Source: Leptotrichia sp. oral taxon 847
Lineage (GTDB): Bacteria > Fusobacteriota > Fusobacteriia > Fusobacteriales > Leptotrichiaceae
Assembly (NCBI RefSeq): GCF_001553645.1
Contig: NZ_CP014231.1
Span: forward strand, 1 to 64,000
DNA length: 64,000 nucleotides
Direction: 5' to 3'
Every line of letters starts with the position of its first letter. Within the stretch, counting starts at the first letter, position 1. The notes beneath the pieces were generated by a model, which was given only the letters and a program-made list of their open reading frames with translations, was not told where the DNA came from and ran no database searches. Positions 1-64,000 of the stretch are shown here, in pieces. The position numbers and the translations under genes were made by a program.

Positions 1-65
1 TATTTTTTTGTTGATATAGAGCATTTAAAAAGGTCATTTTTCTTAAAAATGAAATTTTTTTATAA

Positions 66-215
66 AATATAAAAATAGGAGATATTGTTATCAATATACA
101 ATTTGATGAGAAAACTTTGCCGTGATATTTGAAAAATGATATTAAAGCCTGGGTTAATAGAAATAAAGAAAATAAATTAATTTGGGATTGGAATCCAGAT
201 AGGAGTTGGAATTGA
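66..215 (+). pseudogene. C-terminal fragment of an unidentified gene with an in-frame stop
   Basis: The frame ending with TGA at 213-215 has a protein-like tail (ending NPDRSWN, rich in K, N and W) but is cut by an in-frame TGA at 123-125 and by a TAA at 63-65. Its final TGA overlaps the ATG of the Fic gene as TGATG, the usual form of translational coupling, so a gene probably ran into fic here and has decayed. I do not recognise the family. The fragment is too short to call coding with certainty. Confidence 0.35.
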
Positions 216-1480
216 TGAAAGAAAAAATAAATTTTGAAATTATAGATAAAAAATTAAATAAATATAAAGATGTAAAACTTAATCAGACTTTGCTAAAACA
301 ATTGAGAGAAGATTTGGTGTTAAAATGGACTTATAACAGTAATGCAATTGAAGGAAGTACATTTTCATTGGCTGAAACAAAAGTACTTTTGGAAGACGGA
401 ATAACTGTTGGTGGAAAGTCAATGAAAGAGCATTTGGAAGTTATTGGGCATTCAGAAGCAATTTATTATGTAGAAGATTTGGTAAAAAATAATACAAAAT
501 TATCTGAAAGAGAAATTAAAAATATTCATAGTCTAGTAACAAAAGGAATTGAAAATATAAATTCTGGGCAATATAGAACAGTTCCTGTTTATATAAGTGG
601 AGCAGAACATATTCCACCACAACCATATATGGTAAGACCTGAAATGGAAAAACTGATGTCCTGGTATGAAAAAAATAATGAATTACATCCAATTGAAAAG
701 GCTTCAATTTTACACGGAGAATTTGTAAAAACGCATCCGTTTGTTGACGGAAATGGAAGGACAGCCAGGTTACTTTTAAATTTGGAACTTATGAAAAATG
801 GGTATCCACCGATAATTATTACAAAAGAAGATAGAACTAAGTATTATAGCACTTTAGAAAAAGGATCATTGACTGGAGATTGGAGTGAATTTACAAAATT
901 TGTGAAAGAAAAATGTGAGCAAAGGATCGAATTTATAAATTCATTTAAGGAACAGGAAATTAATCCCCAAAATAAAAATTTACAAAATAAAGAAGAAAAA
1001 CAACAACTTTTATTATCGGTCTCAAAAAACGGAATGCTTTTAAAAAGTCTTTCTGATAAATTTAAAGATGACAAAGAAGTCGTACTGCAAGCAGTAAAAA
1101 ATAATGCCTTTGCTTTAGAATTTGCAAGCGATAGACTGAAAAATGATAAGGAAGTTGTAACAACAGCAGTTAAAAAAAATCCTCTGGTGCTTGTTTACTC
1201 TAACTTGAAAATGGATAAAGAATTTGTGAAAGAGCTATCTAAAGAGCATTCAAAAGTGTTGATGTACGCTGATAAAGAAGTAAAAAAAGAGATTGAAGCA
1301 GAAGAAAAAGATATAGATAGTGATTTAGATGGGCTTACAGATAAGGAAGAAATTTTACTTGGAACAAATGTGTATGTCCGTGATACTGACGGAGATGGCA
1401 AGACTGATAAGGAAGAAAAAATAAAAGGCAAAGATCCAAAAATTTCTGAAAAGGATGATAAAGAACGCTCTTTATTTTAA
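215..1480 (+). CDS. Fic family protein with DUF4116 repeats and calcium-binding-like tail
   Basis: Probably a Fic AMP-transferase (or other nucleotidyl/phosphoryl transferase) modifying a hydroxyl on a target protein. The catalytic motif HPFVDGNGR begins at His174, and an N-terminal inhibitory motif of the (S/T)xxxE(G/N) type, SNAIEG, lies at residues 42-47, so it looks like a class II, self-inhibited Fic enzyme. After the Fic domain (about 20-240) come about three DUF4116-like repeats (about 265-350). The tail has two Asp-rich segments resembling EF-hand or thrombospondin type 3 calcium sites (DSDLDGLTDKEE and DTDGDGKTDKEE). I start at ATG 215, eight to nine bases after AGGAG at 201-205; a longer reading from TTG 206 would have no room for a ribosome site. 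It lies in the mobile-element remnant and shares DUF4116 repeats with the gene at 2271. Confidence 0.85.
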   Translation: MKEKINFEIIDKKLNKYKDVKLNQTLLKQLREDLVLKWTYNSNAIEGSTFSLAETKVLLEDGITVGGKSMKEHLEVIGHSEAIYYVEDLVKNNTKLSEREIKNIHSLVTKGIENINSGQYRTVPVYISGAEHIPPQPYMVRPEMEKLMSWYEKNNELHPIEKASILHGEFVKTHPFVDGNGRTARLLLNLELMKNGYPPIIITKEDRTKYYSTLEKGSLTGDWSEFTKFVKEKCEQRIEFINSFKEQEINPQNKNLQNKEEKQQLLLSVSKNGMLLKSLSDKFKDDKEVVLQAVKNNAFALEFASDRLKNDKEVVTTAVKKNPLVLVYSNLKMDKEFVKELSKEHSKVLMYADKEVKKEIEAEEKDIDSDLDGLTDKEEILLGTNVYVRDTDGDGKTDKEEKIKGKDPKISEKDDKERSLF

Positions 1481-1493
1481 AAAGGATTAAATT

Positions 1494-1868
1494 ATGGATA
1501 ATAAAGAAAAAGAAATCTTGAAAAAAATAGATGAATTTAATAAACAAATTGAAGAGTGTAATAATGAAATTGAGAAAAGTAAAAAGAAAATAATATCTTT
1601 AAAACAAAAATATAGAAATCAATCAAACAAAAGTAGAAGAGAAAGAGCAAGACATCTAATCTTGGTTGGTGCGTTATTAGAAATCGCAGGAATAGATGAA
1701 GAAGATCCTGCAACTTTATTAGGATATTTTCTACAATATAAATATTCATCTGAAATAGATTTAGATAAATACCAGTTTCAGGGTTTTGAAGTTATGAAAA
1801 AACGAAATGAAGAAAAAGAAAAAAAAAGATTGCAAAGGAAATTAATGAAAAATAAGAATTCAAGATAA
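1494..1868 (+). CDS. TraD-like small mobilization-associated protein
   Basis: A 124-residue, highly charged protein. The first 45 residues form a Lys/Glu coiled coil, followed by a segment (RERARHLILVGALLEIAG, then DPATLLGYF) that resembles the small TraD/MobC-associated conjugal transfer family of mobilizable plasmids and integrative elements, where the pattern is an Arg-rich helix, an 'LxxxGALLExAG' helix and a short loop ending in a leucine-rich helix. The gene starts 14 bases after the Fic stop, so it is probably cotranscribed. The role in DNA transfer is inferred from family resemblance and the neighbouring topoisomerase III and transglycosylase. No relaxase is visible in the window. Confidence 0.55.
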   Translation: MDNKEKEILKKIDEFNKQIEECNNEIEKSKKKIISLKQKYRNQSNKSRRERARHLILVGALLEIAGIDEEDPATLLGYFLQYKYSSEIDLDKYQFQGFEVMKKRNEEKEKKRLQRKLMKNKNSR

Positions 1869-1931
1869 AAATCTAATAATTAGCATTAATAGTAGGATAC
1901 AGAAAAAATGTTATAAAAATAAAAATAATAC

Positions 1932-1960
1932 TTGAAAAAAATCAAAAAATTTAGTATAAT
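1932..1960 (+). promoter_or_regulatory. Strong sigma-70-type promoter of the structured RNA
   Basis: TTGAAA at 1932-1937 and TATAAT at 1955-1960 are separated by exactly 17 bases. Transcription would begin near 1967, in front of a stretch with no open frame but with several hairpins. Confidence 0.7.
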
Positions 1961-1966
1961 ATTGTC

Positions 1967-2206
1967 GACAAGTAGGAGTGTTTTACTCTTGGTTCGCACT
2001 ATCCCATTGTTCAATGGATAAAAGTGTTGCTTTTAGCAGTTTTTAGGCAGACCTGACACAGGTGGTTTGTATGAACTCTTTTTTAAAAGGGTTTTTTTGG
2101 TAAGTTTTTACCCGTCAAATATGTGTTAAAACTGCAATATTTGAATAAAAGAAATCCAAATATATATTTTAAGACTAGATTTATTAAAAATCAGTCTTTT
2201 TTTTTG
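1967..2206 (+). ncRNA. Structured RNA of unknown class (about 240 nt)
   Basis: No coding frame occupies this stretch, which sits between a near-consensus promoter and an intrinsic terminator. Visible pairings: GGAGT/ACTCT (1975-1989), ATCC-ATTG/CAAT-GGAT (2001-2019), a long-range pair GCAGTTTT (2036-2043) with AAAACTGC (about 2128-2135) enclosing ACCTG/CAGGT (2051-2063) and GGTAA/TTACC (2099-2112), and ATATTTG/CAAATAT (2138-2163). I could not match it to 6S RNA, tmRNA, SRP RNA, RNase P RNA or a riboswitch class I know. It may be a free small RNA or the leader of the nuclease-like gene at 2271. Confidence 0.5.
2171..2206 (+). terminator. Intrinsic terminator at the end of the structured RNA
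   Basis: AAGACT(A)GATTT and AAATC(A)GTCTT-type arms (2171-2198) form a stem that runs into ten T residues ending at 2206. Confidence 0.75.
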
Positions 2207-2229
2207 TAAATTTTTTAATATTATTATTG

Positions 2230-2254
2230 CAGGCTGAATGCCTGTATTTTTTTT
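2230..2254 (+). terminator. Second terminator or attenuator directly before the DUF4116 nuclease gene
   Basis: CAGGC (2230-2234) and GCCTG (2240-2244) with loop TGAAT are followed by a run of T to 2254. It ends only 17 bases before the ATG at 2271, so transcription of that gene needs read-through. Confidence 0.6.
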
Positions 2255-2270
2255 AGAAAGAGAGGAAAAT

Positions 2271-3527
2271 ATGAGTAAAAATAATGAAAATGAAATTCAA
2301 GAAATTATAAAATGGTGGGGTGCCCATAGTCAAAAAATAATTAATATTGAAAGTAAAAATCATAGTTTTGATTTGAAAATTTTAAAAACTAGGCTACCAC
2401 ATTTATTAGGGCTACATTATATGAAAGAAGAACCTGAAAAGGTGACAGGAATTGAATTGATGAAAGAAATATATAATAAAAATTTAAAAAATAAAGATAT
2501 TTTTAAAAGTATAAAAGAGAATCAAAATGATTTTATATTATTTAAAGTTAAAAATAGAGTTTTTAATTTTAAAAATTTTATGGAAAATTTAGAAAATGCA
2601 GAAATTGTGAAAAATACTTCTCAAAATATGCCTGAAATTAAACATTTTATCATTCTTCCACATAAAAATAATAAATATTTTATGTTGGGAGTAGGAAATA
2701 ACGGAAAGGAAGACTATGTGGGTACATTTATTTTAGACAATGATAGATATTTCAAAGGAAGCAAAATAGAAAAAATAGAAAAAATATATAGATATAAAAA
2801 TTCAAAAAGTAAGGATAAAATAGCATTTTCTTTCGACAATGAAAAATTGGAAAGTGAAAGAAATAAAATTTTAAAAAAAGTTAGACAAGATGGATGGGAA
2901 CTGAAAAAACTAGATATTGGATATTCAAATGACAAAAAAATTGTAACAGAGGCTGTAAAACAGGATGGAATGGTATTATCAATTGTAAATAGTAATTTTC
3001 AAAAAGATAAGGAAACTGTTTTAAATGCAGTTAAAAATAATGGCTTGGCACTAAAATTTGCAAGTAAAGACATTAAAAGTAATAAAGAAACTGTGATGGA
3101 AGCAGTAAAACAAAATTTATCAGCACTACAATATGCAGGTGATAAATTGAAAAATGATAAAGAGTTTATTACTCAAATTATAGAAAAAAATCCAAATGAG
3201 TTTGTTTTACAATATGTTGGAGAAAATTTGAGAAATAATAAAGATATAGCCTTAAATTCTGTTAAAAACAACGGAATGCAACTAGCTTTTGTGAGTGATG
3301 ATTTAAAAAAAGACAGGGAAGTCGTATTGGAAGCGGTAAAAGAAAATGGACTAGCATTAGAGTTTGCTGACGAAAATTTAAAAAAAGATGGACAAATTTT
3401 ATTTGAAGCAGTAATTCAAAATCCTGAAGCAGTTGAATTTTCAAATATTAGGAAAAAAATTTTTAAAGTAGAAAATCAGGAGAATGATAAAGAAATAAAG
3501 AAAAATGAAAAAGATTTTGTTAAATAA
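2271..3527 (+). CDS. PBECR4-like nuclease domain protein with DUF4116 repeats
   Basis: A 418-residue protein. The N-terminal part (about 1-185) contains HLLGLHY followed by a pattern of short basic and aromatic blocks and an isolated YVGTFI strand, which resembles the PBECR4 domain (Barnase/EndoU/Colicin/RelE-like putative nuclease) found in phage and conjugative elements of Gram-positive and related bacteria. The C-terminal half (about 200-400) holds seven to eight DUF4116 repeats of about 24-26 residues, each near 'DKExVxxAVKxNGxALxFAS'. I chose ATG 2271 because GAGAGGAAA lies just upstream; the in-frame ATG at 2238 lies inside a terminator hairpin. It follows a structured RNA and two terminators. 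The nuclease assignment is by pattern only. Confidence 0.6.
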   Translation: MSKNNENEIQEIIKWWGAHSQKIINIESKNHSFDLKILKTRLPHLLGLHYMKEEPEKVTGIELMKEIYNKNLKNKDIFKSIKENQNDFILFKVKNRVFNFKNFMENLENAEIVKNTSQNMPEIKHFIILPHKNNKYFMLGVGNNGKEDYVGTFILDNDRYFKGSKIEKIEKIYRYKNSKSKDKIAFSFDNEKLESERNKILKKVRQDGWELKKLDIGYSNDKKIVTEAVKQDGMVLSIVNSNFQKDKETVLNAVKNNGLALKFASKDIKSNKETVMEAVKQNLSALQYAGDKLKNDKEFITQIIEKNPNEFVLQYVGENLRNNKDIALNSVKNNGMQLAFVSDDLKKDREVVLEAVKENGLALEFADENLKKDGQILFEAVIQNPEAVEFSNIRKKIFKVENQENDKEIKKNEKDFVK

Positions 3528-3572
3528 AATTGAGGAATTAAATAAAAAGATAGCTTGGAAAGGTGTGAGAAA

Positions 3573-4349
3573 ATGAAAAAAATAGTAATTTTATTAATCG
3601 TATTAGAATCTTTAATTATTGTCGGGGAAGGAGTAAAAAAGATTGGATTTGGAGAACAAAATTATAAAAGAGAAATTGGATTTGAAAAGCAAAGAAAAAA
3701 AGAAATTGAAATTCAAAAGGCGGAAGAATTAAAAACACAGCAATTATCTAAAGAAAATCAAGATAAAAATGAATATGTGCAAGAAAATACAAACGTAACA
3801 GATAATCAAATGTTTGAGGATGATACAGCATTTGTTTCTTCATTTCCTAATGGGGTAAGAAAAACTAAAATTGTAAGAAATATTGAAAAACCACAGATAA
3901 AAATGGGGAATTCAAAGTCAAGATTAATTAACTATATACGAACACAAAATAGTAGAATATCTGAAAATGAAATAAAAAGGATATTAAGAGCAGTTTTTGG
4001 ATACAGTAAGCAATATAATATTAATCCATATTTGGTACTTGCTGTGATGAATACAGAAAGTCATTTTAATCATTCGACAGTGTCAAGTGCAGGAGCAAGA
4101 GGACTTATGCAATTGATGTCATTTAACTTTAGAGAATTTGGAGTGGACAATTCTGTTGAAGGAAACATAAAAGGTGGGGTTATGCACTTGAAAAGGGATT
4201 ATAATAAAACAAAAGATGTTGTAAAAACTTTGGTTTGTTATAACGCAGGATGTGGAAGATTATCAAATAATGAATGGACGAGAATAAAAGAAACCCGCGA
4301 ATATATTCCAAAAGTAGTAAAATATTATAATAGAATAAGAAATTTATAA
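3573..4349 (+). CDS. Exported lytic transglycosylase (SLT family)
   Basis: Cleaves the glycan strands of peptidoglycan. An N-terminal hydrophobic segment (residues about 3-16) suggests a signal peptide or anchor; then comes a charged linker. The SLT domain occupies about 130-250, with NTESHFNH (catalytic Glu), SAGARGLMQL and CYNAGCGRL, the three standard SLT motifs. Start ATG 3573 follows AAGGTG; the longer reading from TTG 3555 would place residues ahead of the signal. In conjugative elements such enzymes (VirB1-type) open the wall for the transfer channel, which fits the neighbourhood. Confidence 0.85.
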   Translation: MKKIVILLIVLESLIIVGEGVKKIGFGEQNYKREIGFEKQRKKEIEIQKAEELKTQQLSKENQDKNEYVQENTNVTDNQMFEDDTAFVSSFPNGVRKTKIVRNIEKPQIKMGNSKSRLINYIRTQNSRISENEIKRILRAVFGYSKQYNINPYLVLAVMNTESHFNHSTVSSAGARGLMQLMSFNFREFGVDNSVEGNIKGGVMHLKRDYNKTKDVVKTLVCYNAGCGRLSNNEWTRIKETREYIPKVVKYYNRIRNL

Positions 4350-4351
4350 AA

Positions 4352-4375
4352 TACTTTCCCACACGTGGGAAAGTA
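4352..4375. terminator. Perfect inverted repeat after the transglycosylase gene
   Basis: TACTTTCCCAC (4352-4362) pairs perfectly with GTGGGAAAGTA (4365-4375). There is no good T run on the plus strand, only ATAAATAAAAAAA, so it may terminate minus-strand transcription, stabilise a 3' end or serve as a protein-binding palindrome. Confidence 0.45.
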
Positions 4376-4411
4376 TAAATAAAAAAATGAAAATAAATTT
4401 AGGAGGAATTT

Positions 4412-4966
4412 ATGAAAAAAGAATATATATTAATAATGTTATTGTTGTCATCAGTATCTTATTCAACAGGAAAAATTAGTTTTTCTGAACAAAGAAAAAT
4501 AGAAAGAAGTAAAAATATGGAAAAAGAACAATTAGATGTGACAAATAATCTGGAATTGAATACTAGGATAATTTCAAATAATAAACCAAATAGAGAAAGC
4601 ATAATTAGAGAAAATATTATTAACTTTGCTAAAAGACAATTAGGAAAGCCATATTATTACGGAGCTTCAGGAAATCAAAGATTTGATTGCTCAAGTTTCA
4701 CCCAGTATGTTTATCATAGTGTGGGAATAGATGTACCTAGAGTTGCAGCAGAACAGGCACAATTTAAAACAAAATTAACACAAGGGATAAAAAAGGGGGA
4801 TTTACTGTTTTTTGAAACTTTAGGAAAAGGAAGAATATCGCATGTTGGAATTTATATTGGAAATAGAAAGTTTATACATGCCAGTTCAAAAGCTGGTAAA
4901 GTAACCGTGTCTGAATTTTCTGGATTTTATGCAAATACATTTAAATGGGCAGTATCAGTGTTGTAA
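4412..4966 (+). CDS. Exported NlpC/P60 peptidoglycan endopeptidase
   Basis: Cuts peptide bonds in peptidoglycan stems. A signal peptide (about 1-20) precedes a basic linker, and the NlpC/P60 domain covers about 70-184. Catalytic Cys is in FDCSSF, His in ISHVGIY and the third polar position in FIHASS. ATG 4412 follows AGGAGG. It is clearly homologous to the chromosomal gene at 15395-15940 on the minus strand (shared KKGDL-FFET, GRISHVGIY and FIHASS blocks), suggesting a housekeeping hydrolase was recruited by the mobile element to help cross the wall. Confidence 0.88.
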   Translation: MKKEYILIMLLLSSVSYSTGKISFSEQRKIERSKNMEKEQLDVTNNLELNTRIISNNKPNRESIIRENIINFAKRQLGKPYYYGASGNQRFDCSSFTQYVYHSVGIDVPRVAAEQAQFKTKLTQGIKKGDLLFFETLGKGRISHVGIYIGNRKFIHASSKAGKVTVSEFSGFYANTFKWAVSVL

Positions 4967-5009
4967 TAAATAAAAAAATTTTGAAAAATTAATATTTATT
5001 GGGGGAAAT

Positions 5010-7062
5010 ATGAAAAAATTAATTATAGCGGAAAAACCTAGTTTAGCGATGAATGTAGTAAAAGCGCTGGGGAAATTTAAAAAAAATGATGGATATTTCG
5101 AAAATAATAAATATATTGTGTCTTTTGCATTTGGGCATCTATTTGAAGCAAAAGATGTAAAAGATTATGTTGAAGTTCAGTCGTGGGATGAAATTGAGTT
5201 GCCTTTTGTTCCTAGATTTTCTTTTAAAATAAAAGATGACAGTGGAGTTCAAAAACAATTTAAGATATTAGAAAAATTGATTGAAAGGAATGATGTTGAT
5301 GAAATTGTCAATTGTGGCGATGCAGATAGAGAAGGACAACTTATTATTGATTTAATTATAAAATATACAAAAACCACCAAAAGAATTAAAAGATTGTGGC
5401 TTCCGGAACAGACTGAAGAATCAATTAGATGGGCTATGAATAATTTAGAAGATAACAGAAAATTTAAAAACTTATATAATGAAGGTCTTTCAAGAGTTTG
5501 TGTAGATTGGCTTCTTGGAATTAATTTAACAGTTTTATTGACAGTTAAAGCTGGTAATTTATTTAAGGCAGGAAGAGTATTAATTCCTGTTGTTAAATAT
5601 ATTTACGATAGAGATATGAAAATTAAAAATTTTGTTAAACAAAAATATTACAATTTGGAATCTAACACAAATAATATTAAATTAAGTTTAAACACCAAAT
5701 ATAAAAAAAATGAATTAGAAAACGCATTAGAAAAAGGTAAGGAGTTAAACAATTTTAAAGCAGTTGTAAAAACTATAGAAAATAGACAAATAAAAAAAAA
5801 TCCACCAAAACTGTTTTCATTATCAAAATTACAAAGTAAATTGTCGAAAGAATTTAAAATGAATTTTGATAAATCATTGAAAATTATACAAAATTTATAT
5901 GAAAGAGGTTATTTGACTTACCCAAGAACAAATACGGAATATTTAGCAGTGAATGAAAAAAATAGAGTAAAAGATATTTTGAAAAGTTTGGAAAATGATG
6001 AGCTGGAATTTAAAGATACAGCTATCTTTAATGATTCAAAAATAGAAAGCCATAGTGCAATAACAAACAACTAAAATTCCTAATAATTTATCTGAAGATG
6101 AAGAAATCGTGTATAAAATTGTAAAAAATAGATTTATGGCTAATTTTGCTAAAGAAAATACGATAGTTAACCAAATTAAAATTACAATTTGTGTTGGAAG
6201 TGAGAAGTTTTTATTAAAAGGTGAAAACGTGGAAAAAGCAGGATTTTTAAAATTTGAAAAAATTATATTTAAAAATAAATTACCAAAATTAACTCAAGGA
6301 CAAGAATTCGATGTTAATTTTGAACCAATTGAAAAATTTACAACACCATCTGCAAAAGTAACTGAAGAAACTTTATCAAATTACCTTAAAAATCCTTTTA
6401 ATAAAGAAGAAAAACAAGAATTTGAAGACGATGATCAAGCCTATAAATTAATGCTTGAAGGAATTGAAATTGGAACAGAAGCAACTAGGACAGGAATCGT
6501 TCAAAAGGCAATAAAAATTGGATATATAAGTTTGAAAAAACAGACATTTTCTATTGAACCAAAGGGAATAAGGTTTATTGAATTACTTGATAAATTTAAC
6601 ATTGACTTGTACAAAGAAAAAAATGTTGAATTTTCAAAAATGTTAAAACAAGTTTATAATCAAAAGATGACTTATAAAGAAATGTTGAAAAAAACCGTTG
6701 AAGAGTTAGAAAAAATTGTTGAAGCAAGTAAAATCGTTGAAGTTGAAAATTTTGTTGTACAAAAAGAAGTTATTGGAAAATGCCCAAAGTGTGGTTCAGA
6801 TATTTTTGAAAATAATAAGAGCTATTATTGCAGTAATTACAAAAATGGCTGTAAAATATCACTTTGGAAAGAAAGTGAATATTTTGATCAAAAAATTAAA
6901 ATTAGTAAGGCAAATGCTAAAGAATTGTTTGCTGGAAATAAAATTGTTGTAAAATTGAAAAGTAAACAAGGTAAAGATTATAAAGTTTATTTTACTGGTA
7001 AATTAAATGGAGACTATTTTAACTTAGTGAAAGGGGAGTTTGTGAATAAAAGGAAAAAGTAA
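5010..7062 (+). pseudogene. topB: DNA topoisomerase III, frameshifted
   Basis: A type IA topoisomerase that relaxes or decatenates DNA by a transient 5'-phosphotyrosine link. The first frame (5010-6074) has the TOPRIM domain from MKKLIIAEKPSLA, an acidic GDADREGQ motif, and the catalytic Tyr304 in LTYPRTNTEYL. The second frame (about 6067-7062) completes the core and adds a four-Cys zinc ribbon (CPKCG ... YYCSNYKNGC). The break falls inside the conserved motif H-x-A-I-T-P-T: the text reads SHSAIT then slips by a net two-base loss near 6066, removing the Pro. Mobile-element TopB enzymes are common in integrative elements. A sequencing error is possible, but other decay nearby makes real inactivation plausible. 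Confidence 0.85.
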
Positions 7063-7398
7063 ATACGATTCTTACTAAAATTCAGTCGAAAAAATAAAAA
7101 TTAGAAGAAATTTTAAGTTCAAAACATTGTCTTACGCATGAAAAAATTAGCTTGCAAAGAAAAAAATCATAGTATAAAATCTAAAAAATAAAAAAATTAA
7201 AAATAAATATGGGGGCAAAATGGGGGCAATATAATTTAAAAACGCATATTTTATTAAAAAAACATATGTTTAAAATATCACAAACCTTTAAAAATAACAT
7301 ATGATTAAAGAAAATAACTATAATATCAAAGCGGCTGTGTATTTGCAGCACTAGATCAGGGGATTGATTTAAATGAATATAAATATTAAAAATAAAAA
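7063..7398. other. Non-coding stretch after topB, possible element end
   Basis: No gene is supported here. Two short peptide-like tails are seen: a frame ending around 7235 encoding YGGKMGAI then stop, from a TGGGGGCAAAATGGGGGCAA run, and a frame ending near 7353 encoding KAAVYLQH then stop. Both could be remains of C-terminal ends of recombinase-type genes, which often border integrated elements. I cannot identify an attachment site. Confidence 0.25.
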
Positions 7399-7440
7399 AA
7401 ACTCATTAATAAACGACTGATAATCATTTTAATGAGTTTA
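7399..7440 (-). terminator. Terminator of the SemiSWEET gene
   Basis: Arms AAACTCATTAA and TTAATGAGTTT around 7400-7438 form a stem; on the minus strand it runs into TTTTTTTATTTTT. Confidence 0.7.
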
Positions 7441-7460
7441 ATTTTTTTAAATTAAATTAT

Positions 7461-7718
7461 TTAAAATGCTGTAACTGTTGCAAGAAATCCAAAAATAACT
7501 CCTGGTAAATTTGCTGCTGATAACGGATAATCTTTTTTTTCTTTTAAAAGTCCATAACTTGTCCAAATAGCACAGTTAACTGTTGCAGCTAATGGTTGTA
7601 AGAAAAATGTTTTATGTCCATGTAAATTTCCCATTATTTGCGGAACATAAGATACATACATTATTACAGAAAGTAATGTTCCAAGCCATCCTAAAATTTT
7701 TAGATTTTTTTCAGTCAT
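7461..7718 (-). CDS. SemiSWEET (PQ-loop/MtN3) sugar transporter
   Basis: A small membrane transporter of 85 residues with three predicted helices, the bacterial half-unit that dimerises to move sugars. The first helix has the SVIMYVSYVPQI pattern with the Pro-Gln signature, followed by a conserved NCAIWTSYGLL second segment with Asn and Trp and a third helix GVIFGFLATVTAF. I start at ATG 7718 behind AAGGAAG; a GTG at 7742 is in frame but lies upstream of this ribosome site. It stands alone between the mobile-element remnant and a MITE-like repeat. Confidence 0.88.
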   Translation of the reverse strand: MTEKNLKILGWLGTLLSVIMYVSYVPQIMGNLHGHKTFFLQPLAATVNCAIWTSYGLLKEKKDYPLSAANLPGVIFGFLATVTAF

Positions 7719-7866
7719 TTTTCTTCCTTCTTTCTTTAACACTCTAGTTTTTTATTTTTTCTATAATTATATAATTATAAAATGTTGAATATTTATCTTT
7801 ATATTTTTATTTATTCAATGATTATACTACTTTTTATTTAAAAATTCAAGTAAATTTTTACATTTT

Positions 7867-8346
7867 GACAGAGTAAAATAGTTAGGGGTAAATAAAAAAT
7901 CTTATTTTAAGTTTTTCATTCAATCCAGAAAGTTACTAAAATAACAATTTTTTTCTATTCCTTTTTTAAGCAGAAGTGCTCATCGCCGCACCCCTGCACC
8001 CCGGCAAGGCTCAAGTCATTTTTATGCACTGCCAAAAAACTCGCTTACGGCGGGGCAGTTTTGTCAGCACATAAAAATGCTCCGACGGTTTAAATTTTAC
8101 TATTATACAAAAGGTGTCGTGATTTTTTTGGAGTAAAGACGACTGTTTGAGCACGTTTAGTGCGAGTTTCGGCTTTGCTTCAAAAAAATGCTTAGACGAG
8201 CGTGGGGATTATAAGGGGAAATGGCGGTCCTTTCCCCTTATGTAAAAAAATAAAAAAATAATATTAAACAAAATAACATCTTGTAATCAAAAATAAGCTA
8301 AAAAATTTGAAATTAAAAAATCTGCCCCTAAAATTTTTAAATCATC
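7867..8346 (+). mobile_element. MITE-like element, copy 1 (full length, 480 bp)
   Basis: Non-coding. The left end begins GACAGAGTAAAATAGTTAGG and the right end, read inward on the other strand, begins GATGATTTAAAAATTTTAGG, giving an imperfect inverted repeat of about 30 bp sharing TAAAA and TTAGGGG. It is flanked by the identical 10-bp direct repeat TTTACATTTT at 7857-7866 and 8347-8356. Inside are three stems: CATTTTTATG/CATAAAAATG (about 8014-8070), TTTTTTGGAGTAAAG/CTTTGCTTCAAAAAA (8126-8186), and AAGGGGAAA/TTTCCCCTT (8213-8240). It is much richer in G+C than the genes around it. Confidence 0.85.
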
Positions 8347-8576
8347 TTTACATTTTTGGTAAAATTAAAATCAAAATTTTTCTAAATAAAAGAAAAAAAT
8401 TATAAAAGTATAACTTAATTCAAAGTAATAATATGATATAATAGCAAAATAATAAAAAAATTTTTAAATATAAAATTTTAAATTTTAGCAATAAAGGTTG
8501 CTAGTTTTTTTTATTTTAAGAAAAAATTTTTTTGGAAAGAATAAAGATTAAAAAGAGTAATTTGAAAGGGGAAAAA

Positions 8577-10304
8577 ATGATAAAAACGTTATTTTCACAT
8601 ATTGGTGAGTATAAAAAAAGTACTTTGATTTCACCAATTTTTATTGTGATAGAAGTTATTATGGAAATGCTTATACCAACTCTAATGGCTTATATTATAG
8701 ATTATGGGCTAAATAGAGGGGATATGAGTTTTACTTTGAAAGTTGGTGGATGCACGCTGGTTATTGCGTTGATTTCTCTTACAGCTGGAATTTTGGCGGG
8801 GAAATATGCATCTTATGCTTCAGCAGGATTTGCTAAAAATTTAAGACGAGCGATGTTTAGTAAAATACAGCAATATTCGTTTACAAATATTGATAAGTTT
8901 TCCACAGCTGGACTTATCACAAGATTTACAACCGATGTAAATAATATTCAAATGTCGTTTCAACTATTGATAAGAGCGTTTTGTAGAGCTCCAGTTATGC
9001 TTGTTGTAGCAATGTTTATGTCATTTTTAATAAGTCCGAGATTATCCGTTATATTTTTGGTTGCAGTTCTATTTTTAAGTTGTATTTTAGCGTTTATAAT
9101 GTTTGGAGTTCACCCATATTTTTCTCGTGCGATTAGAAAATACGATGATTTAAACATAAATTTGCAAGAAAACATAAGCGGGATTAGAGTTGTAAAATCT
9201 TTTATCAGGGAAAAATATGAAACGAATAAATTTAAAAAAGCTACAAAGGAATTAAAAGAATTAATGCTAAAAGGGGAGCGCATGATAGTATTCATCGCAC
9301 CAGCAATGCAGCTTACCGTATTTTCGTGTATCTTATTGCTATCTTGGTTAGGGGCAAAAATGATAGTTGTGGGAGATTTGACAACAGGACAGCTGACAAG
9401 TCTTTTTGCATATACAACTAATATTTTGATGAGTTTATTAATGATTGCGATGGTTATGGTAAATGTTGTTTTGTCAAGAGAATCAGGAGAGCGAATAGCT
9501 CTTGTATTAAATGAAGAGCCAAGTATAAAAAATCCAAAAAATCCTGTAAAAGAAATTAAAAATGGGGATATTGAATTTAAGAACGTAAATTTTAGTTACA
9601 GTAACAACCCAAAAGTATTAAATTTGGAAAATATTAATTTGAAGATAAATTCTGGACAGACAATAGGAATAATTGGTGGGACAGGAAGCTCAAAATCAGC
9701 ACTTGTTCAGCTTATTCCAAGACTTTATGATGTGATAAGCGGAGAAGTTCTGGTAAGCGAAGAAAATGTTAAAAATTATGATATAAAAATACTTCGTGAT
9801 AATGTGGCGATGGTTTTACAAAAAAATGTCCTGTTTTCTGGAACTATAAAGGAAAATCTTCGATGGGGAAATAAAGATGCAACGGATAGTCAAATTGAGC
9901 ACGTGTGTAAATTGGCACAGGCAGATGAATTTATTCAGAGATTTCCTGATAAATATGATACTTTTATAGAACGTGGCGGAACGAATGTTTCTGGTGGACA
10001 AAGACAAAGGCTTTGTATTGCAAGAGCACTACTTAAAAACCCAAAAATATTAATTCTAGATGATTCTACGAGTGCTGTTGACACAAAAACGGATAAACTC
10101 ATAAGAAATGCATTTAAAAATGAAATTCCACATATTACCAAAATAATTATCGGACAAAGAATTTCATCGATAATTGACTCTGATAAAATTATAGTTATGG
10201 ATGAAGGAAAAATTGTAAACTTTGGAACACACGAAGAATTACTTAAATCAAGTCAAATTTATAGAGAAATTTACGAATCACAGACAGAAGGGGGTGCAAA
10301 ATAA
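8577..10304 (+). CDS. ABC exporter half-transporter, degenerate-site subunit
   Basis: A 575-residue half-transporter with six membrane helices (about 1-310) and a nucleotide-binding domain (about 335-575). Its ATPase motifs are unusual: Walker A reads GGTGSSKS, Walker B ends LILDDSTSAVD with Asp in place of the catalytic Glu, and the switch His is replaced by Gln in IIGQRISSI; the signature NVSGGQRQRL is canonical. It therefore provides the non-hydrolysing half of a heterodimer, as in TM287/288 or BmrCD-type exporters. ATG 8577 follows AAAGGGGA; earlier in-frame starts have no ribosome site. The stop shares a base with the next gene's ATG (TAATG), so the two are coupled. Confidence 0.9.
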   Translation: MIKTLFSHIGEYKKSTLISPIFIVIEVIMEMLIPTLMAYIIDYGLNRGDMSFTLKVGGCTLVIALISLTAGILAGKYASYASAGFAKNLRRAMFSKIQQYSFTNIDKFSTAGLITRFTTDVNNIQMSFQLLIRAFCRAPVMLVVAMFMSFLISPRLSVIFLVAVLFLSCILAFIMFGVHPYFSRAIRKYDDLNINLQENISGIRVVKSFIREKYETNKFKKATKELKELMLKGERMIVFIAPAMQLTVFSCILLLSWLGAKMIVVGDLTTGQLTSLFAYTTNILMSLLMIAMVMVNVVLSRESGERIALVLNEEPSIKNPKNPVKEIKNGDIEFKNVNFSYSNNPKVLNLENINLKINSGQTIGIIGGTGSSKSALVQLIPRLYDVISGEVLVSEENVKNYDIKILRDNVAMVLQKNVLFSGTIKENLRWGNKDATDSQIEHVCKLAQADEFIQRFPDKYDTFIERGGTNVSGGQRQRLCIARALLKNPKILILDDSTSAVDTKTDKLIRNAFKNEIPHITKIIIGQRISSIIDSDKIIVMDEGKIVNFGTHEELLKSSQIYREIYESQTEGGAK

Positions 10305-12199
10305 TGAAAAAAATGGAAAAAAGTTCAAAAAGATCTCAAATAAAAGGTTTACTTAGACTTTTAAAATACATGTACGAACACAATAAAATTCAGACTATAT
10401 TAGTTTTTATGTTCATTTTGCTAAGCACTCTTGGAATGGTTCGTGGAACGATGTTTACAAAACAGCTGATGGATAATTTTATCGTGCCAAGTATAAAAAG
10501 ATACAGGTTATATGGAAACATTGATTATTCGTTGCTTTTAAATATTATTTTTAAAATGGTTATTGTGTATGGCTTTGCAGTTATTTGTACATATATTTAT
10601 CAGTTAATGATGGTTTACATAGCACAAGGAACACTAAAAAATTTGAGAGACGATGTGTTTGTCAATATGGAAACTCTTCCAATAAAATTTTTTGATACGA
10701 ATGCACATGGGGATATTATGAGTGTTTATTCGACAGATATTGACACTTTGCGTGCAATGATGGTGGAAAGTTTGTCACAAATGATTTCATCAATTGTTAC
10801 AATTGTTGGAGTTTTGATTTCTATGTTTATTTTAAATGTCCCTCTTACTTTTTTTGTTATTTTTATGATAATTGTAATGATTTTTACAACAAAAGTAATT
10901 TCTAAAAAAAGTTCAAAAAATTATGTCGCTCAGCAAAAAAATATTGGTGTTGTAAATGGATATGTCGAAGAAATGATAGAAGGATTGCGTGTTGTGAAAG
11001 TTTTTTCACACGAAGAAGAGGCAAATCAAAATTTTGAAAAATATAATGAGGAATTATTTGAAAGTGCAAATAAAGCGATGAAATATGCTAATATATTAGG
11101 ACCTGCGGTAGGAAATTTAGGGAATATCAATTTTGTGTTAACTGCGGTTATAGGTTCAATCATTGTTTATAACAACATTGAAGGATTTACTCTTGGTGGA
11201 CTGGTTTCGTTTTTACAGTTTATAAAAGTAATTAATCAGCCAGTTGCTCAAATTGCACAGCAGTTGACTTCAGTTATACTGGCAGCAGCTGGGTCACAAA
11301 GAGTATTTGACTTATTAGATCAGATTTCTGAAGAAGATAAAGGTTACGTAAAATTGGTAAATGCAAATATTGATGAAGATGCAAATATTACAGAAGTGGA
11401 AGAACATACTGGAAAATGGGCTTGGAAACATCCCCATTCGGATGGAACAGTAACTTATAAACAACTTTTAGGTGATGTTACCTTTGAAAATGTAACTTTT
11501 GGATATAATGAAAATAAAACGGTGCTTTATGATATAAATTTATTTGCAAAACCAGGACAGAAAATAGCTTTTGTTGGAGCAACAGGAGCAGGAAAAACAA
11601 CAATTACAAATTTGATAAATAAGTTTTATGATATTAATTCTGGTAAAATCCGTTATGATGGAATAAATATAGATAAAATTCACAAATCAGATTTGCGAGC
11701 TTCACTTGGAATAGTTTTGCAAGATACAAATTTATTTTCTGGAACAGTTGCTGATAATATTAGATATGGTAAACTGGATGCGACAGATGAAGAGGTGAGA
11801 GCCGCTGCAAAATTAGCAAATGCGGATCATTTTATTACTCATCTTCCAAACGGTTATGATACAGTTTTAAGTGGAAATGGTGCAAGTCTTTCACAAGGGC
11901 AAAGGCAACTACTTTCAATAGCAAGAGCAGCAATAGCTGATCCACCAGTATTAATCTTAGATGAAGCAACTTCAAGCATTGACACAAGAACGGAAAAGAT
12001 TGTTCAAGATGGAATGGATAAATTAATGATTGGAAGAACAGTATTTGTAATAGCACACAGACTATCAACAATAAAAAATTCAGATGTAATAATGGTCTTA
12101 GATCAAGGAAGAATTATTGAAAGAGGAAACCACGAAGAATTAATTGCACAAAGAGGAACTTATTATCAATTGTACACGGGCGGATTTGAAAATCAATAA
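10304..12199 (+). CDS. ABC exporter half-transporter, catalytic subunit
   Basis: The 631-residue partner of the preceding gene. Six membrane helices are followed by an extended linker with several acidic and Trp-rich residues (EHTGKWAWKHPHSDG), then a canonical nucleotide-binding domain: Walker A GATGAGKTT, Walker B VLILDEATSSID with catalytic Glu, switch IAHRLST. Its signature is LSQGQRQLL rather than LSGGQ, which is typical of the subunit whose signature faces the degenerate site. The complementary defects of the two subunits show one active ATP site per heterodimer. Substrate is unknown; drug or lipid export is the common role of this group. Confidence 0.92.
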   Translation: MKKMEKSSKRSQIKGLLRLLKYMYEHNKIQTILVFMFILLSTLGMVRGTMFTKQLMDNFIVPSIKRYRLYGNIDYSLLLNIIFKMVIVYGFAVICTYIYQLMMVYIAQGTLKNLRDDVFVNMETLPIKFFDTNAHGDIMSVYSTDIDTLRAMMVESLSQMISSIVTIVGVLISMFILNVPLTFFVIFMIIVMIFTTKVISKKSSKNYVAQQKNIGVVNGYVEEMIEGLRVVKVFSHEEEANQNFEKYNEELFESANKAMKYANILGPAVGNLGNINFVLTAVIGSIIVYNNIEGFTLGGLVSFLQFIKVINQPVAQIAQQLTSVILAAAGSQRVFDLLDQISEEDKGYVKLVNANIDEDANITEVEEHTGKWAWKHPHSDGTVTYKQLLGDVTFENVTFGYNENKTVLYDINLFAKPGQKIAFVGATGAGKTTITNLINKFYDINSGKIRYDGINIDKIHKSDLRASLGIVLQDTNLFSGTVADNIRYGKLDATDEEVRAAAKLANADHFITHLPNGYDTVLSGNGASLSQGQRQLLSIARAAIADPPVLILDEATSSIDTRTEKIVQDGMDKLMIGRTVFVIAHRLSTIKNSDVIMVLDQGRIIERGNHEELIAQRGTYYQLYTGGFENQ

Positions 12200-12224
12200 T
12201 TAATTTAAGTTAAATAGATTACAA

Positions 12225-12255
12225 AAGAAGAATTTCTAAAGTTCTTCTTTTTTTT
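12225..12255 (+). terminator. Terminator after the ABC exporter operon
   Basis: AAGAAGAA (12225-12232) and TTCTTCTT (12242-12249) form a stem followed by T residues to 12255. Confidence 0.8.
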
Positions 12256-12348
12256 AAATATTTATTTAGAGCAGAAAAAGATATAAAAATATAATTTTAA
12301 ATTTTATTATCGGACATTATATTTTTACAAATATCTTTTAAAACCAAA

Positions 12349-12813
12349 GACAGAGTAAAATATTTAGGGGAAATAAAAACTTCTATTTTAAGTTTCTTAT
12401 TCAATCCAGAAAGTTACTAAAATAATTTTTTCTTTTTTAAGCAGAAGTGCTCATCGCCGCACCCCTGCACCCCAGCAAGGCTCAAGTCATTTTTATGCAC
12501 TGATAAAAAACTCGCACTAATCGTGCTCAAACAGTTTTGTCAGCACATAAAAATGCTCCGACGGTTTAAATTCTACTGTTATACAAAAGGTGTCGTGATT
12601 TTTTTGGAGTAAAGACGACTGTTTGAACGAAGTGAGTTTCGGCTTTACTTCAAAAAAATGCTTAGACGAGCGAGGGGATTATAAGGGGAAATGGCGGTCC
12701 TTTCCCCTTATGTAAAAAATAAAAAATAATATTAAACAAAATAACATTTTGTAATCAAGAATAACTTAAAAAATTTAAAATTAAAAATCTGCCCCTAAAA
12801 TTTTTAAACCATC
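12349..12813 (+). mobile_element. MITE-like element, copy 2 (465 bp)
   Basis: Same ends and order of hairpins as the element at 7867, in the same orientation. It is flanked by the 9-bp direct repeat AAAACCAAA at 12340-12348 and 12814-12822. The loop of the first hairpin differs from copy 1 (CTCGCACTAATCGTGCTC in place of CTCGCTTACGGCGGGG), and the second hairpin's loop is shortened. It ends 18 bases before the promoter of the DUF218 gene. Confidence 0.85.
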
Positions 12814-12830
12814 AAAACCAAATTATTATT

Positions 12831-12858
12831 TTGAAAAAATTATATTATGTTGTATAAT
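12831..12858 (+). promoter_or_regulatory. Promoter of the DUF218 gene
   Basis: TTGAAA at 12831-12836 and TATAAT at 12853-12858, 16-base spacer, 50 bases before the start codon. Confidence 0.6.
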
Positions 12859-12908
12859 TAAAAATATAACTACTATTTAATTGTAAAAAATAATAAGCAG
12901 GAGATTTT

Positions 12909-13529
12909 ATGAAAAATATAATTTTTACTATTTTAAAGATATTTATTATTTTGTTTTTTTTAATATTTATTCTAGAAGAGTATTTTGTAATAAAAGAGTA
13001 TAAAAATGATGAAAAATTGATTGATGAGAATAAAAAAATAGATTATGTGATTGTTTTGGGAGCAAGAGTTTATGATGATAAACCAAGTAAATCACTTGTA
13101 GAAAGAATTAAAACAGCGAACGAGTTTTTACATGAAAATGAAGCGGCAAAAGTTATAGCAACTGGAGGAAAAGGCGTAAATGAAAAAGTTACGGAGGCAT
13201 CTGTTATTAAAAGGGAACTTTTGAAATTGGGAATTGCGAATGAAAGAATTATTTTGGAAGATAAATCTCGGAACACTGTCCAAAACTTTGAATTTTCACT
13301 TGAAAAAATAAAGAAAGATAACCCAGAAAAAAATAAAAGAAATATTTTAATTGTAACGAACGACTATCATATTTTTAGAGCAAAAAATATTGCAAAATCT
13401 TTGGGATATGAAAAAGAAGGGTATAAATTTTATGGGTTGCCTGCAAAAACACCTTTGATTTCTATACCAAAATCGCATTTTAGAGAGTTTTTGTCAAATA
13501 TAAAATTTTTTATTTTGAGTAAAAAATAA
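12909..13529 (+). CDS. DUF218 (SanA/YdcF-like) membrane-anchored protein
   Basis: A 206-residue protein with one N-terminal membrane helix (about 5-24) and a DUF218 domain (about 45-200). Visible family features are DYVIVLGARV, the ATGGKG glycine loop, an acidic EASVIKREL helix, SRNTVQNFEFSL and NDYHIFRAKNIAKSLG. E. coli SanA and YdcF belong here; they are linked to envelope integrity, and the biochemical role is uncertain. It starts 11 bases after GCAGGAG. No operon partner is obvious; the next gene begins 70 bases later. Confidence 0.8.
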   Translation: MKNIIFTILKIFIILFFLIFILEEYFVIKEYKNDEKLIDENKKIDYVIVLGARVYDDKPSKSLVERIKTANEFLHENEAAKVIATGGKGVNEKVTEASVIKRELLKLGIANERIILEDKSRNTVQNFEFSLEKIKKDNPEKNKRNILIVTNDYHIFRAKNIAKSLGYEKEGYKFYGLPAKTPLISIPKSHFREFLSNIKFFILSKK

Positions 13530-13599
13530 AAATGTTGTGAAAACTCAAAAAATATTATATAATTATGTAACAAGGTAAAAATGAAAGGATTAAAAAAAT

Positions 13600-14190
13600 A
13601 TGAAAAAATTGATGATATTTTTAGTTATTGGACTTAGTTTACAATCTTTTGGAAAGGTAAATGCTGGCAAAAATGTCATAGATAAACCTGAAAATGAATT
13701 GACAAAAGCTAATTCGTGTGGGTTTATGAACAAATCGGATGAATTTTTAACACGAGTTATATCCCAAATAAAATCTGGAAATAAAGCAAAAGAAATCTTT
13801 TGTGATTCTGACGGAACTAAAATGGCGTACTATTTGATAGAAAATGGAGATTATGACTTAAATATAGGTGTTGCGATTAAAGTCGACAATACTACAACAA
13901 ATTCTGATTTCAAAGAAACTTTTTATAAAAAGTTAGATGAATATAAAAATCTTTTGAAATTAATTGATAATTCAAAAATAAAAAAAGAAAATCTTCCAAA
14001 TAACGAAATTGTAAGATTTTATGGACAAATAGATGAAAATAAATTTTTCGTAATAGGTAAATTAATTTACGATATGAAAACGAAAAAATACAGAATGGTA
14101 GGAAGCAGTCAAGGAAAAGAACTGTTTGACAGAATATCGCTATTTGATCGATTGGATTCTGTGACTTACAGTGATGAAATTTATTTCTAA
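13600..14190 (+). CDS. Exported protein of unknown function
   Basis: I do not recognise this 196-residue protein. Residues 1-18 look like a signal peptide ending FGKVNA. The mature part is mostly polar, with two Cys (NSCGF and IFCDS) that could form a disulfide bond, and a predicted alternation of strands and helices. ATG 13600 follows AAAGGATT. It lies 30 bases before galU on the same strand, so the two may be transcribed together. Nothing points to a specific role beyond the envelope. Confidence 0.7.
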   Translation: MKKLMIFLVIGLSLQSFGKVNAGKNVIDKPENELTKANSCGFMNKSDEFLTRVISQIKSGNKAKEIFCDSDGTKMAYYLIENGDYDLNIGVAIKVDNTTTNSDFKETFYKKLDEYKNLLKLIDNSKIKKENLPNNEIVRFYGQIDENKFFVIGKLIYDMKTKKYRMVGSSQGKELFDRISLFDRLDSVTYSDEIYF

Positions 14191-14220
14191 ATAAAAAAAT
14201 GAGTTTTAAGGAGAAAAGTT

Positions 14221-15117
14221 ATGAAAAAAATCAGAAAAGCCGTTATTCCCGCAGCGGGACTTGGAACGAGGGTACTACCTGCAACAAAAGCACAACCTAA
14301 GGAAATGTTGTCAATTGTCGATAAGCCAGCACTACAGTATTTAGTGGAAGAATTGGTTGAATCGGGAATTGAAGAAATTTTGATTATCACTGGAAGAAAT
14401 AAGGTTTCGATTGAAAACCATTTTGACTATTCCTATGAACTGGAAAAAACATTGGAAGAAAATGGAAAAATGGAATTGTTGAAAGAAGTAAATAAAATCT
14501 CTGAAATGTCTAATATTTATTATGTAAGGCAGAAAAGACCACTTGGACTAGGACATGCGATAAGCTGTGCCGAAGCTTTTGTTAGAAATGAGCCCTTTGT
14601 CGTACTTTTAGGAGACGATATTATATATACCGATAAATCAAAAGGTGAAGTCCCTGTAACAAAACAGTTAATTGAAAAATATAATGAGTTAAAAAGTGGA
14701 AACATTTTGGGAGTGCAGGAAGTTTTGAAAAAAAATGTTTCAAAATATGGAATTATTAAGCCTAAAAAACAAATAGATACAAAAACTGTAATTGTAGAAG
14801 ATTTTATTGAAAAACCTTCGGTTGAGGAAGCACCAAGCAGATTGGCTGCTCTTGGACGATATGTTTTAGAGCCAGAAATTTTTTCATACTTAAAAAACAC
14901 AAAACCTGGAAAATGTGGAGAAATTCAATTGACAGATGCCATTTTAGCAATGAAGAAAGATAAAGATAAATTATACGCTTATAATTTTGATGGAAAAAGG
15001 TATGATACGGGGGATAAGTTTGGAATGTTTGTAGCAAATGTGGAATTTGGACTTAGACATCCAGAATTAAAAGAGAGAGCGAGAGAATATCTAAAAGAAT
15101 TAGTAAAAAAATTATAA
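14221..15117 (+). CDS. galU: UTP--glucose-1-phosphate uridylyltransferase
   Basis: Makes UDP-glucose from UTP and glucose-1-phosphate for surface polysaccharides and glycolipids. The 298 residues match the family length. The nucleotide-binding start AVIPAAGLGTRVLPATKA, QPKEMLSIVDKPALQYLVEE, ILIITGRNK, the GHAISCAE helix with LLGDDI, and the GKCGEIQLTDAI block are all present in order. ATG 14221 follows AAGGAG. A terminator follows about 50 bases after the stop. Confidence 0.96.
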   Translation: MKKIRKAVIPAAGLGTRVLPATKAQPKEMLSIVDKPALQYLVEELVESGIEEILIITGRNKVSIENHFDYSYELEKTLEENGKMELLKEVNKISEMSNIYYVRQKRPLGLGHAISCAEAFVRNEPFVVLLGDDIIYTDKSKGEVPVTKQLIEKYNELKSGNILGVQEVLKKNVSKYGIIKPKKQIDTKTVIVEDFIEKPSVEEAPSRLAALGRYVLEPEIFSYLKNTKPGKCGEIQLTDAILAMKKDKDKLYAYNFDGKRYDTGDKFGMFVANVEFGLRHPELKERAREYLKELVKKL

Positions 15118-15165
15118 ATTTTTAAAAAGGAAAAATATTATTTTTTTTAGAATATAAAAGACAAG

Positions 15166-15197
15166 AAGAATCTTAAAAAGTTAAGGTTCTTTTTTTT
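15166..15197 (+). terminator. Terminator of galU
   Basis: AAGAATCTTAA (15166-15176) and TTAAGGTTCTT (15181-15191) pair with one G-U and run into T residues ending at 15197. Confidence 0.8.
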
Positions 15198-15210
15198 AAA
15201 ATAAAAAAAT

Positions 15211-15244
15211 AGAGATAGTAACTAAAAATGTAGATACTATCTCT
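15211..15244 (-). terminator. Terminator for the minus-strand NlpC/P60 gene
   Basis: AGAGATAGTA (15211-15220) and TACTATCTCT (15235-15244) form a perfect stem; on the minus strand it is followed by ATTTTTTTATTTT. It is 150 bases past the NlpC/P60 stop codon. Confidence 0.65.
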
Positions 15245-15394
15245 TTTCCAAAGTTTTTATTTTTAATTTTCAATTTTACAATTTTGAAAATTATATTGAT
15301 TTTTTGTATACCGATTGTTTTATAAGTATCAGTTTAACTTACTATAAATATTATGTAAAAAATAAATTTTAAATTAAATACAAATTGTTACTTT

Positions 15395-15940
15395 CTAACT
15401 AAATGGATTAATTGCCCATCTAAATGTTTTGTTATAAAAATCACTGTCTAAGCTAGAAACCATTACTCTTCTACCTCCAGAAGAAGCGTGAATAAACTGG
15501 CTATTTCCCATATAAATTCCTACATGTGAAATTCTACCTCTTCCAGTTGTTTCGAAAAATACTAAATCACCTTTTTTCATGTTCATTGAAGAAATTCTTG
15601 GTTTATATGCAGCTTGCGAACTTGAAACTCTCGGTAAGTTTACATTAGCAGCTTTTTTGAATACATAACCAACGAAGCCAGAACAATCAAATGTATTTGG
15701 TCCTGTAGCACCCCATACATATGGTGAACCTAATTTAGTCTGTGCAAAAGAAATAACTCTATCTCTAACTGCATTTGAAGAAGGACGACTAGCGTAACTA
15801 TTGTAATTGCTTACAGGTCCCACCTCTCTTTTTATAGTTAAATTAGTGTTTTTATAATGATTCTTGATTGTACTCTCTAAGTCTGCAAAAGATACTGCAG
15901 AAATAAGCAAAGCTCCAGCTAGTATCAATATTTTTTTCAT
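15395..15940 (-). CDS. Exported NlpC/P60 peptidoglycan endopeptidase
   Basis: A 181-residue cell-wall peptidase. A signal peptide ends near residue 19 (SAVSFA), then a short linker, then the NlpC/P60 domain (about 60-180) with catalytic Cys in FDCSGF and His in RISHVGIY, plus FIHASS. The start ATG at 15940 follows a strong GGAGGTT. It is monocistronic and is the chromosomal relative of the mobile-element gene at 4412. Probably involved in wall turnover or daughter-cell separation. Confidence 0.92.
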   Translation of the reverse strand: MKKILILAGALLISAVSFADLESTIKNHYKNTNLTIKREVGPVSNYNSYASRPSSNAVRDRVISFAQTKLGSPYVWGATGPNTFDCSGFVGYVFKKAANVNLPRVSSSQAAYKPRISSMNMKKGDLVFFETTGRGRISHVGIYMGNSQFIHASSGGRRVMVSSLDSDFYNKTFRWAINPFS

Positions 15941-16313
15941 TGTAACCTCCTATCTACCTTTGAACTTTGGTATAATCATTATAGCAATACCCTCTTTTTA
16001 TATTATTTGATAAAATATATTTTTTTCTTTGAAAAAACAAGTGTTATATACACAGTGTAGTAAAAAATACTGGTTATAAAAGGGTTATAATGAACGCAAA
16101 ATTTTTAAAAAATTTTTAATAATTAAACAAAAAACTTCGCATATAAAAATTAAAGTATTTTTATTTTAAGAATTTTGTATAAAAATATTCTAAACAAGTA
16201 AAAAAATATACAATTGAAAAAAATCGTAAAAAATGTTAATATTGTTCTTGTAAAGATTTGTTTTGGCAAAATTTTTTGAAAATTTTAATATAAAAAATGA
16301 TGGAGATTTTAAA
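15941..16313. other. Divergent intergenic region between nlpC and lpxC
   Basis: A 373-base non-coding stretch. The minus strand has a TATAAT-like box (complement of 15978-15983) before the NlpC gene, and the plus strand has the lpxC promoter given separately. No hairpin or riboswitch-like structure was recognised in the rest. Confidence 0.5.
16214..16242 (+). promoter_or_regulatory. Probable lpxC promoter
   Basis: TTGAAA at 16214-16219 and TAATAT at 16237-16242 with a 17-base spacer, about 70 bases before the lpxC start. Confidence 0.55.
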
Positions 16314-17159
16314 ATGAAGAGAAAAACGATAAAAAATCAGGTTAAAGTTAGTGGAATTGGACTTCATAAAGGGAAAGAAGTGAAAATGGTGTTAAAACCT
16401 GCAAGTCAAAAAAATGGAATTGTTTTTAAAAGAATGGATATTAGCGATAAAGATAATATTGTAAAAGTAAATTATAAAAATTTATTTGATTTGGAGAGAG
16501 GAACTAATGTTCAAAATAAAGATGGAGTAAAAATTCATACAATTGAACATTTTATGTCGGCTCTTTCGGTTTGTGGAATTACTGATATTCTTGTAGAAAT
16601 TGAAGGAAATGAGATGCCAATTTTGGATGGAAGTTCAGCCCAATTTGTAGAAAAAATTAAAAGTGCTGGTATTTTAGAACTGGAAGAGGAAATAGAACCT
16701 TTAGTTATAACAGAACCTATAATTTTTTCTGATGAAAAAAGTGGAAAATATGTATTGGCACTACCATATGATGGATTTAAAATTTCTTATACGATAGATT
16801 TTAAACACACATTTTTAAAATCAGAATATTTTGAAATTGAAGTGAATTTGGAAAATTATGAGAAAAATATTGCAAGTTGCAGAACTTTTGCATTTGATTA
16901 TGAAATAGAATTTTTGAAAAAAAATAATCTTGCACTTGGAGGAAGTTTAAAAAATGCGATTGTAATTGGAAAAGACGGACCATTAAATGATTCTGGACTT
17001 CGATTTGAAAATGAATTTGTGCGACATAAAATTTTGGATATAATTGGGGACTTATATGTTTTAGGAACACCAATAAAAGCACATATAATCGCAATAAAAG
17101 CGGGACATTTTGTAAATGCAAAACTGACTGAAATGATTGCAAAAAAATTTGGGATGTAA
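16314..17159 (+). CDS. lpxC: UDP-3-O-acyl-N-acetylglucosamine deacetylase
   Basis: The zinc enzyme for the committed step of lipid A synthesis. It has the family start RKTIKNQVKVSGIGLHKG, the zinc-ligand segment HTIEHFMSAL, the DGSSAQFV block, and the C-terminal HKILDIIGDLYVLG with the second His and Asp ligands. With start ATG 16314 (GGAG eight bases upstream) it has 281 residues, somewhat short for the family but complete at both ends; the in-frame TTG at 16263 has no ribosome site. It opens the lpx run, but a separate promoter precedes fabZ. Confidence 0.95.
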   Translation: MKRKTIKNQVKVSGIGLHKGKEVKMVLKPASQKNGIVFKRMDISDKDNIVKVNYKNLFDLERGTNVQNKDGVKIHTIEHFMSALSVCGITDILVEIEGNEMPILDGSSAQFVEKIKSAGILELEEEIEPLVITEPIIFSDEKSGKYVLALPYDGFKISYTIDFKHTFLKSEYFEIEVNLENYEKNIASCRTFAFDYEIEFLKKNNLALGGSLKNAIVIGKDGPLNDSGLRFENEFVRHKILDIIGDLYVLGTPIKAHIIAIKAGHFVNAKLTEMIAKKFGM

Positions 17160-17216
17160 AAGAATTTATATTTTTAAAATATAAAGTTTTTAAATAAAAA
17201 ATTTTATTAAAAAAAC

Positions 17217-17245
17217 TTGTAATTTATTAAAAAATAAAATATAAT
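17217..17245 (+). promoter_or_regulatory. Promoter of the fabZ-lpxA run
   Basis: TTGTAA at 17217-17222 and TATAAT at 17240-17245 with a 17-base spacer, 43 bases before the fabZ start. Confidence 0.65.
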
Positions 17246-17287
17246 ATAGATAATTTAAGTTAAAAAGATAATTAGGAGGAAAATAAA

Positions 17288-17713
17288 ATGGAAACAGTTA
17301 TGAATATAGAAGATATTATGAAAATATTGCCACATAGATACCCATTTTTATTGGTAGATAGGGTGATAGAAAAAAACGGGACAGATAGTCTAGTTGCAAT
17401 TAAAAATTTAACTATGAATGAGGAATTCTTTCAAGGACATTTTCCAGGAAAACCTGTTATGCCAGGAGTTTTGCAAATGGAAGCACTTGCACAAGCAGTG
17501 GGGCTACTTATGTTAGAACCAGGTAAAATACCTTTATTTATGTCAATTGACAAATGTAAATTTAGAAAACCTGTTGTACCTGGAGATCAATTGAGACTTG
17601 AAGTAGAAAAATTAAGTGTGAGAAGAAACATTATTGTTGCTAAGGGAAGATGTTTGGTTGATGGTGCCGTAGTGAGCGAAGGGGAATTAAAATTCGCAGT
17701 AACGGATATGTAA
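17288..17713 (+). CDS. fabZ: (3R)-hydroxyacyl-ACP dehydratase
   Basis: Removes water from 3-hydroxyacyl-ACP in fatty acid elongation; it competes with LpxA for 3-hydroxyacyl-ACP. The 141-residue hot-dog fold protein shows ILPHRYPFLLVDRV with the catalytic His, the GHFPGKPVMPGVLQMEALAQ helix with catalytic Glu, and the FRKPVVPGDQL strand. ATG 17288 follows AGGAGG. It is 31 bases before lpxA, the usual gene order. Confidence 0.97.
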   Translation: METVMNIEDIMKILPHRYPFLLVDRVIEKNGTDSLVAIKNLTMNEEFFQGHFPGKPVMPGVLQMEALAQAVGLLMLEPGKIPLFMSIDKCKFRKPVVPGDQLRLEVEKLSVRRNIIVAKGRCLVDGAVVSEGELKFAVTDM

Positions 17714-17744
17714 ATGCAAATAAAAAATGAAGAGGTATTGATTT

Positions 17745-18524
17745 ATGAGTATAAATAATATACACCCAACGGCAATTGTTGATCCAAATGCTAAAATAGG
17801 AGAAAATGTAAAAATAGGTCCATATTCAATAATTGGTCCTGAAGTTATAATAGGAAATGGAACAGTTATAGAATCGCATGTTGTAATCGAAGGCGAAACT
17901 ATAATAGGTGAAAATAATTATATCTTTTCTTTTGTATCAATCGGAAAAGTGCCGCAAGATTTGAAATTTAACGGTGAAAAAACAAGAGTTGTAATTGGAG
18001 ATAATAATAAAATTAGAGAATTTGTTACAATTCACAGAGGAACAACAGATAAATATGAAACGAGAATAGGAAATGATACACTTGTTATGGCGTATGTTCA
18101 TATTGCGCACGACTGTATTATCGGAGACCATTGTGTGTTAGCAAATGCGGCTACTTTTGCAGGTCATGTGGAAGTCGAAGATTGGGCGGTTGTCGGTGGA
18201 CTTACAGCGGTGCATCAGTTTACGAGAGTCGGAAGACATGCCATGATTGGTGGATGTTCAGCTGTAAATCAAGATGTGGTCCCATATATGCTGTCAGAAG
18301 GAAATAAAGCAAGAGCAGTATATATCAATATAGTTGGGCTTAAAAGAAGAGGATTTTCTGAAGAGCAGATAAAAACTTTAAGAGAAGTTTATAAAATAAT
18401 TTTTAAGAAAAAATTGAAACTGGAAGAAGCATTGCAAATTTTGGAAAAAAATTATAAAGATAATGGAGATGTAGTAAAATTAGTTGAATTCATTAGAAAA
18501 AGTAAAAGAGGAATCACAAGATAG
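17745..18524 (+). CDS. lpxA: UDP-N-acetylglucosamine acyltransferase
   Basis: Transfers a 3-hydroxyacyl chain to UDP-GlcNAc, the first step of lipid A synthesis. The first 190 residues are left-handed parallel beta-helix hexapeptide repeats (IHPTAIVDPNAKIGENVKIG and onward), with the catalytic His in AYVHIAHDCIIGDH and the nucleotide-binding GGLTAVHQF and GCSAVNQDV segments. The C-terminal helical domain (about 190-259) has the NIVGLKRRGFS motif. The length of 259 residues is typical. Confidence 0.97.
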   Translation: MSINNIHPTAIVDPNAKIGENVKIGPYSIIGPEVIIGNGTVIESHVVIEGETIIGENNYIFSFVSIGKVPQDLKFNGEKTRVVIGDNNKIREFVTIHRGTTDKYETRIGNDTLVMAYVHIAHDCIIGDHCVLANAATFAGHVEVEDWAVVGGLTAVHQFTRVGRHAMIGGCSAVNQDVVPYMLSEGNKARAVYINIVGLKRRGFSEEQIKTLREVYKIIFKKKLKLEEALQILEKNYKDNGDVVKLVEFIRKSKRGITR

Positions 18525-18653
18525 AAATTTTTAATCAGTTAAATGAATATAAGTTTTCTCAGAATAAATAATTTAGAAAATAAGCTAGACATATTTATTT
18601 TGGGTTAATTTTTTTATAAATTTATATTTGGTATTTAACAAAAGGAATGAAAT

Positions 18654-19457
18654 ATGGAAAAAGTGGGATTAATTGCCGGAAATGGCAAGTTGCCAGAATT
18701 ATTTTTAAATGCTTGTCAAAAGAAGGGAATTGAGTTATTTTGCGTCTATTTGTTTGAAAGCGTTGAAGAAAGTGTAAAAAATTATAAAAATTCAGTAAAG
18801 TACAGTGTAGCACAAGTTGGTAAAATTATTTCTTATTTTAAAAAAAACAATATTTCTGATTTAGTAATGTTGGGGAAAGTTGAAAAAAATCTTATTTTTT
18901 CCAATTTAAAATTTGATTTAACAGCGACTAAAATTTTACTTTCGACAAAAAATAAAAAGGATAAAAATATACTAAAAGCAATAATAGATTATATCGAAAG
19001 TGAAAATATAACAGTTTTACCGCAAAATCATTTTCTTGATGAATTTATGGCAAATGATAAAGTTTACACGAAGACAAGTCCTGATAAAAATGAGAAAAAA
19101 ACGATAGAAATTGGAATAGAAGCTGCAAAAATGTTGACAAGTATCGATGCTGGACAAACAGTTGTCGTAAAAAATGAATCGGTTATTGCGCTTGAAGGAG
19201 TTGAAGGAACGGATAGGACAATTTTACGAGGAGGAGAACTTGCTGGGAAAAAGTGTATCGTTGTGAAAATGGCTAGAAATGATCAAGATTACAGAATTGA
19301 TATTCCGACGATTGGGCTTGAAACTGTAAAGAAAGTGGCGCAGATAAATGGACGAGGGATAGTTATCGAAGCAGATAAAATGATGTTTATTGACAAAGAA
19401 GAAGTAATTAATTTTGCAAATAAAAATAAAATATTTATAGTGGGAATTAAATTTTAG
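18654..19457 (+). CDS. lpxI: UDP-2,3-diacylglucosamine pyrophosphatase LpxI
   Basis: Hydrolyses UDP-2,3-diacylglucosamine to lipid X; LpxI replaces LpxH in several Gram-negative lineages. The N-terminal Rossmann-like domain begins KVGLIAGNGKLPELFL, and the C-terminal DUF1009 domain has KTSPDKNEKKTIEIG, a DAGQTVVVKN block, EGVEGTDRTILRGG and DIPTIGLETV. The 267-residue length agrees with the family. It sits between lpxA and lpxB as expected. The 129-base gap before it is unusually long for this run and AT-rich; I see no clear promoter in it. Confidence 0.95.
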   Translation: MEKVGLIAGNGKLPELFLNACQKKGIELFCVYLFESVEESVKNYKNSVKYSVAQVGKIISYFKKNNISDLVMLGKVEKNLIFSNLKFDLTATKILLSTKNKKDKNILKAIIDYIESENITVLPQNHFLDEFMANDKVYTKTSPDKNEKKTIEIGIEAAKMLTSIDAGQTVVVKNESVIALEGVEGTDRTILRGGELAGKKCIVVKMARNDQDYRIDIPTIGLETVKKVAQINGRGIVIEADKMMFIDKEEVINFANKNKIFIVGIKF

Positions 19458-19501
19458 AAATATTCAAAAAATTTATTTTTCAAAAGAAAATAGGTAAAAT
19501 T

Positions 19502-20638
19502 ATGGAAAAAAATAGAAAAATATTTATTTCTTGCGGTGAAATGTCGGGAGATTTGCACGCTTCTTACATTGTGGAAGAAATGAAAAAGAAAGAAAATCTT
19601 GAATTTTATGGAGTTGTTGGAGATAAGTCCATCGCAGCTGGAGTAAAAGTGATAAATCATATAAAGAATAACGATGTGATGGGATTTGTGGAAGCTATAA
19701 AAAAATATTGGTATTTTAAGGAAAAATCAAAAGAATATATTAACTTTATAAAAAAAGAAAAAATAAAAACAGTAATTTTTGTTGATTTTGGTGGCTTTAA
19801 TTTAAAATTTTTTGATTTGGTAAAAAAAGAATTACCAGATGTAAAAACGATTTATTACATTCCTCCAAAAGTTTGGGCCTGGGGGAAAAGTAGGATTAAA
19901 AAATTGAAAAACTTTGATGAGGTCATTGTGATTTTTCCTTTTGAAAAAAAATATTTTGATAAAACAATTGAAAATTTTGGAATTAATTCAAAAAAAAGTT
20001 TAAAAGTTCAGTATTTTGGAAATCCATTTGTTGATAAATATAAATTTAGCGAACATTTGGGAGAAAAAATTTTACTTTTGCCGGGAAGCCGTAAGCAGGA
20101 AATTGAAAAATACTTGCCTGTGATTTATGAAGTTTTGATAAATCCGAAAGTGAAAAATGAAAAGTTTATAATGAAACTGGCGGATAAGTCGCATATTAAA
20201 TACATCGATGAAATGGAGAAAAAATTTAATATGAATTTTAGAAGTTTAAAAAATTTGGAAATTTCATTTGAAAAAGTGGAAAATTTTAGAGATGAGTGTA
20301 AATTTTGTATTGCAACTTCAGGAACTGTTACATTTGAAATGGCTCTTATGGGGCTGCCTGTCATAGTAGTCTACAAAACTTCTAAAATAAATGCTTTTAT
20401 AGCAAGAAAAATCGTTAAAATAAAATATATTACTCTGACTAACTTAAATGCCAAAAAAGAAATTTTTAAAGAGCTGCTGCAAGAAGATTTTTCATCTCAA
20501 AAGATTTTGGATGAAATGGAAAAAATGGAAAAAAATAAAGAAAAAATTGTACAAAGTTTGAAACTGGAAAAAGAAAAATTCGGAAATTGTGGGGTTCTAA
20601 AAAGAATCTCAGAGTATCTAATTTCTAAAATTGGATAG
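19502..20638 (+). CDS. lpxB: Lipid-A-disaccharide synthase
   Basis: Joins lipid X to UDP-2,3-diacylglucosamine to form the lipid A disaccharide. This GT19 glycosyltransferase has the N-terminal CGEMSGDLHAS loop, DFGGFNLKF, YYIPPKVWAWGKSR, FGNPFVD, LLPGSRKQEIEKYLP and ATSGTVTFEMAL, which are the characteristic blocks in order. ATG 19502 lies after a weak AGGTAA. Length 378 matches the family. Confidence 0.97.
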   Translation: MEKNRKIFISCGEMSGDLHASYIVEEMKKKENLEFYGVVGDKSIAAGVKVINHIKNNDVMGFVEAIKKYWYFKEKSKEYINFIKKEKIKTVIFVDFGGFNLKFFDLVKKELPDVKTIYYIPPKVWAWGKSRIKKLKNFDEVIVIFPFEKKYFDKTIENFGINSKKSLKVQYFGNPFVDKYKFSEHLGEKILLLPGSRKQEIEKYLPVIYEVLINPKVKNEKFIMKLADKSHIKYIDEMEKKFNMNFRSLKNLEISFEKVENFRDECKFCIATSGTVTFEMALMGLPVIVVYKTSKINAFIARKIVKIKYITLTNLNAKKEIFKELLQEDFSSQKILDEMEKMEKNKEKIVQSLKLEKEKFGNCGVLKRISEYLISKIG

Positions 20639-20662
20639 TATACTAAAAAAAGAGGAAAAAAT

Positions 20663-22081
20663 ATGGGAAAACAAGATGAATTATCAAATAATTCAATATT
20701 AAAATTATTTGTAAAATATTTTATTCCGACACTGATAGGTTCTGCAGTAGTTGTTTTGTACAATATTGTGGACAGGTTTTTTGTCGGGAAGATTAGTGAA
20801 AAAGCGCTTGCTGGTGCTGGAATAGCATTTTATATAGTTATGCTTATAATTGCTTTTTCAATGTTAATTGGAGTTGGAGCGGGGACAATTATTTCGCTTA
20901 GATTGGGGCAAGGTAAAAAAGGTGCGGCAAAAAAAGTTTTAGGAAATACAATTACAATGTTTGCAGTTTTAGGTATTTTTTTATATCTTGTGCTAATATT
21001 GAATATAAACACTATTTTAACGTATTCGGGAGCAAATAGTGAAACTTTGCCATATGCAAAAGCATATTTACAAATAATTATGTTTGCAATATTACCGCTT
21101 TTTTACTCTTATGGACTGACTAATGTCTTAAATTCAGTAGGAGCACCTAACGTTGCAATGTTTTCAATGTTAATCGGAGCAGTTGTCAATATTATTTTAG
21201 ATTATGTGGCAGTTATGATTTTACATACTGGAATTGAAGGTACAGCTTATGCAACATTGATAGGAAATGTGCTGTCGGCAGTATTTGTTTTATATTTTTT
21301 AATAGCGGGGAAATTTCCTTTTAAAGTTAATTTATTTGGGTTTAAGTTGGAAGAAAAAAGTAAATTGGTTTTGCAATTTAATAAATTAAAGTTGGATAAA
21401 AAGATTATAATAGACATTTTATCAATTGGAATGTCGCCATTTTTACTACAAGCCGCAAGTTCTCTTGTGGGAGTGATTACAAATAAAATTGTGGATATAA
21501 ATGGCGGAACTTATGGAGTTGCAATTATGACTATTATAAATTCATATTTGCCGCTTATGACGATGAGTGTCTATTCGGTTTCACAGGCAATTCAGCCAAT
21601 TGTGGGGTTTAATTATGGAGCAAAAAATTATGAAAGAGTTAGAGAATCACTACTTACAGCAGTGTATGCTGGTGTTGGATTGTCCGCAATATTTTGGGCA
21701 GTTGTAATGATTTTTCCAAAAGAAATGGTTTTATTTTTTAATGAGAAAAGTACGGTTTCTGCTTTAAAGGAAGGGGAAAAGGCTATGAGAATATATTTTT
21801 CTCTTGTAATTTTGTCGTCTTTTGGAATCATTATACCGAATTATTTTCAAGCAACAGGACGTTCTAAATATTCTGTAATTTTAAATTTATTGAGACAGGT
21901 TATCATCTTTTTAATAGTCGTTATAATTTTTTCGAACATATTTAAATTAAATGGTGTCTGGTATGCACAGCCATTTACGGATTTTGTATTTTTTATAATA
22001 CTTGCTGTGCTTTGGTATAAAGAAAATAAAAAGATGAAAGATTTAACTGCTGCAAGAGAACAAGAGAAAATGAAAAAATAG
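20663..22081 (+). CDS. MATE family multidrug/sodium antiporter
   Basis: A 472-residue membrane protein with about twelve helices in two homologous bundles. The first bundle starts with the typical IPTLIGSAVVVLYNIVDRFFVGK; the second has FLLQAASSLVGVITNKI and QAIQPIVGFNYGAKNYERV, a well-conserved MATE segment. It probably exports cationic compounds against Na+ or H+. It begins 24 bases after lpxB behind AAAGAGGAAA, but has no clear link to lipid A. Confidence 0.92.
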   Translation: MGKQDELSNNSILKLFVKYFIPTLIGSAVVVLYNIVDRFFVGKISEKALAGAGIAFYIVMLIIAFSMLIGVGAGTIISLRLGQGKKGAAKKVLGNTITMFAVLGIFLYLVLILNINTILTYSGANSETLPYAKAYLQIIMFAILPLFYSYGLTNVLNSVGAPNVAMFSMLIGAVVNIILDYVAVMILHTGIEGTAYATLIGNVLSAVFVLYFLIAGKFPFKVNLFGFKLEEKSKLVLQFNKLKLDKKIIIDILSIGMSPFLLQAASSLVGVITNKIVDINGGTYGVAIMTIINSYLPLMTMSVYSVSQAIQPIVGFNYGAKNYERVRESLLTAVYAGVGLSAIFWAVVMIFPKEMVLFFNEKSTVSALKEGEKAMRIYFSLVILSSFGIIIPNYFQATGRSKYSVILNLLRQVIIFLIVVIIFSNIFKLNGVWYAQPFTDFVFFIILAVLWYKENKKMKDLTAAREQEKMKK

Positions 22082-22127
22082 CAATTAAAGAAAAAATAGA
22101 AAATTAATAAAAAAAGAGGTAAAAATT

Positions 22128-22760
22128 ATGAGAGTAATAATACTTATGGTGATTTCTTATTTGCTGGGAAGTATTCCAAATGCACTTTGGATTGGGAAAG
22201 TTTTTTGTGGAATAGACGTGCGGGAACATGGAAGTAAAAATACAGGTTCTACAAATGCAGCTCGTGTCTTAGGAGCAAAATGGGGGCTTTTGACGCTGAT
22301 TTTGGATATTTTAAAAGGACTTGTTCCGACATTGATAGCAGTTAGTTTGAAAATGGACTTTTTTCAAAATCTGACAAATATTAAAAATATAGATTTTGTA
22401 TTAGTTGGAGTTTGTGCTATATTAGGACATATTTTTTCTATATTTTTGAAATTTAAAGGTGGAAAAGCTGTTGCTACAACACTAGGAGTATTTGTGATAC
22501 TTGTACCAAAAGCTATATTATTTTCAGCAATTATATTTTTTATAGTTTTTGCAATTTTTAGATATGTGTCGCTTTCTTCGATTTGTGCAGCAGTATCACT
22601 TCCGATATTTATATTTTTGATGTATAAAAGTATTTGGATTTATACATTTTTAGGAATTTTGATAGGAATTTTAATAATTTTAAAACATAGAAGCAATATT
22701 GAGAGATTAAAAAATGGGACTGAATCGAAATTTAATTTAAAAAATAAAAGTGGAAAGTAG
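22128..22760 (+). CDS. plsY: Acyl-phosphate glycerol-3-phosphate acyltransferase
   Basis: Transfers acyl groups from acyl-phosphate to glycerol-3-phosphate, the first step in phospholipid synthesis. The 210-residue integral membrane protein has the three loop motifs: SYLLGSIPNALWIG, GSKNTGSTNAARVLG with the catalytic Ser/Arg region, and KFKGGKAVATTLG. It is followed nine bases later by gpsA, which makes its substrate. Confidence 0.96.
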   Translation: MRVIILMVISYLLGSIPNALWIGKVFCGIDVREHGSKNTGSTNAARVLGAKWGLLTLILDILKGLVPTLIAVSLKMDFFQNLTNIKNIDFVLVGVCAILGHIFSIFLKFKGGKAVATTLGVFVILVPKAILFSAIIFFIVFAIFRYVSLSSICAAVSLPIFIFLMYKSIWIYTFLGILIGILIILKHRSNIERLKNGTESKFNLKNKSGK

Positions 22761-22769
22761 GTAAGAATA

Positions 22770-23804
22770 ATGTTAGAAAATAAAAAAAATATATTAGTTA
22801 TAGGTGGTGGAAGCTGGGGAAGCTGTCTTTCAAAGTTATTGGTTGAAAATGGTCATAATGTTTATTTATGGGAGTATAACGAAGAAAATAGAAATGTTAT
22901 GAGAACTACAAAGACAAATCCAAATTTTTTGAAGGGAATAAAATTGCCAGATGAGTTAAATATTGTGGACGATTATGGAAAGGTTTTAACTGATGAAAAA
23001 AAATATGGAAAAATAGATATTGTGTTACTTGCGACGCCAACACAATTTTTACGAGGTGTTTTAAAAAGATTGAAAAATTTCTTGAATTATAATATAATAT
23101 TAGTAAACGTTGCGAAGGGATTAGAAATTTCTACTAAAAAGAGAATTTCTGAAATAGTTGATGAAGAATTAGAAAATAAAAATTATAGTTATGTTTTATT
23201 AGCTGGGCCTACTCATGCGGAAGAAGTGGCACAAAGGTTACCATCGGCAATACTTTCGGTCTCAAAAGATGAAAAATCGGCAAAGATTGTACAAAAGACG
23301 TTTAGTAATGGATATTTCAGAGTTTACACAGGAACAGACTTAATGGGAGCCGAACTTGCTGGAGCATTAAAAAATTGCCTTGCAATAGCAGCCGGAATTG
23401 CTGACGGTATAGGTTATGGAGATAATACAAAAGCTGCGCTTATCACTCGTGGAATAAATGAAATGTTTGAAATTGCAAAATATTACAATGCGAACCAAAA
23501 AACATTCATGGGACTATCTGGACTGGGGGATATTATTGTAACTTGTACGAGTCGTCATAGTCGAAATAGATACGTGGGAGAAAAATTAGGAAAAGGAGAA
23601 AAAATAGAAGATATAATAAAGAATATGAAAATGGTGTCCGAGGGAGCTGAAACAATCAAAGCACTTTACAAAATTATAAAGGAAAATAATTTGAATGCAC
23701 CCATTTTTACTGCACTTTATGAAGTTATTTACAAAGGAAAACCAGTGGCCGAGTTAGAGAAGACATTTATGAGTAGAGATTTAAAATCAGAATTTTCAAA
23801 TTAA
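22770..23804 (+). CDS. gpsA: NAD(P)H-dependent glycerol-3-phosphate dehydrogenase
   Basis: Reduces dihydroxyacetone phosphate to glycerol-3-phosphate for PlsY. It has the Rossmann start ILVIGGGSWGSCLSKLL, NVAKGLEI with the active-site Lys region, LAGPTHAEEVAQ, the ELAGALKNCLAIAAGIADG helix with the catalytic Lys, and the TCTSRHSRNRYVG substrate motif. The 344-residue length is a little longer than the typical 330-340. It is paired with plsY. Confidence 0.96.
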   Translation: MLENKKNILVIGGGSWGSCLSKLLVENGHNVYLWEYNEENRNVMRTTKTNPNFLKGIKLPDELNIVDDYGKVLTDEKKYGKIDIVLLATPTQFLRGVLKRLKNFLNYNIILVNVAKGLEISTKKRISEIVDEELENKNYSYVLLAGPTHAEEVAQRLPSAILSVSKDEKSAKIVQKTFSNGYFRVYTGTDLMGAELAGALKNCLAIAAGIADGIGYGDNTKAALITRGINEMFEIAKYYNANQKTFMGLSGLGDIIVTCTSRHSRNRYVGEKLGKGEKIEDIIKNMKMVSEGAETIKALYKIIKENNLNAPIFTALYEVIYKGKPVAELEKTFMSRDLKSEFSN

Positions 23805-23834
23805 AAAATTTAAAGAAAAAATCGGGAGTGTGAA

Positions 23835-24659
23835 ATGGAAGACAACAACAATTTAAATTTGATGTCGTTATATTTAAGTGATATTCAAAAGTTTGATTTA
23901 CTTTCAAAAGAGGAAGAGTATGATTTATTAAGACGAATAAAAGAAGAGAACGATGAACAGGCAAGACAGTTATTAATATTATCAAATTTAAGATTGGTGA
24001 TAAGTACTGCCAAAAAATCTCTGGGAAATGGACTTCCATTAATAGATTTAATAAGTGAGGGGAATATAGGATTAATAAAAGCCATAAATAAATTTGATTA
24101 TGAAAAAGGTCATAGATTTAGTACATATGCGGTTTGGTGGATAAAGCAATCCATAAAAAAAGCGATTATAAATATTGGTCGGGATATTAGAATACCGTCG
24201 TATAAATATGAGCAATTATCCAAAGTAAATAAAGTTATGAAAGATTATATGGCAACTCACGGTGAAATGCCGTCAACAAGTTACATTGCCAAAAAAATTG
24301 ACTTAAAAGAAAATAAAGTAGTTTTACTTATGAATGAATTTCAAGATATGGTTTCATTAAATGAAATAGTAGGGGATAATATTTTTTTGGAAGACGTTAT
24401 AGGTAAAAACGACGATGTTGAAGAAAAAATTATAAAAGAAGATCAGTTATTAGAAATGCGAGAATTACTTAACAATGTTTTGACTGAAAGGGAAAAGAAG
24501 ATATTGGAGTACAGATATGGACTTTACAACAATAGAATTTATACTTTGAAAGAAATTGGTAAAATGATGGGAATTACTCGGGAAAGAGTGCGTCAAATAG
24601 AAAAAAAGGCAATAACAAAATTAAAGGAGCATTTGAAAAAATACAAAGACATATTATAA
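23835..24659 (+). CDS. Sigma-70 family RNA polymerase sigma factor (primary type)
   Basis: A 274-residue sigma factor with regions 1.2 (NLNLMSLYLSDIQKFDLLS), 2 (LISEGNIGLIKAINKFDYEKG and FSTYAVWWIKQSIKKAI), 3 and 4 (LTEREKKILEYRYGL and the helix-turn-helix TLKEIGKMMGITRERVRQIEKKA). It lacks the long N-terminal 1.1 region and the nonconserved insert of large RpoD, so it is either a compact primary sigma factor or an RpoD-like alternative. It sits between gpsA and dnaN on one strand. Whether another rpoD exists cannot be seen here. Confidence 0.9.
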   Translation: MEDNNNLNLMSLYLSDIQKFDLLSKEEEYDLLRRIKEENDEQARQLLILSNLRLVISTAKKSLGNGLPLIDLISEGNIGLIKAINKFDYEKGHRFSTYAVWWIKQSIKKAIINIGRDIRIPSYKYEQLSKVNKVMKDYMATHGEMPSTSYIAKKIDLKENKVVLLMNEFQDMVSLNEIVGDNIFLEDVIGKNDDVEEKIIKEDQLLEMRELLNNVLTEREKKILEYRYGLYNNRIYTLKEIGKMMGITRERVRQIEKKAITKLKEHLKKYKDIL

Positions 24660-24677
24660 AATTAAAGAGGTGAAATT

Positions 24678-25805
24678 ATGCTAAATATGACAGTCGACAG
24701 AAAAACATTGTTAAAAGCAATTAACATTGTCGCAAAAGCTGTAACAGAAAATAAAATCAGGGAAGTTTTGTCTGGAATTTATATTGAAACTTTTGAAAAT
24801 AAAGCGGTTTTAAGAGGAACAGATTTGGAATTGTCAATAAATACTGAGATTGAAGCCAAAATAACGGAACACGGTAAAATTGTAATAAAGCACGAATTGA
24901 TTGAAGAGTTTTTAAAACAGATTTCTGATGAAAAAATTGCGCTTATAGAGGAAGATGGGATGCTAGTGATAAAAACGAGTGCAACTGATGCAAACTTTTC
25001 GTTGTATGACGCAGAAAATTATCCGATTCAAACAAAACTTGAAACAGGAGTGGAATACACATTTCCAAAAGAAAAATTGTTAAATTATATCGAAAATGTA
25101 AAAATTTCAGCTGCAACTGATGCAGAAAATTTAGCGGTAAACTGTATTCGTCTGGAAATAGAAGAAAATAAATTAAAGTTAATTTCATCGGATACATACA
25201 GACTTACATACATTGAAGAAAATTTGGAAGAGAGTGAACAAGGTAAAGCAAACTTAAATGTTAGCATTCCGCTAAAAACAATTGACGGACTTGTAAAAAT
25301 TATGAAATTGGTGGAAGAAAATGAAATAATGTTAAAATCAGATGGTTCAAAAGTTTATTTCAAATTTTCAAATGTAGAAATCTTAACAAGGACAATAGAT
25401 TTACAATTTCCAGATTATAAATCAATTTTGAATAGTTCTAAGCATGATAAAAAGGTACTTTTAAACACAAAAGATTTTTTGTCAGTTTTAAGAAGAGCCT
25501 CAATTTTTGTAAAAGAAAATAAAGAATTTAGAAATGGCGCTGTTTTTAAATTCGAAAATAATAAATTAACACTTACAGGGACAAATGATAGCGCAAGAAT
25601 AAAAGAAGAAATAATAATCATTCAGGAAGGTGAAAATTTAAAAATTTCATTAAACGTAAAATTTTTGATTGACTACATTTCTACAATACAGGGAAAAGTA
25701 ACAGTTTTAGAATTGTTAAATGACAAAAGTTCTGTTATTATAAAAGATGAAAGTAATCCAAATTCACTTTATTTTACGATGCCATTATCACTTAGGGAAA
25801 GTTAA
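24678..25805 (+). CDS. dnaN: DNA polymerase III beta subunit (sliding clamp)
   Basis: The ring-shaped clamp that tethers the replicative polymerase. The 375 residues fall into three similar domains; recognisable segments are VDRKTLLKAINIVAKAV, VLRGTDLELSI, FSLYDAENYPI and the C-terminal YFTMPLSL. It starts 18 bases after the sigma factor gene behind AAAGAGGTG. dnaA is not next to it, so this is not the usual dnaA-dnaN origin arrangement. Confidence 0.95.
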   Translation: MLNMTVDRKTLLKAINIVAKAVTENKIREVLSGIYIETFENKAVLRGTDLELSINTEIEAKITEHGKIVIKHELIEEFLKQISDEKIALIEEDGMLVIKTSATDANFSLYDAENYPIQTKLETGVEYTFPKEKLLNYIENVKISAATDAENLAVNCIRLEIEENKLKLISSDTYRLTYIEENLEESEQGKANLNVSIPLKTIDGLVKIMKLVEENEIMLKSDGSKVYFKFSNVEILTRTIDLQFPDYKSILNSSKHDKKVLLNTKDFLSVLRRASIFVKENKEFRNGAVFKFENNKLTLTGTNDSARIKEEIIIIQEGENLKISLNVKFLIDYISTIQGKVTVLELLNDKSSVIIKDESNPNSLYFTMPLSLRES

Positions 25806-25848
25806 TTTTAAATTTTGGTAAAATATTAATGCGAAAGGGGAATACACA

Positions 25849-26772
25849 ATGCCTATAAAAATACCTAATAATTTACCGGCAGTAGAGATTTTAGCAAAAG
25901 AGAATATCTTTGTAATGAAAGAAAGTAGAGCATTGTCGCAAGATATTCGACCTTTAAAATTTATGATAGTAAATTTGATGCCAACTAAAATTGAAACAGA
26001 AACTCAACTGTTAAGACTACTTAGTAACACACCACTTCAAATTGAAGTTACATTTTTAAAAATGGCTTCGTATGTTTCAAAAAATACTTCAAAAGAACAT
26101 ATGGCAAATTTTTATAAAACATTTGATGATATTAAAAATGATTATTTTGATGGTCTGATTATAACAGGAGCGCCTGTGGAAAATTTGGAGTTTGAAGAAG
26201 TGATTTATTGGAATGAGCTTACCAAAATTATGAAATGGAGCAAAAAGCATGTTTACTCGACAATTTCAATTTGCTGGGGAGCACAGGCTTGCCTTTACTA
26301 TCACTACGGAATTAAAAAATATAAATTAGAAAAAAAGCTTTTTGGAATTTATCCGCTGAAAATAAAAATCTGTCATACGATGCTGCTTCGTGGTTTTGAT
26401 GAAATCTTTAATATGCCACAGTCAAGACATACGGAAGTGAGAGCCGAAGATGTTGAAAAGGTTCCAGAATTAGAAATACTGGAAAAATCAAAGGAATCTG
26501 GTGTGAGTATTGTAAGGACTGTAGATAAAAGAAATGTCTTTATTATGGGACACTTGGAGTATGATAGAATGACTTTGGCAAGAGAATACGAAAGAGATAT
26601 GAAATTGGGTAAAAAAATAGAGGTACCGTTTAATTATTATCCTAATGATGACCCTACAAAAGTTCCACCTTTTGTCTGGCGTGGACACGCAAATTTGTTA
26701 TTTTCAAATTGGATTAACCACCACGTGTATCAAAATACTCCATATGATTTGAGAGAATTGGAAAAATTTTGA
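25849..26772 (+). CDS. metA: Homoserine O-acyltransferase (predicted acetyl-CoA type)
   Basis: Activates homoserine for methionine synthesis. The MetA family is shown by [36 protein letters not shown], the catalytic Cys in [22 protein letters not shown] and [17 protein letters not shown]. The residue at position 111, just after GAPV, is Glu; in studied MetA proteins Glu111 goes with acetyl-CoA use and Gly111 with succinyl-CoA, so an acetyltransferase is predicted. The gene ends the long lpx-dnaN run and has its own terminator. No T-box or SAM riboswitch fits in the 43-base gap upstream. Confidence 0.94.
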
Positions 26773-26779
26773 TAAAATA

Positions 26780-26820
26780 AAACTGACCTAAAATTATTTA
26801 AAATTTTAAGCCAGTTTTTT
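26780..26820 (+). terminator. Terminator after metA
   Basis: AAACTG-AC-CTAAAATT and AATTTTAAG-CC-CAGTTT-type arms form a long stem (26780-26817) ending in TTTTTT. Confidence 0.75.
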
Positions 26821-26929
26821 ATTACAAACAGTTGCAGATACTGGCATTTGTAACTCCTAGTAATTCTACTTTAATAAAAAATTAATTAATAAAAAAATAA
26901 AGTTTTGGAGAAATTTTTTAAAATTTGTT

Positions 26930-27508
26930 TTAAAAAACAATATTTTCAAGAAGTTTAGAATTCATAATATCGTACGGCATAACCATTCCGCCACCATTTG
27001 AATCGAGATTTATGATCTTTCCTACCTTAAGTCCTGCTTTTTTGAATACAATGTAAATAAATTGCGAGCAGTACAGTCTTTTGTCAAAATTTTTATTAAA
27101 GGTTATTCCGTATGGTTTTGTAATGGTTTCATCTATTTCGTGAAATAGAGCGTTTTTAAAGTTGTCATCTATATTTTTTAATCTAAATACAGCAACTTGC
27201 CTTTTTAAATTTTGCCACGCATAAATTGGACTTTCACTGTAACCAATTGAATACGCTGGAAATTCTACAATCTTTTTATGTTCATTTAAAACTGCGGCGT
27301 GTCCCCACATAGAACGTAACGTTGGCCTTTTAGATAAAATAAGAATATCACCAGGCTGTAATTTATCCATATTTTGAATTATTTGTTTTGGGGAGTACCA
27401 TTTGTATTTTGAAGCTGATGATTGCGCATGTAAAGTTAGCGAAAACATCAAAAAAAGAAAAAATAGAAAAATTCGTTTATTATAATTTTTAAAAGTTTTA
27501 TTTTTCAT
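26930..27508 (-). CDS. Exported YiiX-like permuted papain-fold hydrolase
   Basis: A 192-residue exported protein of the YiiX/DUF830 group, a circularly permuted relative of NlpC/P60. It has a signal peptide (ending near SLTLHAQ), LQPGDILILSKRP, WGHAAVLNEHKKIVEFPA with the catalytic His, and RLYCSQFIYIVFKKAGL with the catalytic Cys. I start at ATG 27508 behind AAAGGATTT; the TTG at 27529 is upstream of that site. Members act on peptidoglycan peptides or lipid-linked amides; the substrate here is not known. Confidence 0.82.
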   Translation of the reverse strand: MKNKTFKNYNKRIFLFFLFLMFSLTLHAQSSASKYKWYSPKQIIQNMDKLQPGDILILSKRPTLRSMWGHAAVLNEHKKIVEFPAYSIGYSESPIYAWQNLKRQVAVFRLKNIDDNFKNALFHEIDETITKPYGITFNKNFDKRLYCSQFIYIVFKKAGLKVGKIINLDSNGGGMVMPYDIMNSKLLENIVF

Positions 27509-27636
27509 ATGTAAAAAATCCTTTCCCAAATTTTATATCAATATTATATAAAAAACTAAAAAAATAGTCCAGTATTATTTTATAAAATTGAAAAAAAGAA
27601 AAATTAAAAAAAGATACAAATTTTAAAAAAAATAAC

Positions 27637-27665
27637 TTGAGTTTTTATTAAGTTTATGGTTTAAT
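27637..27665 (+). promoter_or_regulatory. Promoter of the mrp gene
   Basis: TTGAGT at 27637-27642 and TTTAAT at 27660-27665 with a 17-base spacer, 53 bases before the ATG. Confidence 0.55.
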
Positions 27666-27718
27666 TAGAGTAGAGAAGTTTTAAAAACAATAAAATTAGG
27701 AAGAAAGGAGGAAAAGTT

Positions 27719-28522
27719 ATGCCAGATAAGAATGCTATTTTGCTAGAGAGGAAGCAAAAAATAGATGTTAAGATGGATAAAGTAAAGCATAAGATAGCTG
27801 TGATGAGCGGAAAAGGTGGAGTTGGTAAAACAACAACAGCAATAAATTTAGCTTATGGATTATCAATTAAAGGATATAAAGTAGGGGTTTTGGATGCCGA
27901 TTTGCATGGTCCTAATGTTCCGATTATGTTCGGAGTGGAAGGAAAAAAGCTTTCTAAAATTTCAGTGCCATTTAAAATTTCAGATAATTTATGCATTTCT
28001 TCACTAAGTTTTTTTATTCCTGATAATGATCCTGTCATTTGGAAAGGTCCACAGAAAATGACCGCTATAATGGAATTGCTAGAAGGTGTTGAGTGGCAGG
28101 AATTAGATTTTTTAATTATTGATTTGCCACCTGGAACAGGAGATGAAACATTGGCGATTGCACAAAATATAAAAGGTGCAAGTGCATTGATAGTTTCAAC
28201 ACCTCAAAATGTTTCGATTCTGGATTTAAAAAGAGCACTAAAATTTGCAAAATTAATAAATTTGAATGTTCTGGGAATTATTGAAAATATGAGCGGATTT
28301 GTTTGTCCCAACTGTAATAAAGAAGTAAATGTATTCAAAAAAGGTGGAATAGAGGCAGTTGCAAAAGAAACAAAAACTGATTTTTTGGGTTCTGTCCCGC
28401 TGGATGCCAATATTGTTGAATCAAGTGATAATGGATTACCGTTTATCTCAAATGATTCGTTAGCGTCAAGAAAAATGAACGATATTATTGAAAAAATTAT
28501 AAAAAAAGTAAATAATAATTAA
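27719..28522 (+). CDS. Mrp/NBP35-type iron-sulfur cluster carrier ATPase
   Basis: A P-loop ATPase of the ApbC/Mrp group that carries Fe-S clusters to apoproteins. The deviant Walker A is MSGKGGVGKTTTAIN, followed by VLDADLHGPNVPIM, IIDLPPGTGDETLAI and a cluster-binding CPNC at FVCPNCNKEV. The 267-residue length lacks the N-terminal DUF59 domain of longer Mrp proteins. ATG 27719 follows AAAGGAGG. Confidence 0.93.
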   Translation: MPDKNAILLERKQKIDVKMDKVKHKIAVMSGKGGVGKTTTAINLAYGLSIKGYKVGVLDADLHGPNVPIMFGVEGKKLSKISVPFKISDNLCISSLSFFIPDNDPVIWKGPQKMTAIMELLEGVEWQELDFLIIDLPPGTGDETLAIAQNIKGASALIVSTPQNVSILDLKRALKFAKLINLNVLGIIENMSGFVCPNCNKEVNVFKKGGIEAVAKETKTDFLGSVPLDANIVESSDNGLPFISNDSLASRKMNDIIEKIIKKVNNN

Positions 28523-28576
28523 TTTAAAAAACAAACAAAAAAATTTCAAATAACATAAAGAAAGCGAGAGAAAAAT

Positions 28577-29254
28577 ATGAAAGTACTAGTATTTAATAAA
28601 AATGAAAAAACAAGAATGGTAGTTGGACAACTATTAAAAGAGTTGAGTTTTAATGTAATATTGGCAGAAACAGAAGAACAATTGCTGGATTCTATGAAAA
28701 ATGAAGCGTTGGACATAACATTTTTAGATACAAATTCATTCGAAGATTTTCAGCATTCAATCGACAGTGTGTTAAAATATAAAAGACAGAGCTACATAAT
28801 ATTATCAATAGAGCAAGATGACAGATATTCAAAAACGGAAGCGCTATTAAATGGAATCGATGACTATGTTTATAATGATTTTAGACTAGAAGAAATTTCG
28901 GCAAAATTTAAATCAATAGTAAGAATTTTGAATAAAAAATTAACAGAAGACGAAATGGGAATTTTAACAGCATATGATTTGACATTAAATCCAGCAAATA
29001 GGGAAGTGAAAAGAGCTGGAAATGAAATTGAATTGACAAACAAGGAATTTTTGTTACTTGAGTATTTTTTGAGAAATAAAAATAGGGTGCTTACAAGAAC
29101 AATGATTTCAGAGAAAATATGGGATATTGATTTTGTTTCTGAAAGTAATATAGTGGACGTTTACGTAAATTTCTTAAGATCAAAAATTGATAAAGGCTAT
29201 GATGAAAAAATCATAAGAACTGTAAGAAGTGTGGGTTATATAGTAAAAGAATAG
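28577..29254 (+). CDS. Orphan OmpR-type response regulator with atypical receiver
   Basis: A transcription factor of 225 residues: receiver-like domain (1-120) and winged-helix domain (about 128-224; LTNKEFLLLEYFLRNKNRVLTR and the recognition segment SNIVDVYVNFLRSKID are typical). The receiver keeps Asp51 (TFLDTNS) but has Asn7-Lys8 where the metal-binding acidic pair should be, and Asn100 (YVYNDF) in place of the conserved Lys. It probably acts without normal phosphorylation. No histidine kinase gene lies nearby; it follows the mrp gene by 54 bases. Confidence 0.88.
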   Translation: MKVLVFNKNEKTRMVVGQLLKELSFNVILAETEEQLLDSMKNEALDITFLDTNSFEDFQHSIDSVLKYKRQSYIILSIEQDDRYSKTEALLNGIDDYVYNDFRLEEISAKFKSIVRILNKKLTEDEMGILTAYDLTLNPANREVKRAGNEIELTNKEFLLLEYFLRNKNRVLTRTMISEKIWDIDFVSESNIVDVYVNFLRSKIDKGYDEKIIRTVRSVGYIVKE

Positions 29255-29327
29255 CAAATTTGGTTAAAATATTTTCTTTTTTGAAAAAATGTAATAATAA
29301 CAAAATAATAAAAAATATAAAATTTTA

Positions 29328-29356
29328 TTGATTTTATAAAAATAATATGTTAAAAT
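29328..29356 (+). promoter_or_regulatory. Promoter of the superoxide dismutase gene
   Basis: TTGATT at 29328-29333 and TAAAAT at 29351-29356 with a 17-base spacer, about 30 bases before the start codon. Confidence 0.6.
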
Positions 29357-29387
29357 ATATTACATAAAAAAAAGGAAGTGATACTTA

Positions 29388-30026
29388 ATGTTTAAACAAA
29401 TAAAATTAGCATATGGTTTTAATGCATTAGAACCAAATATTGATGCAAGAACAATGGAAATCCATTATGGAAAACATCATGCAACATATACAAATAATTT
29501 AAATGAAACTTTAAAAAATAATGCACCAGAGTTTTTGGAAAAACCAATTGAGGAAATTTTGAAAAACTTGGATGCGTTGCCAGAAGCAATCAGAGGAGCT
29601 ATTAGAAACAATGGTGGTGGATATTATAACCACAATTTGTATTTCGATATAATGGGACCTAATGCTGGTGGAAAACCAACTGGAAAATTATCTGAAAAAA
29701 TTAACGAAACATTTGGAAGTTTTGAAAACTTTAAAAATGAATTTTCAAAAGCTGCGGCTACAAGATTTGGTTCAGGATGGGCTTGGCTAGTAGTAAATAA
29801 AGATGGAAAATTAAAAGTTGCTTCAACAGCAAATCAGGATTGTCCACTGATGTCAAATGTTATGCCTTGCAGCTGTTCACAAGGAACACCTATTTTGGGA
29901 ATTGATGTTTGGGAACATGCATATTATTTGAATTATCAAAATAGAAGACCTGATTACATTTCAGCATTCTTTAATGTAATTAATTGGGATAGAGTCGCTG
30001 AAAGATACGAAGATGCAATTAAATAG
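29388..30026 (+). CDS. Iron/manganese superoxide dismutase
   Basis: Converts superoxide to oxygen and peroxide. Metal ligands are seen in order: His in [12 protein letters not shown], His in [11 protein letters not shown], then Asp and His in [13 protein letters not shown]. The 212-residue length fits the Fe/Mn family. An unusual stretch before the third ligand, [18 protein letters not shown], carries three Cys where most relatives have a short Cys-free loop (typically NQDxPL followed by few residues). Metal preference cannot be decided from sequence by eye. ATG 29388 follows AAAGGAAGTG. Confidence 0.94.
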
Positions 30027-30063
30027 TTAGTTAAAATGGTTAAATAAATAAATTACTGGGGTT

Positions 30064-30092
30064 GGATTGATTTTTAATTCAATCCTTTTTTT
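30064..30092 (+). terminator. Terminator after superoxide dismutase
   Basis: GGATTGA and TCAATCC arms with a TTTTTAAT-type loop are followed by TTTTTTT. Confidence 0.8.
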
Positions 30093-30228
30093 GATTAGTT
30101 TATTTTAAAAGCTGCAATTCATCTTTCAAAAGATTTTAGCTATTATTCTTTAAATTGTTTAACATATTTTATGCTTAAAAATTATAAATTAATTGGTACA
30201 TACATAAAAAAATTTGTAGTAGCAAAAT

Positions 30229-30403
30229 GATAGTGTAAAAATTTTAGGGGTAAATTTTAATTTCAAATTTTTTTAAGTTATTTTTATTTATAAGATGTTA
30301 TTTTGTTTAATATTATTTTCCCATTTATACGATAGTATGATTTGGACTATAAAAAACTCAAAGTAGAAATTTTTCTTTTCCCTTAAATATTTTACTCGCG
30401 TCT
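30229..30403 (-). mobile_element. MITE-like element remnant with both ends (about 175 bp)
   Basis: It begins GATAGTGTAAAAATTTTAGG and ends TATTTTACTCGCGTC, matching both termini of the full elements in the reverse orientation, and keeps the AAGATGTTATTTTGTTTAAT segment, but the hairpin-rich centre is deleted. No convincing flanking direct repeat remains. It lies just before tpsB. Confidence 0.65.
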
Positions 30404-30475
30404 AAAATTTTTAATTGACATTCCTTCTGATTTATGTTAAAATTATTTAATTTATATTAGTAGGAGGTGAAAAAT

Positions 30476-32273
30476 ATAAAAAAATATATAACAATACTAA
30501 TTTTTTCTCTAGCTACTATTAATTTTTCAGCACCTGTTGATGATGCTACTAAAATTTTAGATATTCAGCAAAGACAACAAGAGCAGGAAAGAAGCAGGAT
30601 GGAGCAGCAAAAAAGTCAAGAAGAATTTGAAAATACCAGATTTAATGATGTTCCAAAAATTGATAAAGATAGCAACTTTGATGATAAAAATTCTAAAAAG
30701 TTTTTGATAAATGAAATTGATATTGAAGATAAAGACAAACTACTTTCTAAGAAAGAAAAGAATAATATAATTAAAAAATATGAATATTTGGAAATGGGAA
30801 GCAGCGATATTCAAAATATTCTGGTTGAAATTACTAATAAATTAGTTTCTAAAGGGTATATTACAAGTATTGCGACAGTTTCAGATAAAAATGATTTGAC
30901 CACAGGAACTTTAAACTTAAAAGTTGTCGCAGGGAAGATTGAAGATGTCAGAATTAATTCTGGCAATGGACTTGATAAATATAAGGAATTTTTTATGTTC
31001 CCTAAAAACAGAGGGAAAGTGTTGAATATAAGAGATCTGGATACTGCTACGGATAATTTTAACTCTATCGGCGCTAATAATATGAAGATGGACATTGTTC
31101 CTTCAAGCCGTGAAAACTACTCAAGAATTGAAGTAAAAAACAGATTAAAGAATAAGTATACTGTTGGAATTTTGACTAACAACTATGGGGACGATAAGCA
31201 GAACGGAATTTGGAGAAGAGGTATAAACCTTAATATTGACAGCCCTCTTGGCATTGGGGACAACTTCTATTTCACATATATGACAGTTCCTAAAAAAGAT
31301 CCTGACAGAAGCTGGAAGAAAAACATAGAAGATTTAGCTCCGGGAGAAATTTTACCAATTGGTCCAGTTGGTTATGATCCTTCAAACGGAGATACATTGC
31401 CATATAAAAGACGGCTTGATATGTTTAATTTTGGATATACGATGAAATTTAGAACATATACTTTAAAACTTAGTTCAAATAAAAGTATTCAGGAAAGCAG
31501 TTTCTATTCAGGAAATACAGTTTATGATATGTACTCATCGAGTCGGACTACACAAGCAAATTTGGAAAAAATATTGTTCAGAAATCAAAAGAGCAAAGTA
31601 AGTTTTGAAGCGGGGATAAAACAGAAGCATAATCAGAACTATTTGGAAAAGTCAGTTCTATCAAATAGAAAATTGTCAATAGGGACAGTTGGCTTAAATA
31701 CAACGACATCTCTATTTAGCGGTATTCTGGGAGTAAATTTAGGATATGAAAGAGGACTTAAAATTTTTGGAGCAGAAAGGGATAATGGAAAGCTGGATAT
31801 AAATCCAAAGGCTCAATTTGATAAATATACTCTTGATGTAAGCTACTATAAGCCTATTACGAATAAATTTGTATACAGGGCAAATATTTAACAGCAGTTA
31901 TTCAAATGATGTGCTTTACGGAAGCGAAAGACAGACAATAGGCGGTGTAGGAAGTGTCGGAGGATTCAAGAATGATACGATACAAGGGGATAAAGCAGTT
32001 GAAATTGACAATGAGATTTCATACAATATTCCTATAAAAAAATTTGCAATAATTTCACCATATTTGAGTTATGGATATGGAACGGCAAAATATAACAAGG
32101 ATAATTCAAAATATGCAAGAGGACATGTAACAGGAATTACAACAGGATTAAGGCTTAATACAAAATATCTTGATTTTGATTTTGGATATGCAAAGCCAAT
32201 GGCACATTCAGATTATTTGAATCCTAAAAAGCAAGATATATACTTTAGTGGAAATATGAAAATTAGTTTTTAA
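30476..32273 (+). pseudogene. TpsB/CdiB-like outer membrane exporter, frameshifted
   Basis: Two-partner-secretion transporter that would export the giant protein encoded next. A signal peptide (KKYITILIFSLATINFSA) precedes POTRA-like domains (about 70-215; e.g. GYITSIATVSDKNDLTTGTLNLKVVAG) and a beta-barrel. A one-base insertion near 31890 stops the barrel at 31889-31891; the remaining ~128 residues continue in the frame ending at 32273. In the second part the usual VRG(Y/F) loop-6 motif appears as GSVGGF, lacking Arg. The start is odd: AGGAGG at 30462-30467 is followed eight bases on by ATA (30476), with GTG 30467 buried in the ribosome site. Decay of an exporter is the simplest reading. Confidence 0.85.
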
Positions 32274-32403
32274 ATTAATTAAAAATTTTAATGAAAAAGT
32301 GTTTAAAAATATTATTTATTAAATATTAAAATCAGTTGAGAATTTTTTTAATCTCAAAAAGAATTTAATTGAAGAATTTATTAATATGAAAGGAGAAGAC
32401 AGA

Positions 32404-35400
32404 TTGAAAAGTAAGGTTTTAAGGAAGTCGATTGCATTCTTATTGATGTTGTCAATGAATATGAGCAGCTTTGCAGCAAATCTTGAACTAGATCCTAACT
32501 CAAGATACAATACAAAACTTGACATGTCACGAAATGGAACTCCAATCGTTAATATTTCTACTCCGAATGGTCGTGGAATAAGTATTAATGAGTTTCTTGA
32601 CTACAATGTCGGTCATGAAGGGCAAGTGCTTAATAATGCTGATAACATTGGGCGTAGCCATCTTGCCGGGATTATTAATGCTAATCCGAATTTGGCTGCC
32701 AACCAGGCTGCAAACTTGATAATCCTTCAGGTAAACGGGTCTAACCGTTCAGATATTGAAGGGTATCTGGAAGCTTTGAGCCGTCAGAAGGTAAATGTGA
32801 TTTTGAGTAATGAAAATGGTATTTACTTAAATGGTGCGGGAACCATTAATATTAGAAATTTTGTTCCGACTACAGGAAGAGTAAAGCTTCAGAATGGAGA
32901 CTTCGTAGGAATTGATGTTGAAAAGGGAAGAGTCGTGATAGGCTCAAATGGGTTTGACGCATCGACTACGGATTATGTCAATGTAATTGCAAAAGCTCTT
33001 GAATTGCAGGGAAGTCTTGTCGGAAACAAGGTTGATGTAACTCTTGGAGAAAATACAGTTGATAAAAATGGTGCAGTTACTTCAAAGCACGGAATAAATT
33101 CTGTTGCAATTGACGCAAGTAAACTGGGTTCGATGTATGCAGGGCAGATCAGCATAATCAGTACTGATAAGGGTGCAGGAGTAAACTCAAGGGGAATTGT
33201 TTACTCAAGAGATAAAAAACTTGAAATTACAGCAGATGGGAAAATTAATGTTGCTAAAATTAAAGGGAACGGTATTGAAATTAATGGTACGGAGTACGAT
33301 CAGGCTGAACTTGCCAGTTCTGATAAAGGAATTAATATCAATGCTAAAAATATTAAGCTAAATGGAGAAACACAGGCAGCTGGGGATATTAATTTAAATG
33401 GGAATACTCAAAATAACTCTAAAATATATTCTGAAGGGAATTTTAATACAGGAAGTCTTTTGAATACAGGCGATATTAATGTTGCTGGGAATTTTAAGGC
33501 TGATGATTTTAAAAATGTTTTGGCAGCTGTTAATACAGGTGGAAATTTGAATGTTAAAAACTTGGAAAACAGTGGCAACATTCAAGTTTCTAAAAGCACA
33601 GGGATTGACGGGAAGTTAAATAATTCAGGTAACTTGACTTCTATAGACAAAATAACTGTAAAAAATGATATTTTAAATTCCGGAAATATTTCAACTAATG
33701 GAGATTTGTCAAGTAAAAATGCAGTTTCATCAGGTATAATTGTTGCAAATAATTTTACAACAAGTAATTTGCAGAATGATGGAAAACTCTTTACTAATGC
33801 GGATTTGAAAACAAAATATTTCAAAAATACTGGAGAAATTTCAGCCGTTGGGAAAATATCAAGCGACAGTATGGTTTCAAGTGGAAGCATTAGAACAAAT
33901 GAAGCTCTTGATATTTCAGGTGATTTGGATAATGACGGAACTTTACAGAGTGCTAAAGATATTACGGTTTCAAGTAACATTAAAAATAGCGGTAAAATTT
34001 ATGCTGGCGGAAATTTATCAGGAAAAGATGCTGTTTCAAGCGGGAAAATAGTTTCTAAAAATTTAAGAGTGAATGACCTTAAAAATGATGGAGAAATTTT
34101 TACAAATGAAGATCTTCGGGCTAAAAATGTTACGAATACTGGTAAAATAGCATCTGCTGGAAATATTTCCACAAATGATTTGAAAACTTCAGGAGGCATA
34201 AAATCTAATAAAAAAGTTACAGTTTCAGGGAAGCTTGAAAATGATGGGGATTTGGAAGCTGTAGAAGATATAAAGGTTTCAGGAAATGTAAGAAACACTA
34301 AAGAGATAGCGACAAATGGTGATTTTTCTGGTAAGAATGTGGTTTCAAAAGGAAAAATCATTTCTAAAAATTTTGAATCCCATGATTTAGAAAATGATGG
34401 AAAAATTTTGGCAGATGGAAAAGTAAAAGCTAGAAAAGTTAAGAATGCAGGAGAGATTTCAGCTGCTGAAGATGTATCTACAGATGATTTGAAAACTTCG
34501 GGAAGAATTTCTGCTAAAAACTTGGAATCTGAAGATTTGGATAATGATGGTAAAATTTCTTCAAATGAGAATGTAAAAGCTAGAAATATTAAAAATACTG
34601 GAGAAATTCAGGCTGTAGGATCAATATCAGGAAATAATTTAAAAACTTCAGGAAAAGTTAGGGCAAATAGAAAAATTACAGTTTCAGGAGAACTTGAAAA
34701 TGGTGGGGATTTAGAATCAGGAAAAAGTCTGACTGTTTCAAAAAATATTAAGAATACTGGAAAGATTGCTGTAAATGAGGATATTTCAGGGAAAGATACT
34801 CAAAATTCAGGAACTATGTATTCTAAAAATCTTAAAACTGATAATTTGAAAAATGATGGAAAAGTTGAAGTTGGAAATGATTTGAAGACGGCGGATATTG
34901 AAAATACTAAAGATATTACAGCTGTTGGAAAAATTTCAGGAAAAAATGTCAATAATTCTGGGAAAATTTTGACTAATGGAACATTGAATATTAAAAATGT
35001 TAAAAATATTGGAAAAATTGCCGCAGGAAGTGATGTTACATCGCAAAGGCTTGAAAATTCAGGAGTTCTGGCAACAAATGGGAATATTACGACTTCAGAT
35101 TCAATGATCAACAGCGGAAATATTGAAGGCAAAAATCTTGATATAACTGGTTGGGAATTCACAAATAGCGGTAAAATATCGGCTGACAACATTAGGGCAA
35201 GAGTTAATGACACTAAAAATAATGGAAGTATTTCTTCAGCAAATGACATTGATTTAACGACAAATACTTTAACAAATACAAAAGAAATGCTGGCAGTAAA
35301 CGACATAAATTCAAATAATGCGACAGTTTCAAATTCAGGGAAAATGGCTTCAAATGGTAAAATACTGCTAAATAATTCGAGTATTACAAATATTGGACAG

Positions 35401-38400
35401 ATTTTGTCTGGAGAAATTTCTATGCAAAATGCGAAAAAATTTGATAATACTGGAACTGTAAAAGGGAATAAGACAGTTCTTACAACTGACCAGGATCTAA
35501 ATCTGGTTGGAAATCTGCATGGAGAAAGTTTGCTTGAAATTTCAGGAAACAACATTACAAACAATGGAAATACGACAGGGGCGGGGCTTATTAAAATAAG
35601 TTCTAATGATTTTACAAATAATAAGGAACTGGCTTCAAATGCTGTGATTATTGATGGCCGTGGGAATGTTGTAAACAATAATATGATTACTGGAAATGAT
35701 GGTAAAATTAATGGAAACAGCATTACTAACAATGATTTGATTGCTTTTGACAATTATCTTGAGATGAATGCTAAAAGTAAGGTCTTAAATAATAAAGATA
35801 AAAGTATTTATGGTGGAAATGCTCTGATAATCAAAGGTTCTGAAATTTTGAATGATGAAGGTGAGATTCTTGGTGGAAATATGGACCTGAATGCTTCTAA
35901 AATCACTAATAATGTTGGAACTGTTCAGTCAACTGGGGATATTTTTGTTACTTCAAATGATTTTCAGAATATCGGAAGAGTATCAAATCTTGGAAGCTAT
36001 GAAAAATACTATGAAACTTGGGATGGAATAAGATTGTCTGAATCCGAAGTTGCCAATGAATGGGTATTTAGTGAACCTGATTTTCAACATTCAAGCAGTC
36101 ATAGGTCAAGTGTGAAAAGACATCAAAAAAACTGGCTTGAAGAGATGATAAAAAAACATACTGGAAATTCCAAAATAAACTCATTAATGTTTTCAAAATA
36201 TCCTGATGTTGCACGTTCTAAATTGTATCAGAGAAGCAAGACAACTAAAACAAATACAACAGAAGTACCTGGTAATATGCTGACAGGAAAAATTAAAAGT
36301 AATGCAGATACGGAATATGGTAAAATAATTGCAAGTGGAAATATCATAATTAATTCAGGGAATGTTAAAAATAGGGACAGTTTGATTTCAGGTGGTGGAC
36401 TTGTTGACATAAATGCAACTAATTTTGAAAATTCAGTAACTTTAGGAAATGCTGTTCAGCTAAAAAATGGACAGGAAAAATTGTATCTAACTTATAGACA
36501 TGGAAGCAGAAAAAGTTCTGCAAATGGAACTTACAATAGATATTTAGAAAATGGTGGAATCGGATATGAAAGTGGACAGCCTTCCATCATTGAAGGGGCT
36601 GTAGTAAATGTAAATGCTCCAAATATCATAAAAAATTCCATTGAGGCAGGAAATGGAAAAGTACTGAATAATGGTGGGGCAACTGGTAGAGCCTTGATTT
36701 CTTCAAATTCAATAGGAATTAACAAGGGTACAGGTTCAGCAAATGGAGCGGTTCAGGTTGCTGGAAATGCTTTACTATCCAAAGTAAATAGCGGCTTTAA
36801 TGGAAATTTACAGGTTAATGGCAGCAGCAATAATAGTTTTGACAGGGCAATACAAATTTCAGGGAATAATTCAGTTATTCAAAATATTAAAAAAACTGGA
36901 ACAATTGATGTAAACCCACTATTAAGCAGTGCAATGTTTACGATGAATATGAGTCCATCTTCAAAATATCTTCTAGAAACTCGTTCAAAATACATAAGTT
37001 TAGGTCAATACTATGGAAGCGACTACTTTACTTCAAGAGTTGGGTATTCGGAAATTTGGGACAGAAGTAAAAGATTAGGAGATGCTTTTTATGAAAATCA
37101 ATTGCTAACAAGAGCTTTAAATGAAAAGCTTGGAACAAGTTTTTTAAATGGAAAGTCTAATCAGGAATTGATTCAGTCAATGATGGATAATGCGGCTGAT
37201 GAAAAGGCAAGGCTTGGTCTTGTTGTCGGTCAGGCATTGACTCAGGATCAGATAAATGCCCTGAATGAAGATATTATCTGGTATGTCTCAAAGGAAGTGA
37301 ATGGAGTCAGTGTTTTGACACCGCAAATTTACTTATCGAGCAGAACTAGGGAAAGCATAAGCGATGACACTAGAAATAGAATTGGTGGAATAAATGGAAC
37401 TTATGTCAAGACTAAAGATTTTGTAAATGACGGGACAAAATGGGGTAACGGCGGAGTTACCTATGTTGAGGCAAATACTGTGAGAAATGAGACTACAACA
37501 AATCTTCTTTCTGAAATTTCAGGAGATAGAACTTTCATAAGTTCAGTTGGAAATATTGAAAATATCGGCGGAAAGATAAAGGGAAATGAAGTTGTAGGTT
37601 TAATTTCTGAAAATGGAAATGTAATCAACAATACAACCAAAAAAAAAGTAGGATTCAATAATGGCGAGTTTGACAGAAGCTGGCATGAAGAAATAGGTTC
37701 AATTGGGCAAATTTCTTCAAATGGCTTAACTTTTATTAAGGGTAACAGCTATGAATCAACAGGAGGAATTCTAAACACAAATCATCTTGAACTTGATGTA
37801 AATAAATTCAATGTATCGGCATTGTCTTTAAGCGGTGAAGATAAATTTGGTAAAGGCAGCAATAATTACACAAAATATGGCGCAACAGAACATTTAGGCG
37901 GAGAAGTAACTGCAAATTCTACTTCAGGAAGAATAGGAAATTTGAACCTTGCAGGCTCAGCATTTATTGGCGGAGATACACAAGGTCTGAAAATTGGGAA
38001 AGTGAATGTGGAATCCGCTGTAAACAGTTACGACTTGGAGTCAAAACAGACAAGTAAGAATATGGTTTCTAAAAGCAGTACATACATAAAATCTCATCAG
38101 GAAGAAAATGTCGCAGGAAATCTACAGCTTAGCGGAGCAAGAATCGAAGGAAACTTGACAGGAATTGGAAGTAACATTGATTTAGGTGAAAATACCTTTG
38201 TTGGTGGGAAATTGACAACAGATTCGAGAGAGCTGCACAACAGTTTTTATGAAAAAAATACATCCAGAGGATTTAGTGCAGGAATTAGTCACGGAACAGC
38301 TTCATTAAATTATGGAAAATCAAGCAGTACCTATGATGAAAAAGATACGATAAATGCCAAATCAAATTTAAGAATTGGCGATGGAAGTGTGCTAAATAAC

Positions 38401-41400
38401 GGAGCGGAAATTACGGCAACAAATTTTGAGTATGGAAATATTCAAATTAATAATGGCGATGTAAAATATGGTGCAAGAATTGACACAAGGGATGTAAAAA
38501 CTACTTCAAGAAGCAGTAATTTTGGTGTGTCAATTGGAATAAACAGTCCGATTAAAGATAGAATTGAACAAGCAGCTGGAGCTGTAAAGCAAGCTAGAAG
38601 GGGAGATACAATAGGTGGACTTGTAGCGGGAGTGAACTCTGTAACTGGAACAGTAAATGGAATGTCGCAAAATATATCAAGACTTGACGGAAATCGTGCT
38701 ACAATGCAGGATATTCAAGCTGGAAATTTTAAAGTAAATAATGACTTTTATGTAAGTGGCGGAATAAATGCAAGATTTAATACTTCGAGATCAAGCAATA
38801 ACTCTCATACTGAAAGTGCCGTAGTTACGACAATGAAACCAATGAATGAAAATTCAAGCATTACCTACAACAATGTAAACAACATAACTTATCAGGGAAC
38901 ACAGGCACAAGGCGGAACATTTATCTACAACAATGTTAAAAATATTCAGAAGGAAGCAGTAGAGCTTCATAACAGCTATAGTTCCAAAAATTCAGGATTT
39001 GGAGCAGGAGTAAGTGCAGGAATAGGTTCAAATGGACAAATTAAGCCAAGTAGTATAGGCGGAAACGTTTCTGCAAATAGAAGTAATTTGAATACAACTG
39101 AAACTATTTATCAGAATGGTAATTTTCAAAATGTAAATGAAGTTCACAATAATACTGGTACAATGACACTTTCAGGATTTAATCAGGAAGGCGGAAGAGT
39201 TACAGGTAATATCGGCAAACTTGTTGTAGAAAGCAGACAGAACACAAGTACGACTACTGGAAGCAGTAGTGGAATAGGAATTGGAATAAGTGCGAATGGA
39301 ATGCCAAATTCCGTAAATGTAAATGGAAGCAGAACAAGCGGAAGCAGAGCATTTGTAGATAATCAAAGCAGCTTTATTGTTGGAGAAGGAAGTAATCTTC
39401 ATGTTGGTACAGTTGAAAATACTGGAGCAATTATTGGAAAACAGAGTGAAAATGGTACTACATTTAAAGTTGATAAGTATGTTGGCCACGATATTCAAAA
39501 CTACGATACAATGACAACAACTGGAATTTCAGTAGGGACTTCATTAGGAAAATCTCCTAGAGTTACAAACATCGGATTTAATCAAGATGACAGGGATAAA
39601 CAAGGAATTACTAGAAATACGGTAGTTGGAAATGTAGAAATAGGAGAAGCTTCTGGAAGTCCAATAAATAGGGATGTTACAAAAGCTAATGAAGTTACAA
39701 AAGATGAACATCATTCTACGAATGTTAATATTGAGAGCCAGACTATTGAATATGCTACTAATCCAACAAAATTTAAAGAAGATTTGGAAGTAGCAATACT
39801 TGAAGGAAAAGCGACAGGTGAAACAGTTTTAAAAACAATAGAAAATCTTGTAAATGGTGGAAAAGAAGACATCGGAGATCCTGAAAGAAGAAGCTTAAAC
39901 GAAATCAAGGAAGCTGTAATAAGGGTTAAGACAGCACCTGAAATGAATTTGATAGCAACAGGAGATTTAAACTCGCAGGAAGTGCTGGATACTTTAAAAA
40001 TAAATGGAATAGAAAAATTTAATCCTGATGATCCTGATTTGCCAGAAAATGTAAGGGCAAGACTTGATGAAGTAAGAAAAAGTGGTGGAGAAATCGAAGC
40101 ATTTTATGATAAAACGACAAATAAAATATTTATCAATGAAAATGTGGAAGATGGCGAAACAAGAGCGTTGGTTGCAAGAGAATGGAAAATCTCTGAAGAT
40201 TTAAAAGATGGAAAAGGAAAAGCAAATGATGAAGGTCAATTAAAAGCGACTGTTGCAGGGGAACTGGCTTATGATGATATGATGAAAAGGGCTGGGGAAG
40301 GTAAGACTCGAAGTATTAATACGGATGACCTTAATGTTGGGGTTATGGATGAAAATAGTGAAATTACTGCTGATTTTAATAATAAACATGTTGATAAATT
40401 TTTTGGTAGAGTCGGTTCTATTTTGAATAAAGTTAGAAAAGGAGATATTAAAGGAGCTTATAAAGAAGCAAAACAAACGAAACAGGATGTAACTAGGGTT
40501 CTAAATAATGATATTAAAACTGTATTGAAAGGTGGACCTGCTGCTAAAAAAACAATAAAGGAATCTGCAAATGCTACTGTATATGCTATAAAAAAAGTAG
40601 CACCAAAATCTACTAAGAAATCTCCACCAAAAAGGAAAAAAAGACCTGTACATAAAACAAAAAAAGAGCAAGAAAAAGAATTCATTGAACATATGAATAG
40701 CATAGCTCGAGGATACTATGAAAATGAACCTAAATACTCAAAGTCGGCGGATAAAGTTGGAACATTAACATTTATAGTGGCAAATCAGAACATAAAAATA
40801 GGCGATGGAAGTAGTAAAGTATCTGATGAAGTATTCGCAAAAGCAGCAAGTTCTACAATTGGTCAAGTAGTTGCTACTGGAAATTTCAAAATGGTACCGA
40901 CAAAAGATAAAGAATATGAAAATAATAATAAGGGTGTTCAAAAACAAGTAAAAGCCGCTAAAGTAGAAGCACAAAGAAAAACAAGAAACTCTAAAGATAA
41001 AGATTATTATGTCAGAGTAGATGGAAAAAATAAAACTGTAACAGTAGAAGAATCTAAAAGACCTAAAGGTTATGGAAGTTATCTTTACAAATCTCTAGTA
41101 TTAGATCCCATAGAATCGTTTCATAATTTTCATGAAGCAGAAAAATCAGCATTTCATGGAAACATTGGTGGAGCATTTAAAAATACGTTGAAAGGAATAG
41201 GAAACTTAACAAGTCCACTTACATTAGGAGTAGGTTCATGGGCTGGAGATAATTATGCAAGATTTAAACCAGAAGAAGTACAATATGGAACAAGAGAAGA
41301 GGTATTAAAACGTAAACAAACTGAAAACTTATTGGTTTCAACACCAATAGATATGACAATAGGTTTTGCAACTTCTAAGATACCTGTAAAGAAAATAACT

Positions 41401-42063
41401 TCTAGTAAAATTAAGAATCCTGTTACACGAACAACAACCACAGAGAGTAGAGCTACAAGAAAAGGAGCGACAGTTCTTGAAGAAGGACATTATTATAAGT
41501 TACAACAACAGAAAAATATTGAAAGTACAGGGCTGCCTAATTACAGTATAAAACCATTAACAGATATAAAAGATCCTGCATTAAATGTAGACAAGATAAG
41601 AAATTATTTACAGGAAAATTCAGGAGATTATATCAAAGGTAAATATGATGTTAAAGGTATATCTGTTGCAACGGCAAAAGTAACAACAAAAGATGGCAAA
41701 GTAGAAAATATTTTATCAGTCAGCGGTAAGGCATGGAATGGAAATGCTCCAAAAGAAGTTACTATTAATAATGTGAAGTACAAGGTTATTATTAAGGACA
41801 GTGAATCAGTAAAGACATATACAGGGATTTCTCGAAATGGGAATAAAGTACGGAATCTAAACCATGCAGAGAAGAAACTGGCAAGTTATATTCAGGATAA
41901 TTATTCAGGTAAGGAAGTAAAAGTAGATATTGGAGTACAGAACACATCTATAAAAAATTCAGGTATGTGTCCAAACTGTAATTCTTCAATGTTTGATTTT
42001 GCAAAAGATAATCCTGATATGAGAATAACCATTTATGAAGGAACAACAGGAATAAATCCGTAA
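32404..42063 (+). CDS. TpsA/CdiA-like filamentous hemagglutinin with C-terminal deaminase toxin
   Basis: A 3219-residue exported protein. Start: TTG 32404, eight bases after AGGAG at 32391-32395; ATG 32386 lies before this site. Domains in order: signal peptide (MKSKVLRKSIAFLLMLSMNMSSFA); TPS secretion domain (about 25-270, with NENGIYLNG); long imperfect repeats of about 20 residues (about 300-1100); hemagglutinin-type segments with LTQDQINALNEDIIWYV; large linker; basic KKSPPKRKKRP stretch (about 2735); hydrophobic pretoxin segment; C-terminal CDA-fold deaminase-like domain (about 3080-3219) with H-A-E (His3154, Glu3156) and CPNC (Cys3189, Cys3192) zinc ligands. No VENN motif was seen. The architecture matches contact-dependent inhibition toxins, with nucleic acid or nucleotide as the expected target. 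The next gene looks like its immunity protein. Confidence 0.9.
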   Translation: MKSKVLRKSIAFLLMLSMNMSSFAANLELDPNSRYNTKLDMSRNGTPIVNISTPNGRGISINEFLDYNVGHEGQVLNNADNIGRSHLAGIINANPNLAANQAANLIILQVNGSNRSDIEGYLEALSRQKVNVILSNENGIYLNGAGTINIRNFVPTTGRVKLQNGDFVGIDVEKGRVVIGSNGFDASTTDYVNVIAKALELQGSLVGNKVDVTLGENTVDKNGAVTSKHGINSVAIDASKLGSMYAGQISIISTDKGAGVNSRGIVYSRDKKLEITADGKINVAKIKGNGIEINGTEYDQAELASSDKGININAKNIKLNGETQAAGDINLNGNTQNNSKIYSEGNFNTGSLLNTGDINVAGNFKADDFKNVLAAVNTGGNLNVKNLENSGNIQVSKSTGIDGKLNNSGNLTSIDKITVKNDILNSGNISTNGDLSSKNAVSSGIIVANNFTTSNLQNDGKLFTNADLKTKYFKNTGEISAVGKISSDSMVSSGSIRTNEALDISGDLDNDGTLQSAKDITVSSNIKNSGKIYAGGNLSGKDAVSSGKIVSKNLRVNDLKNDGEIFTNEDLRAKNVTNTGKIASAGNISTNDLKTSGGIKSNKKVTVSGKLENDGDLEAVEDIKVSGNVRNTKEIATNGDFSGKNVVSKGKIISKNFESHDLENDGKILADGKVKARKVKNAGEISAAEDVSTDDLKTSGRISAKNLESEDLDNDGKISSNENVKARNIKNTGEIQAVGSISGNNLKTSGKVRANRKITVSGELENGGDLESGKSLTVSKNIKNTGKIAVNEDISGKDTQNSGTMYSKNLKTDNLKNDGKVEVGNDLKTADIENTKDITAVGKISGKNVNNSGKILTNGTLNIKNVKNIGKIAAGSDVTSQRLENSGVLATNGNITTSDSMINSGNIEGKNLDITGWEFTNSGKISADNIRARVNDTKNNGSISSANDIDLTTNTLTNTKEMLAVNDINSNNATVSNSGKMASNGKILLNNSSITNIGQILSGEISMQNAKKFDNTGTVKGNKTVLTTDQDLNLVGNLHGESLLEISGNNITNNGNTTGAGLIKISSNDFTNNKELASNAVIIDGRGNVVNNNMITGNDGKINGNSITNNDLIAFDNYLEMNAKSKVLNNKDKSIYGGNALIIKGSEILNDEGEILGGNMDLNASKITNNVGTVQSTGDIFVTSNDFQNIGRVSNLGSYEKYYETWDGIRLSESEVANEWVFSEPDFQHSSSHRSSVKRHQKNWLEEMIKKHTGNSKINSLMFSKYPDVARSKLYQRSKTTKTNTTEVPGNMLTGKIKSNADTEYGKIIASGNIIINSGNVKNRDSLISGGGLVDINATNFENSVTLGNAVQLKNGQEKLYLTYRHGSRKSSANGTYNRYLENGGIGYESGQPSIIEGAVVNVNAPNIIKNSIEAGNGKVLNNGGATGRALISSNSIGINKGTGSANGAVQVAGNALLSKVNSGFNGNLQVNGSSNNSFDRAIQISGNNSVIQNIKKTGTIDVNPLLSSAMFTMNMSPSSKYLLETRSKYISLGQYYGSDYFTSRVGYSEIWDRSKRLGDAFYENQLLTRALNEKLGTSFLNGKSNQELIQSMMDNAADEKARLGLVVGQALTQDQINALNEDIIWYVSKEVNGVSVLTPQIYLSSRTRESISDDTRNRIGGINGTYVKTKDFVNDGTKWGNGGVTYVEANTVRNETTTNLLSEISGDRTFISSVGNIENIGGKIKGNEVVGLISENGNVINNTTKKKVGFNNGEFDRSWHEEIGSIGQISSNGLTFIKGNSYESTGGILNTNHLELDVNKFNVSALSLSGEDKFGKGSNNYTKYGATEHLGGEVTANSTSGRIGNLNLAGSAFIGGDTQGLKIGKVNVESAVNSYDLESKQTSKNMVSKSSTYIKSHQEENVAGNLQLSGARIEGNLTGIGSNIDLGENTFVGGKLTTDSRELHNSFYEKNTSRGFSAGISHGTASLNYGKSSSTYDEKDTINAKSNLRIGDGSVLNNGAEITATNFEYGNIQINNGDVKYGARIDTRDVKTTSRSSNFGVSIGINSPIKDRIEQAAGAVKQARRGDTIGGLVAGVNSVTGTVNGMSQNISRLDGNRATMQDIQAGNFKVNNDFYVSGGINARFNTSRSSNNSHTESAVVTTMKPMNENSSITYNNVNNITYQGTQAQGGTFIYNNVKNIQKEAVELHNSYSSKNSGFGAGVSAGIGSNGQIKPSSIGGNVSANRSNLNTTETIYQNGNFQNVNEVHNNTGTMTLSGFNQEGGRVTGNIGKLVVESRQNTSTTTGSSSGIGIGISANGMPNSVNVNGSRTSGSRAFVDNQSSFIVGEGSNLHVGTVENTGAIIGKQSENGTTFKVDKYVGHDIQNYDTMTTTGISVGTSLGKSPRVTNIGFNQDDRDKQGITRNTVVGNVEIGEASGSPINRDVTKANEVTKDEHHSTNVNIESQTIEYATNPTKFKEDLEVAILEGKATGETVLKTIENLVNGGKEDIGDPERRSLNEIKEAVIRVKTAPEMNLIATGDLNSQEVLDTLKINGIEKFNPDDPDLPENVRARLDEVRKSGGEIEAFYDKTTNKIFINENVEDGETRALVAREWKISEDLKDGKGKANDEGQLKATVAGELAYDDMMKRAGEGKTRSINTDDLNVGVMDENSEITADFNNKHVDKFFGRVGSILNKVRKGDIKGAYKEAKQTKQDVTRVLNNDIKTVLKGGPAAKKTIKESANATVYAIKKVAPKSTKKSPPKRKKRPVHKTKKEQEKEFIEHMNSIARGYYENEPKYSKSADKVGTLTFIVANQNIKIGDGSSKVSDEVFAKAASSTIGQVVATGNFKMVPTKDKEYENNNKGVQKQVKAAKVEAQRKTRNSKDKDYYVRVDGKNKTVTVEESKRPKGYGSYLYKSLVLDPIESFHNFHEAEKSAFHGNIGGAFKNTLKGIGNLTSPLTLGVGSWAGDNYARFKPEEVQYGTREEVLKRKQTENLLVSTPIDMTIGFATSKIPVKKITSSKIKNPVTRTTTTESRATRKGATVLEEGHYYKLQQQKNIESTGLPNYSIKPLTDIKDPALNVDKIRNYLQENSGDYIKGKYDVKGISVATAKVTTKDGKVENILSVSGKAWNGNAPKEVTINNVKYKVIIKDSESVKTYTGISRNGNKVRNLNHAEKKLASYIQDNYSGKEVKVDIGVQNTSIKNSGMCPNCNSSMFDFAKDNPDMRITIYEGTTGINP
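33420..35560 (+). repeat. Tandem degenerate repeats inside tpsA
   Basis: The protein repeats units of about 20 residues with the frame 'N-S/D-G-K-I-x-x-x-(G/E)-x-(L/I)-x-x-K/x-(L/V)-x' (for example SGKIVSKNLRVNDLKNDGEI), giving phased AAAAAT, TCAGG and GGAAA-type words in the DNA. These form the beta-helical shaft of the exported filament. The high mutual similarity makes this region prone to recombination. Confidence 0.75.
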
Positions 42064-42079
42064 GGGAAAGGAAGATAAG

Positions 42080-43174
42080 ATGAATAAAAGATATATGGAT
42101 ATACTAAAAGAATATCTAAAAAAAAACGAAAGAAAGGCAATAGGATACAGTGAAGAAGAAATAACTAAAATTGAAAAGCTATATGATATAGAAGCAAAAG
42201 GAGATTTCAGGGAGTTCTTAAAATATGCCGGAAGATGTGATGGAGATTTACTGGGAGATGATCCTATTATTTTATATAGACAAACTTGGAACATAGATTC
42301 CTATTTAAGGATGAACTATTTTGGATTTATAGATGATGAAGATTTTGAAGAAAAAGTATTTTATGATGAACTGAAAAAAAAGCCATTCATATTTTCAATA
42401 GAAATGGAAAACTATTATTTTTATATAAGGACAGCAGATGATGATTTAAAGGTATACTGTTTTGATGAGAATGAAGAAAAGATAAAGGATACTGGAATGG
42501 ATTTTAATGAATACATGGTTGATTTAGTAGAAAGATACACTCCTGAATTAAAACCTACACTAGATTTTTCGACTGTAGGAGAACTTTTGGTACAGTGTGA
42601 TACATCTGAAAAAAGAATTACAGGATTAAGGGAAATAAGGGAATATATATCTTCAGAAAGAAAAGAAAACAAAGAGCTTTTTATCCTTCTTGAAAGATAT
42701 CTTGAAAAGAACAGGAAGGAATTTACAGGATACAATGATGATGAGATAAGAGGAATAGAAGAATTATATGATATAGAAGTGAAGGGAGATTTCGGGGAAT
42801 TTTTAAGTATAGCAGGAAAAAGTTTGGGAGGATTATTAGGAGAAGAAGAACTGTCATTATATAATGACTGGAGTATAAGAGAAAGAATAGTGTTACAATA
42901 TGATTTTCAGGAATATGTACAAAAAGATAAATTTCGTGGAAAAGGAAGAGATGGTAAACCTTTTATAATTGACTTAAAAAGTAATTCTGAATACATTTTT
43001 ATAACTACAAGGGATAATGATTTAAAAGTATATCATTACAGCAGAGAGAACAGGACTTTAAAGGAAACAGGAATGAATTTCAGTGAATATGTTGCAGATT
43101 TAATTAAAAGATATAATCCGGAACTTGAAGAGTTAAAAGATGTTTCAGTATCTGGAGATATTATAAACATATAA
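42080..43174 (+). CDS. Tandem SUKH (SMI1/KNR4)-like immunity protein
   Basis: A 364-residue cytosolic protein made of two copies of one domain: residues about 1-160 and 190-355. Both copies carry YLxKNxxxxxGYxxxEI, IEKLYDIEAKGDFREFL / IEELYDIEVKGDFGEFL, DDLKVYCF / NDLKVYHY, and TGM-(D/N)-F-(N/S)-EY. The LYDIE...DFREFLKYAG block resembles the SUKH superfamily of immunity proteins, many of which guard against nuclease or deaminase toxins. It starts 16 bases after tpsA behind AAAGGAAG, in the position of a CdiI gene. The duplication may be a fusion of two ancestral immunity genes. Confidence 0.8.
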   Translation: MNKRYMDILKEYLKKNERKAIGYSEEEITKIEKLYDIEAKGDFREFLKYAGRCDGDLLGDDPIILYRQTWNIDSYLRMNYFGFIDDEDFEEKVFYDELKKKPFIFSIEMENYYFYIRTADDDLKVYCFDENEEKIKDTGMDFNEYMVDLVERYTPELKPTLDFSTVGELLVQCDTSEKRITGLREIREYISSERKENKELFILLERYLEKNRKEFTGYNDDEIRGIEELYDIEVKGDFGEFLSIAGKSLGGLLGEEELSLYNDWSIRERIVLQYDFQEYVQKDKFRGKGRDGKPFIIDLKSNSEYIFITTRDNDLKVYHYSRENRTLKETGMNFSEYVADLIKRYNPELEELKDVSVSGDIINI

Positions 43175-43295
43175 TAAAGTTTTCTTCATTTCTGAGTGAT
43201 AGTTTAGTGAAAAGCTAAAGAACTGTTATATTAAAATAATACAAAAAAGTTTGAACTTAGGAAATAAAAAGAAAGGTAAGTTAATAATAGAGGGG

Positions 43296-43445
43296 ATTGG
43301 AGTGTACCCAAAATCTTGGACAAATAATTTGAAAACTTGTTTTCTATTTATTAAAACTTAGTTTAAGAAAAGTAATTTGAAAAAAGTACATAGATGAATT
43401 TAAAATGTTAATTTTAGAATTATTAGAAGAAGGAAAAATAGAAAT
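43296..43445 (+). pseudogene. Possible IS3-family remnant
   Basis: TGTACCCAAAATCTTGGACA at 43304-43323 resembles the terminal repeats of IS150-type IS3 elements. It is followed by a short frame (YIDEFKMLILELLEEGKIE) reminiscent of an OrfA start. No transposase body remains. The assignment is tentative. Confidence 0.3.
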
Positions 43446-43468
43446 TATAAAAAAATAAAGCTATATTT

Positions 43469-43507
43469 TCAAATAATCGTTGTTGTAAAAGACAGCGGTT
43501 ATTTTTT
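43469..43507 (+). terminator. Terminator downstream of the immunity gene region
   Basis: AATAATCG-TTGT and ACAG-CGGTTATT arms (about 43475-43502) run into TTTTTTTT. It is the first good terminator after the immunity gene, 300 bases downstream. Confidence 0.6.
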
Positions 43508-43601
43508 TTCTATATTACATATAGTTTGAATTTTTAAAACAACTTTTTACCCAACAGATTCTATAAAAGTAAAAAAAAATGAAACAATATTGATAAGAGT
43601 G

Positions 43602-43684
43602 TCCGGAGAAATATATAATCTTTTGAGAACATAAATTTTTTTATATAAATTCCTAAAATTATAAATGGACACTCCCTTTTTTTT
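43602..43684 (+). repeat. Inverted repeat GAGTGTCC ... GGACACTC with T run
   Basis: The eight-base arms are separated by about 55 AT-rich bases and followed by CCTTTTTTTT. It may be a terminator or the facing ends of a lost insertion element; the GGACA core recalls the IS3-like end at 43304. Confidence 0.4.
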
Positions 43685-43686
43685 AT

Positions 43687-43833
43687 TTATCTTTCCAAAA
43701 ATTTTGAAATCAAATCTTTAACTTTTTCATTAAATTCTTTACTTAAAAAATAGTCTTTTACTTCTTTCTGAATACTGGAAAGTCTAGTTGCAGATTCCAT
43801 AATTTTAGTAACAGGATTTTCTTTTCCTGAACT
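43687..43833 (-). pseudogene. 3' fragment of a gene on the minus strand
   Basis: The minus strand reads an open, protein-like tail of about 48 residues (MESATRLSSIQKEV, then SKEFNEKVKDLISKFLER and stop at 43687-43689). Its 5' part is missing exactly where MITE-like copy 3 begins (about 43834). I do not recognise the family; it looks helical. Confidence 0.4.
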
Positions 43834-44158
43834 GAATTTTTTTCTATTCCTTTTTTAAGCAGAAGTGCTCATCGCCGCACCCCTGCACCCCGGCTAGTCT
43901 TCGACATTTTTATGCACTGCCAAAAAACTCGCTTACGCTCAGACAGTTTTGTCAGCACATAAAAATGCTCCGACGGTTTAAATTTTACTACCATATAAAA
44001 AATGCTTAGACGAGCGTGGGGATTATAAGGGGAAATGGCGGGCCTTTCCCCTTATGCAAAAAATAAAAAAATAATATTAAACAAAATAACATCTTGTAAT
44101 CAAGAATAACTTAAAAAATTTAAAATTAAAAATCTGCCCCTAAAATTTTTAAACCATC
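43834..44158 (+). mobile_element. MITE-like element, copy 3 (left end and middle hairpin missing)
   Basis: It matches copy 1 from the CTATTCCTTTTTTAAGCAG segment to the right end AAACCATC, but lacks the left terminus and the middle TTTTTTGGAGTAAAG hairpin (about 75 bases): the text jumps from AAATTTTACTACCATAT to AAAAATGCTTAGACGAGCG. The loop of hairpin 1 reads CTCGCTTACGCTCAGAC. Confidence 0.8.
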
Positions 44159-44175
44159 GTTTAAAAGAAAATTAT

Positions 44176-44204
44176 TTGACTTAATAATCGTTATTTGTTA
44201 TACT
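44176..44204 (+). promoter_or_regulatory. Promoter of the DUF1858 gene
   Basis: TTGACT at 44176-44181 and TATACT at 44199-44204 with a 17-base spacer, 18 bases beyond the end of MITE-like copy 3. Confidence 0.65.
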
Positions 44205-44267
44205 ATAAAAAAGTAATAATTTTTAAAATATTTGAAATTCAAATTAAATTTAAGGAGATGAAATATA

Positions 44268-44486
44268 ATGTCAATGCCAAAAGTAACAACAGATATGAAT
44301 ATTATGGAAGCGGTAGAAAATTATCCTATTATTGCGCAGGTTCTTATGAGATATGGACTTGGATGTGTAGGGTGTATAATTTCAAGTGCTGAAACTCTTG
44401 GAGAAGGGATTGCAGCTCATGGATTAAATCCTGATATTATTGTTGAAGAAGTAAATGCAATATTGGAAAAACAGGAAAATATGTAA
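44268..44486 (+). CDS. DUF1858 domain redox-disulfide protein
   Basis: A 72-residue protein matching the DUF1858 / hybrid-cluster-associated disulfide family related to the N-terminus of ScdA/RIC: VTTDMNIMEAVENYPIIAQVLMRYG then the GCVGC Cys pair, and a C-terminal helix. The two Cys (CVGC) may form a redox disulfide or take part in metal handling. ATG 44268 follows AAGGAG. It is monocistronic with its own promoter and terminator. Confidence 0.85.
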   Translation: MSMPKVTTDMNIMEAVENYPIIAQVLMRYGLGCVGCIISSAETLGEGIAAHGLNPDIIVEEVNAILEKQENM

Positions 44487-44507
44487 AAAAGTAATTTTAT
44501 AAAAAAA

Positions 44508-44545
44508 GATTGTCCTAAAAGTTAACTTTTAAGACAATTTTTTTT
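44508..44545 (+). terminator. Terminator of the DUF1858 gene
   Basis: ATTGTC-CTAAAAGTT and AACTTTTAAGACAAT arms run into TTTTTTTT. It also overlaps the end of the convergent minus-strand gene. Confidence 0.8.
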
Positions 44546-44933
44546 ACATTATTAACAAAAATCCATAAATAATATTTGTAAGTAAAATAATCCCAACAAA
44601 AATTCTGTTTATGAATTTAAATATGCTTTGTGAATTAAATGTAAATACCAAAGTCATATTTATAATAGAATATATCAAAAATAATAGTGAGAAATTTTTA
44701 AATATAAAAAATTTTGAAGTTTTTAGCAGCATAAAAACTGGGGGAAGTAAATATTTGAATGAATTACTGAAAAAAGTGTAGAGAAAAATGACTAAAACTT
44801 CAAACAGTAATGTCGAAATTGTTACTCTTTCCGCAAATTGAGTTCTATTTTGTCTTAAAAATAATAGTGATAAAATAGAATAAAGTCGTACAAATATTAA
44901 AAGTAACGATAAAAAAGCAAATGTACTAATCAT
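44544..44933 (-). CDS. Small integral membrane protein of unknown function
   Basis: A 129-residue protein with four predicted hydrophobic helices (about 3-25, 38-57, 80-98, 105-127) and short basic loops (RQNRTQ). I do not recognise the family. ATG 44933 follows GGAGATTTG. It lies 65 bases downstream of htpX on the same strand and may be cotranscribed with it. Confidence 0.6.
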   Translation of the reverse strand: MISTFAFLSLLLIFVRLYSILSLLFLRQNRTQFAERVTISTLLFEVLVIFLYTFFSNSFKYLLPPVFMLLKTSKFFIFKNFSLLFLIYSIINMTLVFTFNSQSIFKFINRIFVGIILLTNIIYGFLLIM

Positions 44934-44998
44934 AAATCAAATCTCCATCTTATATTTTATTTCAACTTTCTTTATAAAAAAATAAATTTAGTTGATTT

Positions 44999-45856
44999 TT
45001 ATAATAAATTTTGTTGTCTTGCCATTTTTTCAAGTTCTCTTATTCTATCTTCAGTTGCAGGGTGAGTTTTAAAAAGATCTTGAAATTTACTAATGCCTGA
45101 AAGTGGGTTAATTATAAACATATTAGCTGTTGCAGGATTTTGGTTTTCCATTGGAATGGCATGACTGTAATTTTCCAATTTTATTAGGGCATTTCTTAAA
45201 TATAGCGGATTTCCAGAAAATTCAGCACCAGCTTCATCAGCCATAAATTCTCTTTTCCTTGAAATTGACATTTGAATAATCATTGCAGCTATTGGTGCTA
45301 GTATAGAAACGAGCATAGCTAAACCAATATTGTTATTTTTTCTTCTGTCATCTGAATTTGAAAAATATGGCAAAAATCTCGCAATATTTGCAATGGCACC
45401 TGCAAAAGTTGAAGCAATGGTACTGATTAGAATATCACGATGTTTTATATGACCAAGTTCATGTCCTAGAACTCCTGCAAGTTCGTTGTCGTCCATTATT
45501 TCTAAAAGTCCTTGCGTACAAGCAACAGCAGCATTTTGAGGATTTCTTCCAGTTGCAAATGCGTTTGGCTGTCTTTCAGGAACAATATATATTTTAGGCA
45601 TCGGCAACGAAGCATTTTGTGCTAATCTTTGAACAATTCTATATAATCTTGGATTAGTAGCATTTGTAACCAATTGTCCTCGATATGCTTTTATGACCAT
45701 TTTGTCGCTAAACCAGTAGCTGTAAAAACTCATTGCACCTGCAATCAAAAGACCAATTAAAGCACCTTTTTGACTTCCTAAAAGTCCACCAATAAGTGTG
45801 AATAAAAAGACCAAAGCAAACATCAGAAACCCTGTTTTTAAAGTGTTTATAAACAT
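44999..45856 (-). CDS. htpX: Membrane zinc metalloprotease HtpX
   Basis: Degrades damaged membrane proteins. Two N-terminal membrane helices are followed by the RLYRIVQRLAQNASLPMPK and PNAFATGRNP blocks, the zinc site HELGHIKHRD, two further helices and the third ligand region in KREFMADEAGAE. The 285 residues fit the family. ATG 45856 has AAAGGAAAAG upstream. Heat or envelope-stress control is common for this gene, but no regulatory site is recognised here. Confidence 0.94.
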   Translation of the reverse strand: MFINTLKTGFLMFALVFLFTLIGGLLGSQKGALIGLLIAGAMSFYSYWFSDKMVIKAYRGQLVTNATNPRLYRIVQRLAQNASLPMPKIYIVPERQPNAFATGRNPQNAAVACTQGLLEIMDDNELAGVLGHELGHIKHRDILISTIASTFAGAIANIARFLPYFSNSDDRRKNNNIGLAMLVSILAPIAAMIIQMSISRKREFMADEAGAEFSGNPLYLRNALIKLENYSHAIPMENQNPATANMFIINPLSGISKFQDLFKTHPATEDRIRELEKMARQQNLL

Positions 45857-45934
45857 AGTATACTTTTCCTTTCATTTTATTACATCTTATTATAATATAT
45901 ATTTGTTTTTTAGTCAATTTTCCCATGAATATTT

Positions 45935-46092
45935 GATAGAGTAAAATATAAGGCAGGACAGTCTTTTCTGTATGAAAATTCTCAGGCGACTTAAATTTTA
46001 TTATCGTATAAAAATGTCGTGATTTTTTTGGGTAAAGACAAGTGTTTGAACACGGTTTAGTGTGAATTTTGTCTTTAAGTTCTTATTCTGTC
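45935..46092 (+). mobile_element. MITE-like element remnant (about 158 bp)
   Basis: Begins GATAGAGTAAAATATAAGG and ends TTATTCTGTC, matching the element's left terminus at both edges; in between is TTAAATTTTATTATCGTATA and a degraded middle hairpin (GTCGTGATTTTTTTGGGTAAAG, cut here to its core). Hairpins 1 and 3 are missing. Confidence 0.55.
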
Positions 46093-46101
46093 TAATAAAA
46101 A

Positions 46102-46132
46102 ATATGCACTTGATAAATTTAAAAGTGCATAT
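46102..46132 (-). terminator. Terminator of the minus-strand membrane protein gene
   Basis: ATATGCACTT (46102-46111) pairs with AAGTGCATAT (46123-46132); on the minus strand it runs into TTTTTT. Confidence 0.75.
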
Positions 46133-46139
46133 TTAGAGT

Positions 46140-47021
46140 TTAAGATTTTAACATTTTTTCAAAAATAATAGATTTTGTCAGTTTATATAATAAAATCATT
46201 AAAAGTACAGGAAAAATAATAGTTGTGAGTAAAATTATTCCTATTATGATCGGTGTATTTTCCATTATGCTTTGCGAAATATTGTTAATTTCTTTTGAAA
46301 AATTGTCAATTTTTTGTTTGGCGCTATCTATTTGACCAGGAATGTTAAAAATACTTTTGCTTTGATCTAAAGAAAGCATACCGTCTTTTACATTATTTAG
46401 TTTTTCCAGATTTTGGTTTAGTTGAGCAATTGCTGGAGTCTTGTATTCTGTTTCAAAATAATTCGAAATCAGAGAATTTACAAAAATTGTCCCGGGAATA
46501 ACAATATAGATGTAAATCAAAATAAAAAAAGAATATTTTGAAATCTTTTTTAATATTTCAGTAAAACTATTTTTGAAAAAAGTATATGGTAAAAAAGAAA
46601 TCAGTGAAGTAAATATAAGTATTGTAGCCAATTTTACACGAAAAATTTCGTGATAAATATTTTGAATTTTTAAAATTACAACACTTGCTAGTGAAACTTT
46701 CCAAATGATATTTATTAAATCGTAAACAGGCTGAATTATATCTCCAACTTCAATTTGCATTCCTAAAATCATATTTACATTGACAGTACTCCCTTCGATG
46801 ACATCAGCCGCACCTTTTAAAAGTGAAAGTGTCAAAAATAGCTTTTGTGATTCTTTATAGGTTTTTTCCAGATATGGTCGAGTCAAATTTTTAAAAAAAT
46901 CAAAAATTGTATGCTCAAAAATTTTATCCATTAACCCAAAAATACATAAAAGCAGTCCTAAAACAATTAAACTTATTATAATTAAATCTTTCTTACTAAA
47001 ATTTTTTTTATTTATTTCCAA
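46140..47021 (-). CDS. Multi-pass membrane protein of unknown function
   Basis: A 293-residue protein. Hydrophobic helices lie near residues 12-32, 105-125, 130-150, 160-180 and 250-275, with a soluble, likely coiled-coil segment between about 195 and 245 (NQNLEKLNNVKDG ... KQKIDNFSKEINN). Start TTG 47021 is eight bases after GAGGTG; an ATG at 47029 is out of frame. It is 19 bases downstream of tcdA, so cotranscription is likely. I do not recognise a family. Confidence 0.65.
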   Translation of the reverse strand: MEINKKNFSKKDLIIISLIVLGLLLCIFGLMDKIFEHTIFDFFKNLTRPYLEKTYKESQKLFLTLSLLKGAADVIEGSTVNVNMILGMQIEVGDIIQPVYDLINIIWKVSLASVVILKIQNIYHEIFRVKLATILIFTSLISFLPYTFFKNSFTEILKKISKYSFFILIYIYIVIPGTIFVNSLISNYFETEYKTPAIAQLNQNLEKLNNVKDGMLSLDQSKSIFNIPGQIDSAKQKIDNFSKEINNISQSIMENTPIIIGIILLTTIIFPVLLMILLYKLTKSIIFEKMLKS

Positions 47022-47040
47022 TTTAACATCACCTCAATAA

Positions 47041-47796
47041 TTATTTTATTTCTAAAAGTTTTCTTACAACATAAGATGCAAGAATAAGTCCAGCGGTTCC
47101 TGGCACGAATGCATTACTTCCTGGAGTTGATTTTTTTGGCATTTCATTATTTTTTCTAAATTCTGTTGGCATTTCTTCTTTAAATAATTCGGATTTATCA
47201 GGAACAAGAGGCACCTCTTTAGAATAAACAACTGGCACATCTGTAATTCTTTTCTTTTTTAAAATACTTCTAATCGTTCTAGCCATTGGACAAACTGAAG
47301 TATTTTTTATTTTTGCTATTTCGATCATCTCTGGATGCATTTTATTTCCAAAGCCCATAGAAGATATAATTTTTATTTTGTTTTTTACACAAAATTCAAT
47401 CAAATTTATTTTGCTCGTAATGACATCAATAGCATCGATGACAAAATCATATTTTTGATTTTCAAATATTTTTTTCACATTTTCGTAAGTGTAAATTAAT
47501 TGTTTTATCAATTTCACTTCACATTCAGGATTTATGTCGTAAATTCTAGCTTTCATCACTTCCGTTTTAGATTTTCCAACTGTGCTGTGAAGTGAATGAA
47601 GCTGTCTATTTATATTAGATTCTGAAATTTCGTCAAAATCGACCATCGTAATATGACCGACTCCGCTCCTTGCAAGTGCTTCAACTGTGTAAGATCCAAC
47701 TCCTCCAATTCCAAATATAATAACTTTTGAATTTTGTAATTTTTGAATATTATTTTTTCCAACTAACATCGCAAATCTTGAAAATGTTTGATTCAT
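47041..47796 (-). CDS. tcdA: tRNA threonylcarbamoyladenosine dehydratase (TcdA/CsdL)
   Basis: An E1-like ThiF-fold enzyme that cyclises t6A to ct6A at position 37 of tRNAs using ATP. It begins RFAMLVGKNNIQKLQNSKVIIFGIGGVGSYTVEALARSGVG, with the adenylate-binding DFDEISESNINRQLHSL, and a C-terminal SKEVPLVPD block. The 251-residue length agrees with TcdA rather than with longer E1 relatives. ATG 47796 follows GGGAGGTGG. Confidence 0.93.
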   Translation of the reverse strand: MNQTFSRFAMLVGKNNIQKLQNSKVIIFGIGGVGSYTVEALARSGVGHITMVDFDEISESNINRQLHSLHSTVGKSKTEVMKARIYDINPECEVKLIKQLIYTYENVKKIFENQKYDFVIDAIDVITSKINLIEFCVKNKIKIISSMGFGNKMHPEMIEIAKIKNTSVCPMARTIRSILKKKRITDVPVVYSKEVPLVPDKSELFKEEMPTEFRKNNEMPKKSTPGSNAFVPGTAGLILASYVVRKLLEIK

Positions 47797-47929
47797 CTAA
47801 CCACCTCCCTTTTTTTATTTTAAATTTTCTCTATTATATCACAAAATTTTAAAATGTAAAGATTTTAAAATAAAAATATGAAAGTTGCAAAATAAAAGAA
47901 AAGTTGTAAAATAAAAACAAAAAAAATTG

Positions 47930-47958
47930 TTGCAAAAATATAAAATGTATGATAAAAT
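47930..47958 (+). promoter_or_regulatory. Promoter of the infC-rpmI-rplT operon
   Basis: TTGCAA at 47930-47935 and TAAAAT at 47953-47958 with a 17-base spacer. The start of infC is about 290 bases further on, so the transcript carries a long leader. Confidence 0.55.
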
Positions 47959-47964
47959 TACTAT

Positions 47965-48254
47965 GTAATATTAAATTAGAAGTAGAAATGTTATTTCTCA
48001 CCTTTCCATCATATGTTTGAAAACTACTTTTAGATGAGTTAGGTTATAGTTATTTTTTTAATGTTTATTTAAGTATCGTATTTTTTGATACGTGAATTTT
48101 AATAACTATTTTGAGCAAGATGTTTCTTATATCTTGTTTTTTATTTGATTAAATTCTAATTTTAAAAAATTTAATAAATTTATCTAGTAAATTTTAGAGT
48201 AATTTGAAATCAATTGCTAAATAAGTTTAATATAAAATTTAGGAGGTGTTCTTT
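47965..48254 (+). promoter_or_regulatory. Long leader of the infC operon with attenuator
   Basis: A non-coding leader with a CGTAT/ATACG hairpin (about 48078-48094) and, at 48118-48146, CAAGAT/ATCTTG followed by TTTTTT, which is a terminator-like hairpin about 110 bases before infC. Long leaders of infC-rpmI-rplT operons in low-GC bacteria are targets of L20 control or transcription attenuation. The L20-binding fold itself was not recognised here. Confidence 0.5.
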
Positions 48255-48779
48255 ATAAGAGGAACTAATAAATTTGATGAACCTAGAATGAACGAAAGAA
48301 TTAGAGCAAAAGAAATAAGGGTAATTGGTGATGATGGAACGCAATTTGGAGTTTTATCTGTTCGTGAAGCTTTGGCGATTGCAGCAGAAAAAGAGCTGGA
48401 TTTAGTTGAAATTTCACCAAATGCAACACCACCTGTCTGTAAAATTATGGATTATGGAAAATTTAAATATGAGAAAACGAAAAAAGACAAAGAAAATAAG
48501 AAAAAACAAAAAAATGTTGTCGTAAAAGAAATTAGAATAAAACCTCATATTGATGAACACGACAAAGCAACAAAAATTTCTCAAATTAAAAAATTCATAG
48601 AAAAAGAGCATAAAGTAAAAGTTAGCTTAAGACTTACAGGTAGGGAAAGATTACATGCAGATTCAGCAATTAAGGTGTTAGATGAATTTGCGAGCCATTT
48701 TGAAGAAAATGCAGTTGTTGAAAAAAAATATGGAAAAGAACAAGTGCAAAAATTTATTTTATTATCGCCAAAAAAATAA
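48255..48779 (+). CDS. infC: Translation initiation factor IF-3
   Basis: Binds the 30S subunit and checks the start codon. The N-terminal domain begins near MNERIRAKEIRVIGDDGTQFG with LGVLSVREAL-type helix, the linker is Lys-rich, and the C-terminal domain has EIRIKPHIDEHD and VSLRLTGRERLHAD. AGGAGG at 48241-48246 is followed by GTG inside itself and then, after eight bases, ATA at 48255. ATA is the best-placed start, giving 174 residues. E. coli infC starts with AUU and is autoregulated through it, so a rare start here would fit the same logic. If GTG 48246 were used the protein would be 177 residues. Confidence 0.93.
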   Translation: MRGTNKFDEPRMNERIRAKEIRVIGDDGTQFGVLSVREALAIAAEKELDLVEISPNATPPVCKIMDYGKFKYEKTKKDKENKKKQKNVVVKEIRIKPHIDEHDKATKISQIKKFIEKEHKVKVSLRLTGRERLHADSAIKVLDEFASHFEENAVVEKKYGKEQVQKFILLSPKK

Positions 48780-48823
48780 TAAAATTAAAATTGAATAAAA
48801 GAGCAATTTAAGGAGGAAAAAAA

Positions 48824-49030
48824 ATGCCAAAAATGAAAACACATAGAGGAACAAAAAAAAGAGTAAAAGTTACAGGAAGTGGAAAAATTTCCATAAAACA
48901 TTCAGGAAAAAGTCATATTTTAACTAAAAAATCTCACAAAAGAAAAAAACGATTAGGACAAGATGCAATTGCTCCTAAAGGTGCAGAAAGAAAAATTAAA
49001 AAAGTTTTAGCTGGACAAGAAGGAAGATAA
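48824..49030 (+). CDS. rpmI: Ribosomal protein bL35
   Basis: A 68-residue basic protein of the large subunit: [20 protein letters not shown] and the [15 protein letters not shown] stretch are typical of L35. ATG 48824 follows AAGGAGG. It lies between infC and rplT in the standard order. Confidence 0.97.
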
Positions 49031-49085
49031 TTAAAAAATAAAAGATTAGAAATAGGCTGAATTAAGAAATCAAGGAGGAAAAAAA

Positions 49086-49430
49086 ATGCCAAGAGTAAAA
49101 ACAGGAATAATTAGAAGAAAAAGACATAAAAAAGTTTTAAAAGAAGCAAAGGGTTATAGAGGAGCAATAAAATCAAATTATAGAAAAGCTAATGAAGCAG
49201 TTAAAAAAGCGATGGCTTATGCAACTGAACATAGAAAACAGAAAAAGAGAAAAATGCGTGAATTATGGATAATAAGAATTAATGCTGCTGCTAGACTAAA
49301 TGGAGTTTCTTATTCTAGATTTATGAATGGACTAAAAAAAGCTGGTATCGAATTAGATAGAAAAGTCTTAGCTGACTTAGCGTTAAATAACCCTGCCGAA
49401 TTTGCAAAATTGGTAGAAAAAGTTAAATAA
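49086..49430 (+). CDS. rplT: Ribosomal protein bL20
   Basis: A 114-residue large-subunit assembly protein and, in many bacteria, repressor of its own operon. [25 protein letters not shown], the [21 protein letters not shown] core and the [21 protein letters not shown] tail are all present. It closes the infC operon and is followed by a terminator. Confidence 0.98.
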
Positions 49431-49437
49431 TTTAAAT

Positions 49438-49462
49438 AAGGGGCAGAAAGTTGCTCCTTTTT
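49438..49462 (+). terminator. Terminator of the infC-rpmI-rplT operon
   Basis: AAGGGGCA (49438-49445) and TGCTCCTT (49452-49459) with one G-U pair run into TTTTT. Confidence 0.8.
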
Positions 49463-49534
49463 CTATATTTAGAAATTGATAATGGAAAAAGTAAAATATT
49501 TTGAAATAAATAGAAATTAAGTTTAAGGAGAAAA

Positions 49535-50089
49535 ATGAATAATAATTTGGAATTCGGAATAAAAAAGCAATTGATAACTAAAGAAGAAATTGTAAAACGG
49601 ATAAAAGAATTAGGAGAAGAAATAACTAATGACTTTAAAAATGAAAATGAACCGCTAATAGTAATCGGACTGCTTAAAGGTTCAGTGGTTTTTATGGCTG
49701 ATTTAATCAGAGAAATCAAGTTACCACTGGAAATTGATTTTATTGAAGCATCAAGTTACGGAGAAGGAACTCACACCACTAGAGAAGTTAAAATTTTAAA
49801 AGATTTGAGAAGTACGATAAGTGGGAAAAATGTGTTAGTTGTGGAAGATATAATTGATTCAGGTTTTACATTAAAGAAAATTTTGAAGATTTTAGGCAGC
49901 AGAAATCCTAAAAAAGTATCACTTTGTACACTTTTAAATAAACCTGAGAGAAGAGAAGTGGAAGTGACGGTTCAATATATTGGATTTGAAATTCCAAATG
50001 AATTTGTTGTTGGCTATGGATTAGATTTTAATGAAAAATATAGAAATCTTGAATATATAGGAATTGCAGAACCATCAGTTTTTGAATAA
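49535..50089 (+). CDS. hpt: Hypoxanthine phosphoribosyltransferase
   Basis: Salvages hypoxanthine (and usually guanine) to nucleotides with PRPP. The type I PRTase shows VIGLLKGSVVFMADLIREI, the DFIEASSYGEGTHTTREV hood and the PRPP loop VLVVEDIIDSGFTLKKI, with YIGFEIPNEFVVGYGLDFNEKYRNL at the end. Length 184 fits. It is 15 bases before rsmA. Confidence 0.96.
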   Translation: MNNNLEFGIKKQLITKEEIVKRIKELGEEITNDFKNENEPLIVIGLLKGSVVFMADLIREIKLPLEIDFIEASSYGEGTHTTREVKILKDLRSTISGKNVLVVEDIIDSGFTLKKILKILGSRNPKKVSLCTLLNKPERREVEVTVQYIGFEIPNEFVVGYGLDFNEKYRNLEYIGIAEPSVFE

Positions 50090-50104
50090 TTTAAAGGAGA
50101 AATA

Positions 50105-50932
50105 TTGAAAAAAATAAAAAAAGATCAAAATGAAAATTATAGTGCCAAAAAAAAATATGGACAAAATTTTTTGAATGATAATTCATTATTGGATAAAATT
50201 TTGAATATGGCGAATATTGATAAGAACACAGAAGTTTTGGAAATAGGTCCAGGATTAGGATTTTTGACGGAAAAGTTAATAGAAGGTTCTAAATTTTTGA
50301 CTTCATTTGAGATAGATAGCGATTTGATTCCAATTTTAAATAAAAAATTTAGGAGATATGAAAATTTTAATTTGATTCATAAAGATTTTTTAAATGTGGA
50401 CTTGTCCGAATCCCTAAAAGATAAAAAAGATGTAAAAGTGGTTGCAAATATTCCTTATTATATTACTTCGCCAATTATAAACAAATTAATTGAATACAGG
50501 GAAAGTATTTCTGAAATTTATTTGATGGTTCAAAAAGAAGTGGCAGAAAGAATTTCGTCCAAACCGCACAGTAAAAATATGAGTTTACTAACTCATGCAG
50601 TGCAATTTTATAGTGAAGCAGAATATTTATTCACAGTTCCAAAAGAAAAATTTAGTCCTGTTCCAAAAGTAGATTCAGCTTTTTTGAGAATAAAAATTTT
50701 GAAAGATAAAAGATATGAAAATCAGATTTCAGAAGAAAAATATTTTAAATATTTAAAGGAAGCATTTTCTAATAAAAGAAAAAGTATTTCAAATAACCTG
50801 ATAAAATTGGGATTTTCGAAAGATTTCGTAAAAAGATGTTTAAAAGAAGCAGGAAAAACGGAATTAGCTAGAACAGAAGAATTTTCTGTGCAGGAGTTTA
50901 TTGATTTTATTAGAATATTAAATAAAAAATAA
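50105..50932 (+). CDS. rsmA: 16S rRNA dimethyladenosine transferase
   Basis: Dimethylates two adenines near the 3' end of 16S rRNA (KsgA). The SAM-binding motif VLEIGPGLGFLTEKL, the catalytic NIPYYITSPI and the FSPVPKVDSAFLRI segment are diagnostic; the N-terminus has the KKYGQNFLND signature. Start TTG 50105 follows AAAGGAGA with no better ATG. Length 275 is typical. Confidence 0.96.
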   Translation: MKKIKKDQNENYSAKKKYGQNFLNDNSLLDKILNMANIDKNTEVLEIGPGLGFLTEKLIEGSKFLTSFEIDSDLIPILNKKFRRYENFNLIHKDFLNVDLSESLKDKKDVKVVANIPYYITSPIINKLIEYRESISEIYLMVQKEVAERISSKPHSKNMSLLTHAVQFYSEAEYLFTVPKEKFSPVPKVDSAFLRIKILKDKRYENQISEEKYFKYLKEAFSNKRKSISNNLIKLGFSKDFVKRCLKEAGKTELARTEEFSVQEFIDFIRILNKK

Positions 50933-50939
50933 CAAAAAA

Positions 50940-50965
50940 GGCTTGGAATTATAATACTCCAAGCC
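50940..50965. terminator. Bidirectional terminator between rsmA and the DUF4911 gene
   Basis: GGCTTGGA (50940-50947) and TCCAAGCC (50958-50965) pair perfectly, with T runs on both sides. Its right arm lies inside the end of the minus-strand coding sequence. Confidence 0.75.
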
Positions 50966-51188
50966 ATTCTCTTTTTTCAACAACTTTGATAAAAACATCA
51001 TGCTCTTTTAATTTTACTAAAACTTTGTCCATATCATCTAAAAAAAATGAATTTGTAATTATTTTGATTAAACCGTTTTTATTGTCTAAAGTTCTGACAT
51101 TCCCAATGCCATCGTATGCTTCCACAATTTTGTTAATAAAATCAATGTTTTCTTTTTTTGTTTGAATAATATATTCCCAACTTTTCAA
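50949..51188 (-). CDS. DUF4911 family small protein
   Basis: A 79-residue soluble protein resembling the DUF4911 family (SWEYIIQTKKENIDFINKIVEAYDGIGNVRTLD). It looks like an ACT-like or ferredoxin-fold unit: strand-helix-strand-strand-helix-strand. Start TTG 51188; the AAAGGA upstream is about ten bases away. It follows ttcA by 56 bases on the same strand, and the two may work together, though no function is established. Confidence 0.65.
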   Translation of the reverse strand: MKSWEYIIQTKKENIDFINKIVEAYDGIGNVRTLDNKNGLIKIITNSFFLDDMDKVLVKLKEHDVFIKVVEKREWLGVL

Positions 51189-51244
51189 AATTTATAAATC
51201 CTTTCTTTTTCCTTTTTAAAAAGTTTTTTATGAAAGTCAATTTT

Positions 51245-52141
51245 TTAATAATTTTCTAAATATGAATGTTTACCAGTAGAATCTTTCCAACCCAATATTT
51301 TTTCTAAATTAACATTTTGCATTGAATGAACGATTCTTTTTTTTATATCAGGGTTATCTTTTATTAATTGTGCAATTAATTCTTTTGTTTCACGGCGTTT
51401 ACTTGATGTTTTTGAAGCTGCCACTGTGCAACCACAATTCATCGGAAGAATTCCATTATTTTTTACCCATTTTATAATTGATTTTTCTTCAACGTAAAAT
51501 AGTGGACGAATTAATTCAATATCATAGTTGTCAGATTTTAATTTTGGTAACATTGTTTCAAATTTTCCCATATAAAACATACTCATTAAAGTAGTTTCAA
51601 CGACATCATCAAAATGGTGTCCCAATGCAAGTTTGTTGCATCCTAATGAAACTGCTTTTGTGTAAAGGCTGCCTCTTCGCATTTTGGCGCACATATAACA
51701 TGGATAGTCTTTTGCAATTCTTTCAGCAACTTCAAAAATATTGTCCTCATAAATTTCGCAAGGAATATTTAAGTGATTTAAGTTCTTTTTCAAATTTTTT
51801 AAATTTACTTCATTAAAACCAGGGTTCATTGAAATAAAAACAACTTCAAAATCTGTTTTACTGGCTCTTTTTAATTCTTGAAATAATTTTGAAAGTAAAA
51901 GACTGTCTTTTCCACCAGAAATTGCAACTGCGATTTTATCTCCATCTTTTACCATTTCATATTCTTTTAATGCGTGAATAAATGGTGACCACAGTTCTGA
52001 GCGATACTTTTTTTGAATGCTTTTTTCAATAATTTCAAGTGGCTGGAGAGGAACAATTGGCAAAACTGTTTTGCAAACTGCACTTCCGAGTTTTGTACTT
52101 GCAACGGAGCCATTTTCATTTTTTAAGTTTTTTAAATCCAT
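51245..52141 (-). CDS. TtcA-family tRNA 2-thiocytidine-type PP-loop protein
   Basis: An ATP-dependent tRNA sulfur transferase of the TtcA group, probably modifying C32 in tRNA using a bound Fe-S cluster. The ATP pyrophosphatase motif is AVAISGGKDSLLLSKLF, with the conserved PCYMCAKMRRG Cys pair and LGHHFDDVVETTLMSMF; a further Cys cluster lies at MNCGCTV. The N-terminal 45 residues before the PP-loop are longer than in E. coli TtcA. ATG 52141 follows AAGGAG. Close relatives can have other tRNA targets. Confidence 0.85.
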   Translation of the reverse strand: MDLKNLKNENGSVASTKLGSAVCKTVLPIVPLQPLEIIEKSIQKKYRSELWSPFIHALKEYEMVKDGDKIAVAISGGKDSLLLSKLFQELKRASKTDFEVVFISMNPGFNEVNLKNLKKNLNHLNIPCEIYEDNIFEVAERIAKDYPCYMCAKMRRGSLYTKAVSLGCNKLALGHHFDDVVETTLMSMFYMGKFETMLPKLKSDNYDIELIRPLFYVEEKSIIKWVKNNGILPMNCGCTVAASKTSSKRRETKELIAQLIKDNPDIKKRIVHSMQNVNLEKILGWKDSTGKHSYLENY

Positions 52142-52168
52142 TAAATAAAACTCCTTGCTTTAAATTTA

Positions 52169-52519
52169 TTATTTTTCAAATTCACCTGTTTGACCATTAT
52201 TTGCTTTTTGTATTAAAAAATTTACAAGTTCTTTAAACTTTGAGTCGCTAATATCTTTAGTATTTTGTGTGTTTATAAACTTTCTTGAAATAGCGAGCGA
52301 CTGATCTCTAAATGACGGATTATCTATTGAGTATAATTTTCCTTGTGAATTTTTTTTGTCGTACTGAACACCAATGACTTTATTTTTTTTAACTATTAAT
52401 TTTACAAATGTCGTGTAATTTCCATCATATTTCTTTTTAACTGAATATGTTCCATCTTTTAGTTCTGAAAAAGTTAAGATGCTTGTAAAAAGCAAAATAA
52501 AAACTATTAATTTTTTCAT
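52169..52519 (-). CDS. Exported FMN-binding-like small protein
   Basis: A 116-residue protein with a signal peptide (ending near LTFSE). The mature part (LKDGTYSVKKKYDGNYTTFVKLIVKKNKVIGVQYDKKN) follows the pattern of FMN-binding domain proteins (D-G-x-Y-x ... V-x-V-x-x-N-K-I) but lacks an obvious SGAT flavin-attachment threonine. ATG 52519 follows AGGAGG. It precedes ttcA by 27 bases. Confidence 0.6.
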   Translation of the reverse strand: MKKLIVFILLFTSILTFSELKDGTYSVKKKYDGNYTTFVKLIVKKNKVIGVQYDKKNSQGKLYSIDNPSFRDQSLAISRKFINTQNTKDISDSKFKELVNFLIQKANNGQTGEFEK

Positions 52520-52625
52520 TTAAAAGACCTCCTTTAAAATATAAAAATAATTTTTAATTATTCTTAAATATATTATAACATATTTTAAAAAGAAAGGCAA
52601 AACTTTTTTATTTTTTTAAAATTTT

Positions 52626-53537
52626 TTAATAAAATCCTTGAGTATCAGTTACGTAACCTTGGTTGTTATAGAAACTCCAGTTTCCATAAGGTTTATAGTT
52701 TCTTAATGTACCTTTTGCTTTTACTTTTCCGTTGCTGTGATATTGGACAAAATTTCCGCTTCCATTAGATAATTTTATTTCTCTCTCTACTGAGCCGTTT
52801 CTGTTGTAACCAACAACTTGATAGACCATCCCGTTGTTGTAACTTTCAATTAGTCTTTTTGAACCATTTTCATAGTTCCAAGTCCATTGACCGTTTCGTA
52901 AATTGGAAGCATAACTTCCTGTCATACGGACAGTCCCGTTTGAATAATATGAAGTGACAGGTCCGTTCAATCTTCCGTATTGATAGTTACTTTCAGAAAT
53001 TATAACACCGTTTGAAACTTTTATTTCTTTTCCATTTTTTGAATTATTTATGTATTCAACTGAACCTGCGGGTCTTCCAAACTCGTCAAAATCGTAAGCC
53101 ATACCATTTAGAGAACCATTTTTGTAAGTTCTTATTGTTTTTGAGTATCCATTTCCATAAAATTCGATTTCTTCACCATTTTTATTGCCGTTCGTATAAT
53201 TTGTAACTTTTAATAAATTTCCGTTATCAAAGTATAAGTACATTGCACCGTCTAAAATTCCATTTTTATAAGGTCTGATGGCTTTAATTGCTCCAATTTC
53301 ATTGTATTCAATGTAATTTCCTGTAAAAGGTTGACCTGTTTCTCTTATTGTAGCGGTGTTGTCAGAAACATTTATATTTGAAATTGTTCCATAATATGAA
53401 GACATCGCTCTTGAAGATTGGCTTGTATACTCACTAGTCCTTTTAGCTCTGATATTTGTGCTGTAGGCGGCAAATGAAAAACTGCCTACTACTAAAAATG
53501 AAAGCAAAATTAATATTGATTTTTTAAACTTTAGCAT
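52626..53537 (-). CDS. Exported MORN-2 repeat protein
   Basis: A 303-residue protein with a signal peptide (ending SFSFAA). From about residue 60 it is a chain of MORN variant 2 repeats of about 22-24 residues, with the frame 'Y-x-N-G-x-x-x-x-x-x-Y-x-N-G-x-x-x-G' (for example FDNGNLLKVTNYTNGNKNG). About nine to ten repeats are visible. Such proteins are abundant in Fusobacteriota and are thought to be envelope-exposed; a specific function is unknown. ATG 53537 follows GGAGGAACG. Confidence 0.85.
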   Translation of the reverse strand: MLKFKKSILILLSFLVVGSFSFAAYSTNIRAKRTSEYTSQSSRAMSSYYGTISNINVSDNTATIRETGQPFTGNYIEYNEIGAIKAIRPYKNGILDGAMYLYFDNGNLLKVTNYTNGNKNGEEIEFYGNGYSKTIRTYKNGSLNGMAYDFDEFGRPAGSVEYINNSKNGKEIKVSNGVIISESNYQYGRLNGPVTSYYSNGTVRMTGSYASNLRNGQWTWNYENGSKRLIESYNNGMVYQVVGYNRNGSVEREIKLSNGSGNFVQYHSNGKVKAKGTLRNYKPYGNWSFYNNQGYVTDTQGFY

Positions 53538-53622
53538 TTCGTTCCTCCTTCTATTCTGTAGTATATTATAACAAAAAAAAGTTATAATTAACTTAGATTT
53601 TTAAAAACAAAATCAGTAAAAA

Positions 53623-54381
53623 CTAAGAAATAGATTTTTCTTCTTCGATATTTTTTAAATCCATATAAAGAACATTTAGAAAAATCAACGTCGTTAAATC
53701 AATCAAAATTAAATTGAAGATACTTGAAAAAAAAGTTAAAATAATTCTAAAGATTAATCCTAATGTCTGAATATTTGCTGTCAGTCCATAAATAAAGCTA
53801 ATTGGTAAAAGTATAAAAGAAAAAAATACAAGAAAGATAATAGATGGAAGTAATATTCTAAGACGATTTCCTTTACACAAATGGAAATTATACTTTAAAG
53901 TCTGGATAAAATTTAAATCTCTTAAAAAAACTAAATGTATAAAAAATAAAGAGTTAAATATAAAAAATAAAGCAAGAACGATTCCTAGTAATTGAATTTT
54001 TGTTAGAATAATAATAAAATCTAGTAAAAAGGTAATACCTATTAACCAGATAAAAAAGAATAAAAATCTTTTTAGCGTTTTAAAAAAAGAAATTTTTTTC
54101 CCATTAGCTTCAATAAGATTGCCAATTTTTTGAATACCAATCGAATTTATAAATATTTGTAGAAGAAATATAAACATAATTATAAAATCATTAATTTCTA
54201 ACTGCATATACTTCATACAAGGTAAAATAAATTGTAAAATTAAATAAGAAACAAAAAAGAATAGCACAAATTTTTTCTCTTCTTTTAAAAAATATTTAAA
54301 AATATCAAAAGAGTCGTTAAAATATTCGCTTATTTTTAAATATCCCTTGTCTAATTTATTTTTTAAATTTTCAAAATTCAT
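53623..54381 (-). CDS. Multi-pass membrane protein of unknown function
   Basis: A 252-residue protein with about six hydrophobic helices (first at 38-55) and a short C-terminal acidic tail (NIEEEKSIS). A soluble first 35 residues rich in Lys and Asp precede the membrane part. The arrangement recalls YciC/DUF975-type proteins, but I could not confirm the match. ATG 54381 follows AAAGGAGA. Confidence 0.6.
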   Translation of the reverse strand: MNFENLKNKLDKGYLKISEYFNDSFDIFKYFLKEEKKFVLFFFVSYLILQFILPCMKYMQLEINDFIIMFIFLLQIFINSIGIQKIGNLIEANGKKISFFKTLKRFLFFFIWLIGITFLLDFIIILTKIQLLGIVLALFFIFNSLFFIHLVFLRDLNFIQTLKYNFHLCKGNRLRILLPSIIFLVFFSFILLPISFIYGLTANIQTLGLIFRIILTFFSSIFNLILIDLTTLIFLNVLYMDLKNIEEEKSIS

Positions 54382-54722
54382 TTTAATTGTCTCCTTTCGT
54401 GTTTAAATTTTTAAAATATTATACCATATTTTTATAGATAATTTCTAGTGTTTAAGTTAGATTAGATAGTGTAAAAATTTTAGGGGTAGATTTTCAATTA
54501 TTAGGACTATTTATTTTTAGTTAAAAAACTAATATTATTTTATACATAATATTATCGGACGTTATTTATTATATAAAAAAAAATTACAAACTTCAAAACA
54601 AGAACTACATAAATTTTATTTTATTAAGTAAAAAACAATAGACAAATAGTATATATTTTTGATAAAATGTAACAGTAGAAAAAATAAAAAAAATTTAATC
54701 AACACAAGGAAAGGAGGGTAAA
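54382..54722. other. Divergent intergenic region with MITE-end remnant
   Basis: From 54465 the sequence GATAGTGTAAAAATTTTAGG followed by GGTAGATTTT matches the right terminus of the MITE-like family on the opposite strand, but no partner end is clear. A TATCGGACGTTAT word at about 54551 matches TATCGGACATTAT at about 12308, just left of copy 2. On the minus strand a TATAAT-like box near 54420 could serve the membrane protein gene. No gene is supported here. Confidence 0.5.
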
Positions 54723-55646
54723 ATGAATAAGGATATTATGAAAACCAAAATCATTGGAATTGGCGGAATGGGAATAAATTTTGTTAATTATATGATAAAA
54801 GAAAAAATTAAAAAAGTTGAATATATAACGATCGACACCAATTTTAAAAATTCTGAATCAAGTTTAGCTAATCAAAAAATTTTTTTGGATACGAAAATTA
54901 TCAATTGTACAAGAGAGCAGGCGGAAAGAATAGCATTTCAATGTTATGATCAATTTTATAACCTTTTGAAAGGAACAAAAATTTTATTTTTAATTTCAGG
55001 GGTTGGTGGAGCGACTGGAAGTGGGATTACACCTGTTATTTTGGAAGTGGCTAAAAAGCTTCAAATATTTACGATAACAATTGTGGCAAGACCATTTTTT
55101 CTAGAAGGCTTTGATGTGATGAAAACTGCTAATAATGGAATGAAAAAAATAGACAGTCTGACGGATAGTTTGATTATTATTCCAAATGAAAAACTGTATA
55201 ATTATGTTGATAAAAAGGAGCCTTTAAACTCAGCTTATTGGCAAGCTAACATGCTTATAAAGGAGGGAATTGAAAGCATTGTGAGTATATTAACAGAAGT
55301 GGGTCTTATGAATATTGATTTACTTGATGTAAGGGCGGTGCTTGATGGCTCGCGAGATACGATTATTCGTGTGGGAGAGGGTTTTGGAGAAACAGCAGTA
55401 AAAAGTATTTTGTCGCAAATAGAGAAAAAAAATTTATTTGAAGGACAGATTCAAGATGCGAAAAGGGTTTTGATAAGTTTTATAACGGGAAATGAAGCAC
55501 CTTTGTCAGATATACAAGAAATTATTCAGGGGGTAACTGATATTATAAAAGACAAAAATATTAAACTTATCTGGGGAATAATAATAAATCCTAGTTATGA
55601 ATTTAATAAAAAAATAAAAACGGTTATAATTTCGAGTGAACAATAA
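54723..55646 (+). CDS. Divergent FtsZ/tubulin-like GTPase
   Basis: A 307-residue protein with the FtsZ fold order: N-terminal IIGIGGMGINFVNYM, a tubulin-type glycine loop SGVGGATGSG (residues 92-101) where FtsZ usually has GGGTGTG, and the catalytic synergy-loop pattern NIDLLD (197-202) matching NxDxxD. It ends soon after the core, without the long linker and C-terminal peptide that FtsZ uses to bind FtsA and ZipA. It is probably a paralog of FtsZ, or an unusually short FtsZ. ATG 54723 follows AAAGGAGGG. It stands before the his genes, with no division genes nearby. Confidence 0.85.
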   Translation: MNKDIMKTKIIGIGGMGINFVNYMIKEKIKKVEYITIDTNFKNSESSLANQKIFLDTKIINCTREQAERIAFQCYDQFYNLLKGTKILFLISGVGGATGSGITPVILEVAKKLQIFTITIVARPFFLEGFDVMKTANNGMKKIDSLTDSLIIIPNEKLYNYVDKKEPLNSAYWQANMLIKEGIESIVSILTEVGLMNIDLLDVRAVLDGSRDTIIRVGEGFGETAVKSILSQIEKKNLFEGQIQDAKRVLISFITGNEAPLSDIQEIIQGVTDIIKDKNIKLIWGIIINPSYEFNKKIKTVIISSEQ

Positions 55647-55766
55647 AAGGAATAAATTTTTATGATAAAATAAATTTGTTTATTGTTTTTAATAAATCTT
55701 GAAAAATAAAAGGTTGTAGCATTGACAGGAAAGGAGTGTGTGATAGTAATTTATCATACTGGAAAA

Positions 55767-56897
55767 ATGAAAAAATATATTAACAATATGAGCAAAAAAA
55801 ATATAGTTTTATTGAATTTACGAAAATTATATGATTCTTATGGTTATAAGAAAATTTCTCTTCCAAGTTTTGAAGAATACGATTTGTATAATGAAAACAA
55901 AGACTTTATTTTAGGAAATATACTTACAATTATGAATCCAAGTGGAAATTTATTGGCACTTAGACCTGACATTACTCTTTCAGTTGCAAAAAAAATCTCA
56001 AAAGAAAAGACTCTAAAATATGATAAAGTTTATTATCAGGAAAATATTTACACGACTTCAAAATATATTGGATATAACGAAAAAGAACAGTTGGGAGTTG
56101 AACTTATCGGGAAAGAAACGTTGTTTTTGAATTTTGAAATTGTGAGCCTTGCACTAAAAAGTTTGGAAATTATGAGTAAAAAAAATATGCTTGTCCTGTC
56201 TCACGCTGGATTTATTTCTTCAATTTTTGAAAATTTGGAACTTGAGTATGAAATAAAGGAGAAAATCTTTGAGTATATTAACAATAAAAACGCTCATGAT
56301 ATAAAAGTAATTTTGGAAAACAATAAAAATATTTCAGATGAAATGAAAAATCTTATTTATGAATTGCCAAATTTATCAGGTAATATGGAAGAAATTGGGA
56401 AAAAATTATCCAAATATGAACTAAATCCTAAAATTGTGAAAATTTTAGCAGAACTAAAAAATTTGTATGATTTGATTATTAAATTTTATAACAATAAAAA
56501 AATTATTTTTGATTTTTCGATTATTAAAAATTTGAAATATTATAATGGGATTATTATGCAAGGGTTTATTGATAAAATTCCTAATGCTGTGCTAAGTGGT
56601 GGAAGATATGATAAATTGTTTGAAAAATTTGGAGTTGATACTGGAGCAATTGGATTTGCTATTGTCACTGATAATCTTAATGAATTTTATAAAAATGAAA
56701 ATCAGAAAGACTTTGATATTTTGCTTTTGTATGATGAAAGTGATTTTGAAAAATTGGCTGAGATCGTCGATAAACTGGTAAAAGATGGCAACAGAGTGAG
56801 AACTCAAAGCATAATTTGTAAAGATTGTGATTTTGAGATTTTTAATTATGATAAAAAATATATTTTTGAGAATGGAGAATTGAAAATTGAAATATAA
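55767..56897 (+). CDS. hisZ: ATP phosphoribosyltransferase regulatory subunit HisZ
   Basis: A catalytically inactive HisRS-like protein that activates the short HisG. It has NLRKLYDSYGYKKISLPSFE, RPDITLSVAK, YYQENIY and a C-terminal GGRYDKLFEKFG with AIGFAI, typical of HisZ. The start is uncertain: ATG 55767 has only GGAAAA before it, while AAGGAG at 55731-55736 lies just upstream of an in-frame GTG (55740) and ATA (55743), so the protein may be up to nine residues longer. hisG follows 35 bases later. Confidence 0.88.
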   Translation: MKKYINNMSKKNIVLLNLRKLYDSYGYKKISLPSFEEYDLYNENKDFILGNILTIMNPSGNLLALRPDITLSVAKKISKEKTLKYDKVYYQENIYTTSKYIGYNEKEQLGVELIGKETLFLNFEIVSLALKSLEIMSKKNMLVLSHAGFISSIFENLELEYEIKEKIFEYINNKNAHDIKVILENNKNISDEMKNLIYELPNLSGNMEEIGKKLSKYELNPKIVKILAELKNLYDLIIKFYNNKKIIFDFSIIKNLKYYNGIIMQGFIDKIPNAVLSGGRYDKLFEKFGVDTGAIGFAIVTDNLNEFYKNENQKDFDILLLYDESDFEKLAEIVDKLVKDGNRVRTQSIICKDCDFEIFNYDKKYIFENGELKIEI

Positions 56898-56932
56898 ATT
56901 TTTGATGGAAATTTGATGGAAAGGTGTGAAAT

Positions 56933-57556
56933 ATGTTAAATATAGCACTTCCTAAAGGAAGACTTGGGAATAAAGTTTATGAATTATTTGAGAGTATTGG
57001 ATATGACTGCGATGAAATAAAAAGCGACAACAGAAAATTAATTTTTGAAAATCCTGACAAAAAAATCAGATTTCTTTTGGTAAAGCCGTCAGATGTGGCG
57101 GTTTATGTGGAAAAGGGGAGCGCTGATATAGGGGTTGTCGGAAAGGACATTTTGCTGGAAGATAATCCAGATGTCTATGAACTTTTGGATTTGGGATTTG
57201 GAAAATGTAAATTTGGAATTGCTGGTCCTATTGATTTTAAAGAAAATTTTGACAGACCTCTGGTTGTTGCAACGAAATATTTTAATGTGTCGAAAAGGTA
57301 TTTTGATTCAATTAATAGAGATGTGGAATTGATTAAATTAAATGGTTCAATTGAAATTGCGCCGATTTTGGAACTTTCTGATGTGATTGTCGACATTGTG
57401 GAAACTGGGACAACTTTGAGGGAGAATCATTTGAAAGTGTTGAATTTTATTGGAGATATAAGTGCGAGACTTATTGCGAATAAATCAAGTTACAGATTTA
57501 ATCATGATAAAATAGAAAATATTGTGAAAAAAATAAAAGATAAAATAGATAAATAA
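56933..57556 (+). CDS. hisG: ATP phosphoribosyltransferase, short form
   Basis: The first enzyme of histidine synthesis, joining ATP and PRPP. The 207 residues are the short form, which needs HisZ, encoded just upstream. LNIALPKGRLGNKVYELFES, VEKGSADIGVVGKDIL, LDLGFGKCKFGIAGP and DVIVDIVETGTTLRENHL (PRPP loop) are all present. The preceding ribosome site is AAAGGTGTG. Confidence 0.96.
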   Translation: MLNIALPKGRLGNKVYELFESIGYDCDEIKSDNRKLIFENPDKKIRFLLVKPSDVAVYVEKGSADIGVVGKDILLEDNPDVYELLDLGFGKCKFGIAGPIDFKENFDRPLVVATKYFNVSKRYFDSINRDVELIKLNGSIEIAPILELSDVIVDIVETGTTLRENHLKVLNFIGDISARLIANKSSYRFNHDKIENIVKKIKDKIDK

Positions 57557-57676
57557 AAAAGATTAAAAAATTTAATAATAATTTTAGAAAAAAAATAAAA
57601 AGTAATTGTAAGAAATTTTATTTAAAAAATTTTAAAAGAAATTTATAAAAAATGAATTTTTGATGGAGTGATAAAA

Positions 57677-58957
57677 ATGATAAAGACGATTGAATATTCA
57701 GAAAATTTGAATTTTGAAAAAGAACTTGCTAGAAGCCAGTTTTCTTATGACGATGTAAATGAAACTGTGGAAAATATTTTAAAAGATGTAAAAAAACGAG
57801 GTGATAAGGCCCTTTTTGAATATACTAAAAAATTTGATAAAGTGGATCTAAAAACATTGGAAGTTTCTGAAAAAGAAATTCAAAAAGCGTTTGACACAAT
57901 TGATAAAGAACTTTTGGAAGTTATTAAATATTCACATGATAATATTAAATTATTTCACGAAAGACAAGTTAGAAATAATCTTATTGTAAAAAAAGAAAAT
58001 GGAATAAGTTTAGGTCAAATTATTAATCCGATTGAAAAAGTTGGACTTTATGTACCTGGAGGAACTGCCGCTTATCCATCAACTGTTTTGATGAATGCCG
58101 TTCCAGCAAAAATTGCAGGTTGCAAGGAAATTATAATGGTCACACCGCCAACTTCAGATGGAACAATTTTACCATCGCTTTTAGTTGCTGCGAAAATCGC
58201 TGGAGTTGACAGAATTTTTAAAGTTGGTGGAGCACAATCAATTGCTGCACTTAGTTATGGAACAGAAAGTATTCCAAAAGTATATAAAATTGTAGGACCT
58301 GGAAATATTTATGTTGCAATGGCTAAAAAGATGGTTTACGGAGAAGTTTCAATTGATATGATTGCAGGACCAAGTGAAGTTTTAATAATTGCCGATGATA
58401 GTGCAAATCCAGTTCATGTAGCAGCAGATTTACTTTCTCAAGCGGAGCACGACAAATTAGCAGCTAGTATTTTAGTTACAACTTCAAAGGAACTTGCTAA
58501 AAATGTTGCAGAACAATTGGAAATTCAATTAAAAGAGTTGGAGAGAGAAGAAATTGCAAGAACTTCGATTGAAAATCAAGGTAGAATTATTATTACAGAA
58601 ACAATTGATGAAGCGATAAAAATAAGTAACGAAATTGCTCCAGAACATTTAGAACTAGCGGTATCTAATCCTTTTGAACTTTTGACAAGAGTAAAAAATG
58701 CGGGTTCAATATTTATGGGACATAACACGCCTGAGCCACTGGGAGATTATTTAGCAGGACCTAATCACACACTTCCGACAAGTGGAACAGCTAAATTCTC
58801 GTCACCATTATCAGTTGATGACTTTATAAAAAAATCTTCATTTATTTATTATTCAAAAGAAGGTCTTGAAGAAGTGAAAGATAAAGTTATAAAATTTGCT
58901 GAAAGTGAAGGTCTTACAGCTCATGCTCGTTCAGTTTCGAAAAGATTTGAGAAATAA
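57677..58957 (+). CDS. hisD: Histidinol dehydrogenase
   Basis: Oxidises histidinol to histidine in two steps with NAD and zinc. Clear blocks are IEKVGLYVPGGTAAYPSTVLMNAVPA, IFKVGGAQSIAALSYGTESIPKV, DMIAGPSEVLI, DLLSQAEHD and the C-terminal NHTLPTSGTAKFSSPLSV. With ATG 57677 (GGAG at 57665-57668) it has 426 residues, standard for the family. Confidence 0.97.
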   Translation: MIKTIEYSENLNFEKELARSQFSYDDVNETVENILKDVKKRGDKALFEYTKKFDKVDLKTLEVSEKEIQKAFDTIDKELLEVIKYSHDNIKLFHERQVRNNLIVKKENGISLGQIINPIEKVGLYVPGGTAAYPSTVLMNAVPAKIAGCKEIIMVTPPTSDGTILPSLLVAAKIAGVDRIFKVGGAQSIAALSYGTESIPKVYKIVGPGNIYVAMAKKMVYGEVSIDMIAGPSEVLIIADDSANPVHVAADLLSQAEHDKLAASILVTTSKELAKNVAEQLEIQLKELEREEIARTSIENQGRIIITETIDEAIKISNEIAPEHLELAVSNPFELLTRVKNAGSIFMGHNTPEPLGDYLAGPNHTLPTSGTAKFSSPLSVDDFIKKSSFIYYSKEGLEEVKDKVIKFAESEGLTAHARSVSKRFEK

Positions 58958-59113
58958 AATTAATTATAAAAAATAAATAATTATATAATTTATTATCTAA
59001 ATTTAATTTAAATAAAAATGTTAGTGATAATTGATAATTTAAAAATAAATTAGATTAAATTATATTGAATTAGATTGTATTAGATTAGAGATTAGAAAGG
59101 AAAAATTTGAAAA

Positions 59114-59842
59114 ATGAAAAAAATATTTTTGGGACTGTTTATTTTAGGAACACTTGGAATGGCTCAGCAAAACTATGAAGTTTATGTGAAAAATGGGGTT
59201 AAAATTTCTCAAAGTGAAGCGGATAGAGATAGTAAAGAGATTGATAAAATCATTAATGATAAGATTATTTCAAGATATAACAACGAAGGAAAAAAGGTTT
59301 TAATGGAAAAGTCAAAAAAGCTTTATGATGAATATATGGATGGTTTAATGGATAACATGGTAAAAAACGCTCCAAAAAATCAACAACAGTCATTTAAAGA
59401 ATTTTTAAGAAGACTTAGTGAAATTATGAAACAAAATGTTTTTGGTGAACTTGATAAAATGGATATTTCTATCAAGGAAATTTCATTTTTGAGTAAAAAT
59501 AAAGCTAAAATTAGCATATTGGCTAAATATAAAGACATGGATGATCTTGACTCTGACAAAATTATTGATGAAGCATTTAAAAAATCTGGAATTACAGATA
59601 AAGATACTGAACATTTTGAAAAAATTAGTAAAGTAAAACTTGATAAATTTTATAAATATTTTGAAGATAGAGTAAAAGAAGAAATAAAAAAAATTGATTA
59701 TAATGAAGATACTACAGAAATAGAAATTGAAAAAGTTGATGGAAAATGGCAAGTAAATTTTGATTATAATGATTTGATAAATGAGACATTAAAAAATTTG
59801 GAAGATAGTTTTGAAAGTATGAAAAATGACATTGACGATTAA
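59114..59842 (+). CDS. Exported protein of unknown function, paralog of the gene at 63840
   Basis: A 242-residue protein with a signal peptide MKKIFLGLFILGTLGMAQ followed by YEVYVKNGVKISQSE. The mature part is helical and charged. The first 30 residues are nearly identical to those of the truncated gene at 63840 (same signal peptide, VKNGV/IKNGV block). I do not recognise the family; the central part has a DUF5105-like or lipocalin-free look and no catalytic motif. It lies between hisD and hisC. Confidence 0.7.
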   Translation: MKKIFLGLFILGTLGMAQQNYEVYVKNGVKISQSEADRDSKEIDKIINDKIISRYNNEGKKVLMEKSKKLYDEYMDGLMDNMVKNAPKNQQQSFKEFLRRLSEIMKQNVFGELDKMDISIKEISFLSKNKAKISILAKYKDMDDLDSDKIIDEAFKKSGITDKDTEHFEKISKVKLDKFYKYFEDRVKEEIKKIDYNEDTTEIEIEKVDGKWQVNFDYNDLINETLKNLEDSFESMKNDIDD

Positions 59843-59906
59843 TAAGGAAATTTATCTGAAATAATAGATAAAGTAAAGAAAAAAATAAAGAGGGAGAAAT
59901 TGTAAA

Positions 59907-60980
59907 ATGAGCAAATTTTGGAATGATAAAATAAAGGAAATAGAGCCTTATGTTCCTGGAGAGCAGCCGAAAGACAAGAAATATATTAAACTTAATACGA
60001 ATGAAAATCCTTATTCGCCGTCAGAAAAAGTTATAGAAAAAATAAAATCTATGAATTTAAAAGATTTGAAACTTTATCCAGATCCAGATGTTTCAGAACT
60101 AAGAAAAGTGATTGCTGAATATTTTTCGCAAAAAATTGCTGAAAAATTTACAAAAGAGCAGATTTTTGTAGGAAATGGCTCAGATGAAGTGTTAGCACTT
60201 GTTTTTATGACATTTTTTAACAAAGGCGACAAAGTTTATTATCCTGATATAACTTACAGCTTTTACCCAGTTTATGCAGATTTATTTGATTTAAAAGAAG
60301 TAAAAATTCCGTTAAACGAAAATTTTGAAATTGAAATTGATAAATATTTTGGACTTGATGGGCATATAATTATTACAAATCCGAATGCACCGACTTCGAT
60401 TGCATTGAAATTAAATGAAATAGAAAAAATAGTAAAAAATAATCCAGCTCAGTTGGTTGTTATTGATGAGGCTTATGTCGATTTTGGGGCAGAAAGTTCT
60501 GTTAAATTGGTGAATAAATATGACAATGTTCTTGTTGTGCAGACATTTTCAAAATCTCGTTCATTTGCAGGAATGCGTTTGGGATATGCAATTGGCTCAG
60601 AAAATATAATAGAAGGGCTTAACAGATTAAAATTTTCATTTAATTCGTATACAATTGATAGAATTTCGATTGAAGCTGGGATTGAATCATTTAAAGATGA
60701 TGATTATTTTGTAAAAACTAATGCTAAAATTATTGAAATACGGGAAAAAACTGTAAAAAAATTGAAAGAATTGGGATTTAAAGTGTTAAATTCAAGTGCT
60801 AATTTTATATTTATTTCACATAAAAAAATTTTTGCAGGAGATTTGTATAAACAGCTAAAAGATAATGGAATTTTGGTTAGATATTTTGCAAAAGATAGGA
60901 TTGATAACTATTTAAGGGTTACAATTGGAACAGATGAGGAAATGGAAATTTTTATTGACAAATTGAAAAAGTTATTATAG
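59907..60980 (+). CDS. hisC: Histidinol-phosphate aminotransferase
   Basis: A PLP enzyme of class II aminotransferases that makes histidinol phosphate. KLNTNENPYSPSEKV, FVGNGSDEVLAL, NPNAPTSI, VIDEAYVDFG and TFSKSRSFAGMRLGYAIG, with the PLP Lys in SKSRS, are all present. Length 357 fits. ATG 59907 follows GGGAGAAATT. Confidence 0.96.
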   Translation: MSKFWNDKIKEIEPYVPGEQPKDKKYIKLNTNENPYSPSEKVIEKIKSMNLKDLKLYPDPDVSELRKVIAEYFSQKIAEKFTKEQIFVGNGSDEVLALVFMTFFNKGDKVYYPDITYSFYPVYADLFDLKEVKIPLNENFEIEIDKYFGLDGHIIITNPNAPTSIALKLNEIEKIVKNNPAQLVVIDEAYVDFGAESSVKLVNKYDNVLVVQTFSKSRSFAGMRLGYAIGSENIIEGLNRLKFSFNSYTIDRISIEAGIESFKDDDYFVKTNAKIIEIREKTVKKLKELGFKVLNSSANFIFISHKKIFAGDLYKQLKDNGILVRYFAKDRIDNYLRVTIGTDEEMEIFIDKLKKLL

Positions 60981-61305
60981 AAATAGAGTAGTATAAGACG
61001 GAATATTCAATAATGGTAAAAAATAATATTAACCATAATGATATTTTGTAACCAGAAAAAAATATTGAAACTAAAAATTTAGAGATAAATTTTTACACTA
61101 AAAAAAATTTTTTTAGATAAAAATAATAAAAAGTATACTGTATGTATAAAGCGACAAATGCAATATTTTTGCTACTTTGTTAGAGTATATAACTATTTCT
61201 AATATTTTAAAATTAATTAAATTTTATTATTTTTTAAAAAATTTTTAATGCAAAAAACAATTAATTATGATATAATTAAGAAAAAATGAAATAGGAGTGA
61301 CTTAT
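60981..61305. other. Intergenic region with a decayed MITE-like remnant and extended -10 promoter
   Basis: From about 61003 to 61100 the text carries AATAATATTAA ... TGATATTTTGTAA ... AAATTTAGAGATAAATTTTT, a weak match to the right third of the MITE-like family. Before the lipoprotein gene, TGATATAAT at 61268-61276 is an extended -10 box. The rest shows no gene. Confidence 0.45.
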
Positions 61306-61515
61306 ATGAAAAAAATAGCTTTAAAATCAATTTTAGTTTTAGGAGTCCTTAGTATGATGCAAGGATGTGCTAGTGTTAATTCAGATTCACATTTTTCTTT
61401 TAGAGCGAAAGGTTACAAAACAAAAGAAGAAATGGAAAAAAGTGGTCAAATGAATGACAATGTTACATGCGTAGTCGACTATGCAGGAGTAAGCTGGTGT
61501 AAAGAAGACAAGTAG
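61306..61515 (+). CDS. Small lipoprotein of unknown function
   Basis: A 69-residue precursor with a lipoprotein signal ending LSMMQGC, so Cys19 would be lipidated. The mature part (FRAKGYKTKEEMEKSGQMND and CVVDYAGVSWCKEDK) has two further Cys that may form a disulfide. ATG 61306 follows AGGAGTGA. It has its own terminator. Confidence 0.75.
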   Translation: MKKIALKSILVLGVLSMMQGCASVNSDSHFSFRAKGYKTKEEMEKSGQMNDNVTCVVDYAGVSWCKEDK

Positions 61516-61550
61516 TTTCATTGTATCAACAAACCTATTGAGTATTTTTT

Positions 61551-61578
61551 AAAGGAGATAATTTATTTCTCCTTTTTT
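61551..61578 (+). terminator. Terminator of the small lipoprotein gene
   Basis: AAAGGAGA (61551-61558) and TCTCCTTT (61568-61575) pair and run into a T stretch. Confidence 0.8.
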
Positions 61579-61709
61579 ATTTTGAATAAATTAACAAATA
61601 TATTCAAATAAAATATTGAAACACAGTGCTTTTTATGATAACCTTTAAATTTAGATTGTTAAAAAAATTTGCCTATTTCTTAAAATATTTTAGTCATTTC
61701 TAGGTAATC

Positions 61710-62178
61710 GATGGTTTAAAAATTTTAGGGGCAGATTTTTTAATTTCAAATTTTTTAGGTTATTTTTGATTACAAGATGTTATTTTGTTTAATATTATTT
61801 TTTTATTTTTTTACATAAGGGGAAAGGACCGCCATTTCCCCTTATAATCCCCACGCTCGTCTAAGCATTTTTTTGAAGCAAAGCCGAAACTCGCACTAAA
61901 CGTGCTCAAACAGTCGTCTTTACTCCAAAAAAATCACGACACCTTTTGTATAATAGTAAAATTTAAACCGTCGGAGCATTTTTATGTGCTGACAAAACTG
62001 TCTGAGCGTAAGCGAGTTTTTTGGCAGTACATAAAAATGTCGAAGACTAGCCGGGGTGCAGGGGTGCGGCGATGAGCACTTCTGCTTAAAAAAGAAAAAA
62101 AAATTTTAGTAACTTTCTGGATTGAATGAAAAACTTAAAATAAGATTTTTTATTTACCCCTAACTATTTTACTCTGTC
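61710..62178 (-). mobile_element. MITE-like element, copy 4 (full length, reverse)
   Basis: Opposite orientation to copies 1-3. Its ends are GATGGTTTAAAAATTTTAGG on the left and, reading inward from the right, GACAGAGTAAAATAGTTAGG. The 10-bp sequence CTAGGTAATC is directly repeated at 61700-61709 and 62179-62188. All three hairpins are present, with hairpin 1 loop of the CTGAGCGTAAGCGAG type. It lies between the lipoprotein and AlkD-like genes. Confidence 0.88.
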
Positions 62179-62195
62179 CTAGGTAATCAAAAATC

Positions 62196-62224
62196 TTGAA
62201 AAAGAATAAAAAATAGATTATAAT
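62196..62224 (+). promoter_or_regulatory. Promoter of the alkD-hisB pair
   Basis: TTGAAA at 62196-62201 and TATAAT at 62219-62224 with a 17-base spacer, immediately beyond MITE-like copy 4. Nearly the same sequence occurs at 63737-63765. Confidence 0.7.
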
Positions 62225-62338
62225 TATAATACTTACAGTTATAAGTCTAGAAAATATAATAAATTGAAAGAATAAAATTAAAAATTGAAAGGAAAGATTT
62301 TTGGAAGAATAAAAACTAAATTCAGAAAGGGAATTAAA

Positions 62339-63013
62339 ATGGAAATACAAAAAGAGCTATTTTTATTACAAGATAAGGAATATGCAAAATTTTCAAATAA
62401 ATTATCGCCTAATGTTGCACAGGATACAATTATTGGAGTGAGGATTCCTGAAATAAGAAAATTGGCTAAAAAGTTGATTAAAAATAATGAATATCAGGAT
62501 TTTTTGAAAGAACTTCCACATAAATATTATGATGAAAATTTGTTACATGGAGCGATAATTTCAGATATTAAAAATTTTGATAACTGCATTGAGTTACTTG
62601 ATATTTTTTTACCGTTCATAGACAATTGGGCAGTTTGTGATACAATTTCTCCAAAAATTTTTAAAAAGAATAAAGTAGAATTGATAAAAAAGATAAAAGA
62701 GTGGACTAATTCAGATAAAACATATATTTGCAGGTTTGGTATAGAAATGTTAATGACACATTTTTTAAATGAAGATTTTAAAAAAGAATATTTGGAAATG
62801 GTTGCTAATATTCATTCTAAAGAATATTATGTGAATATGGTAATCTCTTGGTTTTTTGCAACAGCGCTTGCAAAGCAATGGGATTCCACGGTAGTTTATT
62901 TGGAAAATGATAAATTAGATGTCTGGGTTCATAATAAGACGATACAAAAAGCTCGCGAAAGTTTTAGAATAACGAAAGAGCAAAAAGATTACCTGAAAGG
63001 ATTAAAAAGATGA
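62339..63013 (+). CDS. AlkD-like DNA alkylation repair protein
   Basis: A 224-residue HEAT-like-repeat DNA glycosylase of the PF08713 family, removing alkylated bases such as 3-methyladenine. Family features are IGVRIPEIRKLAKKL, HGAIISDI, LPFIDNWAVCDTIS and the NMVISWFFATALAKQW block. I start at ATG 62339 (AAAGGGAA upstream); the ATG-less extension to 62285 has no better ribosome site. Its TGA overlaps the hisB ATG (ATGA), so the two are translationally coupled. Confidence 0.88.
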   Translation: MEIQKELFLLQDKEYAKFSNKLSPNVAQDTIIGVRIPEIRKLAKKLIKNNEYQDFLKELPHKYYDENLLHGAIISDIKNFDNCIELLDIFLPFIDNWAVCDTISPKIFKKNKVELIKKIKEWTNSDKTYICRFGIEMLMTHFLNEDFKKEYLEMVANIHSKEYYVNMVISWFFATALAKQWDSTVVYLENDKLDVWVHNKTIQKARESFRITKEQKDYLKGLKR

Positions 63014-63600
63014 GAAAATCAAGAATTGAAAGAAATACATTTGAAACGAAAATAAAAATTGAATTGAATATTGATGGAACTGGGAAATATGAAAATAATA
63101 CTGGTGTTGGTTTTTTAGATCATATGCTTGATTTATTTGCAAAACATGGAAGATTTGATTTGAAAGTACATTGCAACGGAGATACACAAGTGGATGATCA
63201 TCACAGTACGGAAGATATTGGAATTGCACTTGGGAAATGTTTTTACGAGGCTTTAGGTAATCTAAAAGGGGTTAAAAGATATGGAAATTTTCTTTTGCCA
63301 ATGGATGAGGCACTGACATTGATTGCAGTTGATTTGAGCGGAAGATATTTTTTGAATTTTGATGTGAATATTCCGACTGAAAAAGTTGGGACTTTTGATA
63401 CAGAGTTGGTGGAAGAGTTTTTTATTGGATTTACACGGAATCTGAATGCAACACTACATATAAAGAATATGGCTGGAACAAATTCACACCATATTATTGA
63501 ATCGATTTTTAAAGGAGTTGCCAGAGCTTTGGCAGATGCTGTGAGTATTGATGAAAAGTATAAAGATGAGATTCCGTCGACTAAAGGAGTATTAGTTTAA
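63010..63600 (+). CDS. hisB: Imidazoleglycerol-phosphate dehydratase
   Basis: The sixth enzyme of histidine synthesis, here without the phosphatase domain found in E. coli HisB. It has SRIERNTFETKIKIELNIDG, VGFLDHMLDLFAKHG, DDHHSTEDIGIALGKCF and NSHHIIESIFKGVARAL, with paired His metal ligands. Length 196 is standard. The start overlaps the AlkD-like gene by four bases. Confidence 0.97.
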   Translation: MRKSRIERNTFETKIKIELNIDGTGKYENNTGVGFLDHMLDLFAKHGRFDLKVHCNGDTQVDDHHSTEDIGIALGKCFYEALGNLKGVKRYGNFLLPMDEALTLIAVDLSGRYFLNFDVNIPTEKVGTFDTELVEEFFIGFTRNLNATLHIKNMAGTNSHHIIESIFKGVARALADAVSIDEKYKDEIPSTKGVLV

Positions 63601-63651
63601 TCAAATTTATTAACAGCTCAAAATAATTTTTTTTCTAGTCAAAATATTTTT

Positions 63652-63683
63652 TTGAGTGTCATGCGTAGCACTCAACTTTTTTT
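63652..63683 (+). terminator. Terminator after hisB
   Basis: TTGAGTG (63652-63658) and CACTCAA (63669-63675) pair, followed by CTTTTTTT. Confidence 0.75.
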
Positions 63684-63736
63684 CTTTATAAATAAAATAT
63701 AAAATAGAATCTGATTAGTTTGAATAGCTAAAAATC

Positions 63737-63765
63737 TTGAAAAAAATAAAAAAATAGATTATACT
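63737..63765 (+). promoter_or_regulatory. Promoter of the second exported paralog
   Basis: TTGAAA at 63737-63742 and TATACT at 63760-63765 with a 17-base spacer; the box and the spacer are nearly the same as those at 62196. Confidence 0.65.
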
Positions 63766-63839
63766 ATTATAATTAAAGTCATTAAGAAAAGCAAAAAATC
63801 AAAAAATAAATAGATAGAAAGAAGAGGGAAGAGAAAAAA

Positions 63840-64000
63840 TGAAAAAGATATTATTAGGATTATTTATTTTAGGAACATTGGGAATGGCACAAAACCATTA
63901 TGAAGTTTACATAAAAAACGGAGTAAATATTTCACAAAATGAAGTTGATAACGCTAGCGATCAAATTAAAGGAATTGTTGATAAAATGATTAGTGACTTT
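63840..64000 (+). CDS. Exported protein, paralog of the gene at 59114 (cut by the window end)
   Basis: The visible 53 residues start MKKILLGLFILGTLGMAQ (signal peptide) and continue YEVYIKNGVNISQNEVDN, almost the same as the protein at 59114 over its first 30 residues, then diverge. The rest lies outside the window. No function is known. Confidence 0.75.

What the first reader, a model, noticed from the sequence alone, without database searches (positions are those of the whole stretch)
1932..3527. Promoter, structured RNA, tandem terminators and nuclease-DUF4116 gene: a type III-like toxin-antitoxin or attenuated module
The order is a near-consensus promoter, a folded RNA of about 240 nt, two terminators in tandem, and then a gene whose N-terminus resembles PBECR4 putative nucleases. 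Type III toxin-antitoxin systems also have promoter, antitoxin RNA, leaky terminator, RNase toxin. Here no tandem repeats are visible in the RNA and the protein carries DUF4116 repeats, so it would be a new arrangement if real.
Basis: partly seen in the sequence, partly recalled or inferred. Interest (0 to 1): 0.75.

Follow-up and report, generated by a model that had tools for sequence, protein, structure and literature searches.

The report
RNA-guarded predicted nuclease gene on ICE
A mobile element in a Leptotrichia-like bacterium carries a gene for a predicted RNA-cutting enzyme placed just behind a folded RNA and its transcription stop signals; the same RNA-then-enzyme pairing recurs in many relatives in at least two phyla, which points to an undescribed family of RNA-antitoxin/protein-toxin systems.

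Summary
The promoter (1932-1960), a folded RNA (1967-2205), two terminators (2171-2205, 2228-2254) and a PBECR4-DUF4116 gene (2271-3527) lie in that order inside a ~41.5-kb ICE. Residues 9-187 match Pfam PF18813 (48 bits, cut-off 27) and keep the predicted catalytic His and Ser/Thr. The pairing is general: 27 of 33 PBECR4 genes checked have an intrinsic terminator just before the start codon, against 21 of 279 control ORFs. Between promoter and terminator sits a structured RNA. In the closest relatives it is a single-copy ~180-nt pseudoknotted RNA with strong covariation (31 of 33 pairs change on both sides). In Bacilli, other fusobacteria and phages it is often a tandem repeat array, as in type III toxin-antitoxins. 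The association works in reverse: a two-repeat RNA pattern hit two places in 395 Bacilli genomes, and Rfam's "drum" RNA reached cut-off at two; all four are immediately upstream of PBECR4. Known type III toxin families do not match. Best reading: a new type III-like toxin-antitoxin family (PBECR4 RNase plus RNA antitoxin), here as a DUF4116-fused, single-copy-RNA variant. Toxicity and neutralisation are inferred. The window RNA's kinship to the single-copy class is supported but not proven by covariance model.

The parts
1932..1960 (+). sigma-70 type promoter TTGAAA-17-TATAAT
   Evidence: relatives have a promoter in the same place
1967..2205 (+). proposed antitoxin RNA (single copy, no tandem repeats), ending in terminator 1
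   Evidence: class A relatives
1991..2004 (+). P1-like hairpin GGUU-CGCACU-AUCC; its loop GCACU (1996-2000) can pair with AGUGU (2023-2027): pseudoknot in the class A position
   Evidence: read directly; the pseudoknot covaries in class A (helix 3). Not tested statistically in the window copy
2004..2017 (+). hairpin CCAUUGUUCAAUGG in the place of class A's hairpin with loop GGGGUCAGAAAUA; that conserved loop is missing here
2028..2053 (+). P2: UGCUU (2028-2032) with AGGCA (2045-2049), followed directly by GACC (2050-2053)
   Evidence: rule met here, in 0 of 5000 shuffles, and almost only by class A RNAs in 2.09 Mb
2056..2126 (+). P3: ACACA (2056-2060, then GG) with UGUGU (2122-2126, then UAAAA)
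   Evidence: compensatory relative to GCAUA/UAUGC and GCUUG/CAAGC of relatives (helix 6)
2171..2205 (+). terminator 1, AAGACUAGAUUUAUUAAAAAUCAGUCUUUUUUUUU, like the class A terminator AAAGACUAGAUUUAUUCUAGUCUUUU
2228..2254 (+). terminator 2, UGCAGGCUGAAUGCCUGUAUUUUUUUU
2259..2265 (+). ribosome binding site AGAGAGG
   Evidence: read directly
2271..3527 (+). proposed toxin gene: PBECR4-DUF4116 fusion, 418 aa
2295..2831 (+). PBECR4 predicted RNase domain (residues 9-187; conserved H44, T116, S187)
   Evidence: AlphaFold model pLDDT 88
2891..3455 (+). DUF4116 repeats (approximate limits)
1..7384 (+). right part of the ICE that carries the module (22-bp direct repeat at 7363-7384; other copy at G000:C1:2160774)

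Best explanation
The locus is a type III-like toxin-antitoxin module carried by an ICE. One promoter transcribes a folded, pseudoknotted RNA; most transcripts stop at two terminators, so the RNA is made in excess, and a minority read through into the PBECR4-DUF4116 gene (architecture shown; expression inferred). PBECR4 is a predicted metal-independent endoribonuclease (family shown; activity inferred). The RNA folds into a unit that binds and blocks the nuclease directly (inferred from type III precedents and from covariation with a pseudoknot). If the element is lost, or host transcription is shut off by a phage, the short-lived RNA disappears and the nuclease cuts cellular RNA, which stabilises the ICE and/or aborts phage infection (inferred). 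The DUF4116 repeats are an extra part of this copy, role unknown.
For: PBECR4 domain above Pfam cut-off with catalytic residues kept. Promoter-RNA-terminator in front of PBECR4 genes in Leptotrichiaceae, two Fusobacterium plasmids, other fusobacteria and Bacilli. Terminator within 160 nt of the start in 27/33 PBECR4 genes vs 21/279 control ORFs. Class A RNA: 38 pairs on 8 sequences, 93.6% paired vs 29-48% for slid versions, pseudoknot helix covarying in 4 of 5 pairs; 22 copies, 31 of 33 pairs with two-sided changes, covariation 0.645 vs 0.205 shuffled (alignment fitted to the model). Tandem repeat arrays before other PBECR4 genes: 54 nt x 4.3 and 54 nt x 2.3, two units in three viral contigs (PBECR4 confirmed). 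Reverse association: the two-repeat pattern hits 2 places in 395 Bacilli genomes, both before PBECR4; drum RNA hits over cut-off 2/2 before PBECR4. Up to four RNA modules in a row in one genome. Setting on an ICE with T4SS, relaxase, integrase and a YoeB-RelB pair.
Against: No expression, toxicity or RNA-protein binding data. The window RNA is not recovered by the class A covariance model built without it: R1 7.7 bits, with a reverse-strand match scoring higher; R2 best hit in 8 kb but only E 0.0097. A sequence profile without the terminator gives no signal (347 of 1000 shuffles as good). The window RNA lacks the most conserved class A loop. No solved type III toxin is found by fold. At least one PBECR4 gene (L071) has a terminator but no RNA, and large polyvalent fusions lack both.
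Confidence: 0.72

Rival explanations
1. Cis-acting attenuator: the RNA is a 5' leader that senses a signal and sets read-through of the terminators into PBECR4 and the following conjugation genes (lytic transglycosylase, NlpC/P60, topoisomerase); it never acts on the protein.
For: Terminators sit just before the ribosome binding site; the RNA is single copy here; downstream genes run the same way.
Against: Relatives with tandem repeat arrays; the RNA tracks PBECR4 whatever genes follow; tandem paralogous RNA-PBECR4 modules; an RNA copy without any gene (L128). Both can be true at once, as reported for AbiF-RCd22 (PMC12373285).
Confidence: 0.13
2. Counter-defence effector with donor protection: PBECR4-DUF4116 is delivered to the recipient with the ICE DNA as a polyvalent-type effector, and the RNA keeps it silent in the donor.
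For: PBECR domains were described in phage and T4SS-element effectors (PMC5512222); all three DUF4116 proteins found in the genome lie on this ICE, one with a Fic domain and one with PBECR4.
Against: No translocation signal or transfer evidence; free-standing PBECR4 without DUF4116 has the same RNA arrangement.
Confidence: 0.1
3. Coincidence: an independent small RNA gene with its own terminator beside an unrelated ICE gene.
For: The window RNA has no detectable DNA match in 97 other fusobacterial genomes beyond one short hit.
Against: Same order and strand in dozens of relatives across two phyla, 27/33 vs 21/279, and the reverse association.
Confidence: 0.03

Closest known systems
ToxIN / AbiQ (type III TA)
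   Same: Promoter, RNA antitoxin, Rho-independent terminator, predicted endoribonuclease toxin; pseudoknotted RNA (PMC5086642).
   Different: Toxin is PBECR4 (PF18813); no ToxN-family hit and no ToxN/AbiQ in the fold search results. Window RNA is one ~240-nt unit, not 34-36-nt repeats.
CptIN and TenpIN (type III TA)
   Same: Same gene order; longer RNA repeats of about 45-50 nt, close to the 54-nt repeats before some PBECR4 genes (PMC12373285).
   Different: Toxin family not matched; window RNA has no repeats.
AbiF-RCd22 of C. difficile
   Same: Promoter, ncRNA, terminator and toxin gene co-transcribed; RNA acts in cis by termination and in trans on the protein (PMC12373285).
   Different: Toxin is Abi_2/AbiD/F related to Cas13 ancestors; RNA has two abiF motifs.
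AvcID (type III TA)
   Same: Structured RNA antitoxin, minimal unit ~171 nt (PMC10511110), so a type III antitoxin need not be a short repeat array.
   Different: Toxin is a cytidine deaminase; no terminator predicted between RNA and toxin.
drum RNA (Rfam RF02958)
   Same: In 395 Bacilli genomes both hits over cut-off lie just upstream of PBECR4 genes.
   Different: The window RNA and class A RNAs do not match the drum model.
PBECR predicted RNases of polyvalent proteins (Iyer et al. 2017)
   Same: Same domain family, in phages and T4SS elements (PMC5512222).
   Different: No RNA partner found for PBECR in the passages read; here the domain stands behind an RNA and is fused to DUF4116.

Membership tests
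Type III toxin-antitoxin (general) | one promoter, RNA, Rho-independent terminator, toxin gene, in that order | tested here: met
Type III toxin-antitoxin (general) | antitoxin made of tandem repeats | tested here: not met
   window: none; met in relatives. AvcI is reported as a type III antitoxin with a ~171-nt minimal unit, and the paper does not mention repeats
Type III toxin-antitoxin (general) | antitoxin RNA forms a pseudoknot | tested here: inconclusive
   covaries in class A relatives; in the window only a possible 5-bp pairing
Type III toxin-antitoxin (general) | RNA binds and neutralises a toxic protein | not testable with these tools
   needs expression and binding assays
ToxN/AbiQ, CptN, TenpN toxin families | sequence or fold similarity to these toxins | tested here: not met
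   no such family at E<=1 in Pfam or NCBIfam; no PDB fold match with E<=0.001
PBECR4 (PF18813) | score over the curated cut-off | tested here: met
   48.2 bits vs 27
PBECR4 (PF18813) | conserved helix histidine and C-terminal Ser/Thr of the predicted active site | tested here: met
   H44, T116 and S187 invariant; active-site description in PMC5512222
PBECR4 (PF18813) | RNase activity | not testable with these tools
   predicted only
Class A RNA (defined here) | match to covariance model built without the window | tested here: inconclusive
   R1 not significant; R2 best hit in 8 kb, E 0.0097
Class A RNA (defined here) | P2-G[A/G]CC-P3 anatomy | tested here: met
   0 of 5000 shuffles, about one unrelated hit in 2.09 Mb; rule written after the match had been seen; only 8 of 22 class A copies meet this strict rule
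drum RNA (RF02958) | Rfam score over the cut-off | tested here: not met
   no match in the window

The most novel reading that the evidence does not exclude
PBECR4 is the toxin of a widespread, unrecognised superfamily of type III-like systems whose RNA antitoxins range from single-copy pseudoknots to 54-nt repeat arrays and include the drum RNAs; in this ICE the toxin has been fused to DUF4116 repeats shared with a Fic protein, turning an addiction module into an RNA-silenced effector that could be delivered by the element's T4SS.
Probability: 0.12. Interest if true: 0.9.

Novelty: new variant of a known kind. Interest (0 to 1): 0.74.

Why it matters
It would add a toxin family (PBECR4, so far only a predicted nuclease) to the RNA-neutralised toxin-antitoxins, give a likely role to an Rfam RNA family (drum), and supply natural series of related toxins with single-copy and repeated antitoxin RNAs, so that the question why type III antitoxins are repeated becomes testable.

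Tried and rejected
Housekeeping RNA: no Rfam match to the window RNA. 23S rRNA fragment (GACACAGGTGGT looked familiar from memory): not followed up, because the stretch corresponds to the P3 region of relatives. Leader-peptide attenuation: a 10-codon ORF with a good ribosome binding site (2071-2103, MNSFLKGFFW) is not seen in relatives' RNAs by eye. DNA similarity for the RNA in plasmids and phages gave nothing useful; in the family search only promoter and terminator pieces matched. PBECR4 protein relatives in viral contigs: none with A3, A5, A6 or the window protein; found instead through the RNA repeat pattern. MAFFT misaligns the window RNA with class A, so the model was built without it. 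Fold search against PDB: no relative; BFVD: one unnamed hit at E 1.3e-4. A second AlphaFold model, of a repeat-class PBECR4, was poor (pLDDT 42) and was not searched. Weak R1 hits (E > 1e-6) were taken as chance; those inspected lay in or beside ordinary genes.

Full report
Setting. The window is the first 64 kb of a complete 2.19-Mb contig of a Leptotrichia-like member of Fusobacteriota (inference from its relatives). The finding lies in an integrative conjugative element that runs over the contig's end: tyrosine integrase, relaxase and a VirB/VirD4-type secretion system lie in the last ~35 kb, and a 22-bp direct repeat at G000:C1:2160774 (3' end of a QueH-like gene) and window 7363-7384 suggests limits of about 41.5 kb.

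Observation. The RNA's own folding energy is only mildly unusual (z -1.92). The protein's first 190 residues are a PBECR4 domain over Pfam's cut-off, followed by 5-6 DUF4116 repeats. AlphaFold gives a confident model of the domain (pLDDT 88); Foldseek finds no PDB relative.

The pair is general. I read the DNA upstream of other PBECR4 genes. In Leptotrichiaceae, in two Fusobacterium plasmids (NZ_CP013332, two copies; CP053469) and in an Erysipelotrichaceae MAG there is a promoter, then ~180 nt of conserved RNA ("class A"), then a terminator AAAGACUAGA...UCUAGUCUUUU, then within some 20-30 nt the start codon. In other fusobacteria and Bacilli the RNA is of other kinds, including tandem arrays with the motif GUUGGCNNNCAACNGAAAAA. 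An intrinsic terminator lies within -160..+20 of the start of 27/33 PBECR4 genes and 21/279 other ORFs of the same loci; some of the six misses have long-loop terminators by eye.

The RNA is structured. On eight class A sequences a structure of seven helices with a pseudoknot was proposed by eye and counted: 93.6% of cells paired, 18 pairs with two-sided changes against 8.7 in shuffles, and 29-48% paired when slid. The pseudoknot joins the loop of P1 to the bases just before P2, and covaries (GCGAG/CUCGU, GUGAG/CUCAC, AUGGG/CCCAU, ACAAG/CUUGU). A covariance model from these eight found 14 further copies; on all 22, 31 of 33 pairs change on both sides (that alignment is fitted to the model).

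The association works in reverse. In Fusobacteriota the full-length class A hits with E < 1e-8 lie before PBECR4 genes, before PBECR4 remnants, at an IS-interrupted site (L127), or in one case with no gene (L128). A single-unit repeat pattern in viral contigs gave 31 loci; all three with two units are followed by PBECR4, and so is L164. A two-unit pattern in 395 Bacilli genomes hit two places, both just before PBECR4 genes (genes). Rfam's drum RNA reached its cut-off twice in the same 395 genomes, both just before PBECR4 genes; the two sub-cut-off hits are inside unrelated coding genes.

Is the window RNA class A? Against: model R1 fails, and a sequence profile without the terminator shows nothing. 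For: R2 ranks it first in 8 kb at E 0.0097; with the terminator the profile is matched by only 2 of 1000 shuffles; and the P2-GACC-P3 anatomy is met here, in 0 of 5000 shuffles, and by hardly anything but class A RNAs in 2.09 Mb. The rule was written after I had seen the match, and only 8 of 22 class A rows meet it strictly. The conserved GGGGUCAGAAAUA loop is missing. I regard the window RNA as a divergent class A RNA, about 80% likely.

Mechanism. The most economical reading is a type III-like module: RNA in excess through termination, rare read-through giving the toxin, RNA binding the toxin. Type III systems are described with this order and with pseudoknotted RNA (PMC5086642); AvcI is a type III antitoxin with a single ~171-nt minimal unit (PMC10511110) and AbiF-RCd22 shows that the same RNA can act in cis and in trans (PMC12373285). 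PBECR was proposed as an RNase of phage and conjugative-element effectors (PMC5512222). No paper in the library names PBECR4. That the RNA neutralises the protein has not been shown.

Verdict. It works like a type III toxin-antitoxin; it is not a member of ToxIN, CptIN or TenpIN by the tests made; it is best called a new type III-like family, with this locus a DUF4116-fused variant.

Noticed in passing
window 7960-8250, 12432-12719, about 43850-44040, 61806-62094: A ~290-bp intergenic repeat of higher GC than its surroundings, without a long ORF or Rfam match, with at least 40 copies at 90-99% identity in this genome.
   Followed up: partly
window 233-1480, 2271-3527; L064 17696-18511: All three DUF4116 proteins found in the genome lie on this ICE, fused to Fic, to PBECR4 and to an unknown region; DUF4116 may be an element-specific shared module. 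On a F. nucleatum plasmid DUF4116 is fused to RadC next to a PBECR4 module.
   Followed up: partly
window 5010-6074 and 6109-7062: The ICE's topoisomerase gene is split by a frame change between the two ORFs.
   Followed up: no
window 7363-7384; L063 5839-5860: 22-bp direct repeat ATTGATTTAAATGAATATAAAT, probable ICE attachment site at the 3' end of a QueH-like gene.
   Followed up: partly
L064 18610-19145: RelB-YoeB type II toxin-antitoxin pair on the same ICE.
   Followed up: no
L192 and L191 (G149, G311): Rfam drum RNA, both hits over cut-off in 395 Bacilli genomes, sits just before PBECR4 genes: a likely role for this RNA family.
   Followed up: partly
L066 8460-11205; L099 1336-2914: Several RNA-PBECR4 modules stand in a row in one genome (four RNA copies in L066, three in L099).
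   Followed up: partly
L071 9410-10093: A PBECR4 gene with a terminator in front but no RNA; a protein-coding ORF takes the RNA's place.
   Followed up: no
window 2071-2103: Ten-codon ORF MNSFLKGFFW with a good ribosome binding site (AGGTGG) inside the RNA; not seen in relatives by eye.
   Followed up: no
window 30467-43174: By eye: a two-partner secretion pair with a 3225-aa haemagglutinin-like protein ending in a deaminase-like HAE...CPNC motif, followed by a gene of SMI1/SUKH-like look: probable contact-dependent inhibition toxin and immunity.
   Followed up: no
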